A stretch of 64,000 nt of DNA from Kocuria rosea subsp. polaris. Its GTDB lineage: Bacteria > Actinomycetota > Actinomycetes > Actinomycetales > Micrococcaceae. Positions 1 through 64,000 of this stretch are shown here, in pieces. The translations under genes and the position numbers were made by a program. The notes under the pieces were generated by a model. That model did no database searches. It was not told the DNA's origin and saw nothing but the letters and a program-made list of their open reading frames with translations. Within the stretch, counting starts at the first letter, position 1. Each line of letters opens with the position of its first letter. The stretch lies in NCBI RefSeq assembly GCF_001483755.1, contig NZ_LQBK01000004.1:207303-271302 (forward strand), in the 5' to 3' direction.

Positions 1-281
1 CCGGTAGCATGTGGAACACGATGCCGGCGCACACGCACGACCGCCGCACCGAGTTCTACGTCTACTTCGACGTGCCCGAGGACGCCCGCGTGGTCCACCT
101 CATGGGTGAGCCGTCCGAGACGCGCCACCTGCTGGTCGGCGACGGCGGGCTGGTGCTCTCGCCGTCGTGGTCGATCCACTCGGGCGTGGGAACGTCGAAC
201 TACTCGTTCGTGTGGGCGATGGCCGGCGAGAACCAGTCCTTCGACGACATGGACGGCGTCGCGATCGTCGACATGAGATGA
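1..281 (+). CDS. kduI: 4-deoxy-L-threo-5-hexosulose-uronate ketol-isomerase, 3' end
   Basis: This is the last ~92 codons of a KduI-type isomerase; the frame is open from base 3 and the 5' end lies outside the window. KduI interconverts 5-keto-4-deoxyuronate and 3-deoxy-D-glycero-2,5-hexodiulosonate in the cytosol during pectin or glycosaminoglycan uronate catabolism. The visible part has the family's core [19 protein letters not shown], whose His/His pair and downstream Glu belong to the cupin metal site, then the conserved [22 protein letters not shown] segment in which His is also a metal ligand. Family proteins are about 280 residues, so two thirds is missing. An IclR regulator starts 7 nt after the stop, consistent with a uronate operon. 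Confidence 0.9.
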
Positions 282-288
282 GGTGGCC

Positions 289-1086
289 ATGACCACGGAG
301 CCCCGGGCGCTCGACACGAGACCTGCGCCCTCGGCGGGCGCGAGCGAGAAGACGCTGCGGGTGCTCGAGGCCGCGATCCTCTACGACCGCTTCACCGACA
401 TCGTGGAGGAGACCGGACTGGCCAAGGCCACCGTGCACCGGATCCTCGCGACGCTCGTCGAGCAGAAGTTCATCACCGGTGACAGCGATCGCGGCTATCA
501 CCCGGGCTCCCGCTTCCTCGGCATCGCCGGGCGGGCCATCTCGCGGCTCGACATCTCCTTCCTCGCCGAGCCGATCGTCGAGGAGCTCGTGCGCGAGGTC
601 GACTGCACCATCCACGTCGGCGTCGTCAACGGCTTCGAGATGGTCTATGTCATCCGCAAGGACTCGTCGAAGCCCTACCGGATGGCGTCCCGCGTGGGCC
701 TGTCCATGCCGATGCACTGCTCGGGCATGGGCAAGGCCGTGCTCGCGTACTGGCCTCCCGAGCAGGTGGACCGGCTCATTGCCGAGGTCGGCCTGCCGCC
801 GCGCACCGACCGGACCATCACGGACGCCGGCCGGCTGCACGCCGAGCTCGCCGAGGTGCGGCAGCGCGGCTACGCGCTCGACCTCGGCGAGAACGAGGTC
901 GGCACTGTGTGCGTCTCCGCGCCGATCCGCGACCACCTCGGCCACGTGACGTACGGCCTGTCGATCTCGTCGATCGCCCTCGAGCACCCCGGTTCGAGCA
1001 TCGAGCAGTTCGCGCCGCAGGCGATCGCCGCCGCCGACGCGATCTCCCGGGCGCTCGGCTCCTCGGTCGGCCGCGCCGGCGAGTAG
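289..1086 (+). CDS. IclR-family transcriptional regulator (uronate operon candidate)
   Basis: A 265-residue IclR-type regulator. An N-terminal winged helix (about residues 25-85, with the recognition-helix stretch LAKATVHRILATLVEQKF) is followed by an IclR effector-binding domain (about 95-255) containing the typical SMPMHCSGMGKAVLA and APIRDHLG motifs. I chose ATG 289 over GTG 283 because an AGGTGG-like site sits just before 289. It follows kduI by 7 nt in the same direction, so it probably controls the uronate genes, like KdgR-type IclR proteins. The effector is inferred from context only. Confidence 0.88.
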   Translation: MTTEPRALDTRPAPSAGASEKTLRVLEAAILYDRFTDIVEETGLAKATVHRILATLVEQKFITGDSDRGYHPGSRFLGIAGRAISRLDISFLAEPIVEELVREVDCTIHVGVVNGFEMVYVIRKDSSKPYRMASRVGLSMPMHCSGMGKAVLAYWPPEQVDRLIAEVGLPPRTDRTITDAGRLHAELAEVRQRGYALDLGENEVGTVCVSAPIRDHLGHVTYGLSISSIALEHPGSSIEQFAPQAIAAADAISRALGSSVGRAGE

Positions 1087-1168
1087 CACGACGGCGCGCT
1101 CCGGGCCCAGCACTCCGAGCCCCGCGCTCCGGGCCCCGCGCTTCGGCGGCGTGTGCTTGAGTGGACGC

Positions 1169-1813
1169 ATGGAGCCGAGCAGCCGGAAGGACCTGTGGGC
1201 GGCCGTCCACGCCGAGCGCGCCCGCCTGGCCGAGGACCTGGCCGGCCTGGACGACATGCAGTGGGCGGAGCATTCCCTGTGCGGTCGGTGGACCGTGGAG
1301 GACGTCGTCGCCCACCTCACCGCGGCCGCGAGCACCGGCCGGCTCCGCTGGCTCCGGAGCGTGCTGGGGGCCCGCTTCGACTTCGACCTGCACAACCAGC
1401 GGCGGCTCGAGGAGCACCGGGGCGCCACCCCGGCCGAGACGCTCCGGCGCTTCCGGGCCGTGGTCGGGAGCACGAAGGCGCCCTCGGGGGACACCGCGGC
1501 CTGGCTGGGGGAGGTCGTGGTGCACAGCCAGGACGTCCGCCGCCCGCTCGGGCTGCCGCGCACGCCCCCGGTCGGGACCGTGACCGCGGTGGCACGGTTC
1601 TTCGCGGGCCGGGACTTCGCGGTGCCCAGCCGCAGCACCGCCCAGGGCCTGCACCTCGTGGCGACCGACGGCCCGTTCGAATCCGGAACCGGGCCCCTGG
1701 TCCGCGGGACCACGCTGGCGATCGTCATGGCGATGGCCGGCCGCGAGGCCTTCTGCGACGACCTCACGGGTGAGGGCGTGTCGATCCTGCGGTCCCGCTG
1801 CTCGCCCGCCTGA
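1169..1813 (+). CDS. Maleylpyruvate-isomerase-family (mycothiol-dependent, DinB-like) protein
   Basis: A 214-residue protein of the TIGR03083/MDMPI_N type: a DinB-like four-helix bundle using mycothiol or a bound metal. It shows the family start (residues 5-30, helix rich in Arg/Ala/Leu), the CGRWTVEDVVAHL motif whose His is a candidate metal ligand, and VVHSQDVRRPLGLP with a second His. Many paralogues of unknown substrate exist in actinobacteria, so the specific reaction is not predictable. ATG 1169 is used; a GTG 18 nt upstream is possible. It sits 83 nt after the IclR gene and appears monocistronic. Confidence 0.75.
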   Translation: MEPSSRKDLWAAVHAERARLAEDLAGLDDMQWAEHSLCGRWTVEDVVAHLTAAASTGRLRWLRSVLGARFDFDLHNQRRLEEHRGATPAETLRRFRAVVGSTKAPSGDTAAWLGEVVVHSQDVRRPLGLPRTPPVGTVTAVARFFAGRDFAVPSRSTAQGLHLVATDGPFESGTGPLVRGTTLAIVMAMAGREAFCDDLTGEGVSILRSRCSPA

Positions 1814-1895
1814 GCGAGCAACCTGAGAGAGTGAGGAGAGGACCGGCCGCGCGCCGGTCCCGCACGACACCACACACCCGAGCAGAGGAGACACC

Positions 1896-2534
1896 TTGGC
1901 CGAGACCATCGCCGGCATCACCGTTCCGGACTCCGCCCTCGTCCGCGAGACCACCGAGCTGGTCCGCCGGGCCGCCGACGAGAGCCTGTTCAACCACTCC
2001 CGCCGAGTCTTCCTCTTCGGCATGCTCAAGTCCGCCGCGCGCGGGCTCGAGGTGGACCCGGAGCTCGCCTACGTGGGGGCGATGTTCCACGACCTCGGCC
2101 TCACCGACGAGTACCGCACCCAGGACCAGCGCTTCGAGATCGACGGCGCCGCGGCGGCGCAGGCGTTCCTGCGGGACCACGGCCGCTCCGCGGCGGAGGC
2201 CCGCCGCGTGTGGCTGGCGATCGCCCTGCACACCACCCCGGAGATCCCGCTGCACCTGGAGCCCGAGGTTGCCGTGGTCACCCTCGGCGTCGAGACCGAC
2301 GTGCTGGGCCTGGACCTGGACCAGATCTCCGAGGAGCACCGCGCCGAGGTCGTCGCCGCGCACCCCCGGCCGGACTTCAAGAACAAGATCCTCCGCGCGT
2401 TCTACGACGGCATGTCCGACCGTCCCGACACCACCTTCGGCACCATGAACGACGACGTGCTCGCTCACTTCGACCCGGACTTCCACCGGGAGGACTTCGT
2501 GCGCGTCATCCAGGAGAACGCCTGGCCCGAGTGA
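1896..2534 (+). CDS. HD-domain protein (cyanamide hydratase-like)
   Basis: A 212-residue HD-superfamily metal-dependent hydrolase. The HD signature is complete: His34 in FNHSRRVF, His65-Asp66 in GAMFHDLGL, and His112 in IALHTTPEI. This arrangement and the length fit the cyanamide hydratase-like HD group common in actinobacteria and fungi, most of which have unknown substrates. The TTG start at 1896 is preceded by a good GAGGAG site 7 nt upstream and no better start lies nearby. A strong hairpin follows the stop. The enzyme class is secure; the substrate is not. Confidence 0.8.
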   Translation: MAETIAGITVPDSALVRETTELVRRAADESLFNHSRRVFLFGMLKSAARGLEVDPELAYVGAMFHDLGLTDEYRTQDQRFEIDGAAAAQAFLRDHGRSAAEARRVWLAIALHTTPEIPLHLEPEVAVVTLGVETDVLGLDLDQISEEHRAEVVAAHPRPDFKNKILRAFYDGMSDRPDTTFGTMNDDVLAHFDPDFHREDFVRVIQENAWPE

Positions 2535-2541
2535 GCGCCGA

Positions 2542-2567
2542 GGGCCTCCGCAGTCCGGCGGAGGCCC
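2542..2567 (+). terminator. Hairpin terminator after the HD gene
   Basis: A perfect 10-bp inverted repeat (GGGCCTCCGC / GCGGAGGCCC, 6-nt loop) begins 8 nt after the HD stop codon. There is no T tract, as is common in this GC range. Confidence 0.6.
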
Positions 2568-2630
2568 CGGAGCCTGCGGGCTCGCCGCCGCGCGGTCGCA
2601 CCGTTGTGCCGATCGGAGGGCAGGAGGAGC

Positions 2631-3077
2631 ATGGAACCCCGGCCCGTCGATGCTCCAGGAGTTCCCGTGGCGTACAAGTTCTTTCCCCACGTCCCCGTCG
2701 CCGACCTGGAGCGCTCGCGGTCCTTCTACCAGGCCCTGGGCTGGCGGACGGCTCCCGGCCTGGCCGAGGGGCACAGCATGGTCCTGGACCTCGGCGAGGA
2801 CTTCGGGGTCACGCTCGTCGAGCGGCGGTTCATGCAGCAGGCCGTCGGCGAGGACCAGGAGCTCGCGGATCCCCGCCGCACGGTGAGCGGAAGCTTCGCC
2901 CTGCTCGTCGACATCCCCGAGGACGTCGACGTCCTGGTCGAGCGGGCGGTCGCCGCCGGCGCCACCGCGGGGCACCGGAAGGACGACAGCTACACGAGCC
3001 ACCGGGTGTTCGCCGACCCGGACGGCCACCGGTGGAACATCGTGTGGATGGACCCGCTCCTGACGGCCCGGGAGTGA
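2631..3077 (+). CDS. VOC-superfamily (glyoxalase/bleomycin resistance-like) protein
   Basis: A 148-residue single VOC domain with two beta-alpha-beta-beta-beta units. The N-terminal motif FFPHVPVADLERSRSFYQALGW and the C-terminal FADPDGHRWNIVWMD are the usual VOC anchors. Proteins such as this are often called 'glyoxalase/extradiol dioxygenase-like' but most are uncharacterised, so I assign only the fold. ATG 2631 follows GGAGGAGC directly; a GTG further upstream lacks a site. It is a single gene convergent with the regulator at 3258-4361. Confidence 0.75.
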   Translation: MEPRPVDAPGVPVAYKFFPHVPVADLERSRSFYQALGWRTAPGLAEGHSMVLDLGEDFGVTLVERRFMQQAVGEDQELADPRRTVSGSFALLVDIPEDVDVLVERAVAAGATAGHRKDDSYTSHRVFADPDGHRWNIVWMDPLLTARE

Positions 3078-3150
3078 GGCGCGCCCCGAACGACGAGACC
3101 GGACGCTCCGTGGCCGGAGAGCTGAGGCCGGAACCCCGCCCCGGAGCAGC

Positions 3151-3187
3151 ATTCACAAGATTCACCGGATTCACCGACGTTCACCGG
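3151..3187. repeat. Tandem 9-nt repeat, consensus ATTCACCGG
   Basis: Four consecutive near-copies (ATTCACAAG, ATTCACCGG, ATTCACCGA, CGTTCACCGG) lie between two convergent genes, directly followed by a reverse-oriented GTGAACGG. The spacing is just under one helical turn. Function is unknown; it might be a binding array or a replication-slippage tract. Confidence 0.6.
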
Positions 3188-3257
3188 GCCGTGAACGGTG
3201 CGGGGGATCGCCGGCATCCGGCCGGTCCGCCAGCTGCCGTCGTGCCTCCGCCCCGGC

Positions 3258-4361
3258 TCATCCGCGCCGGTAGGCGTGCCCCATCTCGGTGTGGGACCAG
3301 CGGGCCTCGAACCGGGAATCGCCGCTGCGCCGCACGGCCTCCGCGGTCTCCTGGTCCAGCGCGGACCGCCACTCCTCGATGGTGAGCAGGTCAGAGGACC
3401 TCAGCAGCGGCTGCCGGTAGATGTTCAGCGCCCGGGCGACTTCGCCCTGTTCGAGCGCGGCCCGAAGCCGCAGGACGTCGCTGGTGACTGCGTCCGGGTC
3501 GGCAAACCGGTAGGGCCCGGTGGTGATCACCGCCCCGAGCCGGCGGCGGACCCGGTGGATCTCCGTGCGGACCGTCCCCGGTGTGCCGTGCTCGCCGTAG
3601 AGCTCGTAGGCCATCTCCTCGGCGCTCCACCCGCGTTCGCGCAGGCTGAGCAGCGCGAGGATCTCCGCCGACCGCGTCGGCAGGGGGAACCAGTCCCCGC
3701 CGCCCACCCGGGCCATGGCCGGCTCGGCGAGCAGGCGCAGCTCCAGGGGCGGCGTGCCGGTCGTGCCAGCGGGGTGTCCAGAGGCCGTCTGGGCGGTGAG
3801 CAGCGTCTCGACGACCCGCGCGGCCGAGCGGACCAGAACCCTGGTGTCCGGGGTGGCGCTGCCTCGGGGCCCGGACAGGTCGATGACGCCGAGCACCTCT
3901 CCGCTGCCCGGGTGACGCACGGGGGCGGACGTGCAGTCCCAGTCGCTGTGGGACCGGGCGAAGTGCTCGGCTCCGCGCAGCTCCTCCGCGGCCCCGCTGC
4001 GCAGCGCCTGGGCGATCGCGTTGGTGCCCACGCCGTGCTCGTCCCAGCCGGCGCCCTCGACGAAGCCGAGCCTGTCGGCGCGCCCGAGCGGTGAGCGTCC
4101 CCCGCGCCGCCACAGCACCGTGCCATCGGGTCCCGTGAGGACGGCGACCCGGGCTTCCGCGGTGTCACGGGCGACGCCCAGGAGATCCGCGACGAGGTCG
4201 ACGTGCGACCCCAGCGGTGAGAGCGTCCGCTGGTGCTCGATCTCGTGGTCCGGGAGCACCTCCCGCGGGCCGTCCAGGTCGCGGGACATGCCGCGGGCGG
4301 CGCACCGCTCCCAGGCGGAACGCACCCGTTCCGGTGTCCTCGTCGATCCGCAGCTGTCCAC
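3258..4361 (-). CDS. GAF-domain transcriptional regulator with C-terminal winged helix (AcoR-like sensor)
   Basis: A 367-residue regulator divergent from the flavin monooxygenase. Its N-terminal half (about 60-200) is an AcoR-type GAF sensor: VGTNAIAQAL, HFARSHSDWDCTSAPV and GEVLGVIDLSGP are typical. There is no sigma-54 AAA domain; instead a C-terminal winged helix (about 240-320: RSAEILALLSLRERGWSAEEMA, then TVRTEIHRVRRRLG) is followed by a short helical tail. Such GAF-HTH proteins are often found beside aldehyde or flavin oxidoreductase genes in actinobacteria. The GTG start at 4361 follows GGAGGAG by 6 nt. The 130-nt shared promoter region suggests control of the monooxygenase. Confidence 0.8.
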   Translation of the reverse strand: MDSCGSTRTPERVRSAWERCAARGMSRDLDGPREVLPDHEIEHQRTLSPLGSHVDLVADLLGVARDTAEARVAVLTGPDGTVLWRRGGRSPLGRADRLGFVEGAGWDEHGVGTNAIAQALRSGAAEELRGAEHFARSHSDWDCTSAPVRHPGSGEVLGVIDLSGPRGSATPDTRVLVRSAARVVETLLTAQTASGHPAGTTGTPPLELRLLAEPAMARVGGGDWFPLPTRSAEILALLSLRERGWSAEEMAYELYGEHGTPGTVRTEIHRVRRRLGAVITTGPYRFADPDAVTSDVLRLRAALEQGEVARALNIYRQPLLRSSDLLTIEEWRSALDQETAEAVRRSGDSRFEARWSHTEMGHAYRRG

Positions 4362-4429
4362 AGCGCGCTCCTCCGTCCTCTGCGCTCGTCCCCGATGCAA
4401 CGCCGAGGAAACCCCCACGGCCCCACAGT

Positions 4430-4445
4430 GGTGACACGCATCACA
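4430..4445. promoter_or_regulatory. CRP/GlxR-like operator
   Basis: GGTGACACGCATCACA matches the TGTGA-N6-TCACA consensus at nine of ten positions. It lies 46 nt before the monooxygenase ATG and 68 nt before the divergent regulator's start, where it could act on both promoters. Confidence 0.5.
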
Positions 4446-4491
4446 TCGGAGCCTATGCCACGGGGCGTCCGGCGTACATCGAGGAGGAACC

Positions 4492-6300
4492 ATGACCGAG
4501 ACCGACACCGGCGTGCGCGCCGGGACTGACATCGCCCGCACCTGGCTGGCTTCGCTCGAGGAAGCCCTCACGGCCGGCAACGCGGACGCGGCGGCGGCGC
4601 TGTTCGAGGAGGACGGCTTCTGGCGCGACTTCCTGGCGTTCACCTGGAACCTCAAGACCCTGGAGGGCCGCGACCAGATCTGCCGGATGCTCGCGCAGAC
4701 CCTGCCGCACGTCCGGCCCTCTGGGTGGGAGGTCGAGGGTGAGCCCACCACGGCGGACGGGGTGACCGAGTGCTGGGTGCGCTTCGAGACCTCCGCCGGG
4801 TCCGGGTGGGGCTATCTGCGGCTGCGCGACGGGAAGGCGTGGACCCTGCTGACCACGCTGCAGGACCTGCGCGGGTTCGAGGAGCAGAAGGGGTCGCGCC
4901 GGGACCGCGGCGTCGTCCACGAGATCACCCGGGAGCGCACCACCTGGCTGGAGCGGCGCCGGGCGCGGGAGGAGGCCCTCGGCCGGACCGAGCAGCCGTA
5001 CTGCCTCGTCGTCGGCGGCGGACAGGGCGGGATCGGCCTGGCCGCCCGGCTGCAGCGCCTCGGCATCCCCACGATCGTGGTGGACAAGCACGAGAAGGCC
5101 GGAGACGCCTGGCGCAACCGCTACAAGTCCCTGCACCTGCACGACCCGGTCTGGTACGACCACATGCCCTACCTGCCGTTCCCCGACGACTGGCCGGTGT
5201 TCCCCGCCAAGGACAAGATCGCCGACTGGCTCATGCACTACGCCGACATCATGGAGCTCAACTACTGGGCGAAGACCGAGTGCCGGTCGGCCGAGTGGGA
5301 CGAGGAGACGGGGACCTGGACCGTGGTCGTGGACCGCGACGGTGAGGAGATCACCCTGCACCCCACCCAGCTCGTCTTCGCACTGGGCGTCTCCGGGTAC
5401 CCGAGGATCCCCGAGTTCCCCGGCGCGGACGTCTTCCGTGGCGCACAGCACCACTCCTCCGCCCACGCCGGCGGCGACGACTGGGCGGGGAAACGGGCCG
5501 TGGTCATCGGGTCCAACAACTCCGCCCACGACATCTGCGCCGACCTCTGGGAGCACGGGGCCGAAGTCACGATGGTCCAGCGCTCCTCCACCCACATCTC
5601 CCGCAGCGAGTCGCTCATGGACCTCGTCCTGAAACCGCTCTACTCCGAGGAAGCACTGGAGGCCGGCATCACCACGGACCGCGCAGACATGCTGTTCGCG
5701 TCGTGGCCGTACCGGGTCCTGCCGGACGTCCAGCGGCCCGCGTTCGAGGAGATGGCCCGCCGGGACGAGGACTTCTACGCGGCGCTGGAGTCGTCCGGCT
5801 TCGATCTCGACTTCGGGGAGGACGGCTCCGGGCTGTTCCTGAAGTACCTGCGCCGTGGCTCCGGGTACTACATCGACGTGGGCGCCTCGCAGCTGATCAT
5901 CGACGGGCGGGTCCGGCTGGTCTCCGGCCAGGTCGACCACCTCACGGAGGACGCGGTGGTCCTCGACGACGGGACCGAGCTGCCGGCGGACCTGGTCGTC
6001 TACGCCACCGGGTACGGGTCCATGAACGAGTGGCTCGCGGACCTCGTCTCCCCGGAGGTCGCCGACCGGGTCGGCAAGTGCTGGGGCTACGGCTCGGACA
6101 CCACCCGGGACCCCGGGCCCTGGGAGGGCGAGCTGCGGAACATGTGGAAGCCCACCAACGTGGAGAACCTCTGGATCCACGGCGGGAACCTGCACCAGAG
6201 CAGGCACTACTCCAAGTACCTCGCCCTGCAGCTCAAGGCCCGGATGGAGGGTCTGCCCACGCCGGTGTTCGAGCTCGAGGAGTCCCACCACCCCCGGTGA
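4492..6300 (+). CDS. Flavin-containing (FAD/NADPH) monooxygenase with N-terminal NTF2-like domain
   Basis: A 602-residue two-domain protein. Residues 1-140 form an NTF2/SnoaL-like domain (start RTWLASLEEALTAGNADAAAALF). The rest is a class B flavoprotein monooxygenase: FAD-binding VVGGGQGGIGLA (173-184), an FMO-like signature FRGAQHHSS (315-323), the NADPH-binding VIGSNNSAHDI (338-348) and the late DLVVYATGY motif. This architecture resembles plant YUCCA-like and actinobacterial FMOs that oxygenate heteroatoms or ketones; the substrate is unknown. ATG 4492 has GAGGAGG 6 nt upstream. A perfect terminator hairpin follows. The divergent GAF regulator and a CRP-like site probably control it. Confidence 0.88.
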   Translation: MTETDTGVRAGTDIARTWLASLEEALTAGNADAAAALFEEDGFWRDFLAFTWNLKTLEGRDQICRMLAQTLPHVRPSGWEVEGEPTTADGVTECWVRFETSAGSGWGYLRLRDGKAWTLLTTLQDLRGFEEQKGSRRDRGVVHEITRERTTWLERRRAREEALGRTEQPYCLVVGGGQGGIGLAARLQRLGIPTIVVDKHEKAGDAWRNRYKSLHLHDPVWYDHMPYLPFPDDWPVFPAKDKIADWLMHYADIMELNYWAKTECRSAEWDEETGTWTVVVDRDGEEITLHPTQLVFALGVSGYPRIPEFPGADVFRGAQHHSSAHAGGDDWAGKRAVVIGSNNSAHDICADLWEHGAEVTMVQRSSTHISRSESLMDLVLKPLYSEEALEAGITTDRADMLFASWPYRVLPDVQRPAFEEMARRDEDFYAALESSGFDLDFGEDGSGLFLKYLRRGSGYYIDVGASQLIIDGRVRLVSGQVDHLTEDAVVLDDGTELPADLVVYATGYGSMNEWLADLVSPEVADRVGKCWGYGSDTTRDPGPWEGELRNMWKPTNVENLWIHGGNLHQSRHYSKYLALQLKARMEGLPTPVFELEESHHPR

Positions 6301-6571
6301 CGCCGACCCGGCACGACGGCGGGGCGCCGGAAGGGATCACCCGTTCCGGCGCCCCGTCGCCTGGTGCTGGGCTCTGTCGGGCGGCGGAAAGCTTGATCCG
6401 CAACGCCTCGGCCTCGGCGATGATCTCGGCCTTCGATCTCGAGGGCACCACGATGACGCGATTCCCGTCGCCCGGAAGGCGAATGCTGTAGGTGCCGTCA
6501 GAGTTCGGCGTCACCAGCTCGTCGAAGGCGTGAGTGAGACCGACCTCGTACCGGGGCGTCTTCTTGTCCAT
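6233..6571 (-). CDS. Hypothetical protein, 3' part doubtful
   Basis: A 112-codon frame whose first ~65 residues look protein-like (PRYEVGLTHAFDELV, then SDGTYSIRLPGDGNRVIVV and a charged helix SRSKAEIIAEAEALRIKL), with no family I recognise. The rest is low-complexity Pro/Gly/Arg, reads straight through the terminator hairpin at 6321-6355 and into the antisense of the monooxygenase 3' end. Either the true gene was frameshifted or lost its stop, or only the first part is functional. The ATG at 6571 has no clear Shine-Dalgarno; a GTG 39 nt upstream is an alternative. Confidence 0.4.
   Translation of the reverse strand: MDKKTPRYEVGLTHAFDELVTPNSDGTYSIRLPGDGNRVIVVPSRSKAEIIAEAEALRIKLSAARQSPAPGDGAPERVIPSGAPPSCRVGVTGGGGTPRARTPAWADPPSGP
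6321..6355. terminator. Terminator hairpin after the monooxygenase
   Basis: A perfect 12-bp stem, GGGGCGCCGGAA / TTCCGGCGCCCC, with an inner GGG-ATCA-CCC stem, starts 20 nt after the monooxygenase stop. It also lies inside the opposite-strand frame described at 6233-6571. Confidence 0.65.
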
Positions 6572-6628
6572 AGGAGTCGCTGGCCTCTGCGTTTCCAGGG
6601 GCACCACCATCGGCCCGATGCTGCCGGG

Positions 6629-7447
6629 TCACTCCTCGAGCTTCCGGGCCTCCTCCTCCCAGGCGGCGCGGGCGTCCCGGTCCTCGGTGGGCCGGCGGGT
6701 CTCCCGCAGGGCGCGCAGTGCGGCGGTGCGCTGTTTTGCGAGGGACTCCGCGGCGGCTCTCGTGGCGGCGTCCTCGCGGGCCTGGGCCCGGGCGGCGGTG
6801 ACGGCGTCCATGATGTGCTCCACGCCCAGCGCGCCGCCCTCCAGGTAGGCGGCGCGGACGGCCCGGTCCGGGTGGTACAGGTACTGGTCGTTGACCTGGC
6901 CGAGGCTGGTGTCGAACTCCTCGTCGGTCGCGTCGGAGATCATCGCGACCACCCGGTCCAGGCGGGCGTCCACCTGGTCGATGAGGCCGTGGCGTCGCGC
7001 GCTGCCGCGCAGGGACCACAGTGCCCGGCCGTGCTGCCGGAGCCGGTCCGCGTCCCAGTCCGCCTGGGGCACCACGGAGAGGGTCCCGGTGAGGAGCCGC
7101 GCGTCCCTGCTCTCCTCCGGCCGGGGCAGGGAGCGGAGGTGCCACGAGATCCAGGCCGTGCGCATGTTGGAGGCTCCGGCCGCCCGGGCCTCCTCCGCGG
7201 ACGGCTGCCCGGACCAGCGGGGACCGGCCGGTGGCCCGTCGGCGTCGTCGTCGGGAGCGGTCTGCCGGGTGGCGCGGGTCCGGCTCGTGATGAAGCCGGC
7301 GCTGAGCCAGACGAGCAGCCCGGCCAGGGCCAGGCCGAGAAGGGCCGCCCCGCCCAGGAGCAGGAACCGGAACAGGCCGAAGAAGACCACCACGGCGATC
7401 AGGACCACCCATACGGTGGCGCCGCTGCTGCTCCCGGTGTTCTTCAT
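6629..7447 (-). CDS. Membrane-anchored protein of unknown function
   Basis: A 272-residue protein with no recognised family. Residues 11-51 hold two adjacent hydrophobic helices (TVWVVLIAVVVFFGLFRFLLL and a Leu/Ala/Gly-rich second one), so the protein is probably anchored by an N-terminal hairpin. The remaining ~220 residues are soluble, alpha-helical and charged, with a segment AWISWHLRSLPRPEES and a C-terminal Arg/Glu/Ala-rich stretch likely to form a coiled coil (RAQAREDAATRAAAESLAKQ). No catalytic motif is visible. It is preceded only by its own promoter region and ends 58 nt before the small hypothetical frame. Confidence 0.7.
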   Translation of the reverse strand: MKNTGSSSGATVWVVLIAVVVFFGLFRFLLLGGAALLGLALAGLLVWLSAGFITSRTRATRQTAPDDDADGPPAGPRWSGQPSAEEARAAGASNMRTAWISWHLRSLPRPEESRDARLLTGTLSVVPQADWDADRLRQHGRALWSLRGSARRHGLIDQVDARLDRVVAMISDATDEEFDTSLGQVNDQYLYHPDRAVRAAYLEGGALGVEHIMDAVTAARAQAREDAATRAAAESLAKQRTAALRALRETRRPTEDRDARAAWEEEARKLEE

Positions 7448-7518
7448 GACGGCCCCCGACGACCACGTGCTTCCTGGCCGCCCATTCTACCGCCGCGTCC
7501 TGGGTGTCGCGGGGCCTG

Positions 7519-8976
7519 TCAGGTCGCCTTCGCGTGGGTGGAGGCGTCCCGGTAGTCGGTGTACATGTACGGGTTGTCCAGGATCCTGGTCTCGGGGATG
7601 TCGGGGTTCATCCCCTTCTCCCAGGCCTCCTCGCCGAGGGTGGCGCGCAGGTGCTCCACGGTGGCCTCGACCTTCGAGCGCAGGGACCGCAGGTCGACGT
7701 CGACCAGGCGGTGCTCGTGCTTGACCGTCCGGCCGTTGACCAGGACCGTGTGCACGTCGCCACGGCCGGCCTGCAGGGCCACGTGGCCGTAGGGGTTGAG
7801 CATCGGGAAGGACGCGGGCGAGGCGTCGTTCTTGATGAGCACCACGTCGGCCTTCTTCCCCGGCTCGAGGCTGCCCACCGCGTGGTCCAGCGACAGCGCG
7901 GTGGCCCCGCCGCGGGTGGCCCAGTCCACCACGTGCTCGGCGCGCAGGGCCGAGTGCGTCACGGTCTCGCCGGCTTCGTGGGCGCGCAGGTGCTCGTAGG
8001 AGCGGTCGGCGCCGAGGGTGGCGCGCATCGCGACGAACAGGTCGCTGCTGAACCACACGCTGGTGTCGATCGACAGGGACATCGGGATGTCGTGCCGGCG
8101 CAGCACCCAGGACGGCGGGTAGCCCTGCCCGCAGCTCTGCTCGCTCTCCGTGGACAGGGACACGGACCCGCCGGTCGCGCCGATGCGCTGGTAGGAGTCG
8201 TGGCTGAGGGTCGCGGCGTGGACGTAGACCGTGCCCGGGGTCATGAAGCCGTGCTCGTGCATGAGCCGCACGCCGTCGTCGTTGGTGGCGCCCCAGACCC
8301 CGGCGTGCGTGGTCACCGGGAGGTCCAGCTCCCGGGCCACCTCGAAGGCGCCCTTCTCCGGGAAGGACGGGTCACCGGTGACGTCGAAGGCCAGCTGGAA
8401 CTTCAGCATGTCGGAGCGCGGGTTGCGCCGCTCCACGAAGTTCTTGAAGTCCGGGGACGCGCTCCACTCGGAGGGCCCGGCGAAGATGTTGCCGGGGGCG
8501 AAGACGAAGCGCCCGCCGGTCCCCTCGAGCGCCTCCAGCGCGGCCTCGGCGTGGTCGATGGTGCTCAGCCCGTGGGACCAGTCCACGCTGGTGGTCACGC
8601 CGGCGTCCAGGGCGTCGTAGGCCGAGAGCAGGTTGCCCGCGGCGATGTCCTCGGGGCGGAACGCGGTCCCGTGCTCGAGGTAGTACCAGACGAAGTACTG
8701 GGTCAGCGTCCAGTCCGCCCCGTAGCCGCGCATCGCGGTCTGCCACATGTGCCGGTGCGTGTCGATCATCCCGGGCATGATCACGCCCCCGGAGGCATCG
8801 ATCTCGAAGGTCCCCTCGGGGACCTCCAGGGCGGGACCGACGGCCTCGATGTTCTCGCCGACGACGAGGACGTCGGCGTCGGTGAGCACCCGCTTGGACG
8901 CGTCCATCGTCAGGACGGTGCCGTGGCGGAACACGACGGGCTGGCCGGGGGCGGGTGTGCGGGTTTCAGCGGTCAC
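7519..8976 (-). CDS. Metal-dependent amidohydrolase (AtzB/TrzN/SsnA-like deaminase group)
   Basis: A 485-residue amidohydrolase-superfamily enzyme. The metal ligands are seen in order: HxH in GMIDTHRHMWQ, His in PVTTHAGVWG, His in TVYVHAATLS, and Asp in MSLSIDTSVW. The N-terminal FRHGTVLTMDASKRVL and C-terminal GKKADVVLIKND/VNGRTVKHEHRLV strands form the usual beta sandwich. Members of this branch remove amino or chloro groups from N-heterocycles or other cyclic amidines; the substrate here is unknown. The GTG start at 8976 follows AGGAG. It is the last gene of the operon that begins at 13012, 59 nt after the DoxX gene, suggesting a role in preparing a nitrogen-bearing aromatic or its product. 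Confidence 0.8.
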   Translation of the reverse strand: MTAETRTPAPGQPVVFRHGTVLTMDASKRVLTDADVLVVGENIEAVGPALEVPEGTFEIDASGGVIMPGMIDTHRHMWQTAMRGYGADWTLTQYFVWYYLEHGTAFRPEDIAAGNLLSAYDALDAGVTTSVDWSHGLSTIDHAEAALEALEGTGGRFVFAPGNIFAGPSEWSASPDFKNFVERRNPRSDMLKFQLAFDVTGDPSFPEKGAFEVARELDLPVTTHAGVWGATNDDGVRLMHEHGFMTPGTVYVHAATLSHDSYQRIGATGGSVSLSTESEQSCGQGYPPSWVLRRHDIPMSLSIDTSVWFSSDLFVAMRATLGADRSYEHLRAHEAGETVTHSALRAEHVVDWATRGGATALSLDHAVGSLEPGKKADVVLIKNDASPASFPMLNPYGHVALQAGRGDVHTVLVNGRTVKHEHRLVDVDLRSLRSKVEATVEHLRATLGEEAWEKGMNPDIPETRILDNPYMYTDYRDASTHAKAT

Positions 8977-9035
8977 GGTCGACTCCTGGTTGGTGGGTGC
9001 TGGTGGGTGCTGCAGGACGGGTGGACGGGCTGGGC

Positions 9036-9566
9036 TCACCCCGGGCGCGCCGCGGGGCTGCGGCGGAGGACCAGCCACAGAAAGAGCAGGGCGGCGACGG
9101 CGGCCAGCAGGAACGCGGCCGCGCCGATCCCCGTGCCGCCGAGGAACGGGGCCAGTCCCGGAGCGGCGCCGCCGAGCCACGCGTCGGCGGACCAGGCGCC
9201 GGCGCCGGTGAAGGCCAGGACGAGGGCCGCGACGGCGAGCACGTAGGGGTACTCACCGCCCTTCCGGGCGTTCCAGAAGGAGCCTGCGCTGAGCTGGGAG
9301 GTGGCGCCGGCCACGGCCATCGTCCCGGCGGCGGCCGCGGCGCCCAGCGGTGTGAGCAGGCCCAGCAGCAGGGAGACCGCGGCCAGGGCCTCCGTGATGC
9401 TGGCCATCAGCACCATGGGCCGCCCCGGACGCAGTCCCAGGGACTCGAAGGCCCCGGCCATCACCGACAGCCCGAGGCCCTGGAACCAGCCCAGGGACTT
9501 CTGCGCGGCGTGGGCCAGCAGGACCAGGCCCAGCAGGACCCGCAGGAGCAGGATGCCCTCGTCCAT
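9036..9566 (-). CDS. DoxX-family membrane protein
   Basis: A 176-residue integral membrane protein with at least four hydrophobic helices; residues 5-20 (ILLLRVLLGLVLLAHA) and the KSLGWFQGLGL segment match the DoxX family. DoxX proteins sit beside oxidoreductases and have been linked to quinone or thiol redox handling, but a precise role is unknown. GGAGGT precedes the ATG. It lies between the LigA-like and amidohydrolase genes (30 and 59 nt gaps) and is presumably co-transcribed. Confidence 0.8.
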   Translation of the reverse strand: MDEGILLLRVLLGLVLLAHAAQKSLGWFQGLGLSVMAGAFESLGLRPGRPMVLMASITEALAAVSLLLGLLTPLGAAAAAGTMAVAGATSQLSAGSFWNARKGGEYPYVLAVAALVLAFTGAGAWSADAWLGGAAPGLAPFLGGTGIGAAAFLLAAVAALLFLWLVLRRSPAARPG

Positions 9567-9596
9567 GACGACCTCCGTTCACGACCGTCCGGGCGC

Positions 9597-9962
9597 CTAC
9601 AGCGCCACGGAGGGATAGGGCTTGCCGGTCCAGGCCTCGAGCCGCTTCGCCCAATTCCGCTGGTAGGACAGCGGGCCCAACTCCCGCGCCCAGTCCTCGT
9701 CGAAGAGGCCGATGAACAGGGTGAGGTAGAGGAAGAAGTGGGCGCCGTAGGCGAACAGCCACTCGTAGTCGTAGGTCTCCAGGGCCCGGCGCTCGTCCTC
9801 GGTGAAGGACAGCCACGAGGTCTTCTCCGCGGCATTGAGCCAGGTGCCGACCTCCTCCTCCCACGCGGTGATCGCGGCCGCCGGGTCCGCCTTGTACCGG
9901 GCGACCCAGGCGGGGTCGCGGTCCACGGTGTAGAGGAACTTGTTGACGTAGTACTTGCTCAT
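9597..9962 (-). CDS. LigA-type small subunit of a class III extradiol dioxygenase
   Basis: A 121-residue all-helical subunit matching the LigA/protocatechuate 4,5-dioxygenase alpha family, with KFLYTVDRDPAWVARYKADPAAAI and YEWLFAYGAHFFLYLTLF. LigA caps the active site of LigB and does not bind iron. The ATG overlaps the ligB-like stop by 4 nt (ATGA), so the two are translationally coupled. The order LigB then LigA is the reverse of Sphingobium ligAB and matches the domain order within fused gallate dioxygenases (GalA/DesB), which makes gallate-like substrates plausible. Confidence 0.85.
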   Translation of the reverse strand: MSKYYVNKFLYTVDRDPAWVARYKADPAAAITAWEEEVGTWLNAAEKTSWLSFTEDERRALETYDYEWLFAYGAHFFLYLTLFIGLFDEDWARELGPLSYQRNWAKRLEAWTGKPYPSVAL

Positions 9963-10939
9963 GCCGACGCACCTTCCTTCACGGAGTCCTTCGCGGAGTC
10001 CTGCCCGGTGTCCTGCCCGGCGCGGACGGGACCGAGGACGGCCCCGGAGGACGCGGCGGCCCGGGCCGCCGCGGCGGCCTGCTGCTCGGTCTTGCCCGGG
10101 TACCAGGTCATGAACATCTCCCGGGTGTGGAAGAGGTCCAGCTGGTCCACGTAGTCGGCCTCCTCGGGGCCGGCGATGCCCATCATGAGGATCAGGTCCA
10201 TGAACCCGTGGGTGGCGTTGCCGGCCGCGGCCATGGACTCGTGGGTGACGTCGGCCAGGATCGCCTCGATGTTGCCGGTGGACAGCCACTCGATGGCCTT
10301 CGCGTCGAACGCCGGGTCCGGGCCGTGCTCGCCGAACATCCGGGGCCCGCCCAGTTCCAGGGACAGGTGGCCGGTGCCGATGGCGGCGACCTTCTTGTCG
10401 GAGGGCCATGCGTCGATGATCCTGCGGATGGCCCGACCGAGGTCCCAGAACCGCTTCGGGGAGGGCAGGGGCGGGGCGAAGATGTTGGTGTAGATGGGCA
10501 CCACCGGCAGATCGGCCTCCGGGCGCACGGTGATGATGGGGCAGACGATGGAGTGGTCGATCTTCAGTTCGTGGCTGAAGGAGAAGTCGAAGCCGGCCTC
10601 CAGCAGCTCCTCGTGCAGGTGGTTGGACAGCTCCACGTCGCCGTCGAGCAGGTACTCGGGCAGCCCGAACTCACGGACCTCGTTGTAGAAGGTCGCGTCG
10701 TACTTCTCCTGCTTGCCGATCAGGAAGGTCGGGTAGTTGTCCAGGAAGAACTGGTGGAAGTGGTCGGCGCCGACCATCACCAGCACGTCCGGCTCGGCGG
10801 CCGTCAGGGTGTCGCGGTAGGCCTCGACCTTGCGCTGCCACTCGTCGGCCTGCGGCATCCGGTTCTCGGAGTGGTCGGTGGTGGCCCGGAGGTAGAACGG
10901 GTGGTGCGTGCTGGCCAGCACGGCCGTCAGATCAGCCAT
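9959..10939 (-). CDS. LigB-type catalytic subunit of a class III extradiol dioxygenase
   Basis: A 326-residue class III ring-cleavage dioxygenase catalytic subunit. Candidate iron ligands are His12 (STHHPFY) and His60 (GADHFHQFF), the catalytic His is His191 (AIGTGHLSLEL), and HESM at 233-236 supplies a candidate Glu ligand. The C-terminal 45 residues are a low-complexity Ala/Gly/Ser tail. Relatives open protocatechuate, gallate or related catechols with Fe(II) and O2. It is the fourth gene downstream of the CoA-transferase promoter in reverse (CoA-transferase, lyase, LigB, LigA, DoxX, amidohydrolase). The ATG at 10939 has an AGGAGA site. Confidence 0.87.
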   Translation of the reverse strand: MADLTAVLASTHHPFYLRATTDHSENRMPQADEWQRKVEAYRDTLTAAEPDVLVMVGADHFHQFFLDNYPTFLIGKQEKYDATFYNEVREFGLPEYLLDGDVELSNHLHEELLEAGFDFSFSHELKIDHSIVCPIITVRPEADLPVVPIYTNIFAPPLPSPKRFWDLGRAIRRIIDAWPSDKKVAAIGTGHLSLELGGPRMFGEHGPDPAFDAKAIEWLSTGNIEAILADVTHESMAAAGNATHGFMDLILMMGIAGPEEADYVDQLDLFHTREMFMTWYPGKTEQQAAAAARAAASSGAVLGPVRAGQDTGQDSAKDSVKEGASA

Positions 10940-10973
10940 CGGTCGTCTTCTCCTGCTCGGGTGGTTCGGGGTC

Positions 10974-11792
10974 TCAGGCGTTCGGGGTCTCGCCGGGCTC
11001 GACGTAGACGGCGTGGCGGTCCACGGCCGTGTAGATGTCCTGGGCGATCGGGTGGCGCTTCTCCTCGGCGATCTGGCCCAGCAGCCCGGCCGAGCGGGCC
11101 AGCAGGGCGAAGCCGCGCAGCAGGTCGGTGGGCAGGCCCAGGTCGGCCAGGGCCGCCCCGCAGACCCCGGCACCGTTGAGCGGCAGGCGCCGGCCCAGGA
11201 CCGGCCCGCTCATCCGCCCGATCGCCTCGAACAGCCGCAGGTGCGGGCCGCGCAGCCCCTCCTCCTCGGCGATGCCGATGAGCACCGGGGTCCGCGGGTC
11301 GCCATCCTTGTGGTTGGGGTGGCCCAGGCCGGGCACGAACTTCCCGGCCGCCTTCTGGGCACGGATGGCCTTCGCGGCCATCTCGTCCCACTCCGCGTCG
11401 GTGCCGGGCAGTTCGCCCTCGCGGGCGGCCAGGGTGGCGGCCAGGAACTGCCCGCAGTCCTCGGTCACCCCCAGGAAGCGGGACCCGCCCCCGAGCAGAC
11501 CCGCCGCCATCGCGCCCTGCACGGAGTCCGGGGCGCTGAGATAGGTGACGCGGGCGGCGATGGCGGTGGGGGTGAAGCCGTGGTCGGCCAGGGCGACGAG
11601 CACGGACTCGAAGACCCGCACCTCGCCGGCGGTGGGCCGGCGCATCGCGACCAGCCAGAACGCCAGTTCGCCGAAGCCGACCTTGCCCATCAGGTCCTGG
11701 GCCAGGTCCTGGCCCAGCAGCCGGATCTCCGTGGCGCTGGAGGTGCCCAGGGACGTGGGGAAGCGCAGTGCCGGCTCGGGCTCGGTGGTCAT
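10974..11792 (-). CDS. Citryl-CoA-lyase-like protein (citrate synthase C-terminal fold)
   Basis: A 272-residue protein made only of the citrate-synthase large-domain portion, as in citryl-CoA lyases. It has the diagnostic VPGLGHPNHKDGDPRTP motif (153-169), where His158 and the following Asp/Arg bind the CoA thioester, and GRRLPLNGAGV before the C-terminal helices. Enzymes of this type cleave a tertiary-alcohol acyl-CoA to a keto acid plus acetyl-CoA or similar. Its start overlaps the CoA-transferase stop by 1 nt. Next to a ring-cleavage dioxygenase it probably splits the CoA ester of the ring-fission product; that is inference. Confidence 0.78.
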   Translation of the reverse strand: MTTEPEPALRFPTSLGTSSATEIRLLGQDLAQDLMGKVGFGELAFWLVAMRRPTAGEVRVFESVLVALADHGFTPTAIAARVTYLSAPDSVQGAMAAGLLGGGSRFLGVTEDCGQFLAATLAAREGELPGTDAEWDEMAAKAIRAQKAAGKFVPGLGHPNHKDGDPRTPVLIGIAEEEGLRGPHLRLFEAIGRMSGPVLGRRLPLNGAGVCGAALADLGLPTDLLRGFALLARSAGLLGQIAEEKRHPIAQDIYTAVDRHAVYVEPGETPNA

Positions 11793-13012
11793 CAGGACTC
11801 CTTCCGCGGAACGGTGGTCGTGGCGGTGGTCGGGGTGGCCTCCGGCGTGCTGAGCCAGGCGCGGACCTGGTCGGTGTGCTCGCCCAGCTCGGGCGGGGCC
11901 AGGTCGTAGCGCGGCGGGGTGGCCGAGAACGTCACCGGGTGGCGCACCACCGGCACCGCCCGCTCGCCCGTGCCGGCGCTCACCACCGGCTCCAGGCCGA
12001 GTTCCTTGGCGTACTCGACGCCCTGCCCGATCGTGTTGATGGGACCGTTGGGCACGCCGACCTCGTTGAGCTCGGCGAACCAGTGCTTCGCGGGGTGCTT
12101 GCGCAGCTGCTCCACGAGCAGGGGGCGCAGCTGCTCCCGGTTCGCGGTGCGGTCGCCGTTCTCGGCGAACCGGGGGTCCTCGGCGACCTCGGGGATGCCC
12201 AGCGCCGTGCACAGCCTGCGGAACTGGGCGTTGTTGCCCGCGGTGACGATGAGGTCGTCGTCGGCGGTGGGCAGCGGCTCGTAGGGGAAGAGGCTGGGGT
12301 GGGCATTGCCCATCCGGTGCGGCACCACCCCGCCGGCCACGTAGGCGGCGGTCTGGTTGACCAGCCCGCTCATCGCGGAGGCCATCAGGCTGGCCTCGAG
12401 GTGCTGACCGGTCCCGGTGGCGTCCCGGTGGCGCAGGGCGGCCAGGACGGCGACGGCGGAGTGCAGCCCGGCCATGACGTCGAAGACGCTGATCCCCGCC
12501 CGGAACGGCGATCCGTCCGGATCGCCCGTGAGGCTCATCAGCCCGGACATGGCCTGGACGATGAGGTCGTAGCCCGGCAGCGAGGCACCCTCCGCGGAGC
12601 CGAAGCCGCTGATCGAGCAGTAGACCACCGCCGGGTTGGCCTCGGCCACCGCGGCGTAGTCCAGGCCGAAGCGCTCCAGGCCGCCGGGCTTGAAGTTCTC
12701 GATCACCACGTCGGCCCGCCGAGCCAGTGCCTGGGCCGTGGCCAGGTCGTCGGCGTCCGTGAAGTCCAGGACCACGGACTTCTTGCCGCGGTTGATCGCG
12801 GTGTAGTAGGTCGACACCCCGTCCGGGCGGACCGGCGGGACCCACGTGCGGGTGTCGTCCCCAGCCGGGCCCTCCACCTTGATCACCTCGGCCCCGAGGT
12901 CGGCCAGCAGCATCGTGGCGTACGGGCCGGCCAGCACGCGGGAGAAATCGGCGACCACCACCCCTTCGAGCGGGCGGGCCGCGCCGACGGGCGGGTCCTC
13001 GGTGCTGTTCAC
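11792..13012 (-). CDS. CaiB/BaiF family III CoA-transferase
   Basis: A 406-residue family III CoA-transferase. Characteristic segments are VVVADFSRVLAGPYATMLLADLGAEVIKVE (written here only as a landmark near residues 18-47), NRGKKSVVLD, ADVVIENFKPG, the catalytic-Asp region GYDLIVQAMSGLM and GNAHPSLFPYE. These enzymes move CoA between carboxylic acids. The GTG start has GGAGG 5 nt upstream. It is the first gene of the six-gene minus-strand operon and is divergent from an IclR regulator, so it probably activates a tricarboxylate intermediate for the following lyase. Confidence 0.87.
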   Translation of the reverse strand: MNSTEDPPVGAARPLEGVVVADFSRVLAGPYATMLLADLGAEVIKVEGPAGDDTRTWVPPVRPDGVSTYYTAINRGKKSVVLDFTDADDLATAQALARRADVVIENFKPGGLERFGLDYAAVAEANPAVVYCSISGFGSAEGASLPGYDLIVQAMSGLMSLTGDPDGSPFRAGISVFDVMAGLHSAVAVLAALRHRDATGTGQHLEASLMASAMSGLVNQTAAYVAGGVVPHRMGNAHPSLFPYEPLPTADDDLIVTAGNNAQFRRLCTALGIPEVAEDPRFAENGDRTANREQLRPLLVEQLRKHPAKHWFAELNEVGVPNGPINTIGQGVEYAKELGLEPVVSAGTGERAVPVVRHPVTFSATPPRYDLAPPELGEHTDQVRAWLSTPEATPTTATTTVPRKES

Positions 13013-13034
13013 GAGCGCCTCCGAAAGTCTGGTG

Positions 13035-13047
13035 TCCGCTATGCGGA
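13035..13047. promoter_or_regulatory. IclR-type operator candidate
   Basis: TCCGCTATGCGGA is a perfect inverted repeat (5-bp arms, 3-nt spacer) located 22 nt upstream of the CoA-transferase start, in the gap shared with the divergent IclR gene. Its position suits control of the catabolic operon by that regulator. Confidence 0.45.
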
Positions 13048-13058
13048 TAGATGTCCGT

Positions 13059-13074
13059 TGTGTTGGAGATCACT
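13059..13074. promoter_or_regulatory. Weak CRP/GlxR-like motif
   Basis: TGTGTTGGAGATCACT matches eight of ten positions of TGTGA-N6-TCACA. It lies between the divergent CoA-transferase and IclR genes and is the weakest of the six such motifs in the window. Confidence 0.3.
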
Positions 13075-13203
13075 CTCGTCCATGTTCGGTGACGTGTCAA
13101 GGGTTGACTGCGAGCGACAGGCGTCCGGTGTGCGGGTGCCTACACTGACTGGTGGCTGCGCCGCTCACCGGGGGCGCGGCACCACGGACGGAAGAGGGCG
13201 GAC

Positions 13204-13998
13204 ATGTCGGGTCGCAGTGAGACCGCGGGCTTCGTCGAGGCGCTCGCCCGGGGGCTGGACGTCATCCAGGCCTTCGGCGCCGATCGGCCGCGGATGTCGC
13301 TGACCGAGGTGGCCTCGGCGACCGGGCTGGCCCGGCCCACGGCGCACCGGCTGCTGCTGACCCTCAAGGAGCTCGGGTTCGTCCGGCAGGTCGACCGGGA
13401 GTTCCAGCTCACCGTCCGCGTCGTCGATCTCGGGATGTCCTACGTGGACTCCCTGGGGCTCTGGGACATCGCCAGGCCCCACCTGGAGGCGCTGGTGGGC
13501 AGGACGGGGGAGTCCTCCTCCATGGCCCAGCTCGACGGCGCCGACATCGTCTACACCGCGCGGGTGTCCGTGCCCAAGATCATCGCCCTGCGCGTGGAGC
13601 TCGGCACCCGGTTCCCCGCCGCGGTGACCTCCCAGGGCAAGGTGCTGCTGTCCGGGCTGGAGGCCGCGCAGGTGCACGCCGCCCTCGACACGCCGTCCCG
13701 GTCCTCCGTCCGGACCCGTCCCGTGGATCGTGCGCGGCTGCTCGAGGAGCTCGAGCTCGTGCGGGAGCGGGGGTGGGCCGTGGCCGACGAGGAGCTCGCC
13801 CCCGGGGTCCGCTCCATCGCCGCGCCGGTCACGGACGAGTCCGGGCGGGTCGAGTCCACCGTCAACATCACGGTCCACGCCGCGGAGACCCCGCTCGAGA
13901 CGCTCACCGACGAGTACCTGCCCCACCTGCTGCGCACCGCGGACGCGATCTCCGCGGACTGGGCCGCCTGGCGCCGGCGCCCCCGCCGCGACGGCTGA
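13204..13998 (+). CDS. IclR-family regulator (PcaR/PcaU-like) of the ring-cleavage operon
   Basis: A 264-residue IclR protein: N-terminal winged helix (about 10-72, MSLTEVASATGLARPTAHRL) and effector domain with the landmarks LRVELGTRFPAAVTSQGKVLL and GVRSIAAPV. It resembles PcaR/PcaU regulators, which respond to protocatechuate-pathway intermediates. It is transcribed away from the CoA-transferase/LigAB operon across a 191-nt gap with an operator-like palindrome and a CRP-like motif. ATG 13204 has GGAAGAGGG upstream. It is likely the local regulator; the effector is unknown. Confidence 0.87.
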   Translation: MSGRSETAGFVEALARGLDVIQAFGADRPRMSLTEVASATGLARPTAHRLLLTLKELGFVRQVDREFQLTVRVVDLGMSYVDSLGLWDIARPHLEALVGRTGESSSMAQLDGADIVYTARVSVPKIIALRVELGTRFPAAVTSQGKVLLSGLEAAQVHAALDTPSRSSVRTRPVDRARLLEELELVRERGWAVADEELAPGVRSIAAPVTDESGRVESTVNITVHAAETPLETLTDEYLPHLLRTADAISADWAAWRRRPRRDG

Positions 13999-14026
13999 GC
14001 GCGGGCGGGCCCGTCGCGAGGCTGAG

Positions 14027-14044
14027 CGCGGGTCGATGCCCGCG
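14027..14044. terminator. Possible terminator after the IclR gene
   Basis: A short hairpin CGCGGG-TCGATG-CCCGCG lies 28 nt past the IclR stop. Only six base pairs, so support is weak; the region also contains three copies of GCTGAGCGC-type words. Confidence 0.3.
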
Positions 14045-14142
14045 ACCCCGCCGGCCGCGCGGCGCACCGGCCGGGCTCGCCCGTCAGGGCTGTCCGGCTG
14101 AGCGCCGGTCCTGCGCCGTTGCCGGGCCGCTCCTCAGGAGCC

Positions 14143-14715
14143 TCAGGTCCGGACGGGCAGGCCCTCGCGGAAGACCCGCTTGAGCTCGGTCAGCTCGGGC
14201 CCGTGCCTGGTGGCCTCGGTGTTGAGCACCGGCTGGTGCACGGCGATCCAGCGCTGCTCGAGGGCGTCGACCTCGTCCTTCGTCTCGCACCGCGCCCAGC
14301 CGAGGAGCAGGTGCTCCTGCATCCAGGCGGTGAGCCGCTGCTCGTGCTCCGCGTCGAGGACCACCCGGCCCCGCCCGTCCACGGCCGCGCCCGCCCGCCA
14401 GGAGGGGTCCCCGGGCAGGAGCACGGCCAGCAGCGTGCGCCGCAGCGCCGAGGAGCGGGTGCGCCGCAGGTGCTGGCCGGTGATCCGCTTGTGGAGGTCC
14501 CGCCGGGCGCGGCCCACGTAGAGCAGCTCGGCGCGGCCGGAGGCGTGCCGCAGCCGCGGCACCTCGGGCAGCCGCAGCCCCGCGGCCTCCGGGGAGGGGG
14601 AGCGGGCGGTGTCCAGCCACCAGGCGTAGACGCCGCGGGAGCGGTAGACCTCGGCCTCCAGCGGCGTGCTGAGCGGCAGTCCGGCCAGGCCGGGCTCAGG
14701 GAGCTGCGTGCTCAC
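14143..14715 (-). CDS. GIY-YIG nuclease-superfamily protein (putative)
   Basis: A 190-residue protein with the pattern of a GIY-YIG fold: GVYAWWLD as the GIY-like strand, ELLYVGRA as the YIG-like strand, then an Arg-rich helix (RRTRSSALRRTL), the Glu-bearing helix LTAWMQEHLLLGW and a closing ALEQRWIAVHQPVLNTE segment. Both tyrosines and Arg/Glu/Asn positions of the active site are represented. Such short stand-alone proteins are common and usually uncharacterised; a DNA-repair or restriction-type role is possible. GTG 14715 is chosen as start because upstream codons read into the promoter area of the PadR gene. Confidence 0.65.
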   Translation of the reverse strand: MSTQLPEPGLAGLPLSTPLEAEVYRSRGVYAWWLDTARSPSPEAAGLRLPEVPRLRHASGRAELLYVGRARRDLHKRITGQHLRRTRSSALRRTLLAVLLPGDPSWRAGAAVDGRGRVVLDAEHEQRLTAWMQEHLLLGWARCETKDEVDALEQRWIAVHQPVLNTEATRHGPELTELKRVFREGLPVRT

Positions 14716-14833
14716 GGGCCACCACCTTCCGCATGTGTTTCCATTCGCAACGTGTTCTCGACTGTAGGGGCAGGAGGGCTCGGTGCCCAGTCCGTGCCCT
14801 CCGCGGCGTCGTTCCCGGCGCCTCCTTGCCATA

Positions 14834-14874
14834 CCTAGCGCTGCTAGGGTTCAATACCTAACAGAACTAGGTAT
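14834..14874. promoter_or_regulatory. Double palindromic operator of the PadR gene
   Basis: Two inverted repeats lie immediately before the padR-like start: CCTAGC-GCT-GCTAGG (14834-14848) and ATACCTA-ACAGAAC-TAGGTAT (14854-14874). They share an ACCTA/TAGG half-site core and the second ends 10 nt before the ATG, overlapping the Shine-Dalgarno region, which suggests autorepression. Confidence 0.6.
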
Positions 14875-14884
14875 AGGAGGCGCG

Positions 14885-15247
14885 ATGCGCATCGACAAGG
14901 ACCTGGTCGCCGCCTCGGCCACCCCGCTCGTGCTGGGGATCCTGGCGGACGGCGACCTGTACGGCTACGCGATCCTCAAGCGCGTCAGCGAACTCTCCGG
15001 CGGCTCCATGCAGTGGACCGACGGCATGCTCTACCCCCTGCTGCACCGGCTCGAGCGCCTCGGCTACGTGTCCTCCTCGTGGGGCACGTCCGAGGCCGGG
15101 CGCCGGCGCAAGCACTACGCGATCACGCCGGCGGGCCGGGCCGCGCTCGCCGACCGGCAGGAGCAGTGGACCGTGGTGGCGGACGCGCTGCGGCAGGTGT
15201 GGCAGGCCGCGCAGCAGCCGCCGGCCACGACGGAGAGGTGGGCGTGA
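14885..15247 (+). CDS. PadR-family transcriptional regulator
   Basis: A 120-residue PadR regulator. The winged helix shows the standard LVLGILADGDLYGYAILKRVSE, DGMLYPLLHRLERLGYV and RRRKHYAITPAGRAAL landmarks, and a C-terminal helix for dimerisation. ATG 14885 directly follows AGGAGGCGCG. The stop overlaps the next gene's ATG (TGATG), a very common pairing of PadR regulators with membrane proteins of the 'permease prefix' group. It most likely represses its own operon through the palindromes upstream. Confidence 0.9.
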   Translation: MRIDKDLVAASATPLVLGILADGDLYGYAILKRVSELSGGSMQWTDGMLYPLLHRLERLGYVSSSWGTSEAGRRRKHYAITPAGRAALADRQEQWTVVADALRQVWQAAQQPPATTERWA

Positions 15248-16596
15248 TGGAGCTGCACGCGGAGCGGGAGGCCCAGATCGGGCGGTGGCGCGGCTACGTC
15301 CAGCGCCGCCAGGCGATCTCCCCGGCCGACGTCGACGAGCTCGAGGACCACCTGCGCGAGCAGGTCGCGGACCTGAGGGCCACCGGGCTCGACGACGACG
15401 AGGCCTTCCTCGTCGCGATCAAGCGCATGGGCAACCTCGACGCCGTCTCGCACGAGTTCGCCCGGGAGCACTCCGAGCGGCTGTGGAAGCAGCTGGTGCT
15501 CGTGCCCGAGGACGCCGGGGACGCCGGCGCGCCCTCGTGGCGGGAGCTGGGGATCGTCCTGGCGCTCGCAGTCGGCGCGGGGCTGGCCGTCCGGGCCGGC
15601 ATGGCCTGGTCCGGCGAGGAGGCGGTGCTGGCCCGCAACCTCGGCCTGCTCGTGCTGCCCTTCCTCGGCGCGTACTTCGCGTGGAAGCGCCGGCTCACCG
15701 CCCGCGTGCTGGTGGGGCTGCTCGTCCCCTTCGCGGTGCTCGCGGTCGTGCTCAACGTCTACCCCTTCGCTCCCGGCGGGTCCACGGAGCTGCTCGCCGC
15801 CCTGCACGCCCCGGTGGTGCTGTGGCTGCTGGCCGGAGTGGCCTATGTCGGCGGGAGGTGGCGCTCCGACGGCCGGCGGATGGACTTCGTCCGGTTCACC
15901 GGCGAGCTCGTGATCTACTACACGCTCCTGGCCCTGGGCGGGGCGGTGCTGGTGGGGCTCACGTTCGGGGCCCTGCAGGTCGTCGGCATCGACCTGGAGC
16001 CGGTGATGGAGGACTGGATCCTGCCGTTCGCGGTGCCCGGGGCGCTCGTCGTGGCCGCGTGGCTGGTCGAGGCCAAGCAGAACGTCGTGGAGAACATCGC
16101 TCCCGTCCTCACGCGCGTGTTCACGCCGCTGACCATCGTCATGCTGCTGGCCCTCCTGGCGGTGCTCACAGCGGCCGGCGGGCTGGTCGACGTCGACCGC
16201 GGGCTGCTGATCCTCATGGACGCGATCCTGGTGCTCGTCCTGGCCCTGCTGCTCTACTCGATCTCCGCCCGGGACCCGCTCGAGCCGCCCGGTCTCTTCG
16301 ACGGCCTGCAGCTGGTGCTCGTCGTCGCGGCGCTGGCGGTCGACGCGGTGATGCTGACCGCCATGCTGACCCGGATCGCCGAGTTCGGCTCCAGCCCCAA
16401 CAAGATCGCCGCGCTCGGGCTGAACCTGCTGCTGCTGGTGCACCTGCTCCGGGCGGGCTGGCTGAGCGCCGGGTGCCTGCGGGGGCGGCGGCCGTTCGCC
16501 GTGCTGGAGCGCTGGCAGACCCGCTACCTGCCGGTCTACGGGGTGTGGGCCGCGATCGTGGTGGTGGTCTTCCCGCCGCTCTTCGGCTTCGCCTGA
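15247..16596 (+). CDS. PadR-linked membrane protein with permease-prefix domain
   Basis: A 449-residue membrane protein. Residues 1-90 form the soluble 'permease prefix domain 1' (RWRGYVQRRQAISPADVDELEDHLREQ, landmark only by position 11-37, with IKRMGNLDAVSHEFAREH after it). The rest contains around ten hydrophobic helices (from about residue 100 to the end). Proteins of this type are regularly coded with PadR repressors and are thought to be membrane stress or transport components; no function is proven. Its start overlaps the padR stop, so expression is coupled. A Leu/Val-rich ending VVVVFPPLFGFA closes the last helix. Confidence 0.82.
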   Translation: MELHAEREAQIGRWRGYVQRRQAISPADVDELEDHLREQVADLRATGLDDDEAFLVAIKRMGNLDAVSHEFAREHSERLWKQLVLVPEDAGDAGAPSWRELGIVLALAVGAGLAVRAGMAWSGEEAVLARNLGLLVLPFLGAYFAWKRRLTARVLVGLLVPFAVLAVVLNVYPFAPGGSTELLAALHAPVVLWLLAGVAYVGGRWRSDGRRMDFVRFTGELVIYYTLLALGGAVLVGLTFGALQVVGIDLEPVMEDWILPFAVPGALVVAAWLVEAKQNVVENIAPVLTRVFTPLTIVMLLALLAVLTAAGGLVDVDRGLLILMDAILVLVLALLLYSISARDPLEPPGLFDGLQLVLVVAALAVDAVMLTAMLTRIAEFGSSPNKIAALGLNLLLLVHLLRAGWLSAGCLRGRRPFAVLERWQTRYLPVYGVWAAIVVVVFPPLFGFA

Positions 16597-16937
16597 CCGG
16601 CGGGCTCCCCGGGTGGGTGGTGGTGCGGACGGGGGCCTGCGCGTCCCGGTGGCAGGGGAGTCGCCCCCCGACGACTGACCGAACGGTCCGAGGCCCGCTG
16701 CCACCAGGACGGCGGCATCATGATCGACGTCCTGCCGACGGCCTTCCGGCCGGTCGCTGCGACGCGATCCTCACGCGGCGGCTCAGCCCCCCGGCTGACC
16801 ACCTGCGTGATGCGTCAATACTAACAGCGGGTTACTACCTGATCGATCCATGTCCTGTCCACAGTTGCGCCGACTTGCCCCGGGCCCCTCCCCGGGCTCT
16901 CTTCTCCGGCCTCCCTCATCGGGGCTCCCGCCCCGGC
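16597..16937. other. 341-nt intergenic region between convergent genes
   Basis: No convincing gene. It contains an isolated TetR-style palindrome GACCG-AA-CGGTC at 16677-16688 with no TetR gene nearby, a 34-codon frame at 16720-16824 with a poor ribosome site that I do not call, and an AT-richer patch around 16815-16855. Some short GC-rich repeats could act as terminators for the flanking convergent genes. Confidence 0.5.
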
Positions 16938-17792
16938 TCAGGCGGTGCCCCACGGCCGGTGCGTGAGCCCGTGGGCGCCCCGGTAGTCCGGGGAGGCGGG
17001 CTCGGACCAGCCCTGCAGCAGCTCGTCGTCGAGGGCGTGGACGGTCACGGCCAGGGGGTGGCAGATCTCGACGGGGTCGGTGACGCCGGGGCCGAACATC
17101 GGCTTGGACAGGTCCCCGCCCGGGCACGTGGAGAGCGCCACGAGCAAATCCTGCTCGGCGAAGAACTCGAAGTGGTCGCCGGGAGCGGCCGGGCAGGTCT
17201 TCATGAAGTACTGGTCGTCGGCGTTGAGCCCGGTGCACTGGAAGACGTTGAGCACGTCGTGGACGTCGAACTCGGTGAGGCCCCAGGGCAGCACGGCCCG
17301 GACGAGGTTGGAGTGGCAGTGGTAGTCGAAGTCCACGCCGTTGAGCATGCTCGAGACGTAGGGATCGCACCGGGTGCCGAGGGTGTCGTGCACGCGCCCG
17401 CCCTCGGCGTCGACCCCGTAGCCGGCCAGGGTGTCGCCCACGATCGTGGCCATCGGGCGCAGGAACGGCAGGGTGGACCACAGCCGGTCGAAGGTGCTCA
17501 CGTGGGCGGCCTGCAGCTGCCGGGTGCGGGAGGCCCAGAACCGTTCCCGGGGGTCGTGCCGGTTCCAGAGATTCAGGTCCCCCACCTGGGGGCCCTCCAC
17601 GGTGGCGATGCGGCACACGTGCCCGGCCGGCACCTCCCACGCCGCGCCCGAGCGGATGGGCACGGTCAGCTCCCGGACCAGGGTGCGCCGGTCCGTCTCG
17701 GCGCCGATGCGCCCGTAGAAGTCCCGGTCGACCTCGAGGGCCGCGCCCTGGTAGGCGGCCTGGGTGAGTCGCGGGTCGGGGTTCGGTGCCAT
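16938..17792 (-). CDS. DUF1989-family (urea carboxylase-associated type) protein
   Basis: A 284-residue DUF1989 protein. Landmarks are the N-terminal VPAGHVCRIATVEGPQVGDLNLW, SSMLNGVDFDYHCHSNLVRA with Cys/His, the FQCTGLNADDQYFMKTCPA segment and LSTCPGGDLSKPMFGP. Relatives include the urea-carboxylase-associated proteins and the CgdA/CgdB carboxyguanidine deiminase subunits, which act on carboxylated amidines. It is separated from the divergent creatininase gene by 168 nt and lies near an operon of biotin-carboxylase and pxp genes. A deiminase or hydrolase role on a carboxylated nitrogen compound is inferred. Confidence 0.8.
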   Translation of the reverse strand: MAPNPDPRLTQAAYQGAALEVDRDFYGRIGAETDRRTLVRELTVPIRSGAAWEVPAGHVCRIATVEGPQVGDLNLWNRHDPRERFWASRTRQLQAAHVSTFDRLWSTLPFLRPMATIVGDTLAGYGVDAEGGRVHDTLGTRCDPYVSSMLNGVDFDYHCHSNLVRAVLPWGLTEFDVHDVLNVFQCTGLNADDQYFMKTCPAAPGDHFEFFAEQDLLVALSTCPGGDLSKPMFGPGVTDPVEICHPLAVTVHALDDELLQGWSEPASPDYRGAHGLTHRPWGTA

Positions 17793-17960
17793 GGGGTGTC
17801 CTTGCCTGCCGGGTGGGGATCGCCGGGGCGTGACGACGACGGCCGTGCTCGCCGGGGCGCTGTCCGTTCTGCTCCGACCCTAGCAACCGTGACCCCGGCG
17901 CCCGAGAGGCCTACAGTCGGCCCCAGGGGCACAGCGGTGCCCGCAGCGGAGGAGGCCACC

Positions 17961-18803
17961 ATGACCGAGTCGTCGGAGACCGCCGGCGGACTGCCGTCCG
18001 TCTGGATGCAGGACCTCACCTGGGAGGAGGTCGCCGGCTACCTCGAGCGGGAGCGGATCGCGCTCGTGCCCGTGGGCAGCACCGAGCAGCACGGGCCCGC
18101 GGGCGTGCTGGGCGTCGACTCCTACGTGGCCATCACCCTGGCCGAGGACGTCGCCCAGCGCACCGGCGTCCTGTGCACGCCGCCGATCTGGTACGGGGAC
18201 TCCACCCACCACGCCGGGTTCCCCGGGACGCTCAGCATCTCGGCCGGGACGCTCTCGCTGCTGGTCCGCGACATCTGCCGGAGCCTGGCCCGGCACGGGT
18301 TCGACCGGATCGTGCTGATCAACGGGCACAAGGGCTCCAACCTGCCCGCGCTGACCACCTCGCTGCGCGAGCTGCACGAGGAGCAGCTGCCCGGTGTGCT
18401 GTTCGCCGTGGCCGACCCGCTGCACCTGGCCCGCTCCGCCGCGCCCTCCATCAAGGAGGTGAACGAGCACCACGCCGGGGAGCTCGAGCTCTCCCACGTC
18501 CACCACCGGATCCCGGGCTCCGTGCGGACCGACCGGCTCACCGGCGCGGGCGTGGACTTCCAGCAGGTCTTCGGCGGCTTCGTGGGCGACGACCTGTTCG
18601 GGCCCGCCCCCGACGGGGTGGACATCATCTGGTCCGGCGACGAGCAGCGGCGCTTCACCCCGACCGGCAGCTTCAGCTCCTCCCTGGGCCTGGACGAGGA
18701 CAAGGGGCGCCGCTACCACGACCACATCGTGGCCCGCCTCTGCGAGCTCGTCGACTGGCTGCGGAGCTACGACGGGCCCGTCGGCGCCGGCCCGGCCGCC
18801 TGA
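17961..18803 (+). CDS. Creatininase-family amidohydrolase
   Basis: A 280-residue creatininase-family enzyme. The metal-site motifs are complete: Glu42 and His44 in VPVGSTEQHGP, Asp53 in GVDSY, NGHKGSN (121-127) and HHAGELELS with Glu174. Family members hydrolyse creatinine or other cyclic amides such as in riboflavin F420 biosynthesis (MftE, FAPy deformylase). ATG 17961 follows GGAGGAGG. Context (DUF1989 divergent, pxp/biotin operon convergent) points to a ring-opening amidohydrolase in nitrogen scavenging; the true substrate is not predictable. Confidence 0.82.
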   Translation: MTESSETAGGLPSVWMQDLTWEEVAGYLERERIALVPVGSTEQHGPAGVLGVDSYVAITLAEDVAQRTGVLCTPPIWYGDSTHHAGFPGTLSISAGTLSLLVRDICRSLARHGFDRIVLINGHKGSNLPALTTSLRELHEEQLPGVLFAVADPLHLARSAAPSIKEVNEHHAGELELSHVHHRIPGSVRTDRLTGAGVDFQQVFGGFVGDDLFGPAPDGVDIIWSGDEQRRFTPTGSFSSSLGLDEDKGRRYHDHIVARLCELVDWLRSYDGPVGAGPAA

Positions 18804-18853
18804 CCGCTCTCGCCGCCGGGGCGGGCACCGGCCGGCGCCCACCCCGCTGAGCG

Positions 18854-18868
18854 GGAGCGGTCCGCTCC
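18854..18868. terminator. Palindrome between convergent creatininase and pxpC
   Basis: GGAGCGG-T-CCGCTCC is a perfect 15-nt palindrome, preceded by an imperfect GGGCACCGGCCGGCGCCC stem at about 18821-18838. They lie between two convergent stops and probably help termination. Confidence 0.35.
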
Positions 18869-18930
18869 AGAACTTCCGGAGCAGCCCGCGAGTCCTTCCT
18901 CCGGGACGGCACGATCGGCCCGGAGAGCGG

Positions 18931-19896
18931 TCACAGCGCCCAGATCTCCTCCAGCCGTTCGGCCCGCTCCCGGCGCGCCTGCAGCGCCTCCTCCATCGGC
19001 ACCGCCCGGAACCGGGTCACCGTGCCCGGGGCGGCCCGGGCCAGCAGGTCCATGTCCGCGGAGATCACGGTGCCCACCATGGCGTAGCCGCCGCCGGAGA
19101 CCGCGTCCCGGTGCAGCACGATCGGCTGGGTGCCGCCGGGGACCTGGATGGAGCCCACGGCGTAGCCGGCGTCCACGATGTTGGAGGGGTCCGAGCCGGC
19201 GCCGAAGGGCTGCTCCCGCTGGATCCACTCCACGCCGGGGCCCTCGAAGCGCAGGCCCATGCGGTCGGCCACGGGGGTGAGCCGCCACTCCTCCTCGACC
19301 AGCCGGCGCCGGCCCTCCTCGGTGAGCAGGTGGTCGTAGAGGCCCCACATGATCCGCAGCTCCAACGACCTCCCGAAGGCGGGCCGGAGGCGCTCCGGGA
19401 TCTCCTCGACCTCGGGCAGCAGACCGGTGGGCTCGCCCACGGGCACCACGTCCCCGGCCTCCAGCTTCCGGCCCTCCACCCCGCCCAGCCGCCCGATCGC
19501 GTAGGTGGAGCGTGAGCCGAGCACCTCCGGCACGTCGATGCCGCCGCGGACCGCCAGGTAGAAGCGGGCGCCGCCGCGGAGCACCCCGAACCGCACGGCG
19601 TCCCCCGCCACGAGCTCGAGCCGCCGCCACGCCGGGTGCTCCTCGCCGTTGACCAGCACGGGGACGTCCGCGCCGGTCACCGCGACCGTCGTCGGGGCGT
19701 CCACGGTGAAGGAGGGTCCCGTGTAGGTGCACTCGAGCACGGCCTCGGCCGCGGTGTTGCCGACCAGCTTGTTCGCCGCCTGCGCGGACTCCTGGTCCAT
19801 GGCCCCGCCCTGCGGGATGCCCACGTGGTAGTACCCGATCCGCCCCTGGTCCTGGACGGTGGTCAGCAGTCCGGGCTGCTCAATCGTCAGCGCCAT
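18931..19896 (-). CDS. pxpC: 5-oxoprolinase subunit C / KipA-type carboxyltransferase-like protein
   Basis: A 321-residue protein of the allophanate-hydrolase-subunit-2/KipA family: LLTTVQDQGRIGYYHVGIPQGGAMD at the start is the family hallmark, followed by GARFYLAVRGGIDVPEVLGSRSTY and the C-terminal ISADMDLLARAAPGTVTRFR. In Bacillus PxpABC opens 5-oxoproline to glutamate using ATP; the same fold makes up part of urea amidolyase. The start overlaps the pxpB stop by 17 nt. The presence of biotin genes upstream makes the alternative name 'biotin-dependent carboxyltransferase' possible. Confidence 0.87.
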   Translation of the reverse strand: MALTIEQPGLLTTVQDQGRIGYYHVGIPQGGAMDQESAQAANKLVGNTAAEAVLECTYTGPSFTVDAPTTVAVTGADVPVLVNGEEHPAWRRLELVAGDAVRFGVLRGGARFYLAVRGGIDVPEVLGSRSTYAIGRLGGVEGRKLEAGDVVPVGEPTGLLPEVEEIPERLRPAFGRSLELRIMWGLYDHLLTEEGRRRLVEEEWRLTPVADRMGLRFEGPGVEWIQREQPFGAGSDPSNIVDAGYAVGSIQVPGGTQPIVLHRDAVSGGGYAMVGTVISADMDLLARAAPGTVTRFRAVPMEEALQARRERAERLEEIWAL

Positions 19897-20788
19897 CGAG
19901 GGCCTCCAGGAGGGTGCGGTTGTAGCGGTCGGGATCGGCCAGCGCGGCCTCGACGTCGAGGGTCACGGGCGCCTGCCGGTACCGCCAGGTGCCGTCCTCG
20001 ACCTGCTGCTGGATGGAGCGGTACTCGGCCTCGTCGACGGGCCGGAACTTCACGAGGTCCCCGGGTCTGAACAGGATGAGGAAGTCCCGGAAGTCGTGCA
20101 GGACCTGTCCGGGGTCGTAGATGGGGGCGGCGGCGATGCCGAACATCTGGTAGCCGCCGGCCCCGCGGACCGAGTAGATGCAGGCGAAGCAGCCGCCGTG
20201 CCCCACGGTCAGCGGAGGGGTGTCGGTGCGGGGGCTGAGGTACTTGGGCACCTCGAGCTGCCGGTCACGGGGCACGAGCTGGTACATGAACGGCAGCCCG
20301 GCCACGAACCCTACCATGGACACCAGCCACGGGGACTCGTGGTGGCGCCGGATGAACTCGGCGGCGTCCGCGAGCCCGTTCACCTTCGCGGCGTAGTCGA
20401 GGTCGGTGCCGGAGGGATCCTGGTGGTAGCCCTCCCGGAAGCGCGCCACGACCTCGGCGGTGTAGGGGTCCTGGTACCAGACGGGGACCTCGATGATCCG
20501 GGTCTCGACGGTGTACTGCGTGGACTCGCGGGCCCGGCCCTCGAGCTCCTGGGTGCGGCGCTTCAGGTCCGCGGCCTCGAGGACGTCCGGGTCGAAGCGC
20601 ACCAGCAGGGACGCGTTGGCGGGGCAGACGTCCACCACGCCGGGCAGGTCCAGCGCGGTGAGCCCCTGCGCCACAGTGGTGGCCAGGTAGTTGGCGGTGA
20701 GGTTCATGGCTTCGTCGAACTCCACGAACAGGAACTCGTCACCGCCCCACGTGTACCGGGCGGTGGGCAGGTACAGGGTCTCGGTCAT
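19880..20788 (-). CDS. pxpB: 5-oxoprolinase subunit B / KipI-type protein
   Basis: A 302-residue protein, somewhat longer than Bacillus KipI (about 240) because of an extended N-terminus. It has the KipI/allophanate-hydrolase-subunit-1 core: VDVCPANASLLVRFDPD, VPVWYQDPYTAEVV, FIRRHHESPWLVSMVGFVAGLPF and GGCFACIYSVRGAGGYQMFG. It is thought to form the catalytic complex with PxpC. Its ATG overlaps the biotin carboxylase stop by 4 nt, indicating coupled translation within the pxpA-accB-accC-pxpB-pxpC operon. Confidence 0.87.
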   Translation of the reverse strand: MTETLYLPTARYTWGGDEFLFVEFDEAMNLTANYLATTVAQGLTALDLPGVVDVCPANASLLVRFDPDVLEAADLKRRTQELEGRARESTQYTVETRIIEVPVWYQDPYTAEVVARFREGYHQDPSGTDLDYAAKVNGLADAAEFIRRHHESPWLVSMVGFVAGLPFMYQLVPRDRQLEVPKYLSPRTDTPPLTVGHGGCFACIYSVRGAGGYQMFGIAAAPIYDPGQVLHDFRDFLILFRPGDLVKFRPVDEAEYRSIQQQVEDGTWRYRQAPVTLDVEAALADPDRYNRTLLEALDGADD

Positions 20789-22185
20789 GGTGCGCTCCCC
20801 TCGTCGGGTGTGTCGCCGGGAACGCCGCTGGGCCGGTCGCCCAGCAGCTCGGTCTCGATCCAGGTGGTGTGGTGCGCCACGGCTGCGAACTCCGGGTCCA
20901 GGACGAGCCGCCGCAGCAGCGGCACCGTGGTCCTGATCCCCTCCACGTGCGTGGCGGCCAGGGCCGCGCCCATCCGCTGCACGGCCGTCTCCCGGTCCTC
21001 GGCGTGCACGATCAGCTTGGCCAGCAGGGAGTCGTAGTACGGGGCCACGACGTCCCCGGCGCGCACACCGGTGTCCACGCGGTACTCGGGTCCCTCCGGC
21101 CAGTCGAGGCGGCTGATGGTGCCCGGGCTCGGCATGAACTTCTTCTCCGGGTCCTCGGCGTTGATCCGGCACTCCACGGAGTGCCCGTCGAGGACGACGT
21201 CCTCCTGCCGCAGCCGCGTCCGCCCGGTGGAGGCGATCGTGAGCTGCTCGGCGACCAGGTCCACGCCCGTGACGAACTCGGTGACCGGGTGCTCCACCTG
21301 CAGGCGGGTGTTCATCTCGATGAACGCCGCCTCGTGCCGGACGGGGTCGTAGAGGTACTCGACCGTGCCCACCCCCGTGTAGGAGCAGAGCCGGGCCAGG
21401 TTCACGGCGGAGTCCCGGATGCGCTCGCGGACCTCGTCCGGCAGGTCCGGGGCGGGGGCCTCCTCCACGATCTTCTGGGAGCGGCGCTGCAGGGAGCAGT
21501 CGCGGTCGCCCAGGTGCAGGAACGTGTGCCCGTCGCCGAGGACCTGGACCTCCACGTGCCGGGCCCGCTCCACGAACCGCTCCAGGTACACCGTGGGGTC
21601 CCCGAAGCTCGCCCCGGCCTCGGAGCGGGCGGTGTCGACGGTCCGCAGCAGGTCCTCCTCGGCGCGGACCAGCCGGATGCCGCGCCCGCCACCGCCGGCC
21701 GAGGCCTTGACGACGAGCGGGTAGCCGACCTCCCGGGCCAGCGCCAGGACGGCGTCGTCGTCGCCCTCGAGGGGACCGTTCGAGCCGGCGAGGACGGGCA
21801 CTCCGGCCGCGATCGCGGCCTCGAGCGCCCGGGTCTTGTGACCCATGAGGTCGATGACGTCGGGGGACGGGCCCACCCACGTCAGCCCGGCCTCCTGCAC
21901 GCGCCGGGCGAAGGCGGCGTTCTCGGAGAGGAACCCGTAGCCGGGGTGCACCGCGTCGCAGCCGTGCTCCAGGGCGGCGGCCACGAGCGCCTCCGCGTCC
22001 AGGTAGGACTTCTGCGCCGGGGCGGGCCCCACCACGGCCACCTCGTCGGCGAGCTCCGCCGCCAGCGACTCCCGGTCCGCCTCGCTCACCGCCAGGACGG
22101 TGCGCAGGCCCAGCTCCCGGGCCGAGCGCAGGATCCGGACCGCGATCTCGCCCCGGTTGGGCACCAGGAGCGTGGCGATCGGCAC
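20785..22185 (-). CDS. Biotin carboxylase (AccC-like), part of the pxp operon
   Basis: A 466-residue biotin carboxylase with ATP-grasp fold. Landmarks: LVPNRGEIAVRILRSARELG (N-domain), CDAVHPGYGFLSENAAFA, the glycine-rich loop KASAGGGGRGIRLV, ERARHVEVQVLGDG and the catalytic EMNTRLQVEHPVTE. It carboxylates biotin on the carrier protein with ATP and bicarbonate. It starts (GTG) 3 nt after the carrier stop and overlaps pxpB. No acyl-CoA carboxyltransferase gene is nearby, so the acceptor is probably handled by PxpB/PxpC. Confidence 0.88.
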   Translation of the reverse strand: MPIATLLVPNRGEIAVRILRSARELGLRTVLAVSEADRESLAAELADEVAVVGPAPAQKSYLDAEALVAAALEHGCDAVHPGYGFLSENAAFARRVQEAGLTWVGPSPDVIDLMGHKTRALEAAIAAGVPVLAGSNGPLEGDDDAVLALAREVGYPLVVKASAGGGGRGIRLVRAEEDLLRTVDTARSEAGASFGDPTVYLERFVERARHVEVQVLGDGHTFLHLGDRDCSLQRRSQKIVEEAPAPDLPDEVRERIRDSAVNLARLCSYTGVGTVEYLYDPVRHEAAFIEMNTRLQVEHPVTEFVTGVDLVAEQLTIASTGRTRLRQEDVVLDGHSVECRINAEDPEKKFMPSPGTISRLDWPEGPEYRVDTGVRAGDVVAPYYDSLLAKLIVHAEDRETAVQRMGAALAATHVEGIRTTVPLLRRLVLDPEFAAVAHHTTWIETELLGDRPSGVPGDTPDEGSAP

Positions 22186-22188
22186 GGC

Positions 22189-22428
22189 TCAGCTCTCCGT
22201 GACGACGGCGATGACGTCCCCCGGGTTCACCATGTCGCCGTCCTCCACCTCGAAGGCCCGGAGCGTGCCGGCGGTGTCCGCCTGGACCTCCGAGAACTGC
22301 TTCATCACCTCGATGAGGCCGATGACCTGCCCGGTCTCCACCGGGTCGCCGTCCCGTACGAACGGGTCCTTGTCGGGGGAGGGGCGGCGGTAGAAGACGC
22401 CGGGCAGCGGGGACTGGATCTCGGCCAT
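22189..22428 (-). CDS. Biotin carboxyl carrier protein, short form
   Basis: A 79-residue single biotinyl domain. The attachment site reads IEVMKQF, with Lys flanked by Met as required, although the usual AMKM is changed to VMKQ, as in stand-alone carriers of kipI/kipA clusters. There is no Ala/Pro-rich linker or N-terminal dimer domain as in fatty-acid AccB. It starts at ATG 22428, 66 nt after pxpA, and is immediately followed by the biotin carboxylase gene. Its dedicated location argues for a role separate from fatty acid synthesis. Confidence 0.85.
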   Translation of the reverse strand: MAEIQSPLPGVFYRRPSPDKDPFVRDGDPVETGQVIGLIEVMKQFSEVQADTAGTLRAFEVEDGDMVNPGDVIAVVTES

Positions 22429-22494
22429 GGTGCGGGTCCTTTCGGTCGGGTCGGGTGACGAGGGTCGGGGAGCAGCGGGTCCGGGCGGGTCGGG

Positions 22495-23250
22495 TCAGGC
22501 GCCCGGTGCCGGGTGGGCGTCGATCGCCTCGCGGACGGCGCGGGCCACCGCGGGCGCGCCCGGGGCGTCGGAGTGCACGCAGACGGACTCGAAGCGCATC
22601 GGCAGCTCCGTGCCGTCCTCGGCCCGCACCACCCCCTCGGTCAGGGCCTGCGTCACCCGGTCGGCGGCGGCGCGCGGATCGGTGGCGTGGGGCGTGCGCT
22701 GGATGATCAGCCCGCCCTCGGCGTTGTAGTCGAGGTCCACGTAGAGCTCGGCCACGAACGGCACGCCCCGCTCGGCGCACACGGACTCGTGCGCGGTGCC
22801 GGCCATCCCGAGCACGTCCACGCCGTAGTCGGCGGCCACCGCCGCGACCGCCTCCATCAGCGCCGGGTCCTTGGCGACCATCCCGTAGAGCGAGCCGTGC
22901 GGCTTGAGATGGTGCAGGTCCGCCCCGTGCTGGAGCAGGAAGCCGGTGAGGGCGCCCACCTGGTAGCGGACCAGCGACTCGACCTCCTCCGCCGTGAGCA
23001 CCATGGCGCGGCGGCCGAAGCCCCACTGGTCCGGCAGGGAGGGGTGGGCGCCGATCGCGACGTCGTGGGCCACGGCGGCGGCCACGGTCGCGGACATGAT
23101 GTCCGGGTCCCCGGCGTGGAAGCCGCAGGCGACGTTGGCGAGGTCCACGATCTGCAGCAGCTCCGGGTCGTTGCCGAAGCGGTGCAGGCCGATCCCCTCG
23201 CCCATGTCCGAGTTGACGGTGGGCCGGGTGCGGGTCTCTGGTGTGGCCAT
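22495..23250 (-). CDS. pxpA: 5-oxoprolinase subunit A (LamB/YcsF family)
   Basis: A 251-residue LamB/YcsF protein (253 if GTG 23256 is used). All hallmark motifs are present: NSDMGEGIG, NVACGFHAGDP, GAHPSLPDQWGFGRR, LHHLKPHGSLYGM, and VAELYVDLDYNAEGGLI near the middle. PxpA is the hydrolytic partner of PxpBC in the ATP-dependent cleavage of 5-oxoproline. It is the first gene of the five-gene operon. The start has no strong Shine-Dalgarno (AGGCTGTGACC only), so ATG 23250 is a judgement. Confidence 0.88.
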   Translation of the reverse strand: MATPETRTRPTVNSDMGEGIGLHRFGNDPELLQIVDLANVACGFHAGDPDIMSATVAAAVAHDVAIGAHPSLPDQWGFGRRAMVLTAEEVESLVRYQVGALTGFLLQHGADLHHLKPHGSLYGMVAKDPALMEAVAAVAADYGVDVLGMAGTAHESVCAERGVPFVAELYVDLDYNAEGGLIIQRTPHATDPRAAADRVTQALTEGVVRAEDGTELPMRFESVCVHSDAPGAPAVARAVREAIDAHPAPGA

Positions 23251-23281
23251 GGTCACAGCCTAGGGACGCGGGGCGCCGGAG

Positions 23282-23302
23282 GGAACGATTCCGGAGCGCT
23301 CC
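23282..23302. promoter_or_regulatory. Adjacent palindromes before pxpA
   Basis: GGAACGATTCC (23282-23292, perfect) is directly followed by GGAGCGCTCC (23293-23302, perfect), 32 nt upstream of the chosen pxpA start. Their position between -35 and the start suggests a repressor site; no regulator gene lies next to the operon. Confidence 0.4.
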
Positions 23303-23334
23303 CGGTGCGGGCGCGGGGCACGTGGGGGCCGTCA

Positions 23335-23518
23335 CTGTGCTTTTCACCGAACACCTGTACAGTCATGACCAGTTGTTGAAGTTTCGTTCTTGCAGTTCAA
23401 GCAGTTCGCCCGACTCCGGGCGCAGCAGTTTTTCTGAGAAGACGTTTTGGCAGGCATCGCAACGCCCGAGCACCCCGATCGCCGGGGACGCTCCGTTTCC
23501 CAGAAAGACAGGTTCCCC
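23335..23518 (+). promoter_or_regulatory. Promoter and long AT-richer leader of the cold-shock gene
   Basis: This stretch is markedly richer in T and A than its surroundings (TTGTTGAAGTTTCGTTCTTGCAGTTC around 23372-23397 in position, TTTTTCTGAGAAGACGTTTTGG near 23430). TACAGT at about 23357 could be a -10 box. A leader of 100-160 nt before a csp gene is typical of cold-shock mRNAs whose 5' UTR refolds at low temperature; that role is inferred. Confidence 0.45.
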
Positions 23519-23725
23519 ATGACTACTGGCACCGTGAAGTGGTTCAACGCCGACAAGGGCTTCGGCTTCATCACCCCCGAGGACGGCTCCAAGGACGTGT
23601 TCGCGCACTTCTCCGCGATCAACTCCGGCGGCTTCCGCTCCCTCGAGGAGAACCAGCGCGTCGAGTTCGAGACCCAGGACGGCCCCAAGGGCCCCCAGGC
23701 CGCGAACATCACCGTCATTGCGTGA
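23519..23725 (+). CDS. Cold-shock protein, CspA family
   Basis: A 68-residue single cold-shock domain. RNP1 (KGFGFITP, residues 13-20) and RNP2 (VFAHFSAI) are intact, and the protein starts with the standard [14 protein letters not shown]. It binds single-stranded RNA and DNA as a chaperone in the cytosol. ATG 23519 is preceded by AAAGACAGG; a long leader lies upstream and a strong hairpin terminator downstream, so it is a monocistronic unit. Confidence 0.96.
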
Positions 23726-23786
23726 TGACGCCCTGATCTCCTCGTGAGATCTCCGGCACGGGGCTGAGCGCCCCGCCGCCGACCTG

Positions 23787-23820
23787 ACATCGCCACCCGG
23801 CTCCGGCCGGGTGGCGATGT
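23787..23820 (+). terminator. Terminator after the cold-shock gene
   Basis: A perfect 14-bp inverted repeat, ACATCGCCACCCGG / CCGGGTGGCGATGT with a 6-nt loop and TTGCTGT after it, 62 nt past the csp stop. Confidence 0.8.
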
Positions 23821-23833
23821 TGCTGTCCGCCCC

Positions 23834-23925
23834 GTTCCGGCGCCGGGCCCCGGTCCCGCGACGTGGTTCCCGCGACCCGTTCCGACGACCCGTTCCGGCG
23901 CTCGTTCCGGCTGCCCGTTCCGGCG
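23834..23925. repeat. Scattered GTTCCGGCG micro-repeats
   Basis: Five near-copies of GTTCCGGCG (starting at 23834, 23879, 23892, 23904 and 23917), the last four spaced 12-13 nt apart, stand just upstream of the phosphotransferase gene. They look like a decayed tandem repeat. Confidence 0.5.
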
Positions 23926-23975
23926 CTCCGGAGTAGGGTGCGCTCGAGCCGACGCAGCCGGGAGGAGGGGCCAGC

Positions 23976-24887
23976 ATGCCCGAGGTCGAGGTGCAGCCGA
24001 CCGCTGCCCAGGTCCGCCGCCTGCTCGAGGCCCAGCTGCCGCAGGAGCTGCGCGGGCTCCTGGACCGGTCCCTGACGCCGGTGGCGCAGGGCTGGGACAA
24101 CGCGCTGTTCCGGCTCGGCCCGGCGCACGCGGTGCGCCTGCCGGTGCGCCGTGCCGCCGTCCCGTGCCTGCTGCACGAGGCGCGGTGGACGGCCGTGGCG
24201 GGCGCGCCGCTGGCCGCGCTGGGGATCGCCGTGCCCCGGCCGGTGTTCCGCGGCCGGCCCGGGGCCGGGTACCCGTGGCCCTGGGCGGTGGTCCGCTGGA
24301 TCGACGGCGAGGCCGTGGCCACCCTCCCGGTGGCGCGCCGCGGCCGGCTCGCGGCGGACCTGGCGCACGCCCTGGCCGCGGTGCACCGGCCGGCTCCGGC
24401 GGAAGCTCCGCGCAACCCCCACCGGGGCGTCCCGCTCGGCGCACGGCTCCGCACCGCGCCGCCACCGTGGCCGGCGGCGGCCGCAGCCCTCGGGGACCGG
24501 CGGACCGAACGGCTCCGCGGCTTCGTCGACGACGGCCTGCGCGCCGCCCCGTGGCCCGGGCCGCCGGTCTGGCTGCACGGTGATCCCCACCCGTGGAACC
24601 TCGTGCACCGGGACGGGCGGCTGGCAGGTCTGCTCGACTTCGGGGACGTCTGCGCCGGGGACCCCGCGTCCGACCTCGCCGGCGCGTGGCTGGCCTTCGA
24701 CGCGCCCCAGCGCGCCGCCTTCCGCAGGATCGCCGACACGACCGGCCGGTACGACGACGACGTGTGGCGCCGCGCCGCCGCCTGGGCCGCCCTCTACACG
24801 GCGGCGGTGGCCGCGAACCCCGGCGCCGGCCCGGACTTCGGCGCCGTGGTCCGGCACGCGGTGTCCCAGCTGGACCCGGACGCCTGA
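23976..24887 (+). CDS. Aminoglycoside phosphotransferase-family kinase
   Basis: A 303-residue APH/choline-kinase fold protein. It has the Brenner-type catalytic motif WLHGDPHPWNLV (about 206-217, with Asp as catalytic base) and the metal-binding LLDFGDVCAGDPASDLA (about 226-242). The N-lobe contains QGWDNALFRLGPAHAVRLPVR. Such proteins phosphorylate small alcohols, including macrolides and aminoglycosides, but the great majority of chromosomal members have unknown substrates, so I do not claim resistance. It starts at ATG 23976 after GGGAGGAGGGG and ends 68 nt before nagB. Confidence 0.82.
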   Translation: MPEVEVQPTAAQVRRLLEAQLPQELRGLLDRSLTPVAQGWDNALFRLGPAHAVRLPVRRAAVPCLLHEARWTAVAGAPLAALGIAVPRPVFRGRPGAGYPWPWAVVRWIDGEAVATLPVARRGRLAADLAHALAAVHRPAPAEAPRNPHRGVPLGARLRTAPPPWPAAAAALGDRRTERLRGFVDDGLRAAPWPGPPVWLHGDPHPWNLVHRDGRLAGLLDFGDVCAGDPASDLAGAWLAFDAPQRAAFRRIADTTGRYDDDVWRRAAAWAALYTAAVAANPGAGPDFGAVVRHAVSQLDPDA

Positions 24888-24955
24888 ACCCCGCTGGATC
24901 CCCGGGCAGGGGTCCGAGCAGAATGGACGTCCCAGCCCACAGGGGGAGGTGCTCG

Positions 24956-25756
24956 ATGGACGTGGTCATCGTGCCGACCGCGGCGGACGTCGGCAGGCAC
25001 GCTGCCGACGTCGTCGCCGCCCGGATCGCCGCGCAGCCGGACACCGTGCTGGGGGTGGCCACCGGCTCGTCGCCGGTCGGGATCTACCGCGAACTGGCCC
25101 GGCGGCGGGCGGAGGGCTCGCTCGAGCTGGGACGGCTCACGTGCTTCGCGCTCGACGAGTACGTCGGCCTGGCGCCCGGCCACCCGCGCAGCTACGCCGC
25201 CTACCTGGACCGGGAGATCGCCCGCCCCTGGGGCCTGCCGTCCTCGCGGGTGCGGGTGCCCGAGGCCTCCCGCCCGGACCTGGCGGAGGCCGCCGAGGAG
25301 TACGAGCAGGCCATCGCCGCGGCCGGCGGCATCGACCTCCAGATCCTCGGGATCGGCACCAACGGTCACATCGGGTTCAACGAGCCGATCTCGTCGCTGT
25401 CCTCCCGCACCCGCGTCACGGCCCTGTCCGCGCAGACGCGTGCCGACAACGCGCGCTTCTTCGACGGCCCCGACGCCGTGCCCACCCACTGCCTCACCCA
25501 GGGGCTGGGCACGATCCTCGACGCCCGCCGGGTGCTCCTGGTCGCCCAGGGCGAGCGCAAGGCGGCGGCCGTCGCCGCGGCCGTGGAGGGGCCGGTGGCC
25601 GCCCGGTGCCCGGCGTCGGTGCTGCAGTTCCACCCGCACGCCACGCTGGTCCTCGACGAGGCCGCCGCGAGCGCGCTGACGCTCCCGCACCACCACCGTC
25701 CTGTCCCGGACCGGGGGGATGGGGCCGTGCCGGGGAGTCCCGCGGCCGCGTCATGA
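24956..25756 (+). CDS. nagB: Glucosamine-6-phosphate deaminase, copy 1 (altered C-terminus)
   Basis: A 266-residue NagB homologue that would convert glucosamine-6-phosphate to fructose-6-phosphate plus ammonia. Active-site motifs LGVATGSSP, CFALDEYVGL and GIGTNGHIGFNEP are present. It aligns without gaps to the copy at 47209 over ~240 residues, but the conserved end LTDYYRFV of the other copy is replaced by LPHHHRPVPDRGDG, a Pro/Gly/His tail. It stands alone, without nagA or a transporter and without a dre site. ATG 24956 follows GGGGGAGG. It may be a specialised or decaying duplicate. Confidence 0.82.
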   Translation: MDVVIVPTAADVGRHAADVVAARIAAQPDTVLGVATGSSPVGIYRELARRRAEGSLELGRLTCFALDEYVGLAPGHPRSYAAYLDREIARPWGLPSSRVRVPEASRPDLAEAAEEYEQAIAAAGGIDLQILGIGTNGHIGFNEPISSLSSRTRVTALSAQTRADNARFFDGPDAVPTHCLTQGLGTILDARRVLLVAQGERKAAAVAAAVEGPVAARCPASVLQFHPHATLVLDEAAASALTLPHHHRPVPDRGDGAVPGSPAAAS

Positions 25757-25914
25757 AGCCGGCCGGCGGCGTCACGATGCCGCCGGCCGGCCCCGGACGG
25801 CCGGTACCTCGGCGGTTCGCCCGGGCGAACATCACGATTCGGCCACTGACGGCGCGGCCGTGCCCGGCCTACGATGCGCTTGCAAACCAGCACTTCCAGA
25901 ATCGAGGGGACACC

Positions 25915-26424
25915 ATGAAGCACAGTGCAGCGGGCGCGGCAGTGGCGACGGCGATCGGGCTCGCGGCCCTGACCGCAGCACCGGCGGCGGCCGCACCGGG
26001 TGATCCGATGGTCTTCACCGACTGCGCCACGGCGGCCGGCTACGGAGTCCACAACATCCCCGTCGGCTCGGTCAGCTACAGCGCGAGCCTCGTCGACGAC
26101 GACGGGGACGGCATCGTGTGCGAGAGCGCCGAGTGGACCTACGACCCGACCCGCATCCCCGTGGAGAACGAGTCGGGGGGATACACCCACACCATCGTCG
26201 ACTGGATCCCCGGCGCGGGCCCCGGACCGGACGCCCAGCCCGGCGAGGTGCCCGGGGCGGACCCGTACACCCAGGTGGGCGAGGTCCCCGTGGGCGGCGC
26301 CGACACCGGTGCCGCCGTGCAGGACGGCGCCGCGACCGGTGGTCCCGCCGCCGCCGGCCTCCTGGTCCTGGGGGCCGCCGGCGCGGCGGTGGCCGTGCGC
26401 CGGCGCCGCGCCGGCCGGGCGTAG
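25915..26424 (+). CDS. Secreted excalibur-domain protein with C-terminal membrane anchor
   Basis: A 169-residue exported protein. A signal peptide covers residues 1-27 (cleavage after AAPAAAA). The excalibur calcium-binding core follows: Cys37 (FTDCATAAGYG) and DDDGDGIVCE at 61-70, with Cys69 pairing. After a Pro/Gly-rich linker the end has a hydrophobic helix (AAAGLLVLGAAGAAVAV) and RRRRAGR tail, like a cell-wall sorting signal, yet no LPXTG motif. A class F sortase gene starts 19 nt downstream. The two are probably functionally linked at the cell surface. Confidence 0.78.
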   Translation: MKHSAAGAAVATAIGLAALTAAPAAAAPGDPMVFTDCATAAGYGVHNIPVGSVSYSASLVDDDGDGIVCESAEWTYDPTRIPVENESGGYTHTIVDWIPGAGPGPDAQPGEVPGADPYTQVGEVPVGGADTGAAVQDGAATGGPAAAGLLVLGAAGAAVAVRRRRAGRA

Positions 26425-26443
26425 GGCGGCGGGGCCGGTCCTC

Positions 26444-27139
26444 GTGACGGTTCCGACCGCCGGCCGTCGCAGGGACCGCCTGGTCCCTGCGGCGGCCGCC
26501 CTCCTGCTGCTCAGCGGCTGCGCGGGCGGGTCCCCCGCGCAGCCCGCCGCCCCGCCGTCGTCCGCGTCCTCGTCGGTGTCCGCCCCACCGACGCAGACGC
26601 CGGCGCCCGCCCCGACGGCCGCTCCCGGCACGGCGGCTCCCGGCCCGGACGCCGCTCCGGCGCCGGAGGCCCAGCCGCCGGTGCTCGCGCAATCCGCGCC
26701 CGTGGCGGTGCGGATCCCCGCCGTGGGCGCCTCCTCCGGGCTGCTGCACCTGGGCCTGCGTCCGGACGGCTCCCTGGAGGTGCCGCCCACCCATCCCGGG
26801 GCCCCGGCCTCCTGGTACACTTCGTCGCCCACGCCGGGGGAGCGGGGGCCGGCCGTGCTGCTCGGCCACGTCAACGCCACCGGGGGCGGGTCCGGCGTCT
26901 TCGCGGGGCTGCGCGGCCTCGTCCCCGGCGACACCGTGGAGATCGACCGGGAGGACGGCAGCACGGCGGTGTTCGTCGTCGAGCGCGGGGAGCAGTACGC
27001 CAAGAACGCCTTCCCCACCCGGGCCGTGTACGGCAACACGGCGGGAGCGGAGCTGCGCCTGATCACGTGCGATGGCTACGACCCCGCCACCGGCCTGTTC
27101 GACGACAACTACGTGGTCTACGCACGGCTCGCCGCCTGA
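26444..27139 (+). CDS. Class F sortase
   Basis: A 231-residue sortase of the actinobacterial class F. The N-terminus has a lipobox-like LLLLSGCAGG (Cys26) and a long Pro/Ala/Thr linker (27-85), so it is anchored outside the membrane. The catalytic domain has VRIPAVG, GPAVLLGHVN (His142), VYGNTAGAELRLITCDGYD with Cys209 and Arg205. Class F sortases transpeptidate surface proteins or process substrates of unknown kind. GTG 26444 follows the excalibur stop closely, making that protein the obvious candidate partner. A long hairpin repeat lies just downstream. Confidence 0.85.
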   Translation: MTVPTAGRRRDRLVPAAAALLLLSGCAGGSPAQPAAPPSSASSSVSAPPTQTPAPAPTAAPGTAAPGPDAAPAPEAQPPVLAQSAPVAVRIPAVGASSGLLHLGLRPDGSLEVPPTHPGAPASWYTSSPTPGERGPAVLLGHVNATGGGSGVFAGLRGLVPGDTVEIDREDGSTAVFVVERGEQYAKNAFPTRAVYGNTAGAELRLITCDGYDPATGLFDDNYVVYARLAA

Positions 27140-27156
27140 TCCTCCCTCGATCTTTT

Positions 27157-27219
27157 CCGCGAGATCGCACCTGTCGGCGACCGCGGGCACCGAGGTCGCC
27201 GACAGGTGCAATCTCGCGG
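27157..27219. repeat. Long palindromic hairpin downstream of the sortase gene
   Basis: Two 26-nt arms (27157-27182 and 27194-27219) pair at 25 of 26 positions around an 11-nt loop. The outer bases CCGCGAGAT.GC / GC.ATCTCGCGG are the same as the ends of the 67-nt repeats at 42954 and 51164, so this looks like a diverged member of that family. It follows the sortase stop by 17 nt and can serve as a terminator. Confidence 0.75.
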
Positions 27220-27343
27220 GTCCGTGGGCCTCGGACGGGACACGCCTCGTCCTCCCGGCGGAGGTGCGATCGCACACCGTGGGAGAGGATGGGAGGGCGC
27301 TCCCTGTGCCCTGTCCGTACCCCTTTTCCCGAAGGAGATCTCC

Positions 27344-27931
27344 ATGAGCAACCCGTATCCCCAGCAGCCCGAGGACCCCCGCGGCGGCCCGCCGCAGTAC
27401 CAGGCGTCCGGCGACCAGTACGGAGCCGGCCAGTACGGCGGCGGCCAGTACGGCGGCGGGCGCCCCGGCGCCGCCCCGCCCGAGGTCAAGCGGCTCCTGA
27501 CCCTGACCCTCGTCTCGGCCGCGATCTACCTGGTCAACCAGGTGCTGGGGCTGATCACGACCTCGAGCGCGGACATGTCCGCCACGTACGAGCAGTCGGG
27601 CCTGACCCCGGAACAGATCGCCCAGACCCAGAGCGTGGGGGTGATCTTCTCCGTGGTCGTCATCGTGGTCGCCCTGGCCCTCTACGCCCTGGTCTACGTG
27701 TTCCTCAAGAAGGGCAAGAACTGGGCGCGCGTGCTGGGCATCGTCCTGGCGATCCTCAGCACGCTCGGGGTGCTCCTCGGGCTGCTGACGACCGCCATGG
27801 TCGGCCTCAGCGGCACGGGGATCATCGGGGCGGTCCTCGGGCTGCTGCTGGTCGTGGTCAACGTGCTGTGGCTCGTCACCGCGTTCAAGGCCCCGGTCAA
27901 GCACTGGTTCGCGCCGCCGCGCATGGCCTGA
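27344..27931 (+). CDS. Small polytopic membrane protein with Gly/Gln/Tyr-rich N-terminus
   Basis: A 195-residue protein. Residues 1-45 are a low-complexity tail with QYGAGQYGGGQYGGG, likely cytosolic and disordered. Four hydrophobic helices follow (about 52-72, 100-122, 130-150 and 160-182). It resembles the many actinobacterial 'DUF4064-like' membrane proteins with such tails, but I assign no family with certainty. ATG 27344 follows GAAGGAGAT by 6 nt. It is monocistronic with a strong terminator. Confidence 0.75.
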   Translation: MSNPYPQQPEDPRGGPPQYQASGDQYGAGQYGGGQYGGGRPGAAPPEVKRLLTLTLVSAAIYLVNQVLGLITTSSADMSATYEQSGLTPEQIAQTQSVGVIFSVVVIVVALALYALVYVFLKKGKNWARVLGIVLAILSTLGVLLGLLTTAMVGLSGTGIIGAVLGLLLVVVNVLWLVTAFKAPVKHWFAPPRMA

Positions 27932-27970
27932 TCCGCCCCGGCGCCCGCCGGGCGCCCCGCAGGACCCACC

Positions 27971-28007
27971 GCCACGCCGCCCGGCCCTCGGGGCCGGGCG
28001 GCGTGGC
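27971..28007. terminator. Bidirectional terminator between convergent genes
   Basis: A perfect 17-bp stem (GCCACGCCGCCCGGCCC / GGGCCGGGCGGCGTGGC) with a 3-nt loop lies between the ends of the small membrane protein and tctA. Confidence 0.75.
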
Positions 28008-28123
28008 GCCGTCCACCGTCGGTCGTCCCCGGGGCCTGCGGGGGACGCCCTCCAGCGGTGCCGTGGTCCTTCGGGGGCCGGAGCCGGTCGGCGAGGGGCG
28101 GAAGCAGCCGCGGAGCGTCAGAC

Positions 28124-29641
28124 CTATTCCGCGCCCACCTCGTCGGCGTTGCGGCGCTTTCCCAGGATCTTGGGCAGCACCGAGGGCAGGACGAGGACCG
28201 CCAGGGCCACGAGCAGCAGACCCACGGTCAGCGGACGGGTGAAGAAGACGGAGAAGTCGTTCTGGCTGATCGACAGGGCCCGCCGCATCTGGGTCTCCAT
28301 CATGGGTCCCAGGATGGAGCCGATGATCGCCGGGGCCACCGGGAAGTCGTACACCCGCATGAAGAACCCGGCCACCCCGATCACGCAGACGATGAGCACC
28401 TCGACCAGACTGCCGGAGATCGAGTAGACGCCCAGCACGCCGAAGACGAGGATCCCGGTGTACAGCAGGGTCTTCGGGATCGAGAGCAGCTTCACCCACA
28501 GCTTCACCAGCGGCAGGTTGATCGCCAGCAGCATGAGGTTGCCGATGAACAGGCTCGCGATCAGGGTCCACACCAGGTCCGGGGAGTTCTCGAACAGCTG
28601 TGGGCCGGGCTGGATGTTGTAGATCTGGAAGGCGCTCAGGATGATCGCCGCGGTGGCCGAGGTGGGAATGCCCAGGGTCAGCAGCGGCACCAGCACCCCG
28701 GAGAAGGAGGCGTTGTTCGCGGCCTCGGGGCCGGCGACGCCTTCGATGGCGCCCTTGCCGAACTCGTGGCGGTGCTTGGAGAGCCGCTTCTCCAGGTTGT
28801 AGGACAGGAACGTGGGAACCTCGGAGCCGCCGGTCGGCATCGAGCCGAAGACGAATCCGAGCAGACCGCCCCGGATCCACGGTTTCCAGACCCGCTTGCG
28901 CTCCCCCTTGTCCAGCCAGACGCGTCCGGAGAACTCGACGGCCGCCTCGGCCTTGGCCAGCCGCAGCTGGGCCAGCCCGTAGAGCGCCTCCCCGACGGCG
29001 AACAGGCCGATCACCACGATGACGATGTCCACCCCGCCCAGCAGCTCGGGCATGCCGAACGTGAAGCGCTGCTGGCCGGTGAGGAAGTCGAGGCCGATGA
29101 GGCCGATGAACAGCCCGGCGAAGAGGCTGACCATGCCACGGATGATCGAGTTGCCCACCAGGGCGGTGACCGAGACGAACGCCAGCACCATCAGGGCGAA
29201 GTAGTCGGTGGCCTGGAAGGACTTGGCCAGGTTGGCCACGAGCGGGGCCAGGAAGGTCAGGCCCAGCGTCGAGATGATCCCCGCGAAGAAGGAGCCCATG
29301 ACGGCGGTGGCCAGGGCGGGCCCCGCGCGGCCGGCCTTGGCCATGGGGTAGCCGTCGATGGCCGTGGCCACGGACCCGGCCTCGCCCGGGGTGTTCAACA
29401 GGATCGAGGTGATCGCGCCGCCGTACAGGGAGCCGTAGTAGATGCCCGCGAAGATGATCAGCGCGCCGGTGGGGTCGAAGCCGTAGGTCAGCGGCAGCAG
29501 CAGGGCCAGCGCCAGGGCCGGACCGATGCCCGGCAGCACGCCCACCAGCGTGCCGATGGTGACGCCGACGGCCGCGAAGAGCAGGTACTGCGGCTCCAGC
29601 GCGTTGGCGAAGCCGTTGAGCAGTTCGGAGAAAGCGTCCAT
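28124..29641 (-). CDS. tctA: Tripartite tricarboxylate transporter, large permease TctA
   Basis: A 505-residue membrane protein with ten to twelve helices matching the TctA family. The signature loops [21 protein letters not shown] and [22 protein letters not shown], and the second repeat's [24 protein letters not shown], are intact. Such transporters import citrate or other carboxylates using an ion gradient. It is the last gene of tctC-tctB-tctA, 6 nt after tctB. Confidence 0.93.
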
Positions 29642-29647
29642 GGGTTC

Positions 29648-30163
29648 CTAGAGCACCGGTTCCAGCAGGCCGGCCGGCAGGCGCACGCCGAGCAGCTCGG
29701 TGAAACCGAAGTAGACGGCGGCGGAGAACAGCACGGCGACGACGACGTCGCGCAGCAGGTGGCGGCTGCCCGCCAACCGGGCGACGACCGCGAAGAAGGC
29801 CGCCGTGGCGATGACGTAGCCCAGCGGCTCGAGCAGGAAGGCGTAGACGACGAGCACGCCGATGACGGCCCACAGGGTCCGCCAGTGCGTGCGCGCGTGC
29901 TCCTCCGCGGCCTGCTCCAGCAGGGCGCGGTCCGGAGCCGCCGTGGCGCGCACCAGGAACGCGACCCCGAAGACCACCAGCCCGATCCCGACGATCAGCG
30001 GGAAGAAGCCGGGCTGCTGCGGGCCGAACCCGCCCGAGCTCGCGATGCGGATCGCGTCGACCAGGACCACCGCCGCGCCGAGCACGACGACGACGGCGGC
30101 GATCCTGGTCCCGAGCCTGCCCCCGGAGGGGCCGGCCTCGGCGCGCGCGGGCCTGGAGCTCAC
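29648..30163 (-). CDS. tctB: Tripartite tricarboxylate transporter, small permease TctB
   Basis: A 171-residue protein with four hydrophobic helices (about 20-42, 50-70, 95-115, 130-160) and the TctB motif GFFPLIVGIGLVVFG. Together with TctA it forms the membrane part of the transporter. The GTG start overlaps the tctC stop by 4 nt (GTGA). Confidence 0.85.
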   Translation of the reverse strand: MSSRPARAEAGPSGGRLGTRIAAVVVVLGAAVVLVDAIRIASSGGFGPQQPGFFPLIVGIGLVVFGVAFLVRATAAPDRALLEQAAEEHARTHWRTLWAVIGVLVVYAFLLEPLGYVIATAAFFAVVARLAGSRHLLRDVVVAVLFSAAVYFGFTELLGVRLPAGLLEPVL

Positions 30164-31182
30164 CCGACGATCCCGAGATCGGTCAGGGTCTGGGTGATGG
30201 CCGCGTCCTCCTCCTCGATGTAGTCCGCGAACTCCTCGCCGGTGAGCAGGTAGTCGTCCCAGTTGTTGGACTCCAGGGTCTGCTGCCACTCCTCGGTGCC
30301 GTGCATCTCCTCGACCATGCCCACGACTGCGTCGCGCTGCTCGTCACTGATCTCCGGCGGCGCCACGATCCCCCGCCAGTTGGCGATGGAGACGTCGTAG
30401 CCGGCGTCCATGATGGTCGGGGCGTCGATGCCCTCGATGGGCTCCTCGCTGGAGACCGCGAGCAGCCGCATCTCGCCGGCGTCGATCTGGTCCTGGAACT
30501 CCGCGAGCCCGGAGGCCGCCGCGGTCACGTCCCCGGAGAGGATGGCCGGGGTCAGCTCACCGCCGCCGGAGTAGGGGATGTAGTTGATCTCGGACGGTTC
30601 GATGCCGGCGGCCTCCGCCAGCTGGGCCACGAGGATCTGGTCCACGCCGCCGACCGAACCGCCGCCCCACGCGACGCCGCCCGGATCCGCCCGGAAGGCC
30701 TCCATGAGCTGCTCGAGGGTCTCGTACTCGGAGTCCGCGGGCACCACGATCGCGTCGTACTCGGCGGTGAGCCGGGCGATGGGGGTGGTGTCGGCCAGGG
30801 AGACCTGGGCGTCGGTCTGCTCGATGGCGCCGACCAGGATCTTGCCGATGACCATCAGCTGGTGCGGATCGCCGGCGTTCTCGCCGACGAACTGGGTCAG
30901 GCCGATGGTGCCCGAGCCGCCGGAGACGTTGTAGACCTCGGCGCCGGTGTCGATGACACCGCCCTCGGTCAGCGCCCTGCCGATCGACCGGGCCGTCTGG
31001 TCGTAGCCGCCGCCCGGGTCCGCCGGGGCCATGATCTGGATGGCCTCGCTCGGATAGTCGACGGCCTCGCCGCCGCCTCCGCCGCTGTCACCGCAGCCGG
31101 TCAGGGCCAGGAGCCCTGCCGCGAGCAGCGCACACCCTCGGGCCGTGCGCCGGGTTCGGGAGACGTTTCTCGGTGATCTCAT
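30160..31182 (-). CDS. tctC: Tripartite tricarboxylate transporter, binding lipoprotein TctC
   Basis: A 340-residue extracytoplasmic solute receptor. A lipoprotein signal ends in LLALTGCGDS, followed by a Gly-rich linker. The TctC/Bug fold shows APADPGGGYDQTARSIGRAL, NVSGGSGTIGLTQF, DPGGVAWGGGSVGGVDQILV and IPYSGGGELTPAILSGDVTAAASGL. It delivers a carboxylate to TctAB; the exact ligand is unknown. A CRP-like motif lies about 113 nt upstream. No two-component system of the TctDE type is adjacent. Confidence 0.92.
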   Translation of the reverse strand: MRSPRNVSRTRRTARGCALLAAGLLALTGCGDSGGGGGEAVDYPSEAIQIMAPADPGGGYDQTARSIGRALTEGGVIDTGAEVYNVSGGSGTIGLTQFVGENAGDPHQLMVIGKILVGAIEQTDAQVSLADTTPIARLTAEYDAIVVPADSEYETLEQLMEAFRADPGGVAWGGGSVGGVDQILVAQLAEAAGIEPSEINYIPYSGGGELTPAILSGDVTAAASGLAEFQDQIDAGEMRLLAVSSEEPIEGIDAPTIMDAGYDVSIANWRGIVAPPEISDEQRDAVVGMVEEMHGTEEWQQTLESNNWDDYLLTGEEFADYIEEEDAAITQTLTDLGIVG

Positions 31183-31294
31183 GCGGACCGTCCTCAGCGG
31201 TAGGGCCGCGGCGTGCGTCCGCCGCGGGGAGCGGAACAGCGTCGGCCTCGTCGCCGATCGCAGAAGCAACCAGGTGCCTCGGAGTCGACCCTAT

Positions 31295-31310
31295 CGTGAT
31301 CCGCATCACT
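31295..31310. promoter_or_regulatory. CRP/GlxR-like operator upstream of tctCBA
   Basis: CGTGATCCGCATCACT has exact GTGA-N6-TCAC half-sites and matches eight of ten positions of TGTGA-N6-TCACA, in the gap before tctC. Confidence 0.5.
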
Positions 31311-31372
31311 TGTGCGAAGTGTTCCGGTGAGTCCCGGGCCGCGTCGGAGCCGGTCGCCGATCCGGGCCGGCG

Positions 31373-32578
31373 TCAGCGGCCCTGCCCGATGACGCGGTCG
31401 CGGCCGGCGAGGAGGGCGACGGCGCACAGCGCCACCATGAGTCCCGCCATGAGCAGCAGCGGCGGTTCCCACCGCCCTCCGGCGTCGTAGAGGGCGCCGA
31501 AGACGGCGGGGGCGATCGCCGCCAGCGCGTAGCCCACCGACTGGGCCATCCCGGACAGGGCCGCCGCCTGGCGGTGGTCGGCGGAGCGGAGGCTGAACAG
31601 GGACAGCGCGACGACGATGAGGCTGCCGCAGCCGATCGACCCGAGCACGATCCACAGCAGCGTCAGCTCCGGCGCGGCGGCCAGCCCCACGAAGGTGGCC
31701 AGGGCCAGGGCGCCGCCCGCGAAGGCCACCGGCCGCTGGTCGCCGAGCCGGTGCATCAGCGCCCCGGTGCCCAGGCTGGAGCCCATCCCGATCAGCAGGA
31801 ACAGTGCCATGTGCGTGCCGGCGGCGGCCGCCGGGACGCCGTGGCTGCGCTCGATGCTCGGCAGCCACGCCATGAGCACGTAGAACGCCACCGACTGCAG
31901 ACCCATGAACAGGGTGACCTGCCAGCCCAGCGCCGACCGCCACGGGGACCGGTAGGGGCCCGCCTCCGCCACGGGGGCGCCGGTCCCGGGGGGATCGGAC
32001 CGCAGGCCGGGGGAGAGCACCACCAGGGCCGCGACGGCGAGCACCGCCCACACCCCCAGGGCCAGGCGCCACCCGGCCGGACCGGCGTGGGCGATCGGGA
32101 CCACCAGGGCGGAGCCGGCCGCGGCCACCGCGCCCTGGATCGAGGTGTACACGCCGGTCACCTGGCTCACGCGCAGGGGGAACTCCCGCTTCACCAGCGA
32201 GGGCAGCAGCACGTTGAGGAACGCGATGCCGATCCCGATCACCGCGGTGCCCACCCACACGGCGCCCTCGACCGGCGCGGAGCGGCCGCCGATCCCGGCC
32301 GCGAGCAGCAGCAGCGACAGCCACAGGGCCCGGTCCAGGCCCGTCCGGGCGGCCACGGCGGGGGCCACGGGGGAGAACAGGGCGAACATGGCCAGCGGCA
32401 GCCCGGTCAGCAGTCCGGCCTGGCCCGCCGAGATGCCGAGGTCGCGGCTGATCTCCTCGAGCAGCGGCCCCACGGTCACGAAGCCGACGCGCAGGTTCAC
32501 GGCGATCAGCACCACGCCGAGGAAGCCGAAGCCGAGACGGGCCCGCCGGCCCGTGGCCGATGACGCGTTGGTGAGCAC
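31373..32578 (-). CDS. MFS transporter, CynX/NimT family
   Basis: A 401-residue 12-helix major facilitator. The start LGFGFLGVVLIAVNLRVGFVTVGPLL and the residues after helix 1 (EEISRDLGISAGQAGLLTGLP) match the CynX/NimT (cyanate/2-nitroimidazole) group. The charged loop RTGLDRALWLS follows helix 2-3. Substrate unknown. GTG 32578 is favoured, with AAAGGG upstream; the upstream sequence is a terminator hairpin for gntP. Confidence 0.85.
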   Translation of the reverse strand: MLTNASSATGRRARLGFGFLGVVLIAVNLRVGFVTVGPLLEEISRDLGISAGQAGLLTGLPLAMFALFSPVAPAVAARTGLDRALWLSLLLLAAGIGGRSAPVEGAVWVGTAVIGIGIAFLNVLLPSLVKREFPLRVSQVTGVYTSIQGAVAAAGSALVVPIAHAGPAGWRLALGVWAVLAVAALVVLSPGLRSDPPGTGAPVAEAGPYRSPWRSALGWQVTLFMGLQSVAFYVLMAWLPSIERSHGVPAAAAGTHMALFLLIGMGSSLGTGALMHRLGDQRPVAFAGGALALATFVGLAAAPELTLLWIVLGSIGCGSLIVVALSLFSLRSADHRQAAALSGMAQSVGYALAAIAPAVFGALYDAGGRWEPPLLLMAGLMVALCAVALLAGRDRVIGQGR

Positions 32579-32626
32579 GGCACACCCTTTCCGGAGGACA
32601 GGACGGAGGATCTCCGGACAGCGTAG

Positions 32627-32660
32627 ACGGGGCGGCGCGCCCTCCGGCGCGCCGCCCCGT
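32627..32660 (-). terminator. Terminator after gntP
   Basis: A perfect 15-bp stem, ACGGGGCGGCGCGCC / GGCGCGCCGCCCCGT with loop CTCC, positioned 39 nt beyond the gntP stop on its strand. Confidence 0.75.
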
Positions 32661-32699
32661 TCCACCAGCTTCCGCGGCGCTGCCGCAGGAGTCCTGGAG

Positions 32700-34205
32700 T
32701 CAGCCGAGGATGAGGTTGAGCACGAACAGCAGGGGGATGGAGCCGGCCCAGACCGCGGTGGTGATGCCGGACCAGCCGCGCAGCGCGTCCAGGCCCTGCA
32801 GGCCCGTGAAGCGGGTGACCACCCAGAAGTAGGAGTCGTTGAAGTAGCTGAAGCACATCGAGCCGGCGGTGCACGCCAGGACGGCGACCACGGGGTCGAT
32901 GCCCAGGCTGCCCACCAGCGGGGCGGTCACGGAGGCCGCGGTGATCATCGCGACCGTGCCGGAGCCCTGGGCGATGCGCACGAGGGTGGCGATGAGGAAC
33001 GGGACCAGGAAGGCCGGGAGCGGCGTCGCGGCCACGGCCTCGGCGAGGGCGTCGCCCACGCCGGAGGTGCGCAGCACCTGGCCGAACGCGCCGCCGGCGC
33101 CGGTGATCAGCAGGATCAGACCGGCCGAGGCCGCCGCCTCGGCGAACCAGCCGTGCGCCTTGTTCCGCGGGCTCCACCGGGGCAGGAGCACGTAGAGGGC
33201 CAGGATCATGCCGATGACCAGGGCGACGACGGGGTTGCCGACGAAGGCGAAGGGCACGGCCCAGGCGGAGGGCTCGTACTCGTCCCCGCCGATCACGCCC
33301 TGGGCGTTCTGGTCGATGGCGCCGGTGACCGTGTTGGTGATGATCAGCAGCAGGGGAACGAGCAGCGGCAGGGACGCGGTGAACGCCCCGACCCGGTGCG
33401 GTGCGGCGCCCTCCGGCGGCCGGCCGAGATCCGCCGACGGGTCGGCGGCGGGGGACTGTCCCGCCTCGGCGTCGAGGTCGTCCCGGGGGCCCTCGTCGAG
33501 GGCCGTGCCCGCGGCGTGGGCGCCGCCGCCGCCGACGCCGGCGGTCGCGACGGTGCCGTAGACGGCCTCGCGCACGTGCTCCTCCACCTTGGGCTCGAGC
33601 GTGGGGCCGATCCACCGGGCGTAGAAGACCACGATCGGCAGCAGGAGCACGGTGAACACCAGGCCGGCGAGGATGACCGCACCGAGGTCCGCGCCGAGGA
33701 TGCCGGTCACGGCCAGCGGGCCGGGCGTGGGCGGGACGAGGTGGTGGGTGAGCGTCATGCCGCAGCCCAGGGCGAGGGCGAGCGTCACGTAGCCGGCCCG
33801 TTCGACGCGGGCGATCGAGCGGGCGAGCGGGTTCATGATCACGTAGCCCGAGTCGCAGAACACGGGGATGGAGACCAGGGCGCCCACGCTGCCCAGGGCC
33901 CACGGTTCCCGGCCCTTGCCGAAGGCGCGCAGAAAGGCGTGCGCCAGGGAGTTGGCGGCGCCGGAGACCTCGAGGATCTTGCCGATCCCGACGCCGAGGC
34001 CGATCACGATGCCGATCGAGGCGAGGGTGTTGCCGAAGCCGGTCGTGATGGCGTCGACGATCTCGAGCGGGGCCTGACCGGCGACGGCGCCGGTCAGCAG
34101 GGCCGCGATGAGCAGCGCCACGAACGCGTCGAGCCGTGTGCGCAGCACCAGGACGATGATGGTGGCGATGCCCAGCAGGAGTGCCAGGAGTAGTTGCAGA
34201 TCCAC
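32700..34205 (-). CDS. GntP-family gluconate/sugar-acid permease
   Basis: A 501-residue GntP permease with about 12-14 helices. Family landmarks are IGIVIGLGVGIGKILEVSGAA, SIPVFCDSGYVIMNPLARS, LTHHLVPPTPGPLAVTGILGADLG and AQGSGTVAMITAASV, FSYFNDSYFWVVTRF. An unusual cytosolic insert of ~60 residues, Gly/Ala/Asp-rich (about 215-275), interrupts the middle. The transporter imports gluconate or a similar aldonate with protons. The GTG start has GAGGAG upstream. It is divergent from a FadR-type regulator with a shared palindrome. Confidence 0.9.
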   Translation of the reverse strand: MDLQLLLALLLGIATIIVLVLRTRLDAFVALLIAALLTGAVAGQAPLEIVDAITTGFGNTLASIGIVIGLGVGIGKILEVSGAANSLAHAFLRAFGKGREPWALGSVGALVSIPVFCDSGYVIMNPLARSIARVERAGYVTLALALGCGMTLTHHLVPPTPGPLAVTGILGADLGAVILAGLVFTVLLLPIVVFYARWIGPTLEPKVEEHVREAVYGTVATAGVGGGGAHAAGTALDEGPRDDLDAEAGQSPAADPSADLGRPPEGAAPHRVGAFTASLPLLVPLLLIITNTVTGAIDQNAQGVIGGDEYEPSAWAVPFAFVGNPVVALVIGMILALYVLLPRWSPRNKAHGWFAEAAASAGLILLITGAGGAFGQVLRTSGVGDALAEAVAATPLPAFLVPFLIATLVRIAQGSGTVAMITAASVTAPLVGSLGIDPVVAVLACTAGSMCFSYFNDSYFWVVTRFTGLQGLDALRGWSGITTAVWAGSIPLLFVLNLILG

Positions 34206-34280
34206 GGTGTACGGCTCCTCGGGGACGTGGGACGGCCGTGTGTGCGGCCCGGGCGCGGGAATTGACGAGATCGGCGCTGC

Positions 34281-34300
34281 ATGTGAGGCTAGCCACACAT
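34281..34300. promoter_or_regulatory. Operator palindrome between gntP and its regulator
   Basis: ATGTGAGGCTAGCCACACAT is symmetric at 18 of 20 bases. It lies 76 nt upstream of gntP and 95 nt upstream of the divergent FCD-type GntR gene, the expected location of that regulator's binding site. Confidence 0.55.
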
Positions 34301-34394
34301 ATGACGTCTGACAAGAGGCAGGTACGGGCCGTGAACCCTGACCCCGACGTGCGCACCGTTCCGCCCGCGGGAACCGCTGTGGGACGCCGCGCCG

Positions 34395-35180
34395 ATGGCT
34401 AGGAAGTCCCTGGTCGAGGCGGTCGCGGAGGAGCTGCTCGAGCGCATCCTCCAGGGCGAGGTGGGTCCGCACGAGGCGCTGCCCCCCGAGGCCGAGATCG
34501 CCCGGGAGTCCGACGTCAGCCGGCTCACCGTGCGCGAGGCCCTCAAGGCCCTCCAGGCGCAGAACATCGTCTACGTCCGGCGCGGGCTCGGGACCTATGT
34601 GAACCCGCCCGAGGCGTGGACCGGCCTCGAGGCGATCCTCAAGGCCGCCTCCCGGGGCACGGCCTCCCACCAGGTGGCGCTGCGGCTGCTGGAGGTCCGG
34701 CGCATGGTGGAGACCGGCTCCGCGGCGCTGGCCGCCGTGCACGTCACCCCGGAGGACCTCGCCGCGATGGAGGACGCCGTCCAGGACCTCGAGCGCGCGC
34801 ACGGCGCGGGGGACCTGGACGAGGTCACCCGTGCCGACATGGCCTTCCACGACGCCGTGCTGCGGGGCTCGGGCAATCCGTTCGTCCCGGTGCTGCTGGC
34901 CCAGCTCTCCCAGCTGCTCTACGCCGAGCGCCGGGCGACCTCCGCGTTCCCCGAGGTCCAGCGGCACGCCATCGAGCACCACCGGCTGATCCTGGCGGCC
35001 ATCGGCACCCGGGACCCCGAGACGGCGCGCAAGGCCATGGAGGCCCACATCGATCAGACCTACGCCGACTACGAGCACTACATCGGCTACGGGACCGCCG
35101 CCGGCGGCCCCGGCCCGGCGCAGGGCCGGGAACCCGGACCCGCACCCGGACACGCTCTCAACAGCACAGGAGATGACTGA
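34395..35180 (+). CDS. GntR/FadR (FCD-domain) transcriptional regulator
   Basis: A 261-residue regulator: N-terminal winged helix (about 5-70, with LPPEAEIARESDVSRLTVREALKAL) and helical FCD effector domain (about 95-225) in which the metal/ligand residues are found in ADMAFHDAVLRGSGNP, HHRLILAAI and AMEAHIDQT. The C-terminal tail is Gly/Pro-rich. There is no clear Shine-Dalgarno before ATG 34395. It is divergent from gntP and followed by an SDR gene, so it likely controls sugar-acid uptake and oxidation/reduction. Confidence 0.88.
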   Translation: MARKSLVEAVAEELLERILQGEVGPHEALPPEAEIARESDVSRLTVREALKALQAQNIVYVRRGLGTYVNPPEAWTGLEAILKAASRGTASHQVALRLLEVRRMVETGSAALAAVHVTPEDLAAMEDAVQDLERAHGAGDLDEVTRADMAFHDAVLRGSGNPFVPVLLAQLSQLLYAERRATSAFPEVQRHAIEHHRLILAAIGTRDPETARKAMEAHIDQTYADYEHYIGYGTAAGGPGPAQGREPGPAPGHALNSTGDD

Positions 35181-35181
35181 T

Positions 35182-35958
35182 ATGACCGAGACCACTGCCT
35201 TCCCCGCCGAGCGCACCGCCGTGCTCACCGGCGCCGCCTCCGAGCGCGGCATCGGCCGCGCCACCGCGGACCTGCTCGCGAGCCAGGGCTGGAGCGTCGC
35301 CATCCTCGACATCGACGGCGACGCCGCCGCCGAGGCCGCGCGCGAGATCGCCGACCGGCACGGGGTGCAGGCCCTCGGGCTGCGCACGGACGTCTCCGAC
35401 GACGGCTCCGTGGACGAGTCCGTGGCCCGCGTCGAGGCCGAGCTCCCCCCGATCGTGGCCCTGGTGAACTGCGCCGGGATCAGCTCGCCCACCGACTTCA
35501 TGGACGAGACCCGCGAGACCTGGGACCGGGTCTTCGCCATCAACATGACCGGCACGTTCATGGTCACCCAGCGGGTGCTGACCGGGATGATCGAGCGGAG
35601 GCTGGGCCGCGTGGTGAGCATCTCCTCGATCTCCGCCCAGCGCGGCGGCGGCACCTACTCCAAGTCCGCCTACAGCGCCTCCAAGGCCGCGATCATCGGC
35701 TTCACCCGCGCGGTGGCGCGCGAGATGGGCGAGCACGGGATCACCGTGAACTGCATCGCCCCCGGCCCCGTGGACACCGACATCATGGGCGGCACCCTGA
35801 GCGACGAGCGCAAGGCGGACATGTCCAAGGACATCCTCGTCGGCCGGGTGGGCACCGTGCGGGACATGGCCGCGCTGCTGGCGTTCCTCGTCGGCGAGGA
35901 CGCCGGGTTCATCACCGCCGCGACCTACGACATCAACGGCGGGCTGCAGATCTCCTGA
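35182..35958 (+). CDS. SDR-family oxidoreductase
   Basis: A 258-residue classical short-chain dehydrogenase. The cofactor motif is TGAASERGIG, the Asp after the second strand (LDIDGD) favours NAD, NCAG follows, and the catalytic Ser-Tyr-Lys is in SISSISAQ and YSASKAAI. I use ATG 35182 because the ATG at 35173 would place the AGGAG directly against the start codon. It follows the FadR-type gene by 1 nt after its stop. With the adjacent GntP permease, a ketoaldonate/aldonate dehydrogenase is plausible. Confidence 0.88.
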   Translation: MTETTAFPAERTAVLTGAASERGIGRATADLLASQGWSVAILDIDGDAAAEAAREIADRHGVQALGLRTDVSDDGSVDESVARVEAELPPIVALVNCAGISSPTDFMDETRETWDRVFAINMTGTFMVTQRVLTGMIERRLGRVVSISSISAQRGGGTYSKSAYSASKAAIIGFTRAVAREMGEHGITVNCIAPGPVDTDIMGGTLSDERKADMSKDILVGRVGTVRDMAALLAFLVGEDAGFITAATYDINGGLQIS

Positions 35959-36154
35959 GCCGCGTCCCGGGGTCCTCGACGACGGTGTGCCGGCGCTCGA
36001 TGACGGCCGGCAGGGTCTGCGGGACCAGATCGGCCTGCACGGCCGCGAGGGTGTCCAGCTGGTCCTGGACGGCCGTCTCCAGCGCCCATCCGGTCCCGGC
36101 GTAGGACGACGACGCGACGGCGTGGCCCCGGCCGATCAGTTCCTGCACCGTCAC
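35933..36154 (-). pseudogene. Truncated alpha/beta-hydrolase fragment coupled to marR
   Basis: A 73-codon frame. Its first ~40 residues (ELIGRGHAVASSSYAGTGWA, then ALETAVQDQLDTLA) match the N-proximal region of actinobacterial alpha/beta hydrolases in which a tyrosine/glycine loop precedes the nucleophile elbow. The elbow, acid and His regions are missing; the rest is unrelated and runs into the antisense of the SDR 3' end. The GTG start overlaps the marR stop by 4 nt, so translation is probably still coupled. I read it as the remnant of a larger gene deleted at its 3' side. Confidence 0.5.
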
Positions 36155-36627
36155 AGGGCGAGCCGGCGCAGCAGGCGCGCCAGGTCCTCCCGGTCCTGCG
36201 GCGGGAGGGCGGCGAGCGACGTCTCGGCGGCGCGGTCGACGGCGGCCTTGGCGCGCGCGTAGAGCTCCCGCCCCGGGCCGGTGGGGACCACGGTCTTGGA
36301 GCGGCGATCCCGCGGATCGGTCCGGCGCTCCACCAGGCCGCGCCGCTCCAGCTCGTCGAGGATGGCCACGGTCTGGCTGGGTCTCATCCGCAGCAGGTCA
36401 CCGAGCTCGCGCTGCGTCGGCCCCGTGCCGCTGCAGGCCACCGCCAGGATGGAGTAGCTGCGGACCTTCAGCCCGAGCGGCGCGAGCCCCTGGTTGGCGG
36501 TCGAGGAGCCCAGTGCCGCCGCCCGGACCATCAGGAAGACGGGCTCCGCGGCCAGGTCGATCCCCGTCAGCCGCGCGAGACCGTCGGGTGCGGGCTCGGG
36601 GTGGTCCGCGGTGGGGCTGGAGGTCAT
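36151..36627 (-). CDS. MarR-family transcriptional regulator
   Basis: A 158-residue MarR protein: dimerisation helices at both ends and a winged helix with PTQRELGDLLRMRPSQTVAILDELERRGLV (positions about 73-103) and the wing RRTDPRDRRSKTVVPT. Members respond to phenolic ligands or oxidants. It precedes and overlaps the hydrolase remnant, suggesting it once regulated that gene. No strong Shine-Dalgarno is seen before ATG 36627. Confidence 0.88.
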   Translation of the reverse strand: MTSSPTADHPEPAPDGLARLTGIDLAAEPVFLMVRAAALGSSTANQGLAPLGLKVRSYSILAVACSGTGPTQRELGDLLRMRPSQTVAILDELERRGLVERRTDPRDRRSKTVVPTGPGRELYARAKAAVDRAAETSLAALPPQDREDLARLLRRLAL

Positions 36628-36678
36628 CGGGGCGGCTCGCTTTCACGGGTGGATCCGGACCATCCTACGAGCTGGAGC

Positions 36679-36704
36679 CGCCCCGGACGGGCCCTCCCGG
36701 GGCG
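36679..36704 (-). terminator. Probable terminator after the aldo/keto reductase
   Basis: An 8-bp stem CGCCCCGG / CCGGGGCG with a 10-nt loop starts just past the reductase stop on its strand. Confidence 0.4.
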
Positions 36705-36708
36705 GGGG

Positions 36709-37692
36709 TCACCAGCGGGGGTGGACGTCCTCCCGGAAGAAGGCGTCGTAGATCCTGCGGACCCCGGCGTCGATCTCGCGGCCCAGGTCCCCGGTGTCCG
36801 CCGCCGAGGCGTTGGCGCGGACCTGCTCCACGCTGCGCGCCCCGGGGATCACGGTGCTCACGCCGTCCTGGGCGATGATCCACGCGAGCGCGGCCTGGGC
36901 CGTGCTCACCCCGTCCGGGAGCAGCCCGGCGAACTCGCGGACGGCCTCGAGGCCGCGCTCGAAGTCCACCCCGGAGAAGGTCTCCCCGACGTCGAAGGCC
37001 TCACCGCCGCGGTTGTAGCTGCGGTGGTCGTCCGCGGCGAACCGGGTGTCCGGGGTGTACTTCCCGGACAGCAGCCCGGAGGCCAGCGGCACCCGGGCGA
37101 TGATCCCCACCCCGGCCTCCTTCGCGGCCGGGAGCACGGCGTCCAGCGGCTTGAGCCGGAAGGCGTTGAGGATGATCTGGACGGTGGCGGTGCTGCCGCG
37201 GGCGATGGCCGCGAGCGCCTCGTCGGTGCGCTCCACGCTGACGCCGTAGTGGCGGACCGCGCCCTCCTCGACCAGGGTGTCCAGGGCGTCGTAGACCTCC
37301 TGGTCGCTGTAGACCGGCGTGGGCGGGCAGTGCAGCTGGACCAGGTCGAGGGTGTCGGTGCCCAGGTTCCGGCGCGAGCGGTCCACCCACTGCCGGAAGT
37401 TCGCGAGCGAGTAGTTCTCCGGGACCTGGTCCGCGCGGCGGCCCATCTTCGTGGCCACGGTGATGTCCAGGTCGGGCCGCTCGTGCAGGAATGCCCCGAT
37501 GGTCTGCTCGCTGCGGCCGTCGCCGTAGACGTCGGCGGTGTCGAAGAACGTCACCCCCGACTCCACGGCGGCCTCCAGCACGGCGGTGGCCTCGGCGGGA
37601 TCGACGTCCCCCCAGTCCGCGCCCAGCTGCCACGTGCCCAGGCCCACGGTGGAGACCTTCCGTCCGGTCCTGCCGAGTGTGCGTTGTTCCAT
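36709..37692 (-). CDS. Aldo/keto reductase
   Basis: A 327-residue (alpha/beta)8 NADPH-dependent reductase. The catalytic tetrad is visible: Asp and Tyr in TFFDTADVYGDGRSE, Lys in VATKMGRR, His in LVQLHCPP. The C-terminal NADP-binding STVIPGARSVEQVRANASAA fits AKR family 11/12-type enzymes. The substrate (an aldehyde, ketone or sugar) is not predictable. ATG 37692 is preceded by GAGGAGCAC. Transcribed alone or with the 28-codon gene upstream. Confidence 0.9.
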   Translation of the reverse strand: MEQRTLGRTGRKVSTVGLGTWQLGADWGDVDPAEATAVLEAAVESGVTFFDTADVYGDGRSEQTIGAFLHERPDLDITVATKMGRRADQVPENYSLANFRQWVDRSRRNLGTDTLDLVQLHCPPTPVYSDQEVYDALDTLVEEGAVRHYGVSVERTDEALAAIARGSTATVQIILNAFRLKPLDAVLPAAKEAGVGIIARVPLASGLLSGKYTPDTRFAADDHRSYNRGGEAFDVGETFSGVDFERGLEAVREFAGLLPDGVSTAQAALAWIIAQDGVSTVIPGARSVEQVRANASAADTGDLGREIDAGVRRIYDAFFREDVHPRW

Positions 37693-37801
37693 GTGCTCCT
37701 CGTTCGTCTCGTGCTCGATGTAGCCCTCGGGCGCGCTGATGCCCTGGGCGTGCTGGTGTTCCGGTGCGCCGAGAACTCCCCCGGCGGTCCTCGACGGACG
37801 G

Positions 37802-37888
37802 CTAGCGGCCGCCGGCCTTCTTCTCGCGCCGCTTCGCCATGATGCGGCCGAAGACCGCGCTGCCGACCATGAAGAGGATCTTGCGCAT
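37802..37888 (-). CDS. Small basic protein of 28 residues
   Basis: An 87-nt gene below normal detection size. It begins MRKILFMVGSAVFGRI and ends MAKRREKKAGGR, so a short hydrophobic stretch (4-16) is followed by a strongly basic tail, as in single-pass or surface-binding microproteins. AAAAGGAG lies 6 nt before the ATG, one of the best ribosome sites in the window. It sits between the alcohol dehydrogenase and aldo/keto reductase genes on the same strand. No family recognised. Confidence 0.6.
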   Translation of the reverse strand: MRKILFMVGSAVFGRIMAKRREKKAGGR

Positions 37889-37943
37889 GTGGTGCTCCTT
37901 TTGTTGGGTGGACTGCCGGGCTGCGGGATGAGTCACCGCCCGG

Positions 37944-39155
37944 CTACTCCGTGGTGAGGACCGTCTTGAGCCAGCCCTCGTCGCGGCGGTCGAAGCTGAG
38001 GTAGGCGTCGACCACGTCGTCGATGGGTTCGTGCTGGGTGATGAAGGGCGCGGGATCGAACAGGCCGGCGGCCACGAGGTCCAGCAGCGGCGGGGTCACC
38101 GAGCGGTGGTCGCAGTTGCCGGCGCGGATGGTGAGGTTCTTGTTGGTGGCGGCCCCGATCGGGAAGGACGTCAGGTCCGGGGAGAACACGCCGATCATGC
38201 CGATCCGCCCGTACTTCGCCACGGACTCCACGGCCCACTGGGCCGACAGCGACGGGGCGTTCCCCGGCACCCAGTTCTCACCCTGCACGTTGGTCTCCGG
38301 GGCGGTCTGGGCCACCTCGGCGTCGAACTGCTCGGCCTGGGCGGCGTACTTCTCGGCCGCGGGCCCGTCGGCCGGGCGCTGGGCGTCGACCCCGACGGCC
38401 TCGATCACGGCGTCCACGCCTACGCCCATGGTGGCGTCCATGATCGCCTCGACAGGGTCCTCGGCGTTGAAGTCGACGACCTCGGCGTTCTGCTCCAGGG
38501 CCTTGACCAGGCGCGTCTGCACGCCGTCGACCGCCCAGACCCGGCCCGCGCCCTGGCGGTAGGCGGAGGCGATCGCGAGCTGTCCCACGATCCCGGCGCC
38601 GTAGACGGCCACCGTGTCCCCGCGGCGGATGCCGGCCAGCTGGGCGCCGAACCAGGCGGTGGGGAAGATGTCGGAGAGCAGGATCGCGTCGTCGTCGGAG
38701 ACGCCGTCCGGGATCGGGATCAGGGTGTTCGAGGCCCACGGGACGCGGGCGTACTCGGCCTGCAGCCCGTCCACGGGTCCGGTGGGTGCCGGTCCGCCGA
38801 AGAAGCAGGTGCCGGCCGCCGGGCCGTTGGGGTTCGCCATGTCGCACTGGGCGGTCTGGCCCATCCGGCAGTAGCGGCAGACACCGCAGGACATCGTGGA
38901 GCACACGATCACCCGGTCGCCCGGGGACAGGCCCCGCACCGCGGCGCCCACGTCCTCGACCACGCCGACGGCCTCGTGGCCCAGGATCGTGCCCTCGTGC
39001 ATGCCGGCCATGGTGCCGCGGATGAAGTGCAGGTCCGTGCCGCAGATGGCGCTGCGCGTGATGCGCACGATCGCGTCGTTCGGGTCCCGGATCGAGGGAT
39101 CGGCCACGTTGTCGAGGCGGATGTCGCCCTCGCCGTGCCACACCAGAGCCTTCAT
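37944..39155 (-). CDS. Zinc-dependent alcohol/aldehyde dehydrogenase (glutathione-independent formaldehyde dehydrogenase-like)
   Basis: A 403-residue medium-chain dehydrogenase. Catalytic zinc ligands are in RSAICGTDLHF and GHEAVGVV, structural zinc cysteines in CSTMSCGVCRYCRMGQTAQC (20 residues), and NAD binding in AVYGAGIVGQLA. A long insertion (about 275-335, with NVQGENWVPGN) matches glutathione-independent formaldehyde dehydrogenases and aldehyde dismutases rather than simple alcohol dehydrogenases. It probably oxidises short aldehydes or alcohols in the cytosol. Single gene, ATG 39155. Confidence 0.88.
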   Translation of the reverse strand: MKALVWHGEGDIRLDNVADPSIRDPNDAIVRITRSAICGTDLHFIRGTMAGMHEGTILGHEAVGVVEDVGAAVRGLSPGDRVIVCSTMSCGVCRYCRMGQTAQCDMANPNGPAAGTCFFGGPAPTGPVDGLQAEYARVPWASNTLIPIPDGVSDDDAILLSDIFPTAWFGAQLAGIRRGDTVAVYGAGIVGQLAIASAYRQGAGRVWAVDGVQTRLVKALEQNAEVVDFNAEDPVEAIMDATMGVGVDAVIEAVGVDAQRPADGPAAEKYAAQAEQFDAEVAQTAPETNVQGENWVPGNAPSLSAQWAVESVAKYGRIGMIGVFSPDLTSFPIGAATNKNLTIRAGNCDHRSVTPPLLDLVAAGLFDPAPFITQHEPIDDVVDAYLSFDRRDEGWLKTVLTTE

Positions 39156-39451
39156 GGGTCGCGCTCCTCATCGGTCGGGGATGACGTGCCCGTCCCACGC
39201 TACGGGGTGCCGCGGCGAAAGGTAAGTGAGCTGAAGGAATTGACCGCGCTCCCTCGCGGTGGACACCGCGGCGGTCCGCCGGTGCCCGGACGGCAGTACT
39301 CCCGGGGATGGAGGCCGGAAGTACCTCCGGAGGTGGACTCGCAGCGCGGGACGGCCTGCCACGCTGTGGGCATGCCGAGAGCTCGACGGGGCGGTCGGAC
39401 CGCCCCGGGTCGAACCGGCAGAGACCACATCCTCCGGAGGAGGGAACTGTC

Positions 39452-39964
39452 ATGTCCCACAGCGCGATGCGATGGCGGAATGCCCGATCCGCCGCCGCCG
39501 TCTCCCTGATCGCCACGATCCTGGCCGCCCTGGCCATCGTCTTCGTCGGCACCACGGTGACCGCGGCACCGGCTCAGGCCCTGTGCGTCGGCCCCGACAC
39601 CATCTCGGGCACCTGGCGCAACACCGATCCGAACACCCGGTCCGTCACCCGGGTGAACGTGAACTGGGGGTGCGCGGACCAGGTGCTGTGTCCGGTCGGC
39701 GGCAGCTGCGTCACCCCCGGGGGCTCCGTCCGGGTGTACGGCAAGTGCCACCCGACCGACTGCGACTGGGGAACGCGGACGATCTACGTGCAGAAGGACG
39801 GCTGGCGCAAGGCCACCTACCACCACAGCTGGGCGACCAAGCACGTGTGGCTCAAGCCCTACACGTTCTCCGGGCGCGAGTACCTGAGGGTGTGGGTGCA
39901 CACCGACTTCACCCCGGCCGACGGGCGGCAGGACTACACGTCCGACCAGTGGATGCGGAAGTAG
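39452..39964 (+). CDS. Secreted Cys/Trp-rich protein of unknown function
   Basis: A 170-residue exported protein. The signal peptide runs to about residue 46 (LIATILAALAIVFVGTTVTA then APAQA). The mature part of ~125 residues has six cysteines likely forming disulfides (C-x24-C type spacing early, then VLCPVGGSC and GKCHPTDCDWG) and many Trp/Tyr (IYVQKDGWRKATYHHSW). It looks like a small beta-rich extracellular domain; I know no function. ATG 39452 follows GGAGGAGGG. It is monocistronic, ending in a very strong hairpin. Confidence 0.72.
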   Translation: MSHSAMRWRNARSAAAVSLIATILAALAIVFVGTTVTAAPAQALCVGPDTISGTWRNTDPNTRSVTRVNVNWGCADQVLCPVGGSCVTPGGSVRVYGKCHPTDCDWGTRTIYVQKDGWRKATYHHSWATKHVWLKPYTFSGREYLRVWVHTDFTPADGRQDYTSDQWMRK

Positions 39965-39972
39965 GTCCTCCG

Positions 39973-40014
39973 CGCGGTGATCGGGAGGCGCGACCGCGCC
40001 TCCCGATCACCGCG
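39973..40014. terminator. Bidirectional terminator
   Basis: A perfect 20-bp inverted repeat (CGCGGTGATCGGGAGGCGCG and its complement, 2-nt centre) lies between the ends of two convergent genes. Confidence 0.8.
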
Positions 40015-40026
40015 CCGGGGCCGCGG

Positions 40027-40893
40027 TCACGGCCGTGCCGCCCGCAGGTGCGCCAGGACCGCCGCGCCGACCTCCTCCGGCCGCTCCTCGGCGAGGAAGT
40101 GGCCAGCGTCCACGGCCCGGCCCTCGGCCCGCGGGAAGTGCCGCCGCCACAGCGCGAGCGGGTCCTCCCGGGCGCCGACCCGGCCCCGGGCGCCCCACAG
40201 GACGAGGGCTGGGAGGTCCCGCTGCTCGTGCTCGTCCGACTCGTCGATCGCCACGTCGGGGCCGGCGGCCGCGCGGTAGTCGCGGCACCAGGCGTCGACG
40301 ACGGCGGGATCCCGGGCCGCCTCCTCGTAGGCGGCGACCGCGGCCGCGTCGAAGGGCACCGAGGTGCCGCTGAGCCCCTGGAGCGTCCGGCGCACGAAGT
40401 ACGCGGGGTCGTGGCCGATCAGGGTCTGCGGCAGCCCCTCGCCCTGGGCGAGGAAGGACCAGTGGTAGTACTGCCGGGCCAGCCACGCGTCCATCGACCG
40501 CCACACCTCCAGGGTGGGCAGGATGTCGAGCAGCGCCACGGAGGCCACCGCACCGGGGGCGTCGAACGCCATCCGGTGGGCGGTCCGGGCGCCGCGGTCG
40601 TGCCCGACGACGGCGAACCGGTCGTGGCCCAGCGCCCGCCTGAGCTGCACCTGGTCGGCGGCCATCGCCCGGAAGGTGTAGTCCTCGCTGCTCGTGCGGG
40701 AGCGGCCGTAGCCGCGCAGGTCGGCCGCGACCATCGTGAACTCCTCCGCCAGCACGGGGGCGAGGAGGTGCCACATGGCGTGGGTCTGCGGGAAGCCGTG
40801 CAGCAGCAGCACGGGCGGGCCGTCGCCGCCCGTGCGGGCATGGACAGTGCCGTCGGCCACGGGGACGTCATGGGTGGTGAAGCCGGGGAACAC
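40027..40893 (-). CDS. Alpha/beta hydrolase of the fluoroacetate/haloacetate dehalogenase type
   Basis: A 288-residue alpha/beta hydrolase with an Asp nucleophile: GHDRGART gives Asp99 followed by Arg100 and Arg103. The halide-binding residues known in fluoroacetate dehalogenase are also present in order: His144-Trp145 (QYYHWSF) and Tyr206 (CRDYRAA), and the catalytic His265 (DAGHFLAEE). The oxyanion loop is LLHGFPQTH. This set separates haloacetate dehalogenases from epoxide hydrolases, which lack the His-Trp-Tyr pocket. It would hydrolyse haloacetates to glycolate. Divergent from rocD. Activity itself is inference. Confidence 0.78.
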   Translation of the reverse strand: MFPGFTTHDVPVADGTVHARTGGDGPPVLLLHGFPQTHAMWHLLAPVLAEEFTMVAADLRGYGRSRTSSEDYTFRAMAADQVQLRRALGHDRFAVVGHDRGARTAHRMAFDAPGAVASVALLDILPTLEVWRSMDAWLARQYYHWSFLAQGEGLPQTLIGHDPAYFVRRTLQGLSGTSVPFDAAAVAAYEEAARDPAVVDAWCRDYRAAAGPDVAIDESDEHEQRDLPALVLWGARGRVGAREDPLALWRRHFPRAEGRAVDAGHFLAEERPEEVGAAVLAHLRAARP

Positions 40894-41006
40894 GGTTCCT
40901 CCTGGGGATCGGGGTCGGGATCATGCTCGGGCTCGGGCTCGGGCCGGTGCAGGGGGCGGGAACGGGACGGGCCGCGCGGGGCCGGGACTGGAATGCGGGC
41001 CCCGCG

Positions 41007-41050
41007 GTGTTGTACGTGATGTGGTGGGACGCACACGTCCCAGACAACAC
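41007..41050. promoter_or_regulatory. Inverted repeats in the rocD promoter
   Basis: An outer pair GTGTTGT (41007-41013) / ACAACAC (41044-41050) encloses an inner palindrome GGGACG-CACA-CGTCCC (41026-41041), ending 24 nt before the rocD start. Candidate site for an Lrp- or GntR-type regulator of ornithine use. Confidence 0.4.
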
Positions 41051-41074
41051 CAGCGAGGAACCGGGAGAAACCCC

Positions 41075-42340
41075 ATGAACCACGCCCCGACACAGTTCGC
41101 CGGCCCCGCGGCCGCGGCCGGCCACGACGCGAGCTCGCGGGAGCTGGTGGAGACCACCGAGCGGTACACCGCGCGCACCTACTCCCCGCTGGACGTGGTG
41201 GTGGCCCGCGCCCAGGGCACCACCGTGACGGACGTGGAGGGACGGGAGTACCTCGACTTCCTCGCCGGCTACTCGGCGCTGAACTTCGGCCACGGCCACC
41301 CGGCGGTCCTCGAGGCGGCCCGGACCCAGCTGGAGCGCGTGACGCTGACCAGCCGAGCGGTCCACAACGACCAGCTCGGCCCCTTCGCCCGGGAGCTGTG
41401 CGAGCTGCTCGGCCAGGACATGATGCTGCCGATGAACACCGGCGCCGAGGCCGTGGAGTCGGCGATCAAGGTGGCCCGGAAGTGGGGCTACGAGCGCAAG
41501 GGTGTGGCCCCGGACCGGGCGCAGATCGTCGTGGCGGCGGGGAACTTCCACGGCCGCACCACCACGGTCATCAGCTTCTCCGACGACGACGACGCGCACC
41601 GCAACTACGGCCCCTACACGCCGGGCTTCGTGACCGTCCCGTTCGGGGACCTCGCCGCCCTCGAGGCGGCCGTCACCGAGGACACGGTGGCGGTGCTGCT
41701 GGAGCCCATCCAGGGCGAGGCCGGCGTGATCGTGCCGCCTCCGGGGTACCTGCAGGGCGTGCGGCGGTGCACGGCCGAGCGCGGCGTCCTGCTCGTCGCG
41801 GACGAGATCCAGTCCGGCCTGGGCCGCACCGGCCGGACGCTGGCGTGCGAGCACGAGGACGTCGAGGCGGACCTCTACCTGCTGGGCAAGGCCCTGGGCG
41901 GGGGCGTCCTGCCGGTGTCCGCGGTGGTGGGCCGCGCGGACGTCCTCTCGGTGCTGCGGCCCGGCCAGCACGGCAGCACGTTCGGCGGGAATCCGCTGGC
42001 CGGCGCCGTCGGCCGCGCCGTCGTCGCCCTCCTCGCCACCGGGGAGCCCCAGGAGCGGGCCCGGGCCATGGGGGAGAAGCTGCACGCCGGCCTGGCGGAA
42101 CTGGTGCCGCTGGGCCTGTCCGAGGTGCGCGGGCGCGGGCTGTGGGCCGGGATCGACATCGATCCGCGGCTCGGCACCGGCCGGGAGTGCTGCGAGCGGC
42201 TGGCGGCCCACGGGGTTCTCGCGAAGGACACCCACGGCTCCACCATCCGGCTGAGCCCGCCGCTGGTGATCACCGACCGGGAGCTGGAGCGCGGACTGTC
42301 CGCCCTCGCGGACGTGCTGCGGGAGATGGCGCGCGGCTGA
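41075..42340 (+). CDS. rocD: Ornithine aminotransferase
   Basis: A 421-residue class III PLP aminotransferase closely matching ornithine-oxo-acid transaminases: TYSPLDVVVARAQGTTVTDVEG, FLAGYSALNFGHGHP, MNTGAEAVESAIKVARKWGY, NFHGRTTTVISFS, VADEIQSGLGRTG and LLGKALGGGVLPVSAVV with the PLP lysine, then HGSTFGGNPLA. It converts ornithine to glutamate-5-semialdehyde, linking arginine to proline/glutamate catabolism. GGGAGAA precedes ATG 41075. No arginase is adjacent. Confidence 0.93.
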   Translation: MNHAPTQFAGPAAAAGHDASSRELVETTERYTARTYSPLDVVVARAQGTTVTDVEGREYLDFLAGYSALNFGHGHPAVLEAARTQLERVTLTSRAVHNDQLGPFARELCELLGQDMMLPMNTGAEAVESAIKVARKWGYERKGVAPDRAQIVVAAGNFHGRTTTVISFSDDDDAHRNYGPYTPGFVTVPFGDLAALEAAVTEDTVAVLLEPIQGEAGVIVPPPGYLQGVRRCTAERGVLLVADEIQSGLGRTGRTLACEHEDVEADLYLLGKALGGGVLPVSAVVGRADVLSVLRPGQHGSTFGGNPLAGAVGRAVVALLATGEPQERARAMGEKLHAGLAELVPLGLSEVRGRGLWAGIDIDPRLGTGRECCERLAAHGVLAKDTHGSTIRLSPPLVITDRELERGLSALADVLREMARG

Positions 42341-42368
42341 GCCGTCCCCGGCACGCCCCCGGCCCGGC

Positions 42369-42875
42369 TCAGCTCGCCCCGGCGGGCGCTTCCCCGTGGG
42401 CCAGCGCGGACTCGATGCTGCCGGCGAGCTGCGCCGGGGCGGTCTTCGGGGCGAAGCGGCGGATCACCCGCCCGTCCCGGCCCACGAGGAACTTGGTGAA
42501 GTTCCACTTGACGGCGTCGCCCATGATCCCGCCCTTCTCCTCGCGCAGCCACGACCAGAGCGGGTGGGCGCCGGGGCCGTTGACGTCGACCTTCTCGAAC
42601 ATCGGGAACGTGACCCCGTAGTTGCGGCTGCAGAACTCGGCGATCTCCTCCTCCGTGCCCGGCTCCTGGCCCCCGAACTGGTCGCAGGGGAAGCCCAGGA
42701 CCACGAGACCGTCCTGCCGGAAGTCCCGCCACAGCTGCTCGAGCCCCTCGTACTGCGGCGTGAACCCGCACTCGCTCGCGGTGTTGACCACGAGCACCAC
42801 CTTCCCGGCGTACTCGGACAGCGGCTGCTCGCGCCCGTCGAGGGTCCTGGCGGTGAAGTCGTGCAGCGTGGTCAT
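42369..42875 (-). CDS. Glutathione-peroxidase-family thiol peroxidase
   Basis: A 168-residue Cys-type peroxidase. Peroxidatic Cys36 in VVNTASECGFTPQYEGL, the conserved Gln in VLGFPCDQFGGQEPG and Trp-Asn in VKWNFTKFLV complete the catalytic tetrad. The second cysteine in FPCDQF fits thioredoxin-dependent two-Cys enzymes; actinobacteria lack glutathione, so thioredoxin or mycothiol systems are expected partners. GGAGG lies 5 nt before ATG 42875. A 67-nt palindromic repeat lies 79 nt upstream. Confidence 0.92.
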   Translation of the reverse strand: MTTLHDFTARTLDGREQPLSEYAGKVVLVVNTASECGFTPQYEGLEQLWRDFRQDGLVVLGFPCDQFGGQEPGTEEEIAEFCSRNYGVTFPMFEKVDVNGPGAHPLWSWLREEKGGIMGDAVKWNFTKFLVGRDGRVIRRFAPKTAPAQLAGSIESALAHGEAPAGAS

Positions 42876-42953
42876 CGGGGCCTCCGGTTCGGTCGAGGAA
42901 AGGTGGTCTGCCCCCATTCTGCCGCCCGGACCCCCCGCCCGGCTCCCCGCCCA

Positions 42954-43020
42954 GGACGCCGAGATTGCGGCTGACGGCTACGCAGCCGCGCGCGGTGGCC
43001 GACGGCCGCAACCTCGCGGA
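42954..43020. repeat. 67-nt palindromic repeat, copy A
   Basis: Matches copy B (51164-51230) at 61 of 67 positions. Its halves are complementary: CCGAGATTGCGGCTGACGGC near the left end against GCCGACGGCCGCAACCTCGC at the right. It lies past the 3' end of the GntR regulator gene and before glutathione peroxidase, so it may terminate the former. Confidence 0.8.
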
Positions 43021-43060
43021 CCAGGGCTGGGGGCCCGCGGGTCAGGGCTGGGCCCGCGGG

Positions 43061-43783
43061 TCAGGGCTGCGGGCCCTTCATGCGGGCCAGGAAGCGGAAC
43101 CGGTCCCCGCGGAACACCGACCGGGTCCACTCCACGGGCGAGTCGTCCGACGTGAACCCGAGCCGGTAAATCAGCAGCAGGGGCGCCCCCATCTCGATGC
43201 CCAGGAGCCGGACGTCCTCCGGGCCGGCGAGCCGGGTCTCCACGGTGTCCTCCGCCGCGACGATGTCGATGCCGTAGTCCTCCCGCAGCGCTGTGTACAG
43301 GGACCCGGTCCGATCCAGGTGCTCCGCGAGGTCGGACAGCGGTCCGGTGAGCAGGGCGACCTCGTGGGCCAGCGGCTCGCCGTTGATGAGCCGGATCCGC
43401 TCCACCCGCGCGAGCTCGGCCCCGGCGGGCACGCGCAGCCGCGCCGCGGTGTCGTCGTCGGCGGCCGTGCGGCCCACGTCGAGGACGGTGGAGGAGCTCG
43501 TGAGGCCCTGGGCGGCGGCGTCGTCGCTGAACGAGGTGAGCTGGCGGACGTAGGTGAACCGCGGCGGGGCCACGAAGGTGCCCCGGCCCTGGGCGCGTCC
43601 GAGCACTCCTTCCGCCACGAGCTCGCCGATGGCCTGGCGGACGGTGGTGCGGGAGGTGGAGTACTGCTCGGCGAGCGCGCGCTCCGTGGGGATGAGCGTG
43701 CCGGGGGCGGCGTCCCGCACGAGCGCCCGGAGCTGTTCCTTGAGCAGGTAGTACTTCGGGACGTTCCGCGGCTCCGCGCTCAT
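43061..43783 (-). CDS. GntR/HutC-family regulator, DasR/NagR-like
   Basis: A 240-residue GntR protein with UTRA effector domain. The HTH (LIPTERALAEQYSTSRTTVRQ, about 30-50, then GRGTFVAPP) and the UTRA segment (about 90-235) are typical of DasR/YvoA/NagR, which bind glucosamine-6-phosphate or N-acetylglucosamine-6-phosphate. It is divergent from the amino-sugar importer operon, whose promoter carries TTGGTCTAGTCCAA, close to the dre consensus. It is therefore the probable local repressor of nag genes. Confidence 0.85.
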   Translation of the reverse strand: MSAEPRNVPKYYLLKEQLRALVRDAAPGTLIPTERALAEQYSTSRTTVRQAIGELVAEGVLGRAQGRGTFVAPPRFTYVRQLTSFSDDAAAQGLTSSSTVLDVGRTAADDDTAARLRVPAGAELARVERIRLINGEPLAHEVALLTGPLSDLAEHLDRTGSLYTALREDYGIDIVAAEDTVETRLAGPEDVRLLGIEMGAPLLLIYRLGFTSDDSPVEWTRSVFRGDRFRFLARMKGPQP

Positions 43784-43836
43784 CGGTCCAGCATATCGGC
43801 CGCCCCGTCCGGGCCGCCGGGGCCCGTCCGCCCGGC

Positions 43837-43852
43837 TGTGACCATTGACACA
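43837..43852. promoter_or_regulatory. CRP/GlxR-like operator and TTGACA -35 box
   Basis: TGTGACCATTGACACA matches nine of ten positions of TGTGA-N6-TCACA. It overlaps a perfect TTGACA (43845-43850), the likely -35 element of the amino-sugar operon. Confidence 0.5.
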
Positions 43853-43856
43853 CAAA

Positions 43857-43870
43857 TTGGTCTAGTCCAA
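43857..43870. promoter_or_regulatory. dre-like operator for the DasR-type regulator
   Basis: TTGGTCTAGTCCAA, an inverted repeat close to the Streptomyces dre core (TGGTCTAGACCA), lies 62 nt before the binding-protein gene and 73 nt before the divergent regulator. Confidence 0.7.
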
Positions 43871-43932
43871 GCTGGGGGCAACGAAGGCAGTGACGATCGC
43901 GAACACTGCGGCGGAGAGAAGGGGAACTGCTC

Positions 43933-45261
43933 ATGAGTGCACGAACGAGGCGCCGGTCCCGGGCCGCGGTGCTGGGAGCCGGCCTGTCGACGGCCGTGCT
44001 GCTGTCCGCCTGCGGCGGCGGGGAGAGCGCGAGCGCGGAGGGCGACGGCGTCGTGGAGGTCTGGGCGCACAGCGGCCAGGCGGCCGAGGCCGAGGCGCTC
44101 GAGGCCCTCGTCGCCGAGTACAACGACTCGCAGGAGGACGTCAGCGTCGAGCTGACCCTCATCCCGGAGGCCGACTACACCAGCACCGTCCAGGCGACCG
44201 CCGCGGAGGACCTGCCCGACGTGATGGAGATGGACGCCCCGACGATGGCGTCCTTCGTCTACGACCGCAAGCTCGTGCCCCTCGACGACGTGGTGTCGCA
44301 GGAGACCCTCGACAACCGGATCGAGGGCGTGCGGGAGAGCGGCACGTACCGGGACCAGACCTACGCCGTCGGCATGTTCGACGTCGGTCTGGGCCTGTGG
44401 GGCAACCAGCAGCTCCTCGACGCCGCCGGGGTGGAGGCCCCGGCCACCGCCGAGGAGGCGTGGACGGCGGAGGAGTTCGAGCAGAACCTGCAGAAGCTGG
44501 CGGAGGTCAGCCCGTCGGGCAACGCGATCGACCTGGGCGAGGCCAACGGCTTCGCCGCCGAGTGGGGCACCTTCACCACCACCCCGGTCCTGTGGTCCAA
44601 CGGCGGCACGCTCCTCCGGGACGGCTCGGCGGAGGGGGTGCTCAACAGCGCCGAGAACGTCGAGGCGCTCGAGGAGTGGGCCTCGTGGAAGGAGCACACG
44701 GACCCGAACACCAGCGGCACCGCCTTTCCCGACGGCGACATCGCCCTGACCTGGACCGGCAACTGGATGTACCCCACGTTCAGCGAGGCCCTCGGCGAGG
44801 ACCTGGTGCTCATGCCCCTGCCCGATCTCGGCAACGGCACCAAGGCGGGGCACGGCTCCTGGCAGTGGGGCGTGACGCCGGCGGCCGGAGGGGACGAGGC
44901 CGCGGCCGGCGCCTTCCTCGACTTCCTGCACTCCGACGAGAGCATCGCCCGGATGGTCGAGGCCAACGCGGCGGTGCCCGGCACCACGAGCGCGCTCGAG
45001 GGCAGCGAGCTCTACGGCGAGGGAGGCCCGCTGGAGCTGTTCGCGACCAACCTGGCCTCCGCCTGCGGCTCGGAGGACGTCACGCAGGAGTGCATCGCGG
45101 TGGCACGGCCCATCACCCCGGGCTACCCCACGGTCACGAGCTCCTACGGCAGCGCCCTCGCGGCGATCTGGGGCGGGGCGGACCCGCAGGCCGAGCTCGA
45201 CACCGCGGCGCGGGCCATCGACGCCGACTTCGAGGACAACAACGGCTACCAGGACGAGTGA
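43933..45261 (+). CDS. ABC sugar-binding lipoprotein (amino-sugar importer)
   Basis: A 442-residue family 1 solute-binding protein. The signal ends in the lipobox LLSACGGG (Cys27), followed by VVEVWAHSGQAAEAEALEALV, TLIPEADYTST and a C-terminal PITPGYPTVTSSYGSALAAIW. The position ahead of nagB and nagA, with a dre-like site, indicates N-acetylglucosamine or chitooligosaccharide uptake. ATG 43933 has GGAGAGAAGGGG upstream. First gene of a seven-gene operon. Confidence 0.88.
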   Translation: MSARTRRRSRAAVLGAGLSTAVLLSACGGGESASAEGDGVVEVWAHSGQAAEAEALEALVAEYNDSQEDVSVELTLIPEADYTSTVQATAAEDLPDVMEMDAPTMASFVYDRKLVPLDDVVSQETLDNRIEGVRESGTYRDQTYAVGMFDVGLGLWGNQQLLDAAGVEAPATAEEAWTAEEFEQNLQKLAEVSPSGNAIDLGEANGFAAEWGTFTTTPVLWSNGGTLLRDGSAEGVLNSAENVEALEEWASWKEHTDPNTSGTAFPDGDIALTWTGNWMYPTFSEALGEDLVLMPLPDLGNGTKAGHGSWQWGVTPAAGGDEAAAGAFLDFLHSDESIARMVEANAAVPGTTSALEGSELYGEGGPLELFATNLASACGSEDVTQECIAVARPITPGYPTVTSSYGSALAAIWGGADPQAELDTAARAIDADFEDNNGYQDE

Positions 45262-45315
45262 CGGGCACGGCGGGACCGACCAGCGGTCCCGCCGCGCACC
45301 GGCGAGGAGTGCACC

Positions 45316-46290
45316 ATGACCACCACCCCGGGCCTCGCGGCCCCCGCGTCCGCCCCGGAGGACGTGCCCGAGGCGCCGCCCCGGAGAGGGCTCCGGCGGG
45401 ACAGCCTCGCCGGGCCCCTCATGGCGGCCCCCGCCGTGCTGCTGCTCGTGCTGTTCGTCGCGGTCCCGTTCTTCGCGGCCGTCGGCTTCTCCTTCTACAA
45501 CGTCCGGCTCGGCGACCCGCGCGACCCCACCTTCATGGGGATCACCCAGTACGCCCGGATCTTCACCGACCCGGACGTGTCGAGCCGCTTCCTCAGCGCG
45601 CTGCTCCACAACCTGGTCTTCGCGGCCGTGGTGGTCCCGGTGCAGACCGCCCTCGCGCTCGCGCTGGCCATGCTGGTGCAGAAGAGCATCCCGGGGATCG
45701 GGATCTTCCGGTCCGTCTACTTCCTCCCCGTCGTCTTCCCCATCGCCCTGGTGGCCCTCATCTGGCGGCTGATCCTCGCCCGCGGGGACGACGGACTGCT
45801 CAACTCCCTGCTCGGCTTCTTCTCGGGCGGGAGCTTCGGGGCCCAGGACTGGCTGGGCTCCGAGCTCACGGCGCTGGCCTCGGTCATCGTCCTGTCGATC
45901 TGGCAGGGCGTCGGCTTCCAGATGGTCATCCTGCTGGCGGCCCTGCAGCAGGTGCCCGGCGACCTCTACGAGGCGGCCCGCCTGGACCGGGCCAACGCGT
46001 GGCAGCGCTTCGTGCACGTCACCCTGCCGGGGATCAACACCACCCTCGTCTTCGTGGCCCTGTACACGATGATCCTGTCGCTGCGCGTGTTCGACCAGAT
46101 CTACGTCCTGGCGCGCTCCGGCGGAGGGCTCAACGAGGACGCCACCCGCACCGTGATGTTCGAGGCCGTGACGTCCGCCTTCGACGAGAACAACATCGGG
46201 CGCGCGAGCGCCATCTCCGTGGTGTTCTTCGTGATCGTGGTGGTCCTGTCCCTCATCCAGCGCCGCGCCACCCGCGAACGGGAGGACTGA
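45316..46290 (+). CDS. ABC sugar permease, MalF-type
   Basis: A 324-residue permease with six helices after a ~45-residue cytosolic N-terminus. The EAA loop that contacts the ATPase reads YEAARLDRANAWQRFVHVTLPG. It forms the membrane channel with the next gene product. Starts 54 nt after the binding-protein gene and ends 1 nt before the next gene. Confidence 0.9.
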   Translation: MTTTPGLAAPASAPEDVPEAPPRRGLRRDSLAGPLMAAPAVLLLVLFVAVPFFAAVGFSFYNVRLGDPRDPTFMGITQYARIFTDPDVSSRFLSALLHNLVFAAVVVPVQTALALALAMLVQKSIPGIGIFRSVYFLPVVFPIALVALIWRLILARGDDGLLNSLLGFFSGGSFGAQDWLGSELTALASVIVLSIWQGVGFQMVILLAALQQVPGDLYEAARLDRANAWQRFVHVTLPGINTTLVFVALYTMILSLRVFDQIYVLARSGGGLNEDATRTVMFEAVTSAFDENNIGRASAISVVFFVIVVVLSLIQRRATRERED

Positions 46291-46291
46291 C

Positions 46292-47158
46292 ATGACGCAG
46301 AACGGTTCCGCCGCCCCCACCGACCGCCGCCGGCGCAGGACGGACGCCCCCCGCTACGCGGTGCTCGTCGTCACGAGCATCCTGTTCTTCGCCCCGGTCG
46401 CCTATATGGCGGCCGCCTCCCTGGCCCCCGCCTCCCGCACGCTCGCCGGCTTCGAGGTCTTCGATCCGCGCGGGTGGGGCCTGCACAACTACACCGGGGT
46501 GGCCTCGAGCCTGTCCTCGGACAGCACCGGCCACCTGTGGCGGTTCTTCTTCGTGTCCGTCACCGTCACCGTCTCCGTGGTGGGGCTGGGGCTGATCGTG
46601 AACTCGATGGCGGCCTTCGCCCTGTCCCGGCTGCGCTGGCGCGGCAAGGAGCTGGTGCTCCTGGGGATCCTGCTGCTGCTCATCGTCCCGTTCGAGGCTG
46701 TGGCCGTACCCATGTTCTACCTCTACAACGACGCCCGGAACACGCTGTGGATCCAGATCGCGCCCTTCATCGGCAACGCCCTGTCGATCTTCCTCTTCTA
46801 CTCGTTCTTCTCCGGCATCCCCCGCAGCATCGACGAGGCCGCCCGGATGGACGGCGCCGGACCGCTGCGGGTGTTCTGGCAGATCATCGCGCCCATGAGC
46901 AAACCCGTCTACGCGTCGGTGGCGGTGCTGACCTTCCTGACGCAGTGGGGCGCGTTCCTGTGGCCGGTCCTGATGATCTCCGAGCCGAACCTGCGCCCCC
47001 TGCCCCTCCAGATCAGCGTCTTCGCGGGCCAGCTCCCCCCGGCGTGGGGAGAGGTCATGGCCTTCGGGGTGCTGCTGGTCGTGCCCGTGGTCGTCGTGTT
47101 CCTCGTCTTCCAGCGCTGGTTCATCGAGGGCGTGGCGAGCTCGGCCGTCAAGGGCTGA
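46292..47158 (+). CDS. ABC sugar permease, MalG-type
   Basis: A 288-residue permease with six helices and the EAA loop IDEAARMDGAGPLRVFWQII. It pairs with the upstream permease. No ATP-binding gene follows, so a shared MsiK-type ATPase, such as the one at 59996, must energise the importer. Confidence 0.9.
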   Translation: MTQNGSAAPTDRRRRRTDAPRYAVLVVTSILFFAPVAYMAAASLAPASRTLAGFEVFDPRGWGLHNYTGVASSLSSDSTGHLWRFFFVSVTVTVSVVGLGLIVNSMAAFALSRLRWRGKELVLLGILLLLIVPFEAVAVPMFYLYNDARNTLWIQIAPFIGNALSIFLFYSFFSGIPRSIDEAARMDGAGPLRVFWQIIAPMSKPVYASVAVLTFLTQWGAFLWPVLMISEPNLRPLPLQISVFAGQLPPAWGEVMAFGVLLVVPVVVVFLVFQRWFIEGVASSAVKG

Positions 47159-47208
47159 CCCCGCCCGCCCGGCGCTGTCCCGTTCCACCGACCGTCCGGA
47201 AGGACCCC

Positions 47209-47997
47209 ATGGAAGTGCTCGTCCTGCCCACGGCCGACGACGTCGCCGCGCGCGCGGCCGACGTCGTCGGCGACCAGGTCTCGCGCCGGCAGGACACCGT
47301 GCTGGGCGTGGCCACGGGCTCCTCGCCCCTGGGCACGTACCGGGAGCTCGCCCGCCGGCAGGCCCACGGCCTGCTGGACCTCACGCGGCTCAGCTGCTTC
47401 GCCCTCGACGAGTACGTCGGGCTGCCCGCCGGCCACCCGGCCGGCTACGCCGCCGTCCTGGAGCGCGAGCTGGCCCGGCCCCTCGGCCTGCCGCCCTCGC
47501 GGGTGCGCGTGCCGGACGGCTCCCGGGAGGATCTCGAGGCGGCCTGCCACGACTACGAGGAGGACGTCGCCGGAGCCGGCGGCATCGACCTCCAGATCCT
47601 CGGGATCGGTGCCAACGGCCACATCGGCTTCAACGAGCCCGGGTCCTCGCTGTCCTCCCGCACGCGGGTCAAGGCGCTGGCCGCGAGGACGCGCGCCGAC
47701 AACGCGCGGTTCTTCGAGACGCCCGACGACGTCCCCACCCACTGCGTCACCCAGGGACTGGGCACGATCCTCGACGCCCGACGCGTGCTCCTGGTCGCCC
47801 AGGGCGAGCGCAAGGCCACCGCCGTCGCGGCCGCCGTGGAGGGGCCCGTCTCCGCGATGTGCCCGGGATCCGTCCTGCAGTTCCACCGGTCGGTCACCGT
47901 CGTGGTGGACGAGGCGGCGGCGGGGCGGCTCGCCCTGACCGACTACTACCGGTTCGTGGCCGAGGCCGGGCACCGGCCGCCCCGGGAGCAGCGATGA
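47209..47997 (+). CDS. nagB: Glucosamine-6-phosphate deaminase, copy 2
   Basis: A 262-residue NagB with all motifs: GVATGSSPLG, CFALDEYVGLP (catalytic Asp), GIGANGHIGFNEPGSSLSSRT and the conserved end LTDYYRFVAE. It converts glucosamine-6-phosphate to fructose-6-phosphate. The stop overlaps the next start (ATGA). AAGGACCCC precedes the ATG. It is very similar to the copy at 24956. Confidence 0.94.
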   Translation: MEVLVLPTADDVAARAADVVGDQVSRRQDTVLGVATGSSPLGTYRELARRQAHGLLDLTRLSCFALDEYVGLPAGHPAGYAAVLERELARPLGLPPSRVRVPDGSREDLEAACHDYEEDVAGAGGIDLQILGIGANGHIGFNEPGSSLSSRTRVKALAARTRADNARFFETPDDVPTHCVTQGLGTILDARRVLLVAQGERKATAVAAAVEGPVSAMCPGSVLQFHRSVTVVVDEAAAGRLALTDYYRFVAEAGHRPPREQR

Positions 47998-48974
47998 CGT
48001 TCCGCCTCGCGGACTCCTGGGTCTGGGACAGCTGGCTGGCCGACGACGGACAGGACTACCACCTGTTCTTCCTGCGGGCCAGCCGCGCCCTGCGGGACCC
48101 CGACAAGCGCCACCGCCGGGCCTCGATCGGGCACGCCGTCTCGTCCGACCTGGAGACCTGGACCCTGCTGCCGGACGCCCTCGTGGCCGGCGACGAACCG
48201 TCCTGGGACGACATGGCGACCTGGACGGGCAGCACCGTGCAGGGCCACGACGGCCGGTGGCACCTCTTCTACACCGGCATCAGCCGCGCCGAGGACGGTC
48301 TGCGGCAGCGCATCGGCTCGGCCGTCTCGGACGACCTGATCAGCTGGGAGCGCACGGGCGCGGGCCCGCTCGAGGCCGATCCCCGCTGGTACGAGAAGCT
48401 GGGGGAGGGCACCTGGGCCGACGAGGCGTGGCGGGACCCCTTCGTCTTCTACGACGACGACTCCCGGCAGTGGCAGATGCTCGTCACCGCGCGCGCCGCC
48501 GCCGGGGATCCGGCCGCCCGCGGCGTGGTCGGCCACGCCGTGAGCGACGACCTGGAGCACTGGACCGTCCGGCCCCCGCTGACCGCGCCGGCCGGCTTCG
48601 GGGAGATGGAGGTCGTCCAGGCGCAGGTCGTGGACGGCGCCGGGGTGCTGATCTTCTCCTGCCTCCCGCGGCTGGCCCCCGGCATCCCGTTCTCGGCGGC
48701 GAGCACCGGCACCTGGATCGCCCCCGGGGCCGGCCGGCTCGGCCCGTGGGAGCTCGAGCGGAGCGCCAGCTTCTTCGTGCCCGGCGTCTACGCCGCCCAG
48801 CTGTTCCGCAGGCGCGACGGCCAGTGGGTCGTGTTCGGCTTCCAGAACAGCGTGGACGGCCGCTTCATCGGTGAGATCGCGAGCCCCGTGCCGCTGACGG
48901 ACCTGCTGACGGACGGCCGGCTCTTCCCCGTCCACGACCTACCACCCATCCCCACCCCCAGGAGCACCTCGTGA
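47994..48974 (+). CDS. Five-bladed beta-propeller glycoside hydrolase-like protein (GH32/43/68 group)
   Basis: A 326-residue cytosolic protein with no signal peptide. It has the repeated propeller strands of the GH32/43/68 superfamily: RLADSWVWDSWLADDG (possible nucleophile Asp), IGHAVSSDLETW and VGHAVSDDLEHW repeats, the WRDPFVFYDDD 'RDP' motif that positions the transition-state stabiliser, and GEMEVVQAQ with a candidate acid Glu. Enzymes of this fold act on fructosides, arabinosides and galactosides. In an amino-sugar operon it may cleave an imported glycoside. Start overlaps nagB, stop overlaps the next gene. Confidence 0.72.
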   Translation: MTFRLADSWVWDSWLADDGQDYHLFFLRASRALRDPDKRHRRASIGHAVSSDLETWTLLPDALVAGDEPSWDDMATWTGSTVQGHDGRWHLFYTGISRAEDGLRQRIGSAVSDDLISWERTGAGPLEADPRWYEKLGEGTWADEAWRDPFVFYDDDSRQWQMLVTARAAAGDPAARGVVGHAVSDDLEHWTVRPPLTAPAGFGEMEVVQAQVVDGAGVLIFSCLPRLAPGIPFSAASTGTWIAPGAGRLGPWELERSASFFVPGVYAAQLFRRRDGQWVVFGFQNSVDGRFIGEIASPVPLTDLLTDGRLFPVHDLPPIPTPRSTS

Positions 48975-49846
48975 AAAAGACCCTGATGGTCGCCGCCTCC
49001 GCGGCCGCCCTGCTCGTGACCACCGGCGTGCTCGCCGCGGCCCCCGTCGCGGCGGCCCCGGAGCGCACCACCGACCTCCGCGTCATGTCCTTCAACATCC
49101 ACCACGGCGCGGACGGGAACGACGTGCTGGACCTCGAGCGCACCGCCGCGGTGATCGAGGCGTCGGGGGCGGAGGTGATCGGCCTGCAGGAGGTCGACGA
49201 CGCCTGGTCCTCGCGCAGCGACTTCGAGGACCAGGCCGCCCGTCTCGCGGAGCTCCTGGGGATGCACTACGTGTACGGCGCGAACCTGGACGTGGCGCCC
49301 GCCGAGGGCCGGACGGAGAACAGCCGGTACGGCAACGCGATCCTCAGCGAGCACCCGATCATCGACTCCGAGAACCACCTGCTGACCAGCATCGAGTACC
49401 CGGAGCGGCCCACCGAGCAGCGCGGCCTGCTGGAGGCGGTGATCAACGTGAAGGGTCACCACGTGGGGTTCTACAGCACCCACCTCGACCACCAGCGCGC
49501 CGAGCAGCGCGAGCTGCAGGCCCGGGAGATCGTGGAGATCACCGGTGAGAGCCGGCGCCCGGCAGTGGTCGTCGGGGACCTCAACGCCGAACCCGGCGCT
49601 CCGGAGCTGCAGGGTCTCCTCTCGGTGTTCACGGACACCTTCGCGGCCCTGGGCCAGGACGACGCCCACACCTTCGCCCCGGACGGCGCCCCGGTCCTGG
49701 ACGCGAGCCTGCGCATCGACTACGTGCTGGTGTCCGAGGGCGTGCGGCCGCAGGAGGCGCACGTGGTGCGCACGTCGGCGTCGGACCACCTGCCGATCGT
49801 CGCCGACCTCGAGATCCCGCGGTCCCCGAACGGGCTGGTCCGGTAG
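48971..49846 (+). CDS. Secreted endonuclease/exonuclease/phosphatase-fold hydrolase
   Basis: A 291-residue exported protein with a signal peptide (residues 1-28, ending VAAAP). The EEP-fold catalytic residues are all present: VMSFNIHHGAD (Asn), LQEVD (Glu), YSTHLDHQ (His), VGDLNAEP (Asp, Asn), RIDYVLVS and SDHLPIVADL (Asp-His). Such enzymes hydrolyse phosphodiesters or phosphomonoesters of nucleic acids, lipids or inositols. Its placement within a nag operon, by GTGA overlap, is unusual; it may free phosphate- or glycerol-linked sugars outside the cell. Confidence 0.82.
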   Translation: MKKTLMVAASAAALLVTTGVLAAAPVAAAPERTTDLRVMSFNIHHGADGNDVLDLERTAAVIEASGAEVIGLQEVDDAWSSRSDFEDQAARLAELLGMHYVYGANLDVAPAEGRTENSRYGNAILSEHPIIDSENHLLTSIEYPERPTEQRGLLEAVINVKGHHVGFYSTHLDHQRAEQRELQAREIVEITGESRRPAVVVGDLNAEPGAPELQGLLSVFTDTFAALGQDDAHTFAPDGAPVLDASLRIDYVLVSEGVRPQEAHVVRTSASDHLPIVADLEIPRSPNGLVR

Positions 49847-49894
49847 TCCCGGACCGGTCCGACGCCCCGCACGACCAGTCAGGAGGTGAGACCC

Positions 49895-51184
49895 TTGGTC
49901 TCCGAGGACTCCCCGCGCAGGACGGTGCTCTCCGGCCGCGTGCACACCGGGTACGCCGAGCACCGGGACGGCCTGGTGGTCGTCGAGGGCGACCGCGTCC
50001 TCCACGCCGGGCCCCGGTCCGGGCATCCCGGCGGCGACCCGGGGGAGCACCTCGTCCTGGGCCCCGGCCAGATGATCCTGCCGGGGCTCGTGGACGTGCA
50101 CTGCCACGGCGGCTTCGGCGCGGACTTCTCCTCCTCGGCGGAGGGACCGGTCCGGGCCACCCTCGACGCCTTCCACCGACAGGGCACGACGACGCTCGTG
50201 GCCAGCCTGGTCACCGCCTCGCGGGCGGACATGCTGGCCGCCGAGCCGCTGCTGGCGGCGCTCACCGAGGACGGGCTGGTCGCCGGGATCCACCTCGAGG
50301 GCCCGTTCCTGTCCACGGCACGGTGCGGGGCACAGGATCCCGCGGAGATGCGGGAGCCGGACCTCGGGCTGGCGTCCGAGCTCATCGCCGCCGCGGCGGG
50401 GACGCTCCGGACCATGACCTTCGCCCCGGAGCTGCCCGGCGCGCAGGAGCTGGCCGAGCTGCTCGTCGCCCACGGCGTGGTCCCCTCGCTGGGGCACACC
50501 GACGCGGACACCACGACGGTCGACACCGCGCTGCGCCGGGTGCAGGAGATGCTCCGCGACGCCGCCGTGGACGGTGCTCCCCGGCTGCCCACGGTGACGC
50601 ACCTGTTCAACGCCATGCCCGCGATCCACCACCGCTCGCCCGGGCCGGTGCCGGCCTGCCTGCGCGCCGCGGCGCAGGGCCGGGCCGTCGTCGAGCTCAT
50701 CGCGGACGGCACCCACCTGGATCCCGGCATCGTGCAGTGGGTGTTCGAGCTGGCGGGGGCGGACAGCATCGCGCTGGTCACCGACGGGATGGCCGCGACC
50801 GGGCTGACGGACGGCACCTACACGCTCGGCGCGGCGGAGGTCCGGGTGGAGGACGGAGTGGCCTCGCTGGTCTCCAACGGATCGATCGCCGGTGGCACGG
50901 CCACGATGCTGGAGGTCCTGCGCCGGACGGTCGCGGCGGGCGTTCCTCTCGGGGACGCGCTGCGCTCGGCCACCGTGGTCCCCGCCCGGGTCCTCGGCCT
51001 GGCGGGTGAGGCCGGGAGCTTGACGACGGGCGCGCTGGCGGACCTCCTGGTCGTGGGGGAGGACCTGCGGCCGGCCGCCGTGATGCGCCGGGGCCGGTGG
51101 ATCTCCGGAACCCCTCCCCGCCCCCCGGAGCACCCCCTGGAGCATCCCTCGGAGCGCCCGCCGGGACGCCGAGGTTGCGGCTGA
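49895..51184 (+). CDS. nagA: N-acetylglucosamine-6-phosphate deacetylase
   Basis: A 429-residue amidohydrolase. Metal and substrate motifs: VDVHCHGGFG (His69/His71), GIHLEGPFLS (Glu), SLGHTDADT (His), VTHLFNAMPA, ELIADGTHLDP and LVTDGMAATG (catalytic Asp). It removes acetate from GlcNAc-6-phosphate for the nearby NagB. The TTG start at 49895 has AGGAGG 8 nt upstream. The final ~25 residues are Pro/Glu/Arg low complexity, and the last codons plus stop come from the palindromic repeat at 51164. Confidence 0.92.
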   Translation: MVSEDSPRRTVLSGRVHTGYAEHRDGLVVVEGDRVLHAGPRSGHPGGDPGEHLVLGPGQMILPGLVDVHCHGGFGADFSSSAEGPVRATLDAFHRQGTTTLVASLVTASRADMLAAEPLLAALTEDGLVAGIHLEGPFLSTARCGAQDPAEMREPDLGLASELIAAAAGTLRTMTFAPELPGAQELAELLVAHGVVPSLGHTDADTTTVDTALRRVQEMLRDAAVDGAPRLPTVTHLFNAMPAIHHRSPGPVPACLRAAAQGRAVVELIADGTHLDPGIVQWVFELAGADSIALVTDGMAATGLTDGTYTLGAAEVRVEDGVASLVSNGSIAGGTATMLEVLRRTVAAGVPLGDALRSATVVPARVLGLAGEAGSLTTGALADLLVVGEDLRPAAVMRRGRWISGTPPRPPEHPLEHPSERPPGRRGCG

Positions 51185-51230
51185 CGGCTGCGCAACCCCG
51201 CGCGGTGGCCGACAGCCGCAATCTCGCGGA
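51164..51230. repeat. 67-nt palindromic repeat, copy B
   Basis: 91% identical to copy A (42954-43020). Left arm GGACGCCGAGGTTGCGGCTG overlaps the end of nagA and contains its TGA; right arm CAGCCGCAATCTCGCG. Forms a long imperfect hairpin and may act as terminator. Confidence 0.8.
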
Positions 51231-51343
51231 AGGGAGGAGCGGAAGGGAGGGAGCAGGGGGCACAGGTGGGTGACGATCCCCCGGGCCGGTCCTGCGGGGC
51301 GGGGAGGCGCGGCGTACGCTGGCCGTGTCGGAAGGAGCCCGTC

Positions 51344-52126
51344 ATGACACAGCGCACCGAACCGTGGCCCGCCGGGACGCCCTGCTGGGCGGATCTCACC
51401 GTGTCCGATCCCGGCCGCACGCAGGAGTTCTACCGGACAGTGCTCGGGTGGGAGTACAGCGAGCCGCGGCCGGAGCACGGCGGATACCGCAACGCCCTGG
51501 TCGGCGGCGCCCCCGTGGCCGGGCTCTCCCCAGCGGCCCCGGACCTGGAGGGCGTGCCGCACGTGTGGCAGGTCTACCTCGCCACGGAGCGCCTCGACGT
51601 CTGCGCCGAGCGGGTGCACGCGGCCGGCGGCACGCAGCTGATGGAGCCGGTGGAGGTGGGCCGGTTCGGCTGGATGGGCGTCTGGCAGGACCCCACCGGG
51701 GCGGCCTTCGGGATGTGGCAGGCCGGGGAGCACATCGGGTTCGCGCTGGTCGACGTGCCCGGCAGCGTCGCCTGGTGCGACCTCATGACCCCCGACCACC
51801 ACACCGCCCGCGACTTCTACGCCCACGTCTTCGGCTACCACTACGAGGACATCGGCGAGGAGGGCGTCTCCTACGCCACGTTCACGGTGCCGCACGGGGA
51901 GCGCCCGGCCGGCGGGATCGGCGGGACCGACCCCGGGGCCGAGAACGCCCCCGCGGTCTGGTCGGTCTGCTTCCAGGTGGACGACGTCGACGCCGCCGTC
52001 CAGCGCGTGCGCGAGGCCGGGGGATCGGTCGTGGAGAACCCGTTCGACTTCGCCTACGGGCGGCTCGCGGTCGTGGCCGGCCCGGACCGGGAGTCCTTCG
52101 CGATCATGACGCCCGCGGGCACGTAA
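51344..52126 (+). CDS. Two-domain VOC-family protein
   Basis: A 260-residue protein with two tandem VOC units (about 12-125 and 135-258). Landmarks are WADLTVSDPGRTQEFYRTVLGW, WQDPTGAAFGMWQ, then CDLMTPDHHTARDFYAHVFGY and AGPDRESFAIMTP. Similar Streptomyces and mycobacterial proteins (e.g. CFP30B-like) have no assigned reaction. GAAGGAGCCC precedes ATG 51344. Single gene. Confidence 0.8.
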   Translation: MTQRTEPWPAGTPCWADLTVSDPGRTQEFYRTVLGWEYSEPRPEHGGYRNALVGGAPVAGLSPAAPDLEGVPHVWQVYLATERLDVCAERVHAAGGTQLMEPVEVGRFGWMGVWQDPTGAAFGMWQAGEHIGFALVDVPGSVAWCDLMTPDHHTARDFYAHVFGYHYEDIGEEGVSYATFTVPHGERPAGGIGGTDPGAENAPAVWSVCFQVDDVDAAVQRVREAGGSVVENPFDFAYGRLAVVAGPDRESFAIMTPAGT

Positions 52127-52190
52127 CCGGCTCCGTCCCCACTGCGCGCTGCGCTCTGCGCGGGGGCCGGGGCACGTGCCCGGTGCCCGT

Positions 52191-52206
52191 CGTGACGGCA
52201 GTCACC
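52191..52206. promoter_or_regulatory. CRP/GlxR-like operator before cstA
   Basis: CGTGACGGCAGTCACC has exact GTGA-N6-TCAC half-sites and matches eight of ten consensus positions. TAGCAT at 52213 may be the -10 element. It lies 60 nt upstream of cstA, a classical CRP target in enterobacteria. Confidence 0.5.
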
Positions 52207-52265
52207 CGGCGGTAGCATGGTGACCCAGCGACCACCACCGCCACTTCCGCAGAGATCGGAGCAGC

Positions 52266-53972
52266 ATGAACTCCATCGTCCTCGCCGTGGTCGGCGTCGC
52301 CATGATGATCCTCGGGTACGTCCTGTACTCGAAGTTCGTGGCCCGCCGGATCTACAAGCTCCAGGACTCCTTCGTCACCCCCGCCCACGAGATGGGGGAC
52401 GGTGTGGACTACGTGCCCACCAACAAGTACGTGCTGTGGGGCCACCACTTCACCTCCGTGGCCGGCGCGGCCCCCATCGTGGGACCCGCCATCGCGGTCA
52501 TCTGGGGCTGGCTCCCGGCGTTCCTCTGGGTGACTCTCGGCACCGTCTTCTTCGCCGGCGTCCACGACCTCGGCGCCCTGTGGGCGTCCAACCGGCACCA
52601 GGGGCGGTCCATCGGATCGCTGTCCGGGAAGTACATCGGCCACCGCGGCCGGAACCTCTTCCTGGTCGTGATCTTCCTCGTGCTGCTCATGGTCAACGCC
52701 GCGTTCGCCGTGGTGATCTCCAACCTGCTGGTCGGCACGCCCACCTCGGTCATCCCCACGTGGGGCGCCATCGTCGTCGCGCTGCTGATCGGCCAGGCGG
52801 TCTACCGCTACAAGTGGAACCTCGCCGTCGTCTCCGTCGTCGGCGTCGTGGCCCTCTACGCCCTCATCCTGCTGGGCGACCGCTTCCCGGTGGTCCTGCC
52901 GGAGACGGTCCTGGGCCTGCCGGCCAACGCGTTCTGGATCGTGGTGCTCTTCGTCTACGCGGGCATCGCGTCCGTGCTCCCCGTGTGGATGCTGCTGCAA
53001 CCGCGCGACTACATCAACGGCCTGCAGCTGTTCATCGCCCTGGGCATCCTCTACGGCGCGGTCCTGATCTCCGCCCCGACCGTGGTGGCCCCCGCGTTCA
53101 ACGACTCCGTGCCCGAGGGCACGCCGAGCCTCGTGCCGCTGCTGTTCGTGACCATCGCGTGCGGTGCGATCTCCGGGTTCCACGGGATCGTGGCCTCGGG
53201 GACGTCCTCCAAGCAGCTGGACAAGGAGACCGACGCCCGCTTCGTCGGCTACTTCGGCGCGGTCGGCGAGGGCCTGCTCGCGCTCGGCGCGATCATCGCC
53301 ACGACCGCCGGCTTCCGCACCCTCGCCGACTGGGAGGCCGTGTACAGCGCGTTCGGCCAGGGCGGCGTGGGCGCGTTCGTCCAGGGCGGCGCCTCGGTGG
53401 TCAACTCCGGGCTGGGCATCCCCCCGTCGCTGAGCGCGACCATCCTCGCGACCATGGCAGTGCTCTTCGCGGCCACGACCATGGACACCGGCATCCGCCT
53501 GCAGCGCTTCGTGGTGCAGGAGGCCGGACACATCATGGGCGTCAACATCGGCAAGGCGATCGCCACGCTCATCGTGCTCGCGGTGGCCATGGGGCTGACC
53601 TTCAGCGCCGGCGCGGACGGCTCCGGCGGCATGCTCATCTGGCCGCTGTTCGGCACCTCGAACCAGTTGCTGGCCGGCCTGACGCTGTCGATGATCGCGG
53701 TGATCCTGCTGCGCAAGGGCCGCCCGGTGCTGCCCGTGCTGGTGCCCCTCGTGTTCCTGCTCCTGATGTCGGTCTACGCGCTGGTCGTCCAGCTGGGACA
53801 GTTCTGGGCCGCCGAGAACTGGTTCCTGCTCGTCCTCGACGTCATCATCCTGATCGCCGCCCTGTGGGTGATCGTCGAGTCCGTGTCGGCGATGACCGCG
53901 GCCCGGAAGAACCCGCCGGAGCTCGACGAGGAGCCGCTGCCCAGCACGGCCGGGGAGAAGCGCTCCCTGTGA
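52266..53972 (+). CDS. cstA: Carbon-starvation CstA-family transporter
   Basis: A 568-residue membrane protein with about 14 helices. It carries CstA landmarks: VLYSKFVARRIYKL, PTNKYVLWGHHFTSVAGAAPIVGPA (positions about 44-68), GALWASNRHQGRSIGSLSGKYIG, FHGIVASGTSSKQL and ATTMDTGIRLQRF, then GTSNQLLAGLTL. Enterobacterial CstA and BtsT (about 700 residues) take up pyruvate or peptides during starvation. This is the shorter form. GCAGAGATCGGAGC precedes the ATG. Followed after 4 nt by a small Cys-Cys protein, then an ArsA-type ATPase. Confidence 0.93.
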   Translation: MNSIVLAVVGVAMMILGYVLYSKFVARRIYKLQDSFVTPAHEMGDGVDYVPTNKYVLWGHHFTSVAGAAPIVGPAIAVIWGWLPAFLWVTLGTVFFAGVHDLGALWASNRHQGRSIGSLSGKYIGHRGRNLFLVVIFLVLLMVNAAFAVVISNLLVGTPTSVIPTWGAIVVALLIGQAVYRYKWNLAVVSVVGVVALYALILLGDRFPVVLPETVLGLPANAFWIVVLFVYAGIASVLPVWMLLQPRDYINGLQLFIALGILYGAVLISAPTVVAPAFNDSVPEGTPSLVPLLFVTIACGAISGFHGIVASGTSSKQLDKETDARFVGYFGAVGEGLLALGAIIATTAGFRTLADWEAVYSAFGQGGVGAFVQGGASVVNSGLGIPPSLSATILATMAVLFAATTMDTGIRLQRFVVQEAGHIMGVNIGKAIATLIVLAVAMGLTFSAGADGSGGMLIWPLFGTSNQLLAGLTLSMIAVILLRKGRPVLPVLVPLVFLLLMSVYALVVQLGQFWAAENWFLLVLDVIILIAALWVIVESVSAMTAARKNPPELDEEPLPSTAGEKRSL

Positions 53973-53976
53973 GCCG

Positions 53977-54252
53977 GTGACGCTCCTCGACCGGCTGCGC
54001 ACCGTGCAGGCCCGCCTCGGGGCGGGCCTGCACGAGTTCTACGTGGCGCCCTACCGGCGCACCTTCGCCCGCGCCCAGCGCGACGAGGAGGACCTGTTCA
54101 TGATGCTGGTCCTCTCCGAGGCCCTGGGCGTGCCCAATCCCGCCAGCTACTACACCGTGGAGCTGCTGCCCGTGGTCTACGACCGGTTCCACGACTGGCA
54201 CCGGCGGATGGGCATGGAGCGATCGCCCCTGGAGCACATCTCATGCTGCTAG
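53977..54252 (+). CDS. cory-CC-star protein (small Cys-Cys-terminal protein)
   Basis: A 91-residue protein ending in Ser-Cys-Cys-stop. It is helical and amphipathic: [57 protein letters not shown] and [17 protein letters not shown]. It matches what is known as the cory-CC-star family in actinobacteria. It occupies the place where enterobacterial cstA/btsT have ybdD/yjiX, whose small products also end in a Cys pair. The gene overlaps the ArsA-type ATPase gene by 10 nt. A partner role for CstA is inference. Confidence 0.8.
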
Positions 54253-55283
54253 AGCTCGCCGCCGCCCGCCGGGTCCTGTTCGTCGGCGGCAAGGGCGGCG
54301 TCGGCAAGACCGCCGTCGCCTCGGCCACCGCCCTCGCCCAGGCCCGCGCCGGCCGCCGGGTGCTGGTCGTCTCGACCGACCCGGCGCACAACCTCGGGCA
54401 CCTGTGGGAGCGCCCGGTCGGGGACCGGATCACCCCGCTCGCCCGGGACCTGGACGGCCCCGGGCCGGGGGGCGGCCTCCTCGACGGCATCGAGGTGGAC
54501 CCGGTCGCCACGACCGACGCCCACCTCGTCGCCGTGGGCGCCACGATCCGCCGGCTCATGCCCGAGCACCTCGCCGGCGAGGTCGACAAGCACATGGAGC
54601 TCGCCCGCGACTCCCCGGGAACCCACGAGTCGGCGGTGCTCGAGCGGATCGCCGAGCTCGTGGACACGGGCCTGCACGACTACGACCTCATCGTCTTCGA
54701 CACCGCACCGTCCGGGCACACCGCCCGGCTCATGGCCCTGCCCGAGATCATGTCCGCCTGGACCGAGGGGCTGCTGCGCCGCCGCGGCAGGGCGGAGAAG
54801 TTCGGCGCCGCGCTGCGGGGCCTCGAGGACCGGGACGCCGCGGCCGAGAGCATCGTGGGCACCGAGCGGCCCCGGGACCCGCGCGAGGAGCGCGACCTCG
54901 AGATCCGGCGGATCCTGCTGCGCCGCCGCGAGCGCTTCGAGGCCCTGCGCGAGGTGCTGGTGGACGCCGGGCGCTGCAGCTTCGTCATCGTCCTCGCGGC
55001 CGAGCGGCTGCCCGTCCTCGAGACCGTCGAGCTGCACGGGCAGCTGGTCCGCGCCGGCGTGCACGTGGGGGCCCTCGTGATCAACAAGCGCTCCCCGGCG
55101 GACGCCGGGGACTTCCTCGCCGAGCGCCGCGCGCTGGAGGAGGTGCACGTCGCCACCCTGCGCGGCGCCCTCCCGGACGTCCCGCTGCTGCAGGTCCCCC
55201 TGCTGCCGGGGGACGTGGTGGGCCAGGAGGCGCTCGAGCGGTTCGGGGACGCGCTCGCCCAGGCTGATCTCAGGGCCACGTGA
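54243..55283 (+). CDS. ArsA/GET3-family ATPase
   Basis: A 346-residue single-unit ArsA-family ATPase. Deviant Walker [10 protein letters not shown] (15-23), switch [13 protein letters not shown], switch II/Walker [18 protein letters not shown], and the A-loop-like [11 protein letters not shown] are all clear. No arsenite-binding cysteine triad as in ArsA is apparent. GET3-type proteins dimerise around ATP to handle membrane proteins or metal clusters. It overlaps the cory-CC-star gene and precedes a molybdoenzyme gene by 13 nt. A function in assembling or activating CstA/CC-star is a hypothesis. Confidence 0.88.
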
Positions 55284-55296
55284 CACGCTGACGCGC

Positions 55297-56859
55297 ATGA
55301 CCTCCACCGCGCACCGCCCGGACGCCGGGCGACGACGACGGACCCCCGCCGACCTCGGCCCGTGGATCCTCGCCGGTGTCGCCGCGACCGCCCTCGCCGT
55401 GGGCCTGGCCGAGCTCCTGGCCTGGGTGACCGGGCCCGTCGGCGCGCCGCTCACGGCGGTGGGCGGGGTGATCGTGGACGGGATCCCCGCCCCGGTCAAG
55501 GACGCGGCGATCGCCCTCTTCGGCACCGCGGACAAGCTCGTGCTGCTCCTCGTCATGGCCGCGGGACTCGTGGCGGTCGGCGCGGGGATCGGGGCGGCCC
55601 AGCGCGCCAACCCGCCGATGGGCACGGTGCTGCTCGGCGTGCTGGGTCTCCTCGGGCTGCTGGCGGTGCTGACGCGGGCGGGGCCGGCCGTGGCGGACAC
55701 GGTCCCCGTCGTCGTCGGCACGGCGGCCGGGGCGCTGTTCCTGACGGTGCTCACCCGCCGGGCCGGTCCCTCCCCCCGGCCCGGGGCGGGGCTCGACCGC
55801 CGCGGCTTCGTCCGGGCCTCCGCGGCCGCCGCCGTGCTGGGCGCCGCCGCCGGCGTCGCGGGCCGCTGGGCCTCCGCCGCGGCCGCGCGGGTGCCCGCGG
55901 CGCGCGAGATGCTCCGGATCCCCCCGCCCGCGGTGCGCGACCCGATCCCGGCGGGCGCCGACCTCGGCATCGAGGGCGTGCAGCCCTGGCTCACCCCCGC
56001 CGACGACTTCTACCGCATCGACACCGCCCTGAGCGTGCCCCGCATCGACGTGGCGGACTGGCGGCTGCGGATCCACGGCATGGTGGACCGCGAGCTCGAG
56101 CTGAGCTTCGAGGACCTCGTGGCGCGCCCGCTCGCCGAGCACGTGGTGACGCTGGCCTGCGTGTCCAACACCGTGGGCGGGGACCTCGTGGGCAACGCCG
56201 TGTGGACGGGGGTGCCGATCCGGGAGCTGCTCGCCGAAGCCGGGGTGCAGGCGGACGCGGACATGGTGCTCTCGACCTCCGAGGACGGGTTCACCGCCGG
56301 CACGCCCCTCGACGCGCTGCTGGACCCGGGCCGCGACTCCCTGCTGGCGGTGACCATGAACGGGGAGCCGCTGCCGTTCGAGCACGGCTACCCGGTGCGC
56401 ATGGTGGTGTCCGGGCTCTACGGCTACGTCTCCGCGACCAAGTGGCTGGTGGACCTGGAGGTCACGCGGTTCGACCGCGACGAGGGCTACTGGACCCCGC
56501 GCGGGTGGTCGGCGCTCGGGCCCGTCAAGACGGCGTCCCGGATCGAGGTCCCGCGCGCCGGGGGCCGCGTGGACGCCGGGGAGGTCGTGCTCGCGGGCAC
56601 CGCGTGGGCCCAGGACACGGGGATCGCCGCGGTGCAGGTCAGCGTGGACGGGGGACCGTGGCAGGAGGCCGACCTCGGGGAGGTGCCCTCCGACGACACG
56701 TGGCGGCAGTGGGTGCTGCGCACCGAGCTCCCCGGCGGCCGGCACACGGCGCGGGTGCGGGCCGTCGACCGGGACGGGGCCGTCCAGACCGCCGAGCAGG
56801 CCCCGCCGGCCCCGGACGGTGCCTCCGGGTGGCACGAGCGCACGTTCACGGTGGCCTGA
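55297..56859 (+). CDS. Membrane-fused molybdopterin oxidoreductase (sulfite oxidase family)
   Basis: A 520-residue protein. Residues 20-155 contain four hydrophobic helices; an Arg-Arg motif with hydrophobic stretch (LDRRGFVRASAAAAVLGAA, about 166-184) follows, like an internal Tat-type segment. The rest is the sulfite-oxidase-type Mo domain: YRIDTALSVPRIDVADWRLRI, the cofactor Cys in VTLACVSNTVGGDLVGNAVW, VSGLYGYVSATKWL and a C-terminal dimer domain. The active site would lie outside the membrane. Substrate unknown. Last gene of the cstA group. Confidence 0.87.
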   Translation: MTSTAHRPDAGRRRRTPADLGPWILAGVAATALAVGLAELLAWVTGPVGAPLTAVGGVIVDGIPAPVKDAAIALFGTADKLVLLLVMAAGLVAVGAGIGAAQRANPPMGTVLLGVLGLLGLLAVLTRAGPAVADTVPVVVGTAAGALFLTVLTRRAGPSPRPGAGLDRRGFVRASAAAAVLGAAAGVAGRWASAAAARVPAAREMLRIPPPAVRDPIPAGADLGIEGVQPWLTPADDFYRIDTALSVPRIDVADWRLRIHGMVDRELELSFEDLVARPLAEHVVTLACVSNTVGGDLVGNAVWTGVPIRELLAEAGVQADADMVLSTSEDGFTAGTPLDALLDPGRDSLLAVTMNGEPLPFEHGYPVRMVVSGLYGYVSATKWLVDLEVTRFDRDEGYWTPRGWSALGPVKTASRIEVPRAGGRVDAGEVVLAGTAWAQDTGIAAVQVSVDGGPWQEADLGEVPSDDTWRQWVLRTELPGGRHTARVRAVDRDGAVQTAEQAPPAPDGASGWHERTFTVA

Positions 56860-56896
56860 CCGGCCTCTGCACGCGCCGCTCCCCGGCCCCTCCGCC

Positions 56897-56962
56897 GAAC
56901 CCACCGGTTCCGCCCGGGACCACGGCACTGGTGTGCCGCTCTCGGGCGGAACCGGTGGGTTC
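56897..56962. terminator. Perfect 20-bp hairpin between convergent genes
   Basis: Arms GAACCCACCGGTTCCGCCCG (56897-56916) and its exact complement (56943-56962) enclose an inner GGCAC-TGGT-GTGCC stem. It separates the molybdoenzyme and lacI-type stops and can work in both directions. Confidence 0.75.
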
Positions 56963-57006
56963 ACGGGGCGGTGACGCCGACGGGGCGGGGCAGGGTCAGG
57001 GGTGGG

Positions 57007-58032
57007 TCAGGTGCCGTGCGGGGCCGCGACCGGTCCGGTGGAGGACCGGACGACGAAGTGGGCCGGGAGCACCTCGTTCGACGGCTCGTCGGAGCCTCCG
57101 GACAGGTGCTCGAGGAGCCGCTCGACGGCACGGGTGCCCTGCTGCCGGGCGTGCTGGTCCAGAGTCGTCAGGCCGAAGGCCTCCCCGATGGGATGGGCGT
57201 CGATGCCGATGACGGACAGATCGCCGGGCACGGTGAGACCGAGGTCCCGCGCCGCGAGGATCGTGCCGGCCGCCATCTCGTCGGACGAGGCGAAGACCGC
57301 CGTCGGGCGGTGGAAGGGGTCCGCCAGGAGGTTCTTGGCCTGCTGGTAGGCGCCGGTGAAGGTGTAGTCCGCGATGAGCGACCACGCGGGGTCAACGGGC
57401 AGCCCGGCGCCCGCCATCGCCTGTTCCCAGCCGTCCCGGCGGTCGCTGGACATGGGGAAGTAGCGTCTGCCCTCCTCGGCCCCGCCGAGATGTGCGATCC
57501 GCCGGTGGCCCAGTCCGATCAGGTGCTGCGTGGCGCGGCGCCCGACGTCGAGGTCATCGATGCTGACGGTGGACGCGCCTACCAGCGGGCCCCCGACCCC
57601 GACGAGGGGGATACCGGCGGAGAACATCTGCTCCGTGTCGGCTGGGTCCAGGTGCAGGGACACCGCCACGGCCGCGTCCAGCCGCTTGCGCAGGAGGAAG
57701 TCCGTCAGCACGGTCTCCCGGTACCGGTCCCCCTCGAAGTTGTAGAGTGTCAGGTCGTACCCGGCCTCCACGAGTGCGGCGGCCACGCCCTCGAGGACGG
57801 TGGAGAAGTACCACCGGTCGACGTGGGGGAGGACCACCCCGATATTGCGGCTCCGACCGCTCGCCAGGCTCGACGCGTGGTAGGACACGACGAAGCCCAG
57901 TTCCTGCGCCGCCTCCTGGACCCGGGCCCGGGCGCGCGGCGAGACGGGCCCCTTTCCGCTGAGCGCCCGGGAGACGGTCGCGGTGGAGACTCCCGCCCGG
58001 GCGGCGACGTCCTGGAGCCGGGGTGGGTTCAT
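57007..58032 (-). CDS. LacI-family transcriptional regulator
   Basis: A 341-residue LacI protein: HTH (LQDVAARAGVSTATVSRALS, 6-25), hinge SSLASGRSRNIGVVLP and periplasmic-binding-like core with GAEEGRRYFPMSSDRRDGW and VIGIDAHPIGEAFGLTTLDQ. The start overlaps the alpha-glucosidase stop by 4 nt, so it is co-transcribed as the second gene. It likely senses a maltose-type sugar and binds the GTGATAGCGCTTC-like sites in the divergent promoter. Confidence 0.9.
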   Translation of the reverse strand: MNPPRLQDVAARAGVSTATVSRALSGKGPVSPRARARVQEAAQELGFVVSYHASSLASGRSRNIGVVLPHVDRWYFSTVLEGVAAALVEAGYDLTLYNFEGDRYRETVLTDFLLRKRLDAAVAVSLHLDPADTEQMFSAGIPLVGVGGPLVGASTVSIDDLDVGRRATQHLIGLGHRRIAHLGGAEEGRRYFPMSSDRRDGWEQAMAGAGLPVDPAWSLIADYTFTGAYQQAKNLLADPFHRPTAVFASSDEMAAGTILAARDLGLTVPGDLSVIGIDAHPIGEAFGLTTLDQHARQQGTRAVERLLEHLSGGSDEPSNEVLPAHFVVRSSTGPVAAPHGT

Positions 58033-59756
58033 CGTCCGGTGGTCCCGGGGTCCTCCGTCTGCAGCCATGCGCACTCCTCCGGGTCCAGGATATGCGGCGC
58101 GGAGACCGGGGACCCGCTGCGCAGCAGCACCGGCAGGTCCGGCAGCTCGACCGGGGCGGAGCCCGTGTTCAGCAGCACCAGGACGCCGTTGTTGACGAGG
58201 CCGAGGCAGTCGGGTCCGGTGCGGTCCTCCGCCCACGCGAGCGAGCCCGAGCCGAGCCCGTGCTCCCGCCGCAGCGCCAGCGCGGCGCGGTAGAGGGACA
58301 GCGTGGATGCCGGGTCGTGGCGCTGTGCCTCGCGCGAGAGCTCTGCCCAGCCCGGAGGCTGCGGGAGCCAGGCCTCGTCCGTGTCGCTGTAGCCCAGGGA
58401 GACCCCGGTGCTGGTCCAGGGCAGCGGCACGCGGCAGCCGTCACGGCCGAGCCGGTCCCCGCCGGTGCGGTGGTAGGTCGGGTCTTGGCGGACGTCGTGC
58501 GGGAGGGTTGTGTGGTCCGGCAGGCCCAGCTCCTCCCCCTGGTACAGGTACACGCCGCCCGGCAGGCCGAGCATGAGCAAGGACGCGGCGCGCGCCCGCC
58601 GCGTGCCCAGCACGTGGTCCGGCTGCTCGTCATCGGGCCCCCGGCCGTCGCCCGGGCGCGGGGACTCCGCCGTCAGCGCCAGGCGGGTCGCGTGCCGCAC
58701 GACGTCGTGGTTGGACAGCACCCAGGTGGTCGGTGCCCCGACCGCGTCGAACGCTTCGAGGGAGGAGGTGATGATCCGGCGCAGCTCTGCGGCGTCCCAC
58801 GGGGCGGCGAGGTAGGAGAAGTTGAAGGCCTGGTGCATCTGGTCGGGACGCACCCAGTCGGCCAGGCGGTCCAGCGGGTCCACGCTTGCCTCGGCGCAGA
58901 GGATCCGCTCGCCGTCGTACTCCGCGAGCACCTCGCGCCAGCGCCGGTAGATGTCGTGGATCTGCGGCTGCCCGAACATCGGGGCGTCCGTGAACGGGTA
59001 GCCCGGGACGCTCCCCCCGTCGGCGCGCCCGCCCCAGTCGGGGAGCCCCTCGGCCTTGACGAGGGCGTGCGCCACGTCCACCCGGAAGCCGGCGACGCCG
59101 CGGTCGAGCCAGAAGCGCAGCACGCGCTCGAACTCCTGGCGGACCAGCTCGTTGTCCCAGTTGAAGTCGGGCTGCGACGAGTCGAACAGGTGCAGGTACC
59201 ACTGGCCGGGCTGCCCGTCGGGCTCGGTCACCCGGGTCCAGGCCGGGCCCCCGAAGTGGGACTGCCAGTTGTTGGGGGGCAGCTGCCCGGACGCGCCGCG
59301 GCCGTCCCGGAAGACGAACAGGTCGCGCTCCGGGGCGCCGGGACCCGCCGCGAGGGCCTGCCGGAACAGGAGATGCTCCTGCGAGCAGTGGTTGGGCACC
59401 AGGTCGATGATCACCCGGATCGACAGCGCGTCCGCGGCCGAGACCAGCGCGTCGAAGTCCGCGAGGGTGCCGAAGGCGGGGTCGACGTCGCAGTAGTCGC
59501 TCACGTCGTAGCCGCCGTCGCGCTGCGGGGAGGGGTAGAAGGGGGAGAGCCAGATCGCGTCGATTTCCAGCTCCGCCAGCTGTCCCAGCTCGGCAGTGAT
59601 GCCGGCGAGGTCGCCGACGCCGTCCCCGTCGAGGTCCCGGAACGAGCGGGGATACACCTGGTAGATCACCGAGGAGCGCCACCACTTCGGCTCCTGGTCG
59701 CGGTCGTGGACGGGTGTGAGGCGCAGGGACTGCAGCGCGGGGGAGGTCGTGGACAT
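58029..59756 (-). CDS. GH13 alpha-glucosidase (oligo-1,6-/maltase type)
   Basis: A 575-residue glycoside hydrolase family 13 enzyme. Conserved regions: IDLVPNHCS (region I), nucleophile Asp227 in GFRVDVAHAL, acid/base Glu289 in ILCAEASVDP, and stabiliser Asp351 in VLSNHDVVRH; QGEELGLPD closes the barrel. It is cytosolic and would release glucose from short alpha-glucosides brought in by the divergent ABC system. Start ATG 59756 chosen because GGAG lies 4 nt upstream; ATG 59765 lacks a site. Followed by the overlapping lacI-type gene. Confidence 0.92.
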   Translation of the reverse strand: MSTTSPALQSLRLTPVHDRDQEPKWWRSSVIYQVYPRSFRDLDGDGVGDLAGITAELGQLAELEIDAIWLSPFYPSPQRDGGYDVSDYCDVDPAFGTLADFDALVSAADALSIRVIIDLVPNHCSQEHLLFRQALAAGPGAPERDLFVFRDGRGASGQLPPNNWQSHFGGPAWTRVTEPDGQPGQWYLHLFDSSQPDFNWDNELVRQEFERVLRFWLDRGVAGFRVDVAHALVKAEGLPDWGGRADGGSVPGYPFTDAPMFGQPQIHDIYRRWREVLAEYDGERILCAEASVDPLDRLADWVRPDQMHQAFNFSYLAAPWDAAELRRIITSSLEAFDAVGAPTTWVLSNHDVVRHATRLALTAESPRPGDGRGPDDEQPDHVLGTRRARAASLLMLGLPGGVYLYQGEELGLPDHTTLPHDVRQDPTYHRTGGDRLGRDGCRVPLPWTSTGVSLGYSDTDEAWLPQPPGWAELSREAQRHDPASTLSLYRAALALRREHGLGSGSLAWAEDRTGPDCLGLVNNGVLVLLNTGSAPVELPDLPVLLRSGSPVSAPHILDPEECAWLQTEDPGTTGR

Positions 59757-59789
59757 GCGCTCCATCGTAGGTCGGATCGCCGCGTACTG

Positions 59790-59802
59790 GAAGCGCTATC
59801 AC
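59790..59802. promoter_or_regulatory. LacI-type operator O1
   Basis: GAAGCGCTATCAC, 33 nt upstream of the alpha-glucosidase start. Its complement GTGATAGCGCTTC matches the second site (59852) in 11 of 13 bases. Confidence 0.5.
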
Positions 59803-59850
59803 CATGCGATGACCAAAGCGCCTAGGTTCTCCTGGGGTATGGACAGTGTT

Positions 59851-59866
59851 TGTGATAGCACTTACA
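59851..59866. promoter_or_regulatory. Overlapping LacI-type O2 and CRP-like site
   Basis: TGTGATAGCACTTACA contains GTGATAGCACTTA, the second LacI-type copy, and also fits TGTGA-N6-TCACA at nine of ten positions. It lies 129 nt upstream of the ABC ATPase gene, in the divergent control region. Confidence 0.5.
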
Positions 59867-59995
59867 GTAGTGAGCCAACTCACCTCCCGGTGTATAGCCC
59901 TCCCGGCCGGACCGTCCGAGCTCCGGCCACGTTCTCCCTCTCCGGGTTCCGCCGGCGCGGGAGCGGCCGCGGGACCTTGAAAGGAATCACCCACC

Positions 59996-61132
59996 ATGTC
60001 CTCTGTGCGCTACGCCAACGTGACCTGTCAGTACCCCGGGGCCGAGCGCCCCTCGGTCACCGACCTGAACCTGGACATCGCCGACGGGGAGTTCCTCGTC
60101 CTGGTGGGCCCCTCCGGGTGCGGGAAGTCCACCACCCTGCGGATGCTCGCCGGCCTCGAAGAGGTCACCGGCGGCAACATCTACATCGGCGACCGCGACG
60201 TCACCGACGTCCCCTCCCGGGACCGCGACATCGCCATGGTCTTCCAGAACTACGCCCTCTACCCGCACATGACCGTGGCCGAGAACATGGGCTTCGCCCT
60301 GAAGATCGCCAAGATCTCCGCCGAGGAGCGCCGCCGGCGCGTCGAGGACGCGGCCAAGATCCTGGATCTGACCGACTACCTGGACCGCAAGCCCAAGGCC
60401 CTGTCCGGCGGGCAGCGCCAGCGGGTGGCGATGGGGAGGGCCATCGTCCGGTCCCCGCAGGTGTTCCTGATGGACGAGCCGCTGTCGAACCTGGACGCGA
60501 AGCTGCGGGTGCAGACCCGCACCCAGATCGCGTCGCTGACCCGCCGGCTGGGGGTCACCACGGTCTACGTGACCCACGACCAGGTCGAGGCGATGACGAT
60601 GGGCGACCGGGTGGCCGTGCTCAAGGACGGGCTGCTGATGCAGGTCGACACCCCGCGCAGGCTTTACGACCGGCCGGCCACGGAGTTCGTGGCCGGGTTC
60701 ATCGGGTCGCCTGCGATGAACCTCTTCCGGGTGCCGCTCACCGAGGCCGGGGCCCAGTTGGGCACGGTGCGGATTCCGCTGACAGGCGCCCAGCGGTCGG
60801 CCGTGACCGGGTCCCAGGTGTCAGTGGGGATCCGCCCCGAGGACCTGCACCGGGCCAGTGAGGGCACCGGGCTGCCGATCGTCGCCGACGTCGTCGAGGA
60901 ACTGGGAGCGGACGCCTTCGTCTACGGCCACCTGGCCCCGGTCACCGCCGCCAACACGATCGTGCCCGTGGACGCCACCACCGGGACCGCCGACGACCCC
61001 GCCACCCACGAGTTCATCGTCCGGGTCGAGGGCCGCACTCCGCCGCGGGCCGGGACCACCATCTGGGTCGCCCCGGACCTGGAGCACGTGCACCTCTTCG
61101 ACGCCGCCACCGGCCGACGCCTGCCCGACTGA
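59996..61132 (+). CDS. ABC sugar importer ATPase, MsiK/UgpC type
   Basis: A 378-residue ATPase with Walker A GPSGCGKST, Q-loop VFQNYALYPHMTV, signature LSGGQRQRVA, Walker B VFLMDEPLSN and switch VTHDQ, and a C-terminal regulatory TOBE domain (about 240-370). MsiK-type ATPases energise several sugar importers at once. It precedes a maltose-type binding protein and permease here, and is the only sugar ABC ATPase in the window, so it may also serve the amino-sugar importer. GAAAGGAATC precedes the ATG. Confidence 0.93.
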   Translation: MSSVRYANVTCQYPGAERPSVTDLNLDIADGEFLVLVGPSGCGKSTTLRMLAGLEEVTGGNIYIGDRDVTDVPSRDRDIAMVFQNYALYPHMTVAENMGFALKIAKISAEERRRRVEDAAKILDLTDYLDRKPKALSGGQRQRVAMGRAIVRSPQVFLMDEPLSNLDAKLRVQTRTQIASLTRRLGVTTVYVTHDQVEAMTMGDRVAVLKDGLLMQVDTPRRLYDRPATEFVAGFIGSPAMNLFRVPLTEAGAQLGTVRIPLTGAQRSAVTGSQVSVGIRPEDLHRASEGTGLPIVADVVEELGADAFVYGHLAPVTAANTIVPVDATTGTADDPATHEFIVRVEGRTPPRAGTTIWVAPDLEHVHLFDAATGRRLPD

Positions 61133-61190
61133 CTCCGGATCCCACGCTCACGCCGCCGACTGACTACGGACAATGATGAGGAATCCCACC

Positions 61191-62411
61191 ATGAAACAGA
61201 CTCACCGGGCGGCCGGAGCCGTCGGTGCCGCGATCCTGCTCGCCGGCTGCGCGTCGGCACCCACGGCCGGCCTGGCCGGCGGACCGGGCAGCATCAAGAT
61301 CCAGGCGGGCGAGGACGAGATCCCGGCCTTGGAGCAGGTCGCTGACAGCTTCACCGCCGACACCGGGGTGGAGGTGGAGTTCGTCCAGCGGGAGATCAAC
61401 GCGCAGGCGATCTCCAACTTCATCTCCCAGTCCCCCACGGGGCAGGCCCCGGACATCATCGTCTCCCCGCACGACAACCTCGGCCAGCTCGCCGCCAACG
61501 GGGTGGTGGCCCCCGTGGAGATGGGAGACCGGGCGGAGGATTTCACCGAGAACGCCCGTGAGGCCGTCGTCTACAACGGGGTGAGCTACGGGGTGCCGTA
61601 CGCGATCGAGAACGTGGCGATGCTGCGCAACAACGAGCTCACCGCCCAGGACCCCGCCACGTTCGACGAGCTGCGCGCGATCGGGCACCGGCTCATGGAG
61701 GAGCGGGGGATCGAGTACCCCTTCACGGTGAGCCAGTCGCCCGAGGCCGGCGACCCCTACCACCTCTACGCCCTGCAGACCTCCTTCGGGGCCGAGGTCT
61801 TCGAGCGCACCGCGGAAGGGGAGTACACCAGCAACCTCACCATGGGGGGCGAGGACGGCCACGAGTTCGCCCGCTACCTGCAGGACCTCGGACAGACCGG
61901 GGACCTGCAGACCTCCATGACCCCGGACATCGCCAAGGAGTCCTTCCTCAACGGCGAGTCCGCCTTCCACCTGGGCGGGCCGTGGGAGCTGACCGACGTC
62001 GAGGCCGCCGGGATGGACGTGAGCGTCCTGCCCGTGCCGCCGGCCGGGGACGAGGAAGCACGCCCGTTCGTGGGCGTCCAGGCGTTCTTCGTCAATGCCA
62101 ACGCCCCCAACCCGGTCGCGGCCCAGGACTTCGCCGCCAACTACCTGACCCGCCCGGAGTCGCAGACGGCCATGTATGAGAGCACGGGCCGGCCCCCGGC
62201 CAGCCAGGTGGCGATCGACCGCATGCAGGGCGACCCGCTGCGCGCCGCCTACGCCGAGATCGCCGAGACCGGCCTGCCCATGCCGGCCATCCCCGAGATG
62301 GGCGCGGTGTGGAGCTTCTGGGGCACCACGGAGAACGCCATCATCAACGGCCGCGGAAACCCCGTGGAGCTGTGGGACCGCATGATCGACAACATCGAAG
62401 GACAGATCTGA
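61191..62411 (+). CDS. Maltose/maltodextrin-type ABC binding lipoprotein
   Basis: A 406-residue MalE-like binding protein. The signal ends at LLAGCASAP (lipobox Cys). Landmarks: IKIQAGEDEIPALEQVADSF, VYNGVSYGVPYAIENVAMLRN, FLNGESAFHLGGPWEL, FVGVQAFFVNAN and the late SFWGTTENAIINGRG. It presents maltose-like sugars to the permease. ATG 61191 with GATGAGG upstream is favoured over ATG 61173. The stop overlaps the next ATG. Confidence 0.9.
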   Translation: MKQTHRAAGAVGAAILLAGCASAPTAGLAGGPGSIKIQAGEDEIPALEQVADSFTADTGVEVEFVQREINAQAISNFISQSPTGQAPDIIVSPHDNLGQLAANGVVAPVEMGDRAEDFTENAREAVVYNGVSYGVPYAIENVAMLRNNELTAQDPATFDELRAIGHRLMEERGIEYPFTVSQSPEAGDPYHLYALQTSFGAEVFERTAEGEYTSNLTMGGEDGHEFARYLQDLGQTGDLQTSMTPDIAKESFLNGESAFHLGGPWELTDVEAAGMDVSVLPVPPAGDEEARPFVGVQAFFVNANAPNPVAAQDFAANYLTRPESQTAMYESTGRPPASQVAIDRMQGDPLRAAYAEIAETGLPMPAIPEMGAVWSFWGTTENAIINGRGNPVELWDRMIDNIEGQI

Positions 62412-64000
62412 TGAGCACGCACATCACCGCACGGGGCACCACCGCCGCCCCCGGCGAGGCGGGGGGCGGTGCCGGGCTCGGCGCGCCCCTGGACCTGCGC
62501 AACTCGCACTCCCGGGGATTCGGCCTGGGCTTCGTGGTCAAGCTGGTCCTGATGGCGCTGATCAACGCGTTCGGCCTCTACGGCATCCTCGCGGCCTGGG
62601 CCGCCGGCAGCTGGGGCATCCTGGCCTTCCTGGCGTTGGCCCTGATCGTGGCCGACCTCGTCTACTTCCTGCCCGGCCGGAAGATCCTGCCCGCCAAGTA
62701 CCTCTACCCGGGGCTGATCTTCCTGCTGATCTTCCAGATCTTCGTGGTGCTCTACACCGCCGCCACGGCGTTCACCAACTACGGTGACGGACACAACGCC
62801 ACCAAGACGGCGGCGATCAGCCAGCTCACCACCACCTACGAGCAGCGGGTCGAGGGCTCCCAGGCGTACCCCGTCACGGTCCTCGAGGGCGATGACGGAC
62901 TTGCGCTGGCCACCGTGCAGGACGACCAGGTGCTCGTGGGCGCCGCCGATCAGCCGCTGGCCCCGCTCGAGGACGCCACGGTCACGGACGGCCGCGTCGT
63001 CGAGGCGCCCGGCTACGAGGTGCTCGACTACGGCGGCGTCGTGGCGGCCGCCGACGAGCTGACCGACCTCCGGGTGCCCGTGAGCGGACAGGAGGCCGAC
63101 GACGCCGCACTGCGCACCGACGACGGCCGGACCGCCTACGTGTACGAGTCCACGCTCGTCCACGACGAGGCGGCCGACGCGATGGTCGCCGACGACGGCA
63201 CCGTGTACGCGAACAACGGGGAGGGCGCCTTCGTCGGACCCGAGGGCGAGGCCCTGCGGCCGGGCTGGCGGGTCTTCGTGGGACTGGACAACTTCGCGGC
63301 GATCTTCGACCCGGCGATCCTGGGCGGCCCGTTCGTCTCCGTGACCCTGTGGACCTTCGCTTTCGCCATCCTCTCGGTGGCCCTGACCTTCTTCCTGGGC
63401 CTGCTCCTGGCGATCCTGTTCAACGACGAGAAGCTGAGGTTCCGGAACGTCTACCGGGCCATCATCTTCCTGCCGTACGCCTTCCCCGCGTTCCTGTCCA
63501 TCCTGATCTGGGCAGGTCTGCTCAACACCGACTACGGCTTCGTCAACGAGATCCTGCTGGGCGGCGCCGGAGTTCCCTGGCTGGACAACCCCTGGCTGGC
63601 CAGGATCTCGCTGCTGCTGGTCAACCTCTGGCTGGGCTTCCCGTACATGTTCCTCGTGACCACCGGCGCCCTGCAGTCGATCCCGAGCGAGATCTACGAG
63701 TCCTCCGAGATGGACGGGGCCGGACCGGTCCGCCAGTTCGGGTCGATCACCCTGCCCATGCTCATGGTGGCGGTCGGCCCGATGCTCATCGCGTCCTTCG
63801 CCATGAACTTCAACAACTTCAACGTGATCTACCTTCTCACCGGAGGCGGGCCCCAGGACGTGGAGTCCACCACCGGGGTGGGCGCCACGGACATCCTCAT
63901 CTCGTTCGTCTACAAGATCGCGTTCGCCGGCGGCACCAATGACTACGGCCTGGCCTCGGCCCTGTCCATCCTCATCTTCATCATGGTGGCCGTCATCTCC
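62411..64000 (+). CDS. malF: MalF-type maltose ABC permease, 3' end beyond window
   Basis: The frame is open for 530 codons to the last base, so the gene is incomplete at its 3' end. After a Gly/Ala-rich N-terminus there are hydrophobic helices (about 40-115), then a ~160-residue extracytoplasmic insert (about 125-290) like the MalF P2 domain that contacts MalE, then further helices and the EAA loop YESSEMDGAGPVRQFGSITLP. The start overlaps the binding-protein stop (TGATG-type). A MalG partner is expected just downstream. Confidence 0.92.
   Translation, partial: MSTHITARGTTAAPGEAGGGAGLGAPLDLRNSHSRGFGLGFVVKLVLMALINAFGLYGILAAWAAGSWGILAFLALALIVADLVYFLPGRKILPAKYLYPGLIFLLIFQIFVVLYTAATAFTNYGDGHNATKTAAISQLTTTYEQRVEGSQAYPVTVLEGDDGLALATVQDDQVLVGAADQPLAPLEDATVTDGRVVEAPGYEVLDYGGVVAAADELTDLRVPVSGQEADDAALRTDDGRTAYVYESTLVHDEAADAMVADDGTVYANNGEGAFVGPEGEALRPGWRVFVGLDNFAAIFDPAILGGPFVSVTLWTFAFAILSVALTFFLGLLLAILFNDEKLRFRNVYRAIIFLPYAFPAFLSILIWAGLLNTDYGFVNEILLGGAGVPWLDNPWLARISLLLVNLWLGFPYMFLVTTGALQSIPSEIYESSEMDGAGPVRQFGSITLPMLMVAVGPMLIASFAMNFNNFNVIYLLTGGGPQDVESTTGVGATDILISFVYKIAFAGGTNDYGLASALSILIFIMVAVIS

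Follow-up and report, generated by a model that had tools for sequence, protein, structure and literature searches.

The described systems closest to the one considered here are as follows. The protocatechuate 4,5-cleavage and gallate pathways (LigAB/DesB, LigJ or GalB, GalD, LigK or GalC) have in common with it a LigB–LigA pair of the class III fold and a nearby IclR regulator of the aromatic type; however, in place of their lower-pathway genes the present module has a CoA-transferase (CoAT) and a citrate-synthase-fold protein (CCL), and its LigB lacks the glutamate iron ligand and an equivalent of His195. With the citryl-CoA lyase of Hydrogenobacter and the CCL modules of the ATP-citrate lyases, our CCL has in common its fold, size and a sequence relationship, and it keeps the histidine of the GH motif and the arginine of the DPR motif; in contrast, it has Ala, Ser or Thr in place of the Asp of the NVDG motif, and its gene lies next to that of a CaiB CoA-transferase in an operon for ring cleavage. 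In itaconate and citramalate degradation, a CoA-transferase, a hydratase and a citramalyl-CoA lyase together yield acetyl-CoA and an alpha-keto acid. The module proposed here follows the same scheme, in which a lyase acts once CoA has been transferred, but whereas the known citramalyl-CoA lyases, to our knowledge, have folds other than the citrate-synthase fold, the module uses that fold and presumably serves an aromatic precursor. Finally, the 4-hydroxypyridine kpi cluster of Arthrobacter IN13 resembles our operon in combining an Amidohydro_1 protein with actinobacterial ring cleavage, and its FAD hydroxylase has a counterpart near some relatives of the operon (PMC7356986). That article reports no homolog of a ring-opening dioxygenase in the kpi cluster, unlike our operon with its LigBA, and the term 'CoA' is absent from its main text.

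A conserved module of LigBA, a CoA-transferase and a citrate-synthase-fold protein

The window, i.e., the whole 64,000-nucleotide stretch of DNA that was analysed, comes from contig NZ_LQBK01000004.1 of Kocuria rosea subsp. polaris. At positions 7519–13012 it carries six genes, all on the minus strand and in the order, from CoA-transferase to amidohydrolase, claimed by a prior sequence-only reading. They code successively for a family III (CaiB/BaiF) CoA-transferase (CoAT; 11792–13012; 406 aa; Pfam CoA_transf_3); a citrate-synthase-fold protein annotated as citryl-CoA lyase (CCL; 10974–11792; 272 aa; PRK06224.1-5); the catalytic subunit of a LigB-type class III extradiol dioxygenase (9959–10939; 326 aa; Pfam LigB); a LigA-like small subunit (9597–9962; 121 aa); a DoxX-like membrane protein (9036–9566; 176 aa; Pfam DoxX, 54 bits), which is an optional passenger; and an Amidohydro_1 (cog0402-like) metallo-enzyme (7519–8976; 485 aa with the GTG start chosen). 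The start of CCL overlaps the stop of CoAT, both at 11792, and the LigA-like and LigB genes overlap by 4 bases. The family names previously assigned hold up against Pfam and NCBIfam profile scores, with LigA recognized from a match that stays below the threshold (20.2 bits against 25.3) and its position beside LigB. Divergently, on the plus strand at 13204–13998, lies a gene for an IclR regulator whose nearest model is that of PcaR/PcaU/PobR (TIGR02431, 247 bits, below the cut-off of 285); this gene was missing from the earlier gene list.

We found 491 relatives of LigB and examined the best 80 of these as named loci, 12 of which cover less than 19 kb. In this set, a LigA relative adjoins LigB in all 80 loci, CoAT and CCL are both near LigBA in 75, the IclR gene accompanies the module in 73, and a relative of the amidohydrolase is present in 61, the frames having clean starts in 75/80 loci for LigB and 59/61 for the amidohydrolase. 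DoxX was rejected as a core part, being found in only 13 of the best 80 (and in 1/18 loci from the order). In five of the 80 LigBA loci CoAT and CCL are not in the covered stretch, and in another locus (L059) a close CoAT–CCL pair adjoins a VOC protein with LigBA absent. Carriers of the module belong to the Actinobacteria and the Pseudomonadota, the latter mostly Alphaproteobacteria; within the genus, a module gene is present in only 2 of 27 genomes. Across 297 genomes of the order, a close CCL occurs in 19 (the window's included), all of which also have a close LigB, while two have a close LigB without a close CCL and 276 have neither (Fisher p 5e-28, with genomes treated as independent despite their kinship). 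The two exceptions, one with a partial LigB (G063) and the other with a CCL remnant adjoining LigB (G071), look like decayed modules. Conservation of the gene set across both the genomes of the order and the 80 named loci rules out a chance neighbourhood. LigB–LigA, the family III CoAT and CCL are a conserved module recurring in two bacterial phyla.

A probable CoA-dependent lower branch

To cover the canonical lower pathway, 105 related loci (including L052 and L059, both without LigB) were searched using tblastn (E 1e-6) with LigK, GalD and LigJ from Azospirillum as queries. At this threshold, and setting apart the control L143, relatives of the LigK-type aldolase are found in none of the 105 loci, and those of the GalD tautomerase and the LigJ hydratase in one each; the window has no relatives of the three. 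Two RraA-like genes are present elsewhere in the genome. The conservation of CoAT and CCL, taken together with this near-absence of aldolase, tautomerase and hydratase, supports a CoA-dependent lower branch instead of the hydratase and aldolase, as had been suggested from the sequence.

CoAT has a full-length CaiB/BaiF domain (CoA_transf_3, 399 bits, positions 1–366 of 366), with succinate-glutarate, oxalate and mesaconate CoA-transferases as its nearest NCBIfam models, all below cut-off. When the module CoATs of actinobacteria and alphaproteobacteria are set against five others sampled, a single clade is rejected (AU p 0.00024), in a tree that has few outside sequences and long branches and from which the longest-branched row (L152) was left out. 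This suggests that two CaiB lineages serve LigBA. For CCL, a common origin of the LigB-linked versions is not rejected (AU p 0.274), and independent recruitment is thus not supported; a value of 5e-60 was discarded, as the tested group omitted close relatives without LigB. Hence, the repeated pairing is drawn from the CoA-transferase alone.

CCL scores above the cut-off of the NCBIfam 'citryl-CoA lyase' model (PRK06224.1-5, 275 bits, cut-off 193) and matches Pfam Citrate_synt with 62 bits. Its predicted structure (pLDDT 93.5) has a citrate-synthase-like fold, with the citryl-CoA lyase 6hxp as the best PDB match (TM 0.80, E 1.4e-13). Aligned across 100 rows, which like the 98 of LigB are not all independent because some loci partly appear twice (L035–L053 and L060–L139), His158, Arg167 and Arg233 are always retained, but the Asp of the NVDG motif never, being replaced by Ala in 59, Ser in 40 and Thr in one; the window's CCL has Ala. 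The Asp is likewise absent from 17/17 CCLs away from LigB, whereas 4/4 paralogs and the genome's own citrate synthase retain it. Given the loss of this residue of citryl-CoA lyases and citrate synthases, 'citryl-CoA lyase' is a fold label only. Of the earlier proposal that a CoA ester is formed and then split by a lyase, the conserved pairing of CoAT and CCL with this LigBA lineage is supported, but the citryl-type cleavage is something we infer rather than something given by the family.

An alternative would be that CCL acts on a CoA thioester without C–C cleavage, as a hydrolase, isomerase or hydratase, with the carbon split occurring elsewhere. In its favour are the replacement of the Asp by Ala, Ser or Thr in every row and the titles of PDB entries 7rig and 6znw, which are of D-to-A mutants of ATP citrate lyases solved with substrates or citryl-CoA, the mutated Asp being, we presume, the same as that missing from CCL. 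Nevertheless, we deem a non-cleaving CCL unlikely: the fold and the three conserved residues are retained in all 100 rows, and LeuC–LeuD, MaoC, CitE-type lyase and PrpD-type companions in some other loci fit hydroxy-acid cleavage. Regarding a CoA-activating partner such as a citryl-CoA lyase has, the CoA-transferase adjoins CCL in the window; further, among 16 CCL plasmid loci without LigB/LigA (a selected subset of 115 records, with an incomplete plasmid gene table), 13 have a CoA-transferase or acyl-CoA synthetase/ligase at most three annotated genes away. One of these CCL loci without LigB also has LeuC and LeuD, and the CCL locus L147 has an additional unannotated CoA-transferase-like stretch. 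We retain thioester cleavage by CCL as the preferred reading.

Departures in the dioxygenase and the amidohydrolase

LigB belongs to the class III extradiol dioxygenases by both sequence family (Pfam LigB, 107 bits, cut-off 26.3) and predicted fold, the best Foldseek match of its model being DesB (E 2.6e-19), with LigAB also matched. The histidines aligned to the iron ligands His12 and His61 of LigB, and to His127 (roles as described in PMC11926856), are kept in 98/98 rows. The site of the canonical glutamate ligand (Glu242 of LigB) is occupied by Gly245 in all 98. In the DOD/YgiD branch the third ligand is a His; the neighbouring His244 is found in only 85 rows. The glutamate is kept in four of four relatives (L140, L142, L143 and L144), but not in the K84 homolog L141. 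Further, the position of His195 has Leu194 in 98/98 rows, and among the Glu-bearing relatives Leu in L142 and His in L140, L143 and L144. The loops around the active site are poorly modelled, with pLDDT below 50 at 64–67, 196–203 and 240–242, which rules out reading the third iron ligand off the model. Tentatively, the iron site might have been rebuilt, its carboxylate or third His now being supplied by the invariant GHLSLE loop or by His271/Glu274; H191, E195, H271 and E274 are the candidate ligands.

These departures bear on the exact version of the sequence-only reading, in which LigBA would cleave protocatechuate or gallate and CCL would split the CoA ester of 4-carboxy-4-hydroxy-2-oxoadipate. 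That the nearest solved relatives of LigB are gallate and protocatechuate 4,5-dioxygenases, and that the regulator is closest to the PcaR/PobR model, agree with it. However, the loss of the Glu ligand and of the His195 equivalent, the PF00775 intradiol dioxygenase genes that the genome carries at other sites, and the missing or nearly missing aldolase, tautomerase and hydratase make it quite improbable. Moreover, in the established pathway 4-carboxy-4-hydroxy-2-oxoadipate is split by a plain aldolase without CoA. The label of a canonical protocatechuate/gallate cluster was rejected on the same lower-pathway and Glu-site grounds.

The amidohydrolase matches Pfam Amidohydro_1 above cut-off (87 bits) and NCBIfam PRK08204.1 below it (366 bits, cut-off 391). 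Its HxH, His, His, Asp metal site, as in cog0402, is present in 59 or 60 of 60 rows per position. In contrast, the Glu of HxxE, which we take to be the deaminase-type motif of the cog0402 deaminase/chlorohydrolase, is found in 0/60 rows, with Val, Thr, Ala or Pro instead. Lacking this residue, the enzyme does not point clearly to a ring with an amino substituent, as the earlier reading had hinted. Further, KpiC, itself an Amidohydro_1 protein, is reported as an extradiol dioxygenase opening the ring of 3,4-dihydroxypyridine (PMC7356986). KpiC raises the converse scenario of a KpiC-like amidohydrolase opening the ring while LigBA performs another step, which the retained metal site without the HxxE Glu and the loss of the Glu ligand from LigB might be seen to favor. 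We consider this the least credible of the alternatives, since the amidohydrolase is not found in 19/80 loci (12/68 among those over 19 kb) with LigBA being constant, and its identity in rhizobia is about 30 percent against 67–78 percent for LigB.

A proposed pathway and its implications

Neighbouring proteins, scanned for substrate clues in L054–L057, do not single out a substrate: 6/80 loci encode an FAD aromatic hydroxylase no more than 10 kb away, and 3/80 a hydrolase of kin to 2,6-dihydroxypseudooxynicotine hydrolase; these, along with YciI, MetE-like, LeuD and CocE proteins, each occur in some loci, with none universal. Our literature search, covering few subscription journals, found no paper that appears to describe the module; PMC13118837 mentions both citryl-CoA lyase (citE) and an extradiol gene, but in contexts that have nothing to do with each other.

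We lean, if by a modest measure, towards a pathway in which LigBA opens the ring, CoAT activates the product and cleavage by CCL yields an acyl-CoA together with an alpha-keto acid. Briefly, we advance the following as its plausible course. The operon would encode an aerobic ring-cleavage pathway with a lower part running via CoA thioesters. The ring opened by LigB–LigA would be that of an aromatic or N-heteroaromatic diol acid, which the FAD hydroxylase encoded near some relatives of the operon perhaps makes there. The amidohydrolase might then hydrolyse or rearrange the ring-opened product to a polycarboxylic, probably alpha-hydroxylated acid, on one carboxyl group of which the CoA-transferase would place CoA. 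The Asp-less CCL would finally break a C–C bond of this thioester to release the acyl-CoA and the alpha-keto acid, with the divergent IclR protein as the probable regulator of the operon. Gene content, conservation, co-occurrence and the residue losses are the directly observed part of this explanation. The module looks like a real pathway; we infer its substrate, every reaction and the order of the steps. As CCL and LigB lack, respectively, an Asp and a Glu used by the reactions for which they are named, either step may differ.

More speculatively, and with appreciably less conviction, we envisage a widespread, undescribed form of aromatic or N-heteroaromatic catabolism in which the product of a LigB whose iron site has been rebuilt passes to a CaiB CoA-transferase and to a class of citrate-synthase-fold lyases that cleave acyl-CoAs with no catalytic Asp. 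The genes of the module currently bear names such as 'citryl-CoA lyase', 'extradiol dioxygenase' and 'amidohydrolase'. If the pathway proposed above is right, meta-cleavage can end by the cleavage of a CoA thioester and not by a hydratase and an aldolase, in a route that would occur in numerous bacteria living in soil, with plants or in the sea (the related LigB loci number 491, of which the best 80 were examined). It would also define (i) a branch of the citrate synthase fold that does without the Asp; and (ii) a LigB branch whose third iron ligand is other than the canonical Glu.

Gene content and phyletic distribution of the LigBA operon

Gene calls and family searches confirm the six genes, all on the minus strand, in the order that a sequence-only reading had given for 7519-13012: a family III (CaiB/BaiF) CoA-transferase (CoAT, 13012-11792), a citryl-CoA-lyase-like protein of the citrate-synthase fold (CCL, 11792-10974), LigB (10939-9959), a LigA-like protein (9962-9597; a match under the Pfam cut-off), DoxX (9566-9036) and an amidohydrolase (8976-7519). 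Stop and start codons overlap in two pairs, CoAT/CCL and LigB/LigA, and a divergent IclR gene (13204-13998, plus strand) has PcaR/PobR as its nearest model, with a score under the cut-off of that model. Downstream of the operon, 6629-7447 (minus) encodes a 272-aa protein with an N-terminal hydrophobic stretch and no Pfam match; nearby on the opposite strand, 4492-6300 (plus) encodes a 602-aa flavin-containing monooxygenase-like protein. The window also carries, on the minus strand, genes for a DUF1989 protein (urea-amidolyase-associated models), a CT_A_B carboxyltransferase-domain protein and a biotin carboxylase (16938-22185), and the tripartite tricarboxylate transporter genes TctA and TctC (28124-31269). 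An MFS gene lies beside the latter (31373-32665).

Of the 297 genomes of the order that were searched, 24 carry a CCL relative (E 1e-10); in 19 of these, counting that of the window, it is a close one. At the 18 other close-CCL loci CoAT, CCL and LigB are each universal (18/18; one LigB is truncated by a contig end), accompanied by LigA in 17, IclR in 17, the amidohydrolase in 16 and DoxX in one. A close LigB occurs in 21 of the 297, namely all 19 close-CCL genomes and two more: one (G063) with only a partial LigB, the other (G071, contig C6 near 108507-109555) with a module that may be in decay, in which LigB is retained and CCL, next to it, is represented by a C-terminal fragment only. Six further genomes of the order have a LigB relative at 34-38 percent with no close CCL. 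Since only 2 of the 27 genomes of the genus carry the gene, the module is patchy.

A scan with one genome per species gave 491 LigB relatives, of which the best 80 were examined together with as much as 10 kb of flanking sequence per side, neighbors being scored by tblastn (E 1e-8). Among these best 80 of 491, all 80 have a LigA relative, 75 hold both CoAT and CCL (the pair is missing from L067, L094, L098, L121 and L138), and 73 have an IclR gene. An amidohydrolase occurs at 61 of the loci and a flavin reductase-like gene at 26; rarer neighbors are YciI (13), DoxX (13), an FAD aromatic hydroxylase (six), LeuD (four) and a MetE-like protein (four). The hosts are actinobacteria (Arthrobacter, Nesterenkonia, Occultella, Cryobacterium, Herbiconiux and others) and Pseudomonadota, mainly Alphaproteobacteria (Neorhizobium, Mesorhizobium, Bradyrhizobium and Roseobacter relatives). 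Against the window proteins, LigB of the alphaproteobacterial-type loci is 67-78 percent identical, CCL 30-38 percent along the entire alignment (local matches give 35-41 percent) and CoAT about 30-34 percent.

Active-site residues of LigB, the amidohydrolase and CCL

Across 98 LigB rows, some of which represent the same locus twice, His12, His13, His60, His62, His129, His191, Glu195, His271 and Glu274 are invariant. In the accessible part of PMC11926856, the iron ligands of known LigB are given as His12, His61 and Glu242, with roles for His127 and His195, and a three-His iron site is described for DOD and YgiD. At the Glu-ligand position all 98 rows have Gly, with an adjacent His244 in 85, and the equivalent of His195 is Leu in the window protein. 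The Glu is kept by four LigB relatives (loci L140, L142, L143 and L144, of which L142 shares the Leu) but not by a 37 percent relative annotated as 2,3-dihydroxybiphenyl dioxygenase on a Rhizobium rhizogenes K84 plasmid (L141:6001-6879); hence, the Glu-less LigB branch extends beyond the module. The LigB model (pLDDT 80.9) is closest to DesB and LigAB; however, the third ligand cannot be named from it because the active-site loops are poorly predicted. The amidohydrolase retains the HxH, two His and the Asp, with the Glu of HxxE absent.

In CCL, His158, His161, Arg167, Asn206 and Arg233 are invariant in 100/100 rows (again partly the same locus twice), and the model (pLDDT 93.5) is closest to the citryl-CoA lyase 6hxp. 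The NVD motif is kept by the solved citryl-CoA lyases in the alignment and by the genome's own citrate synthase. Its Asp, which we take to be the catalytic Asp of this fold, is replaced in CCL by Ala (59 rows), Ser (40) or Thr (one); it is also missing in 17/17 CCLs remote from LigB and present in four paralogs. PDB titles record D-to-A mutants of ATP-citrate lyase with substrates or citryl-CoA bound.

Lineages and LigB-independent contexts of CoAT and CCL

A single clade for the CoA-transferases of the actinobacterial and alphaproteobacterial groups is rejected (AU p 0.00024; outside sample of five rows with long branches). The alphaproteobacterial CoATs instead cluster with those of LigB-less Cupriavidus and Roseomonas loci (support 100/99.9, with the same small outside sample and long branches). 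LigBA is thus associated with at least two CoA-transferase lineages, an argument that its product does have to be activated with CoA. For the LigB-linked CCLs, the AU test does not reject a common origin (p 0.274).

The Asp-less "citryl-CoA lyase" family is large outside the LigB context (plasmid loci L145-L152 and L158-L164, e.g., L146:7980-12022). LigB and LigA are absent from the examined stretch of all 16 opened plasmid loci with a CCL relative. Thirteen of these have CCL no more than three annotated genes away from a CoA-transferase or an acyl-CoA synthetase/ligase. L145, L148 and L147 do not; L147 contains a CoA-transferase-like stretch that carries no annotation. On a Rhodococcus rhodochrous BX2 plasmid (L059:6057-12783), a CoAT-CCL pair without LigBA (68 and 73 percent identity to the window's CoAT and CCL) adjoins a VOC protein, an FAD oxidoreductase, an NTF2-like protein and an alpha/beta hydrolase. 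The order CCL, CaiB, LeuC, LeuD in Cupriavidus necator N-1 suggests that LeuCD would make a hydroxy-acid, of the citramalate type, for activation and cleavage. Judging from these companions, CCL probably acts on a CoA thioester.

Proposed pathway and candidate substrates

We advance the following route. LigBA most likely opens the ring; the amidohydrolase, with YciI in some loci, would hydrolyse or tautomerise the product; CoAT would move CoA onto a carboxyl; and CCL would break the C-C bond, with His158, Arg167 and Arg233 gripping the alpha-hydroxy-acid end. CCL could dispense with the Asp if the acyl-CoA carbanion were stabilised, e.g., as a 1,3-dicarbonyl. Of three enzymes of the protocatechuate 4,5-/gallate lower pathway, relatives of the aldolase LigK occur in 0/105 related loci, and of the tautomerase GalD and the hydratase LigJ in 1/105 each; the Kocuria genome carries two RraA-like genes at other sites. 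The earlier proposal, in which CoA-transferase and citryl-CoA-lyase-like genes replace hydratase and aldolase, thus holds in its outline of a CoA-dependent lower branch, but its enzymology is unproven or doubtful, given a LigB lacking the Glu and a CCL lacking the Asp.

As the genome encodes PF00775 intradiol dioxygenases elsewhere, protocatechuate need not be the LigBA substrate. At the related locus L054, an FAD hydroxylase scores above the cut-off of the 3-(3-hydroxyphenyl)propionate hydroxylase model, supporting its candidacy as the producer of the diol for LigBA in such loci; the adjacent hydrolase is, among solved structures, most like 2,6-dihydroxypseudooxynicotine hydrolase. KpiC, an Amidohydro_1 enzyme, is reported to ring-open 3,4-dihydroxypyridine (PMC7356986, accessible part). 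These hints favor polyhydroxylated aromatics or hydroxypyridines but do not settle the choice.

A full-text literature search, with most subscription journals outside its coverage, returned no apparent description of the module; one paper, in its accessible part, has both "citryl-CoA lyase" and "extradiol", in unrelated places (PMC13118837). The CoA-dependent lower branch in a LigBA operon, which subscription journals may already describe, would represent a variant on the known ring-cleavage pathways.
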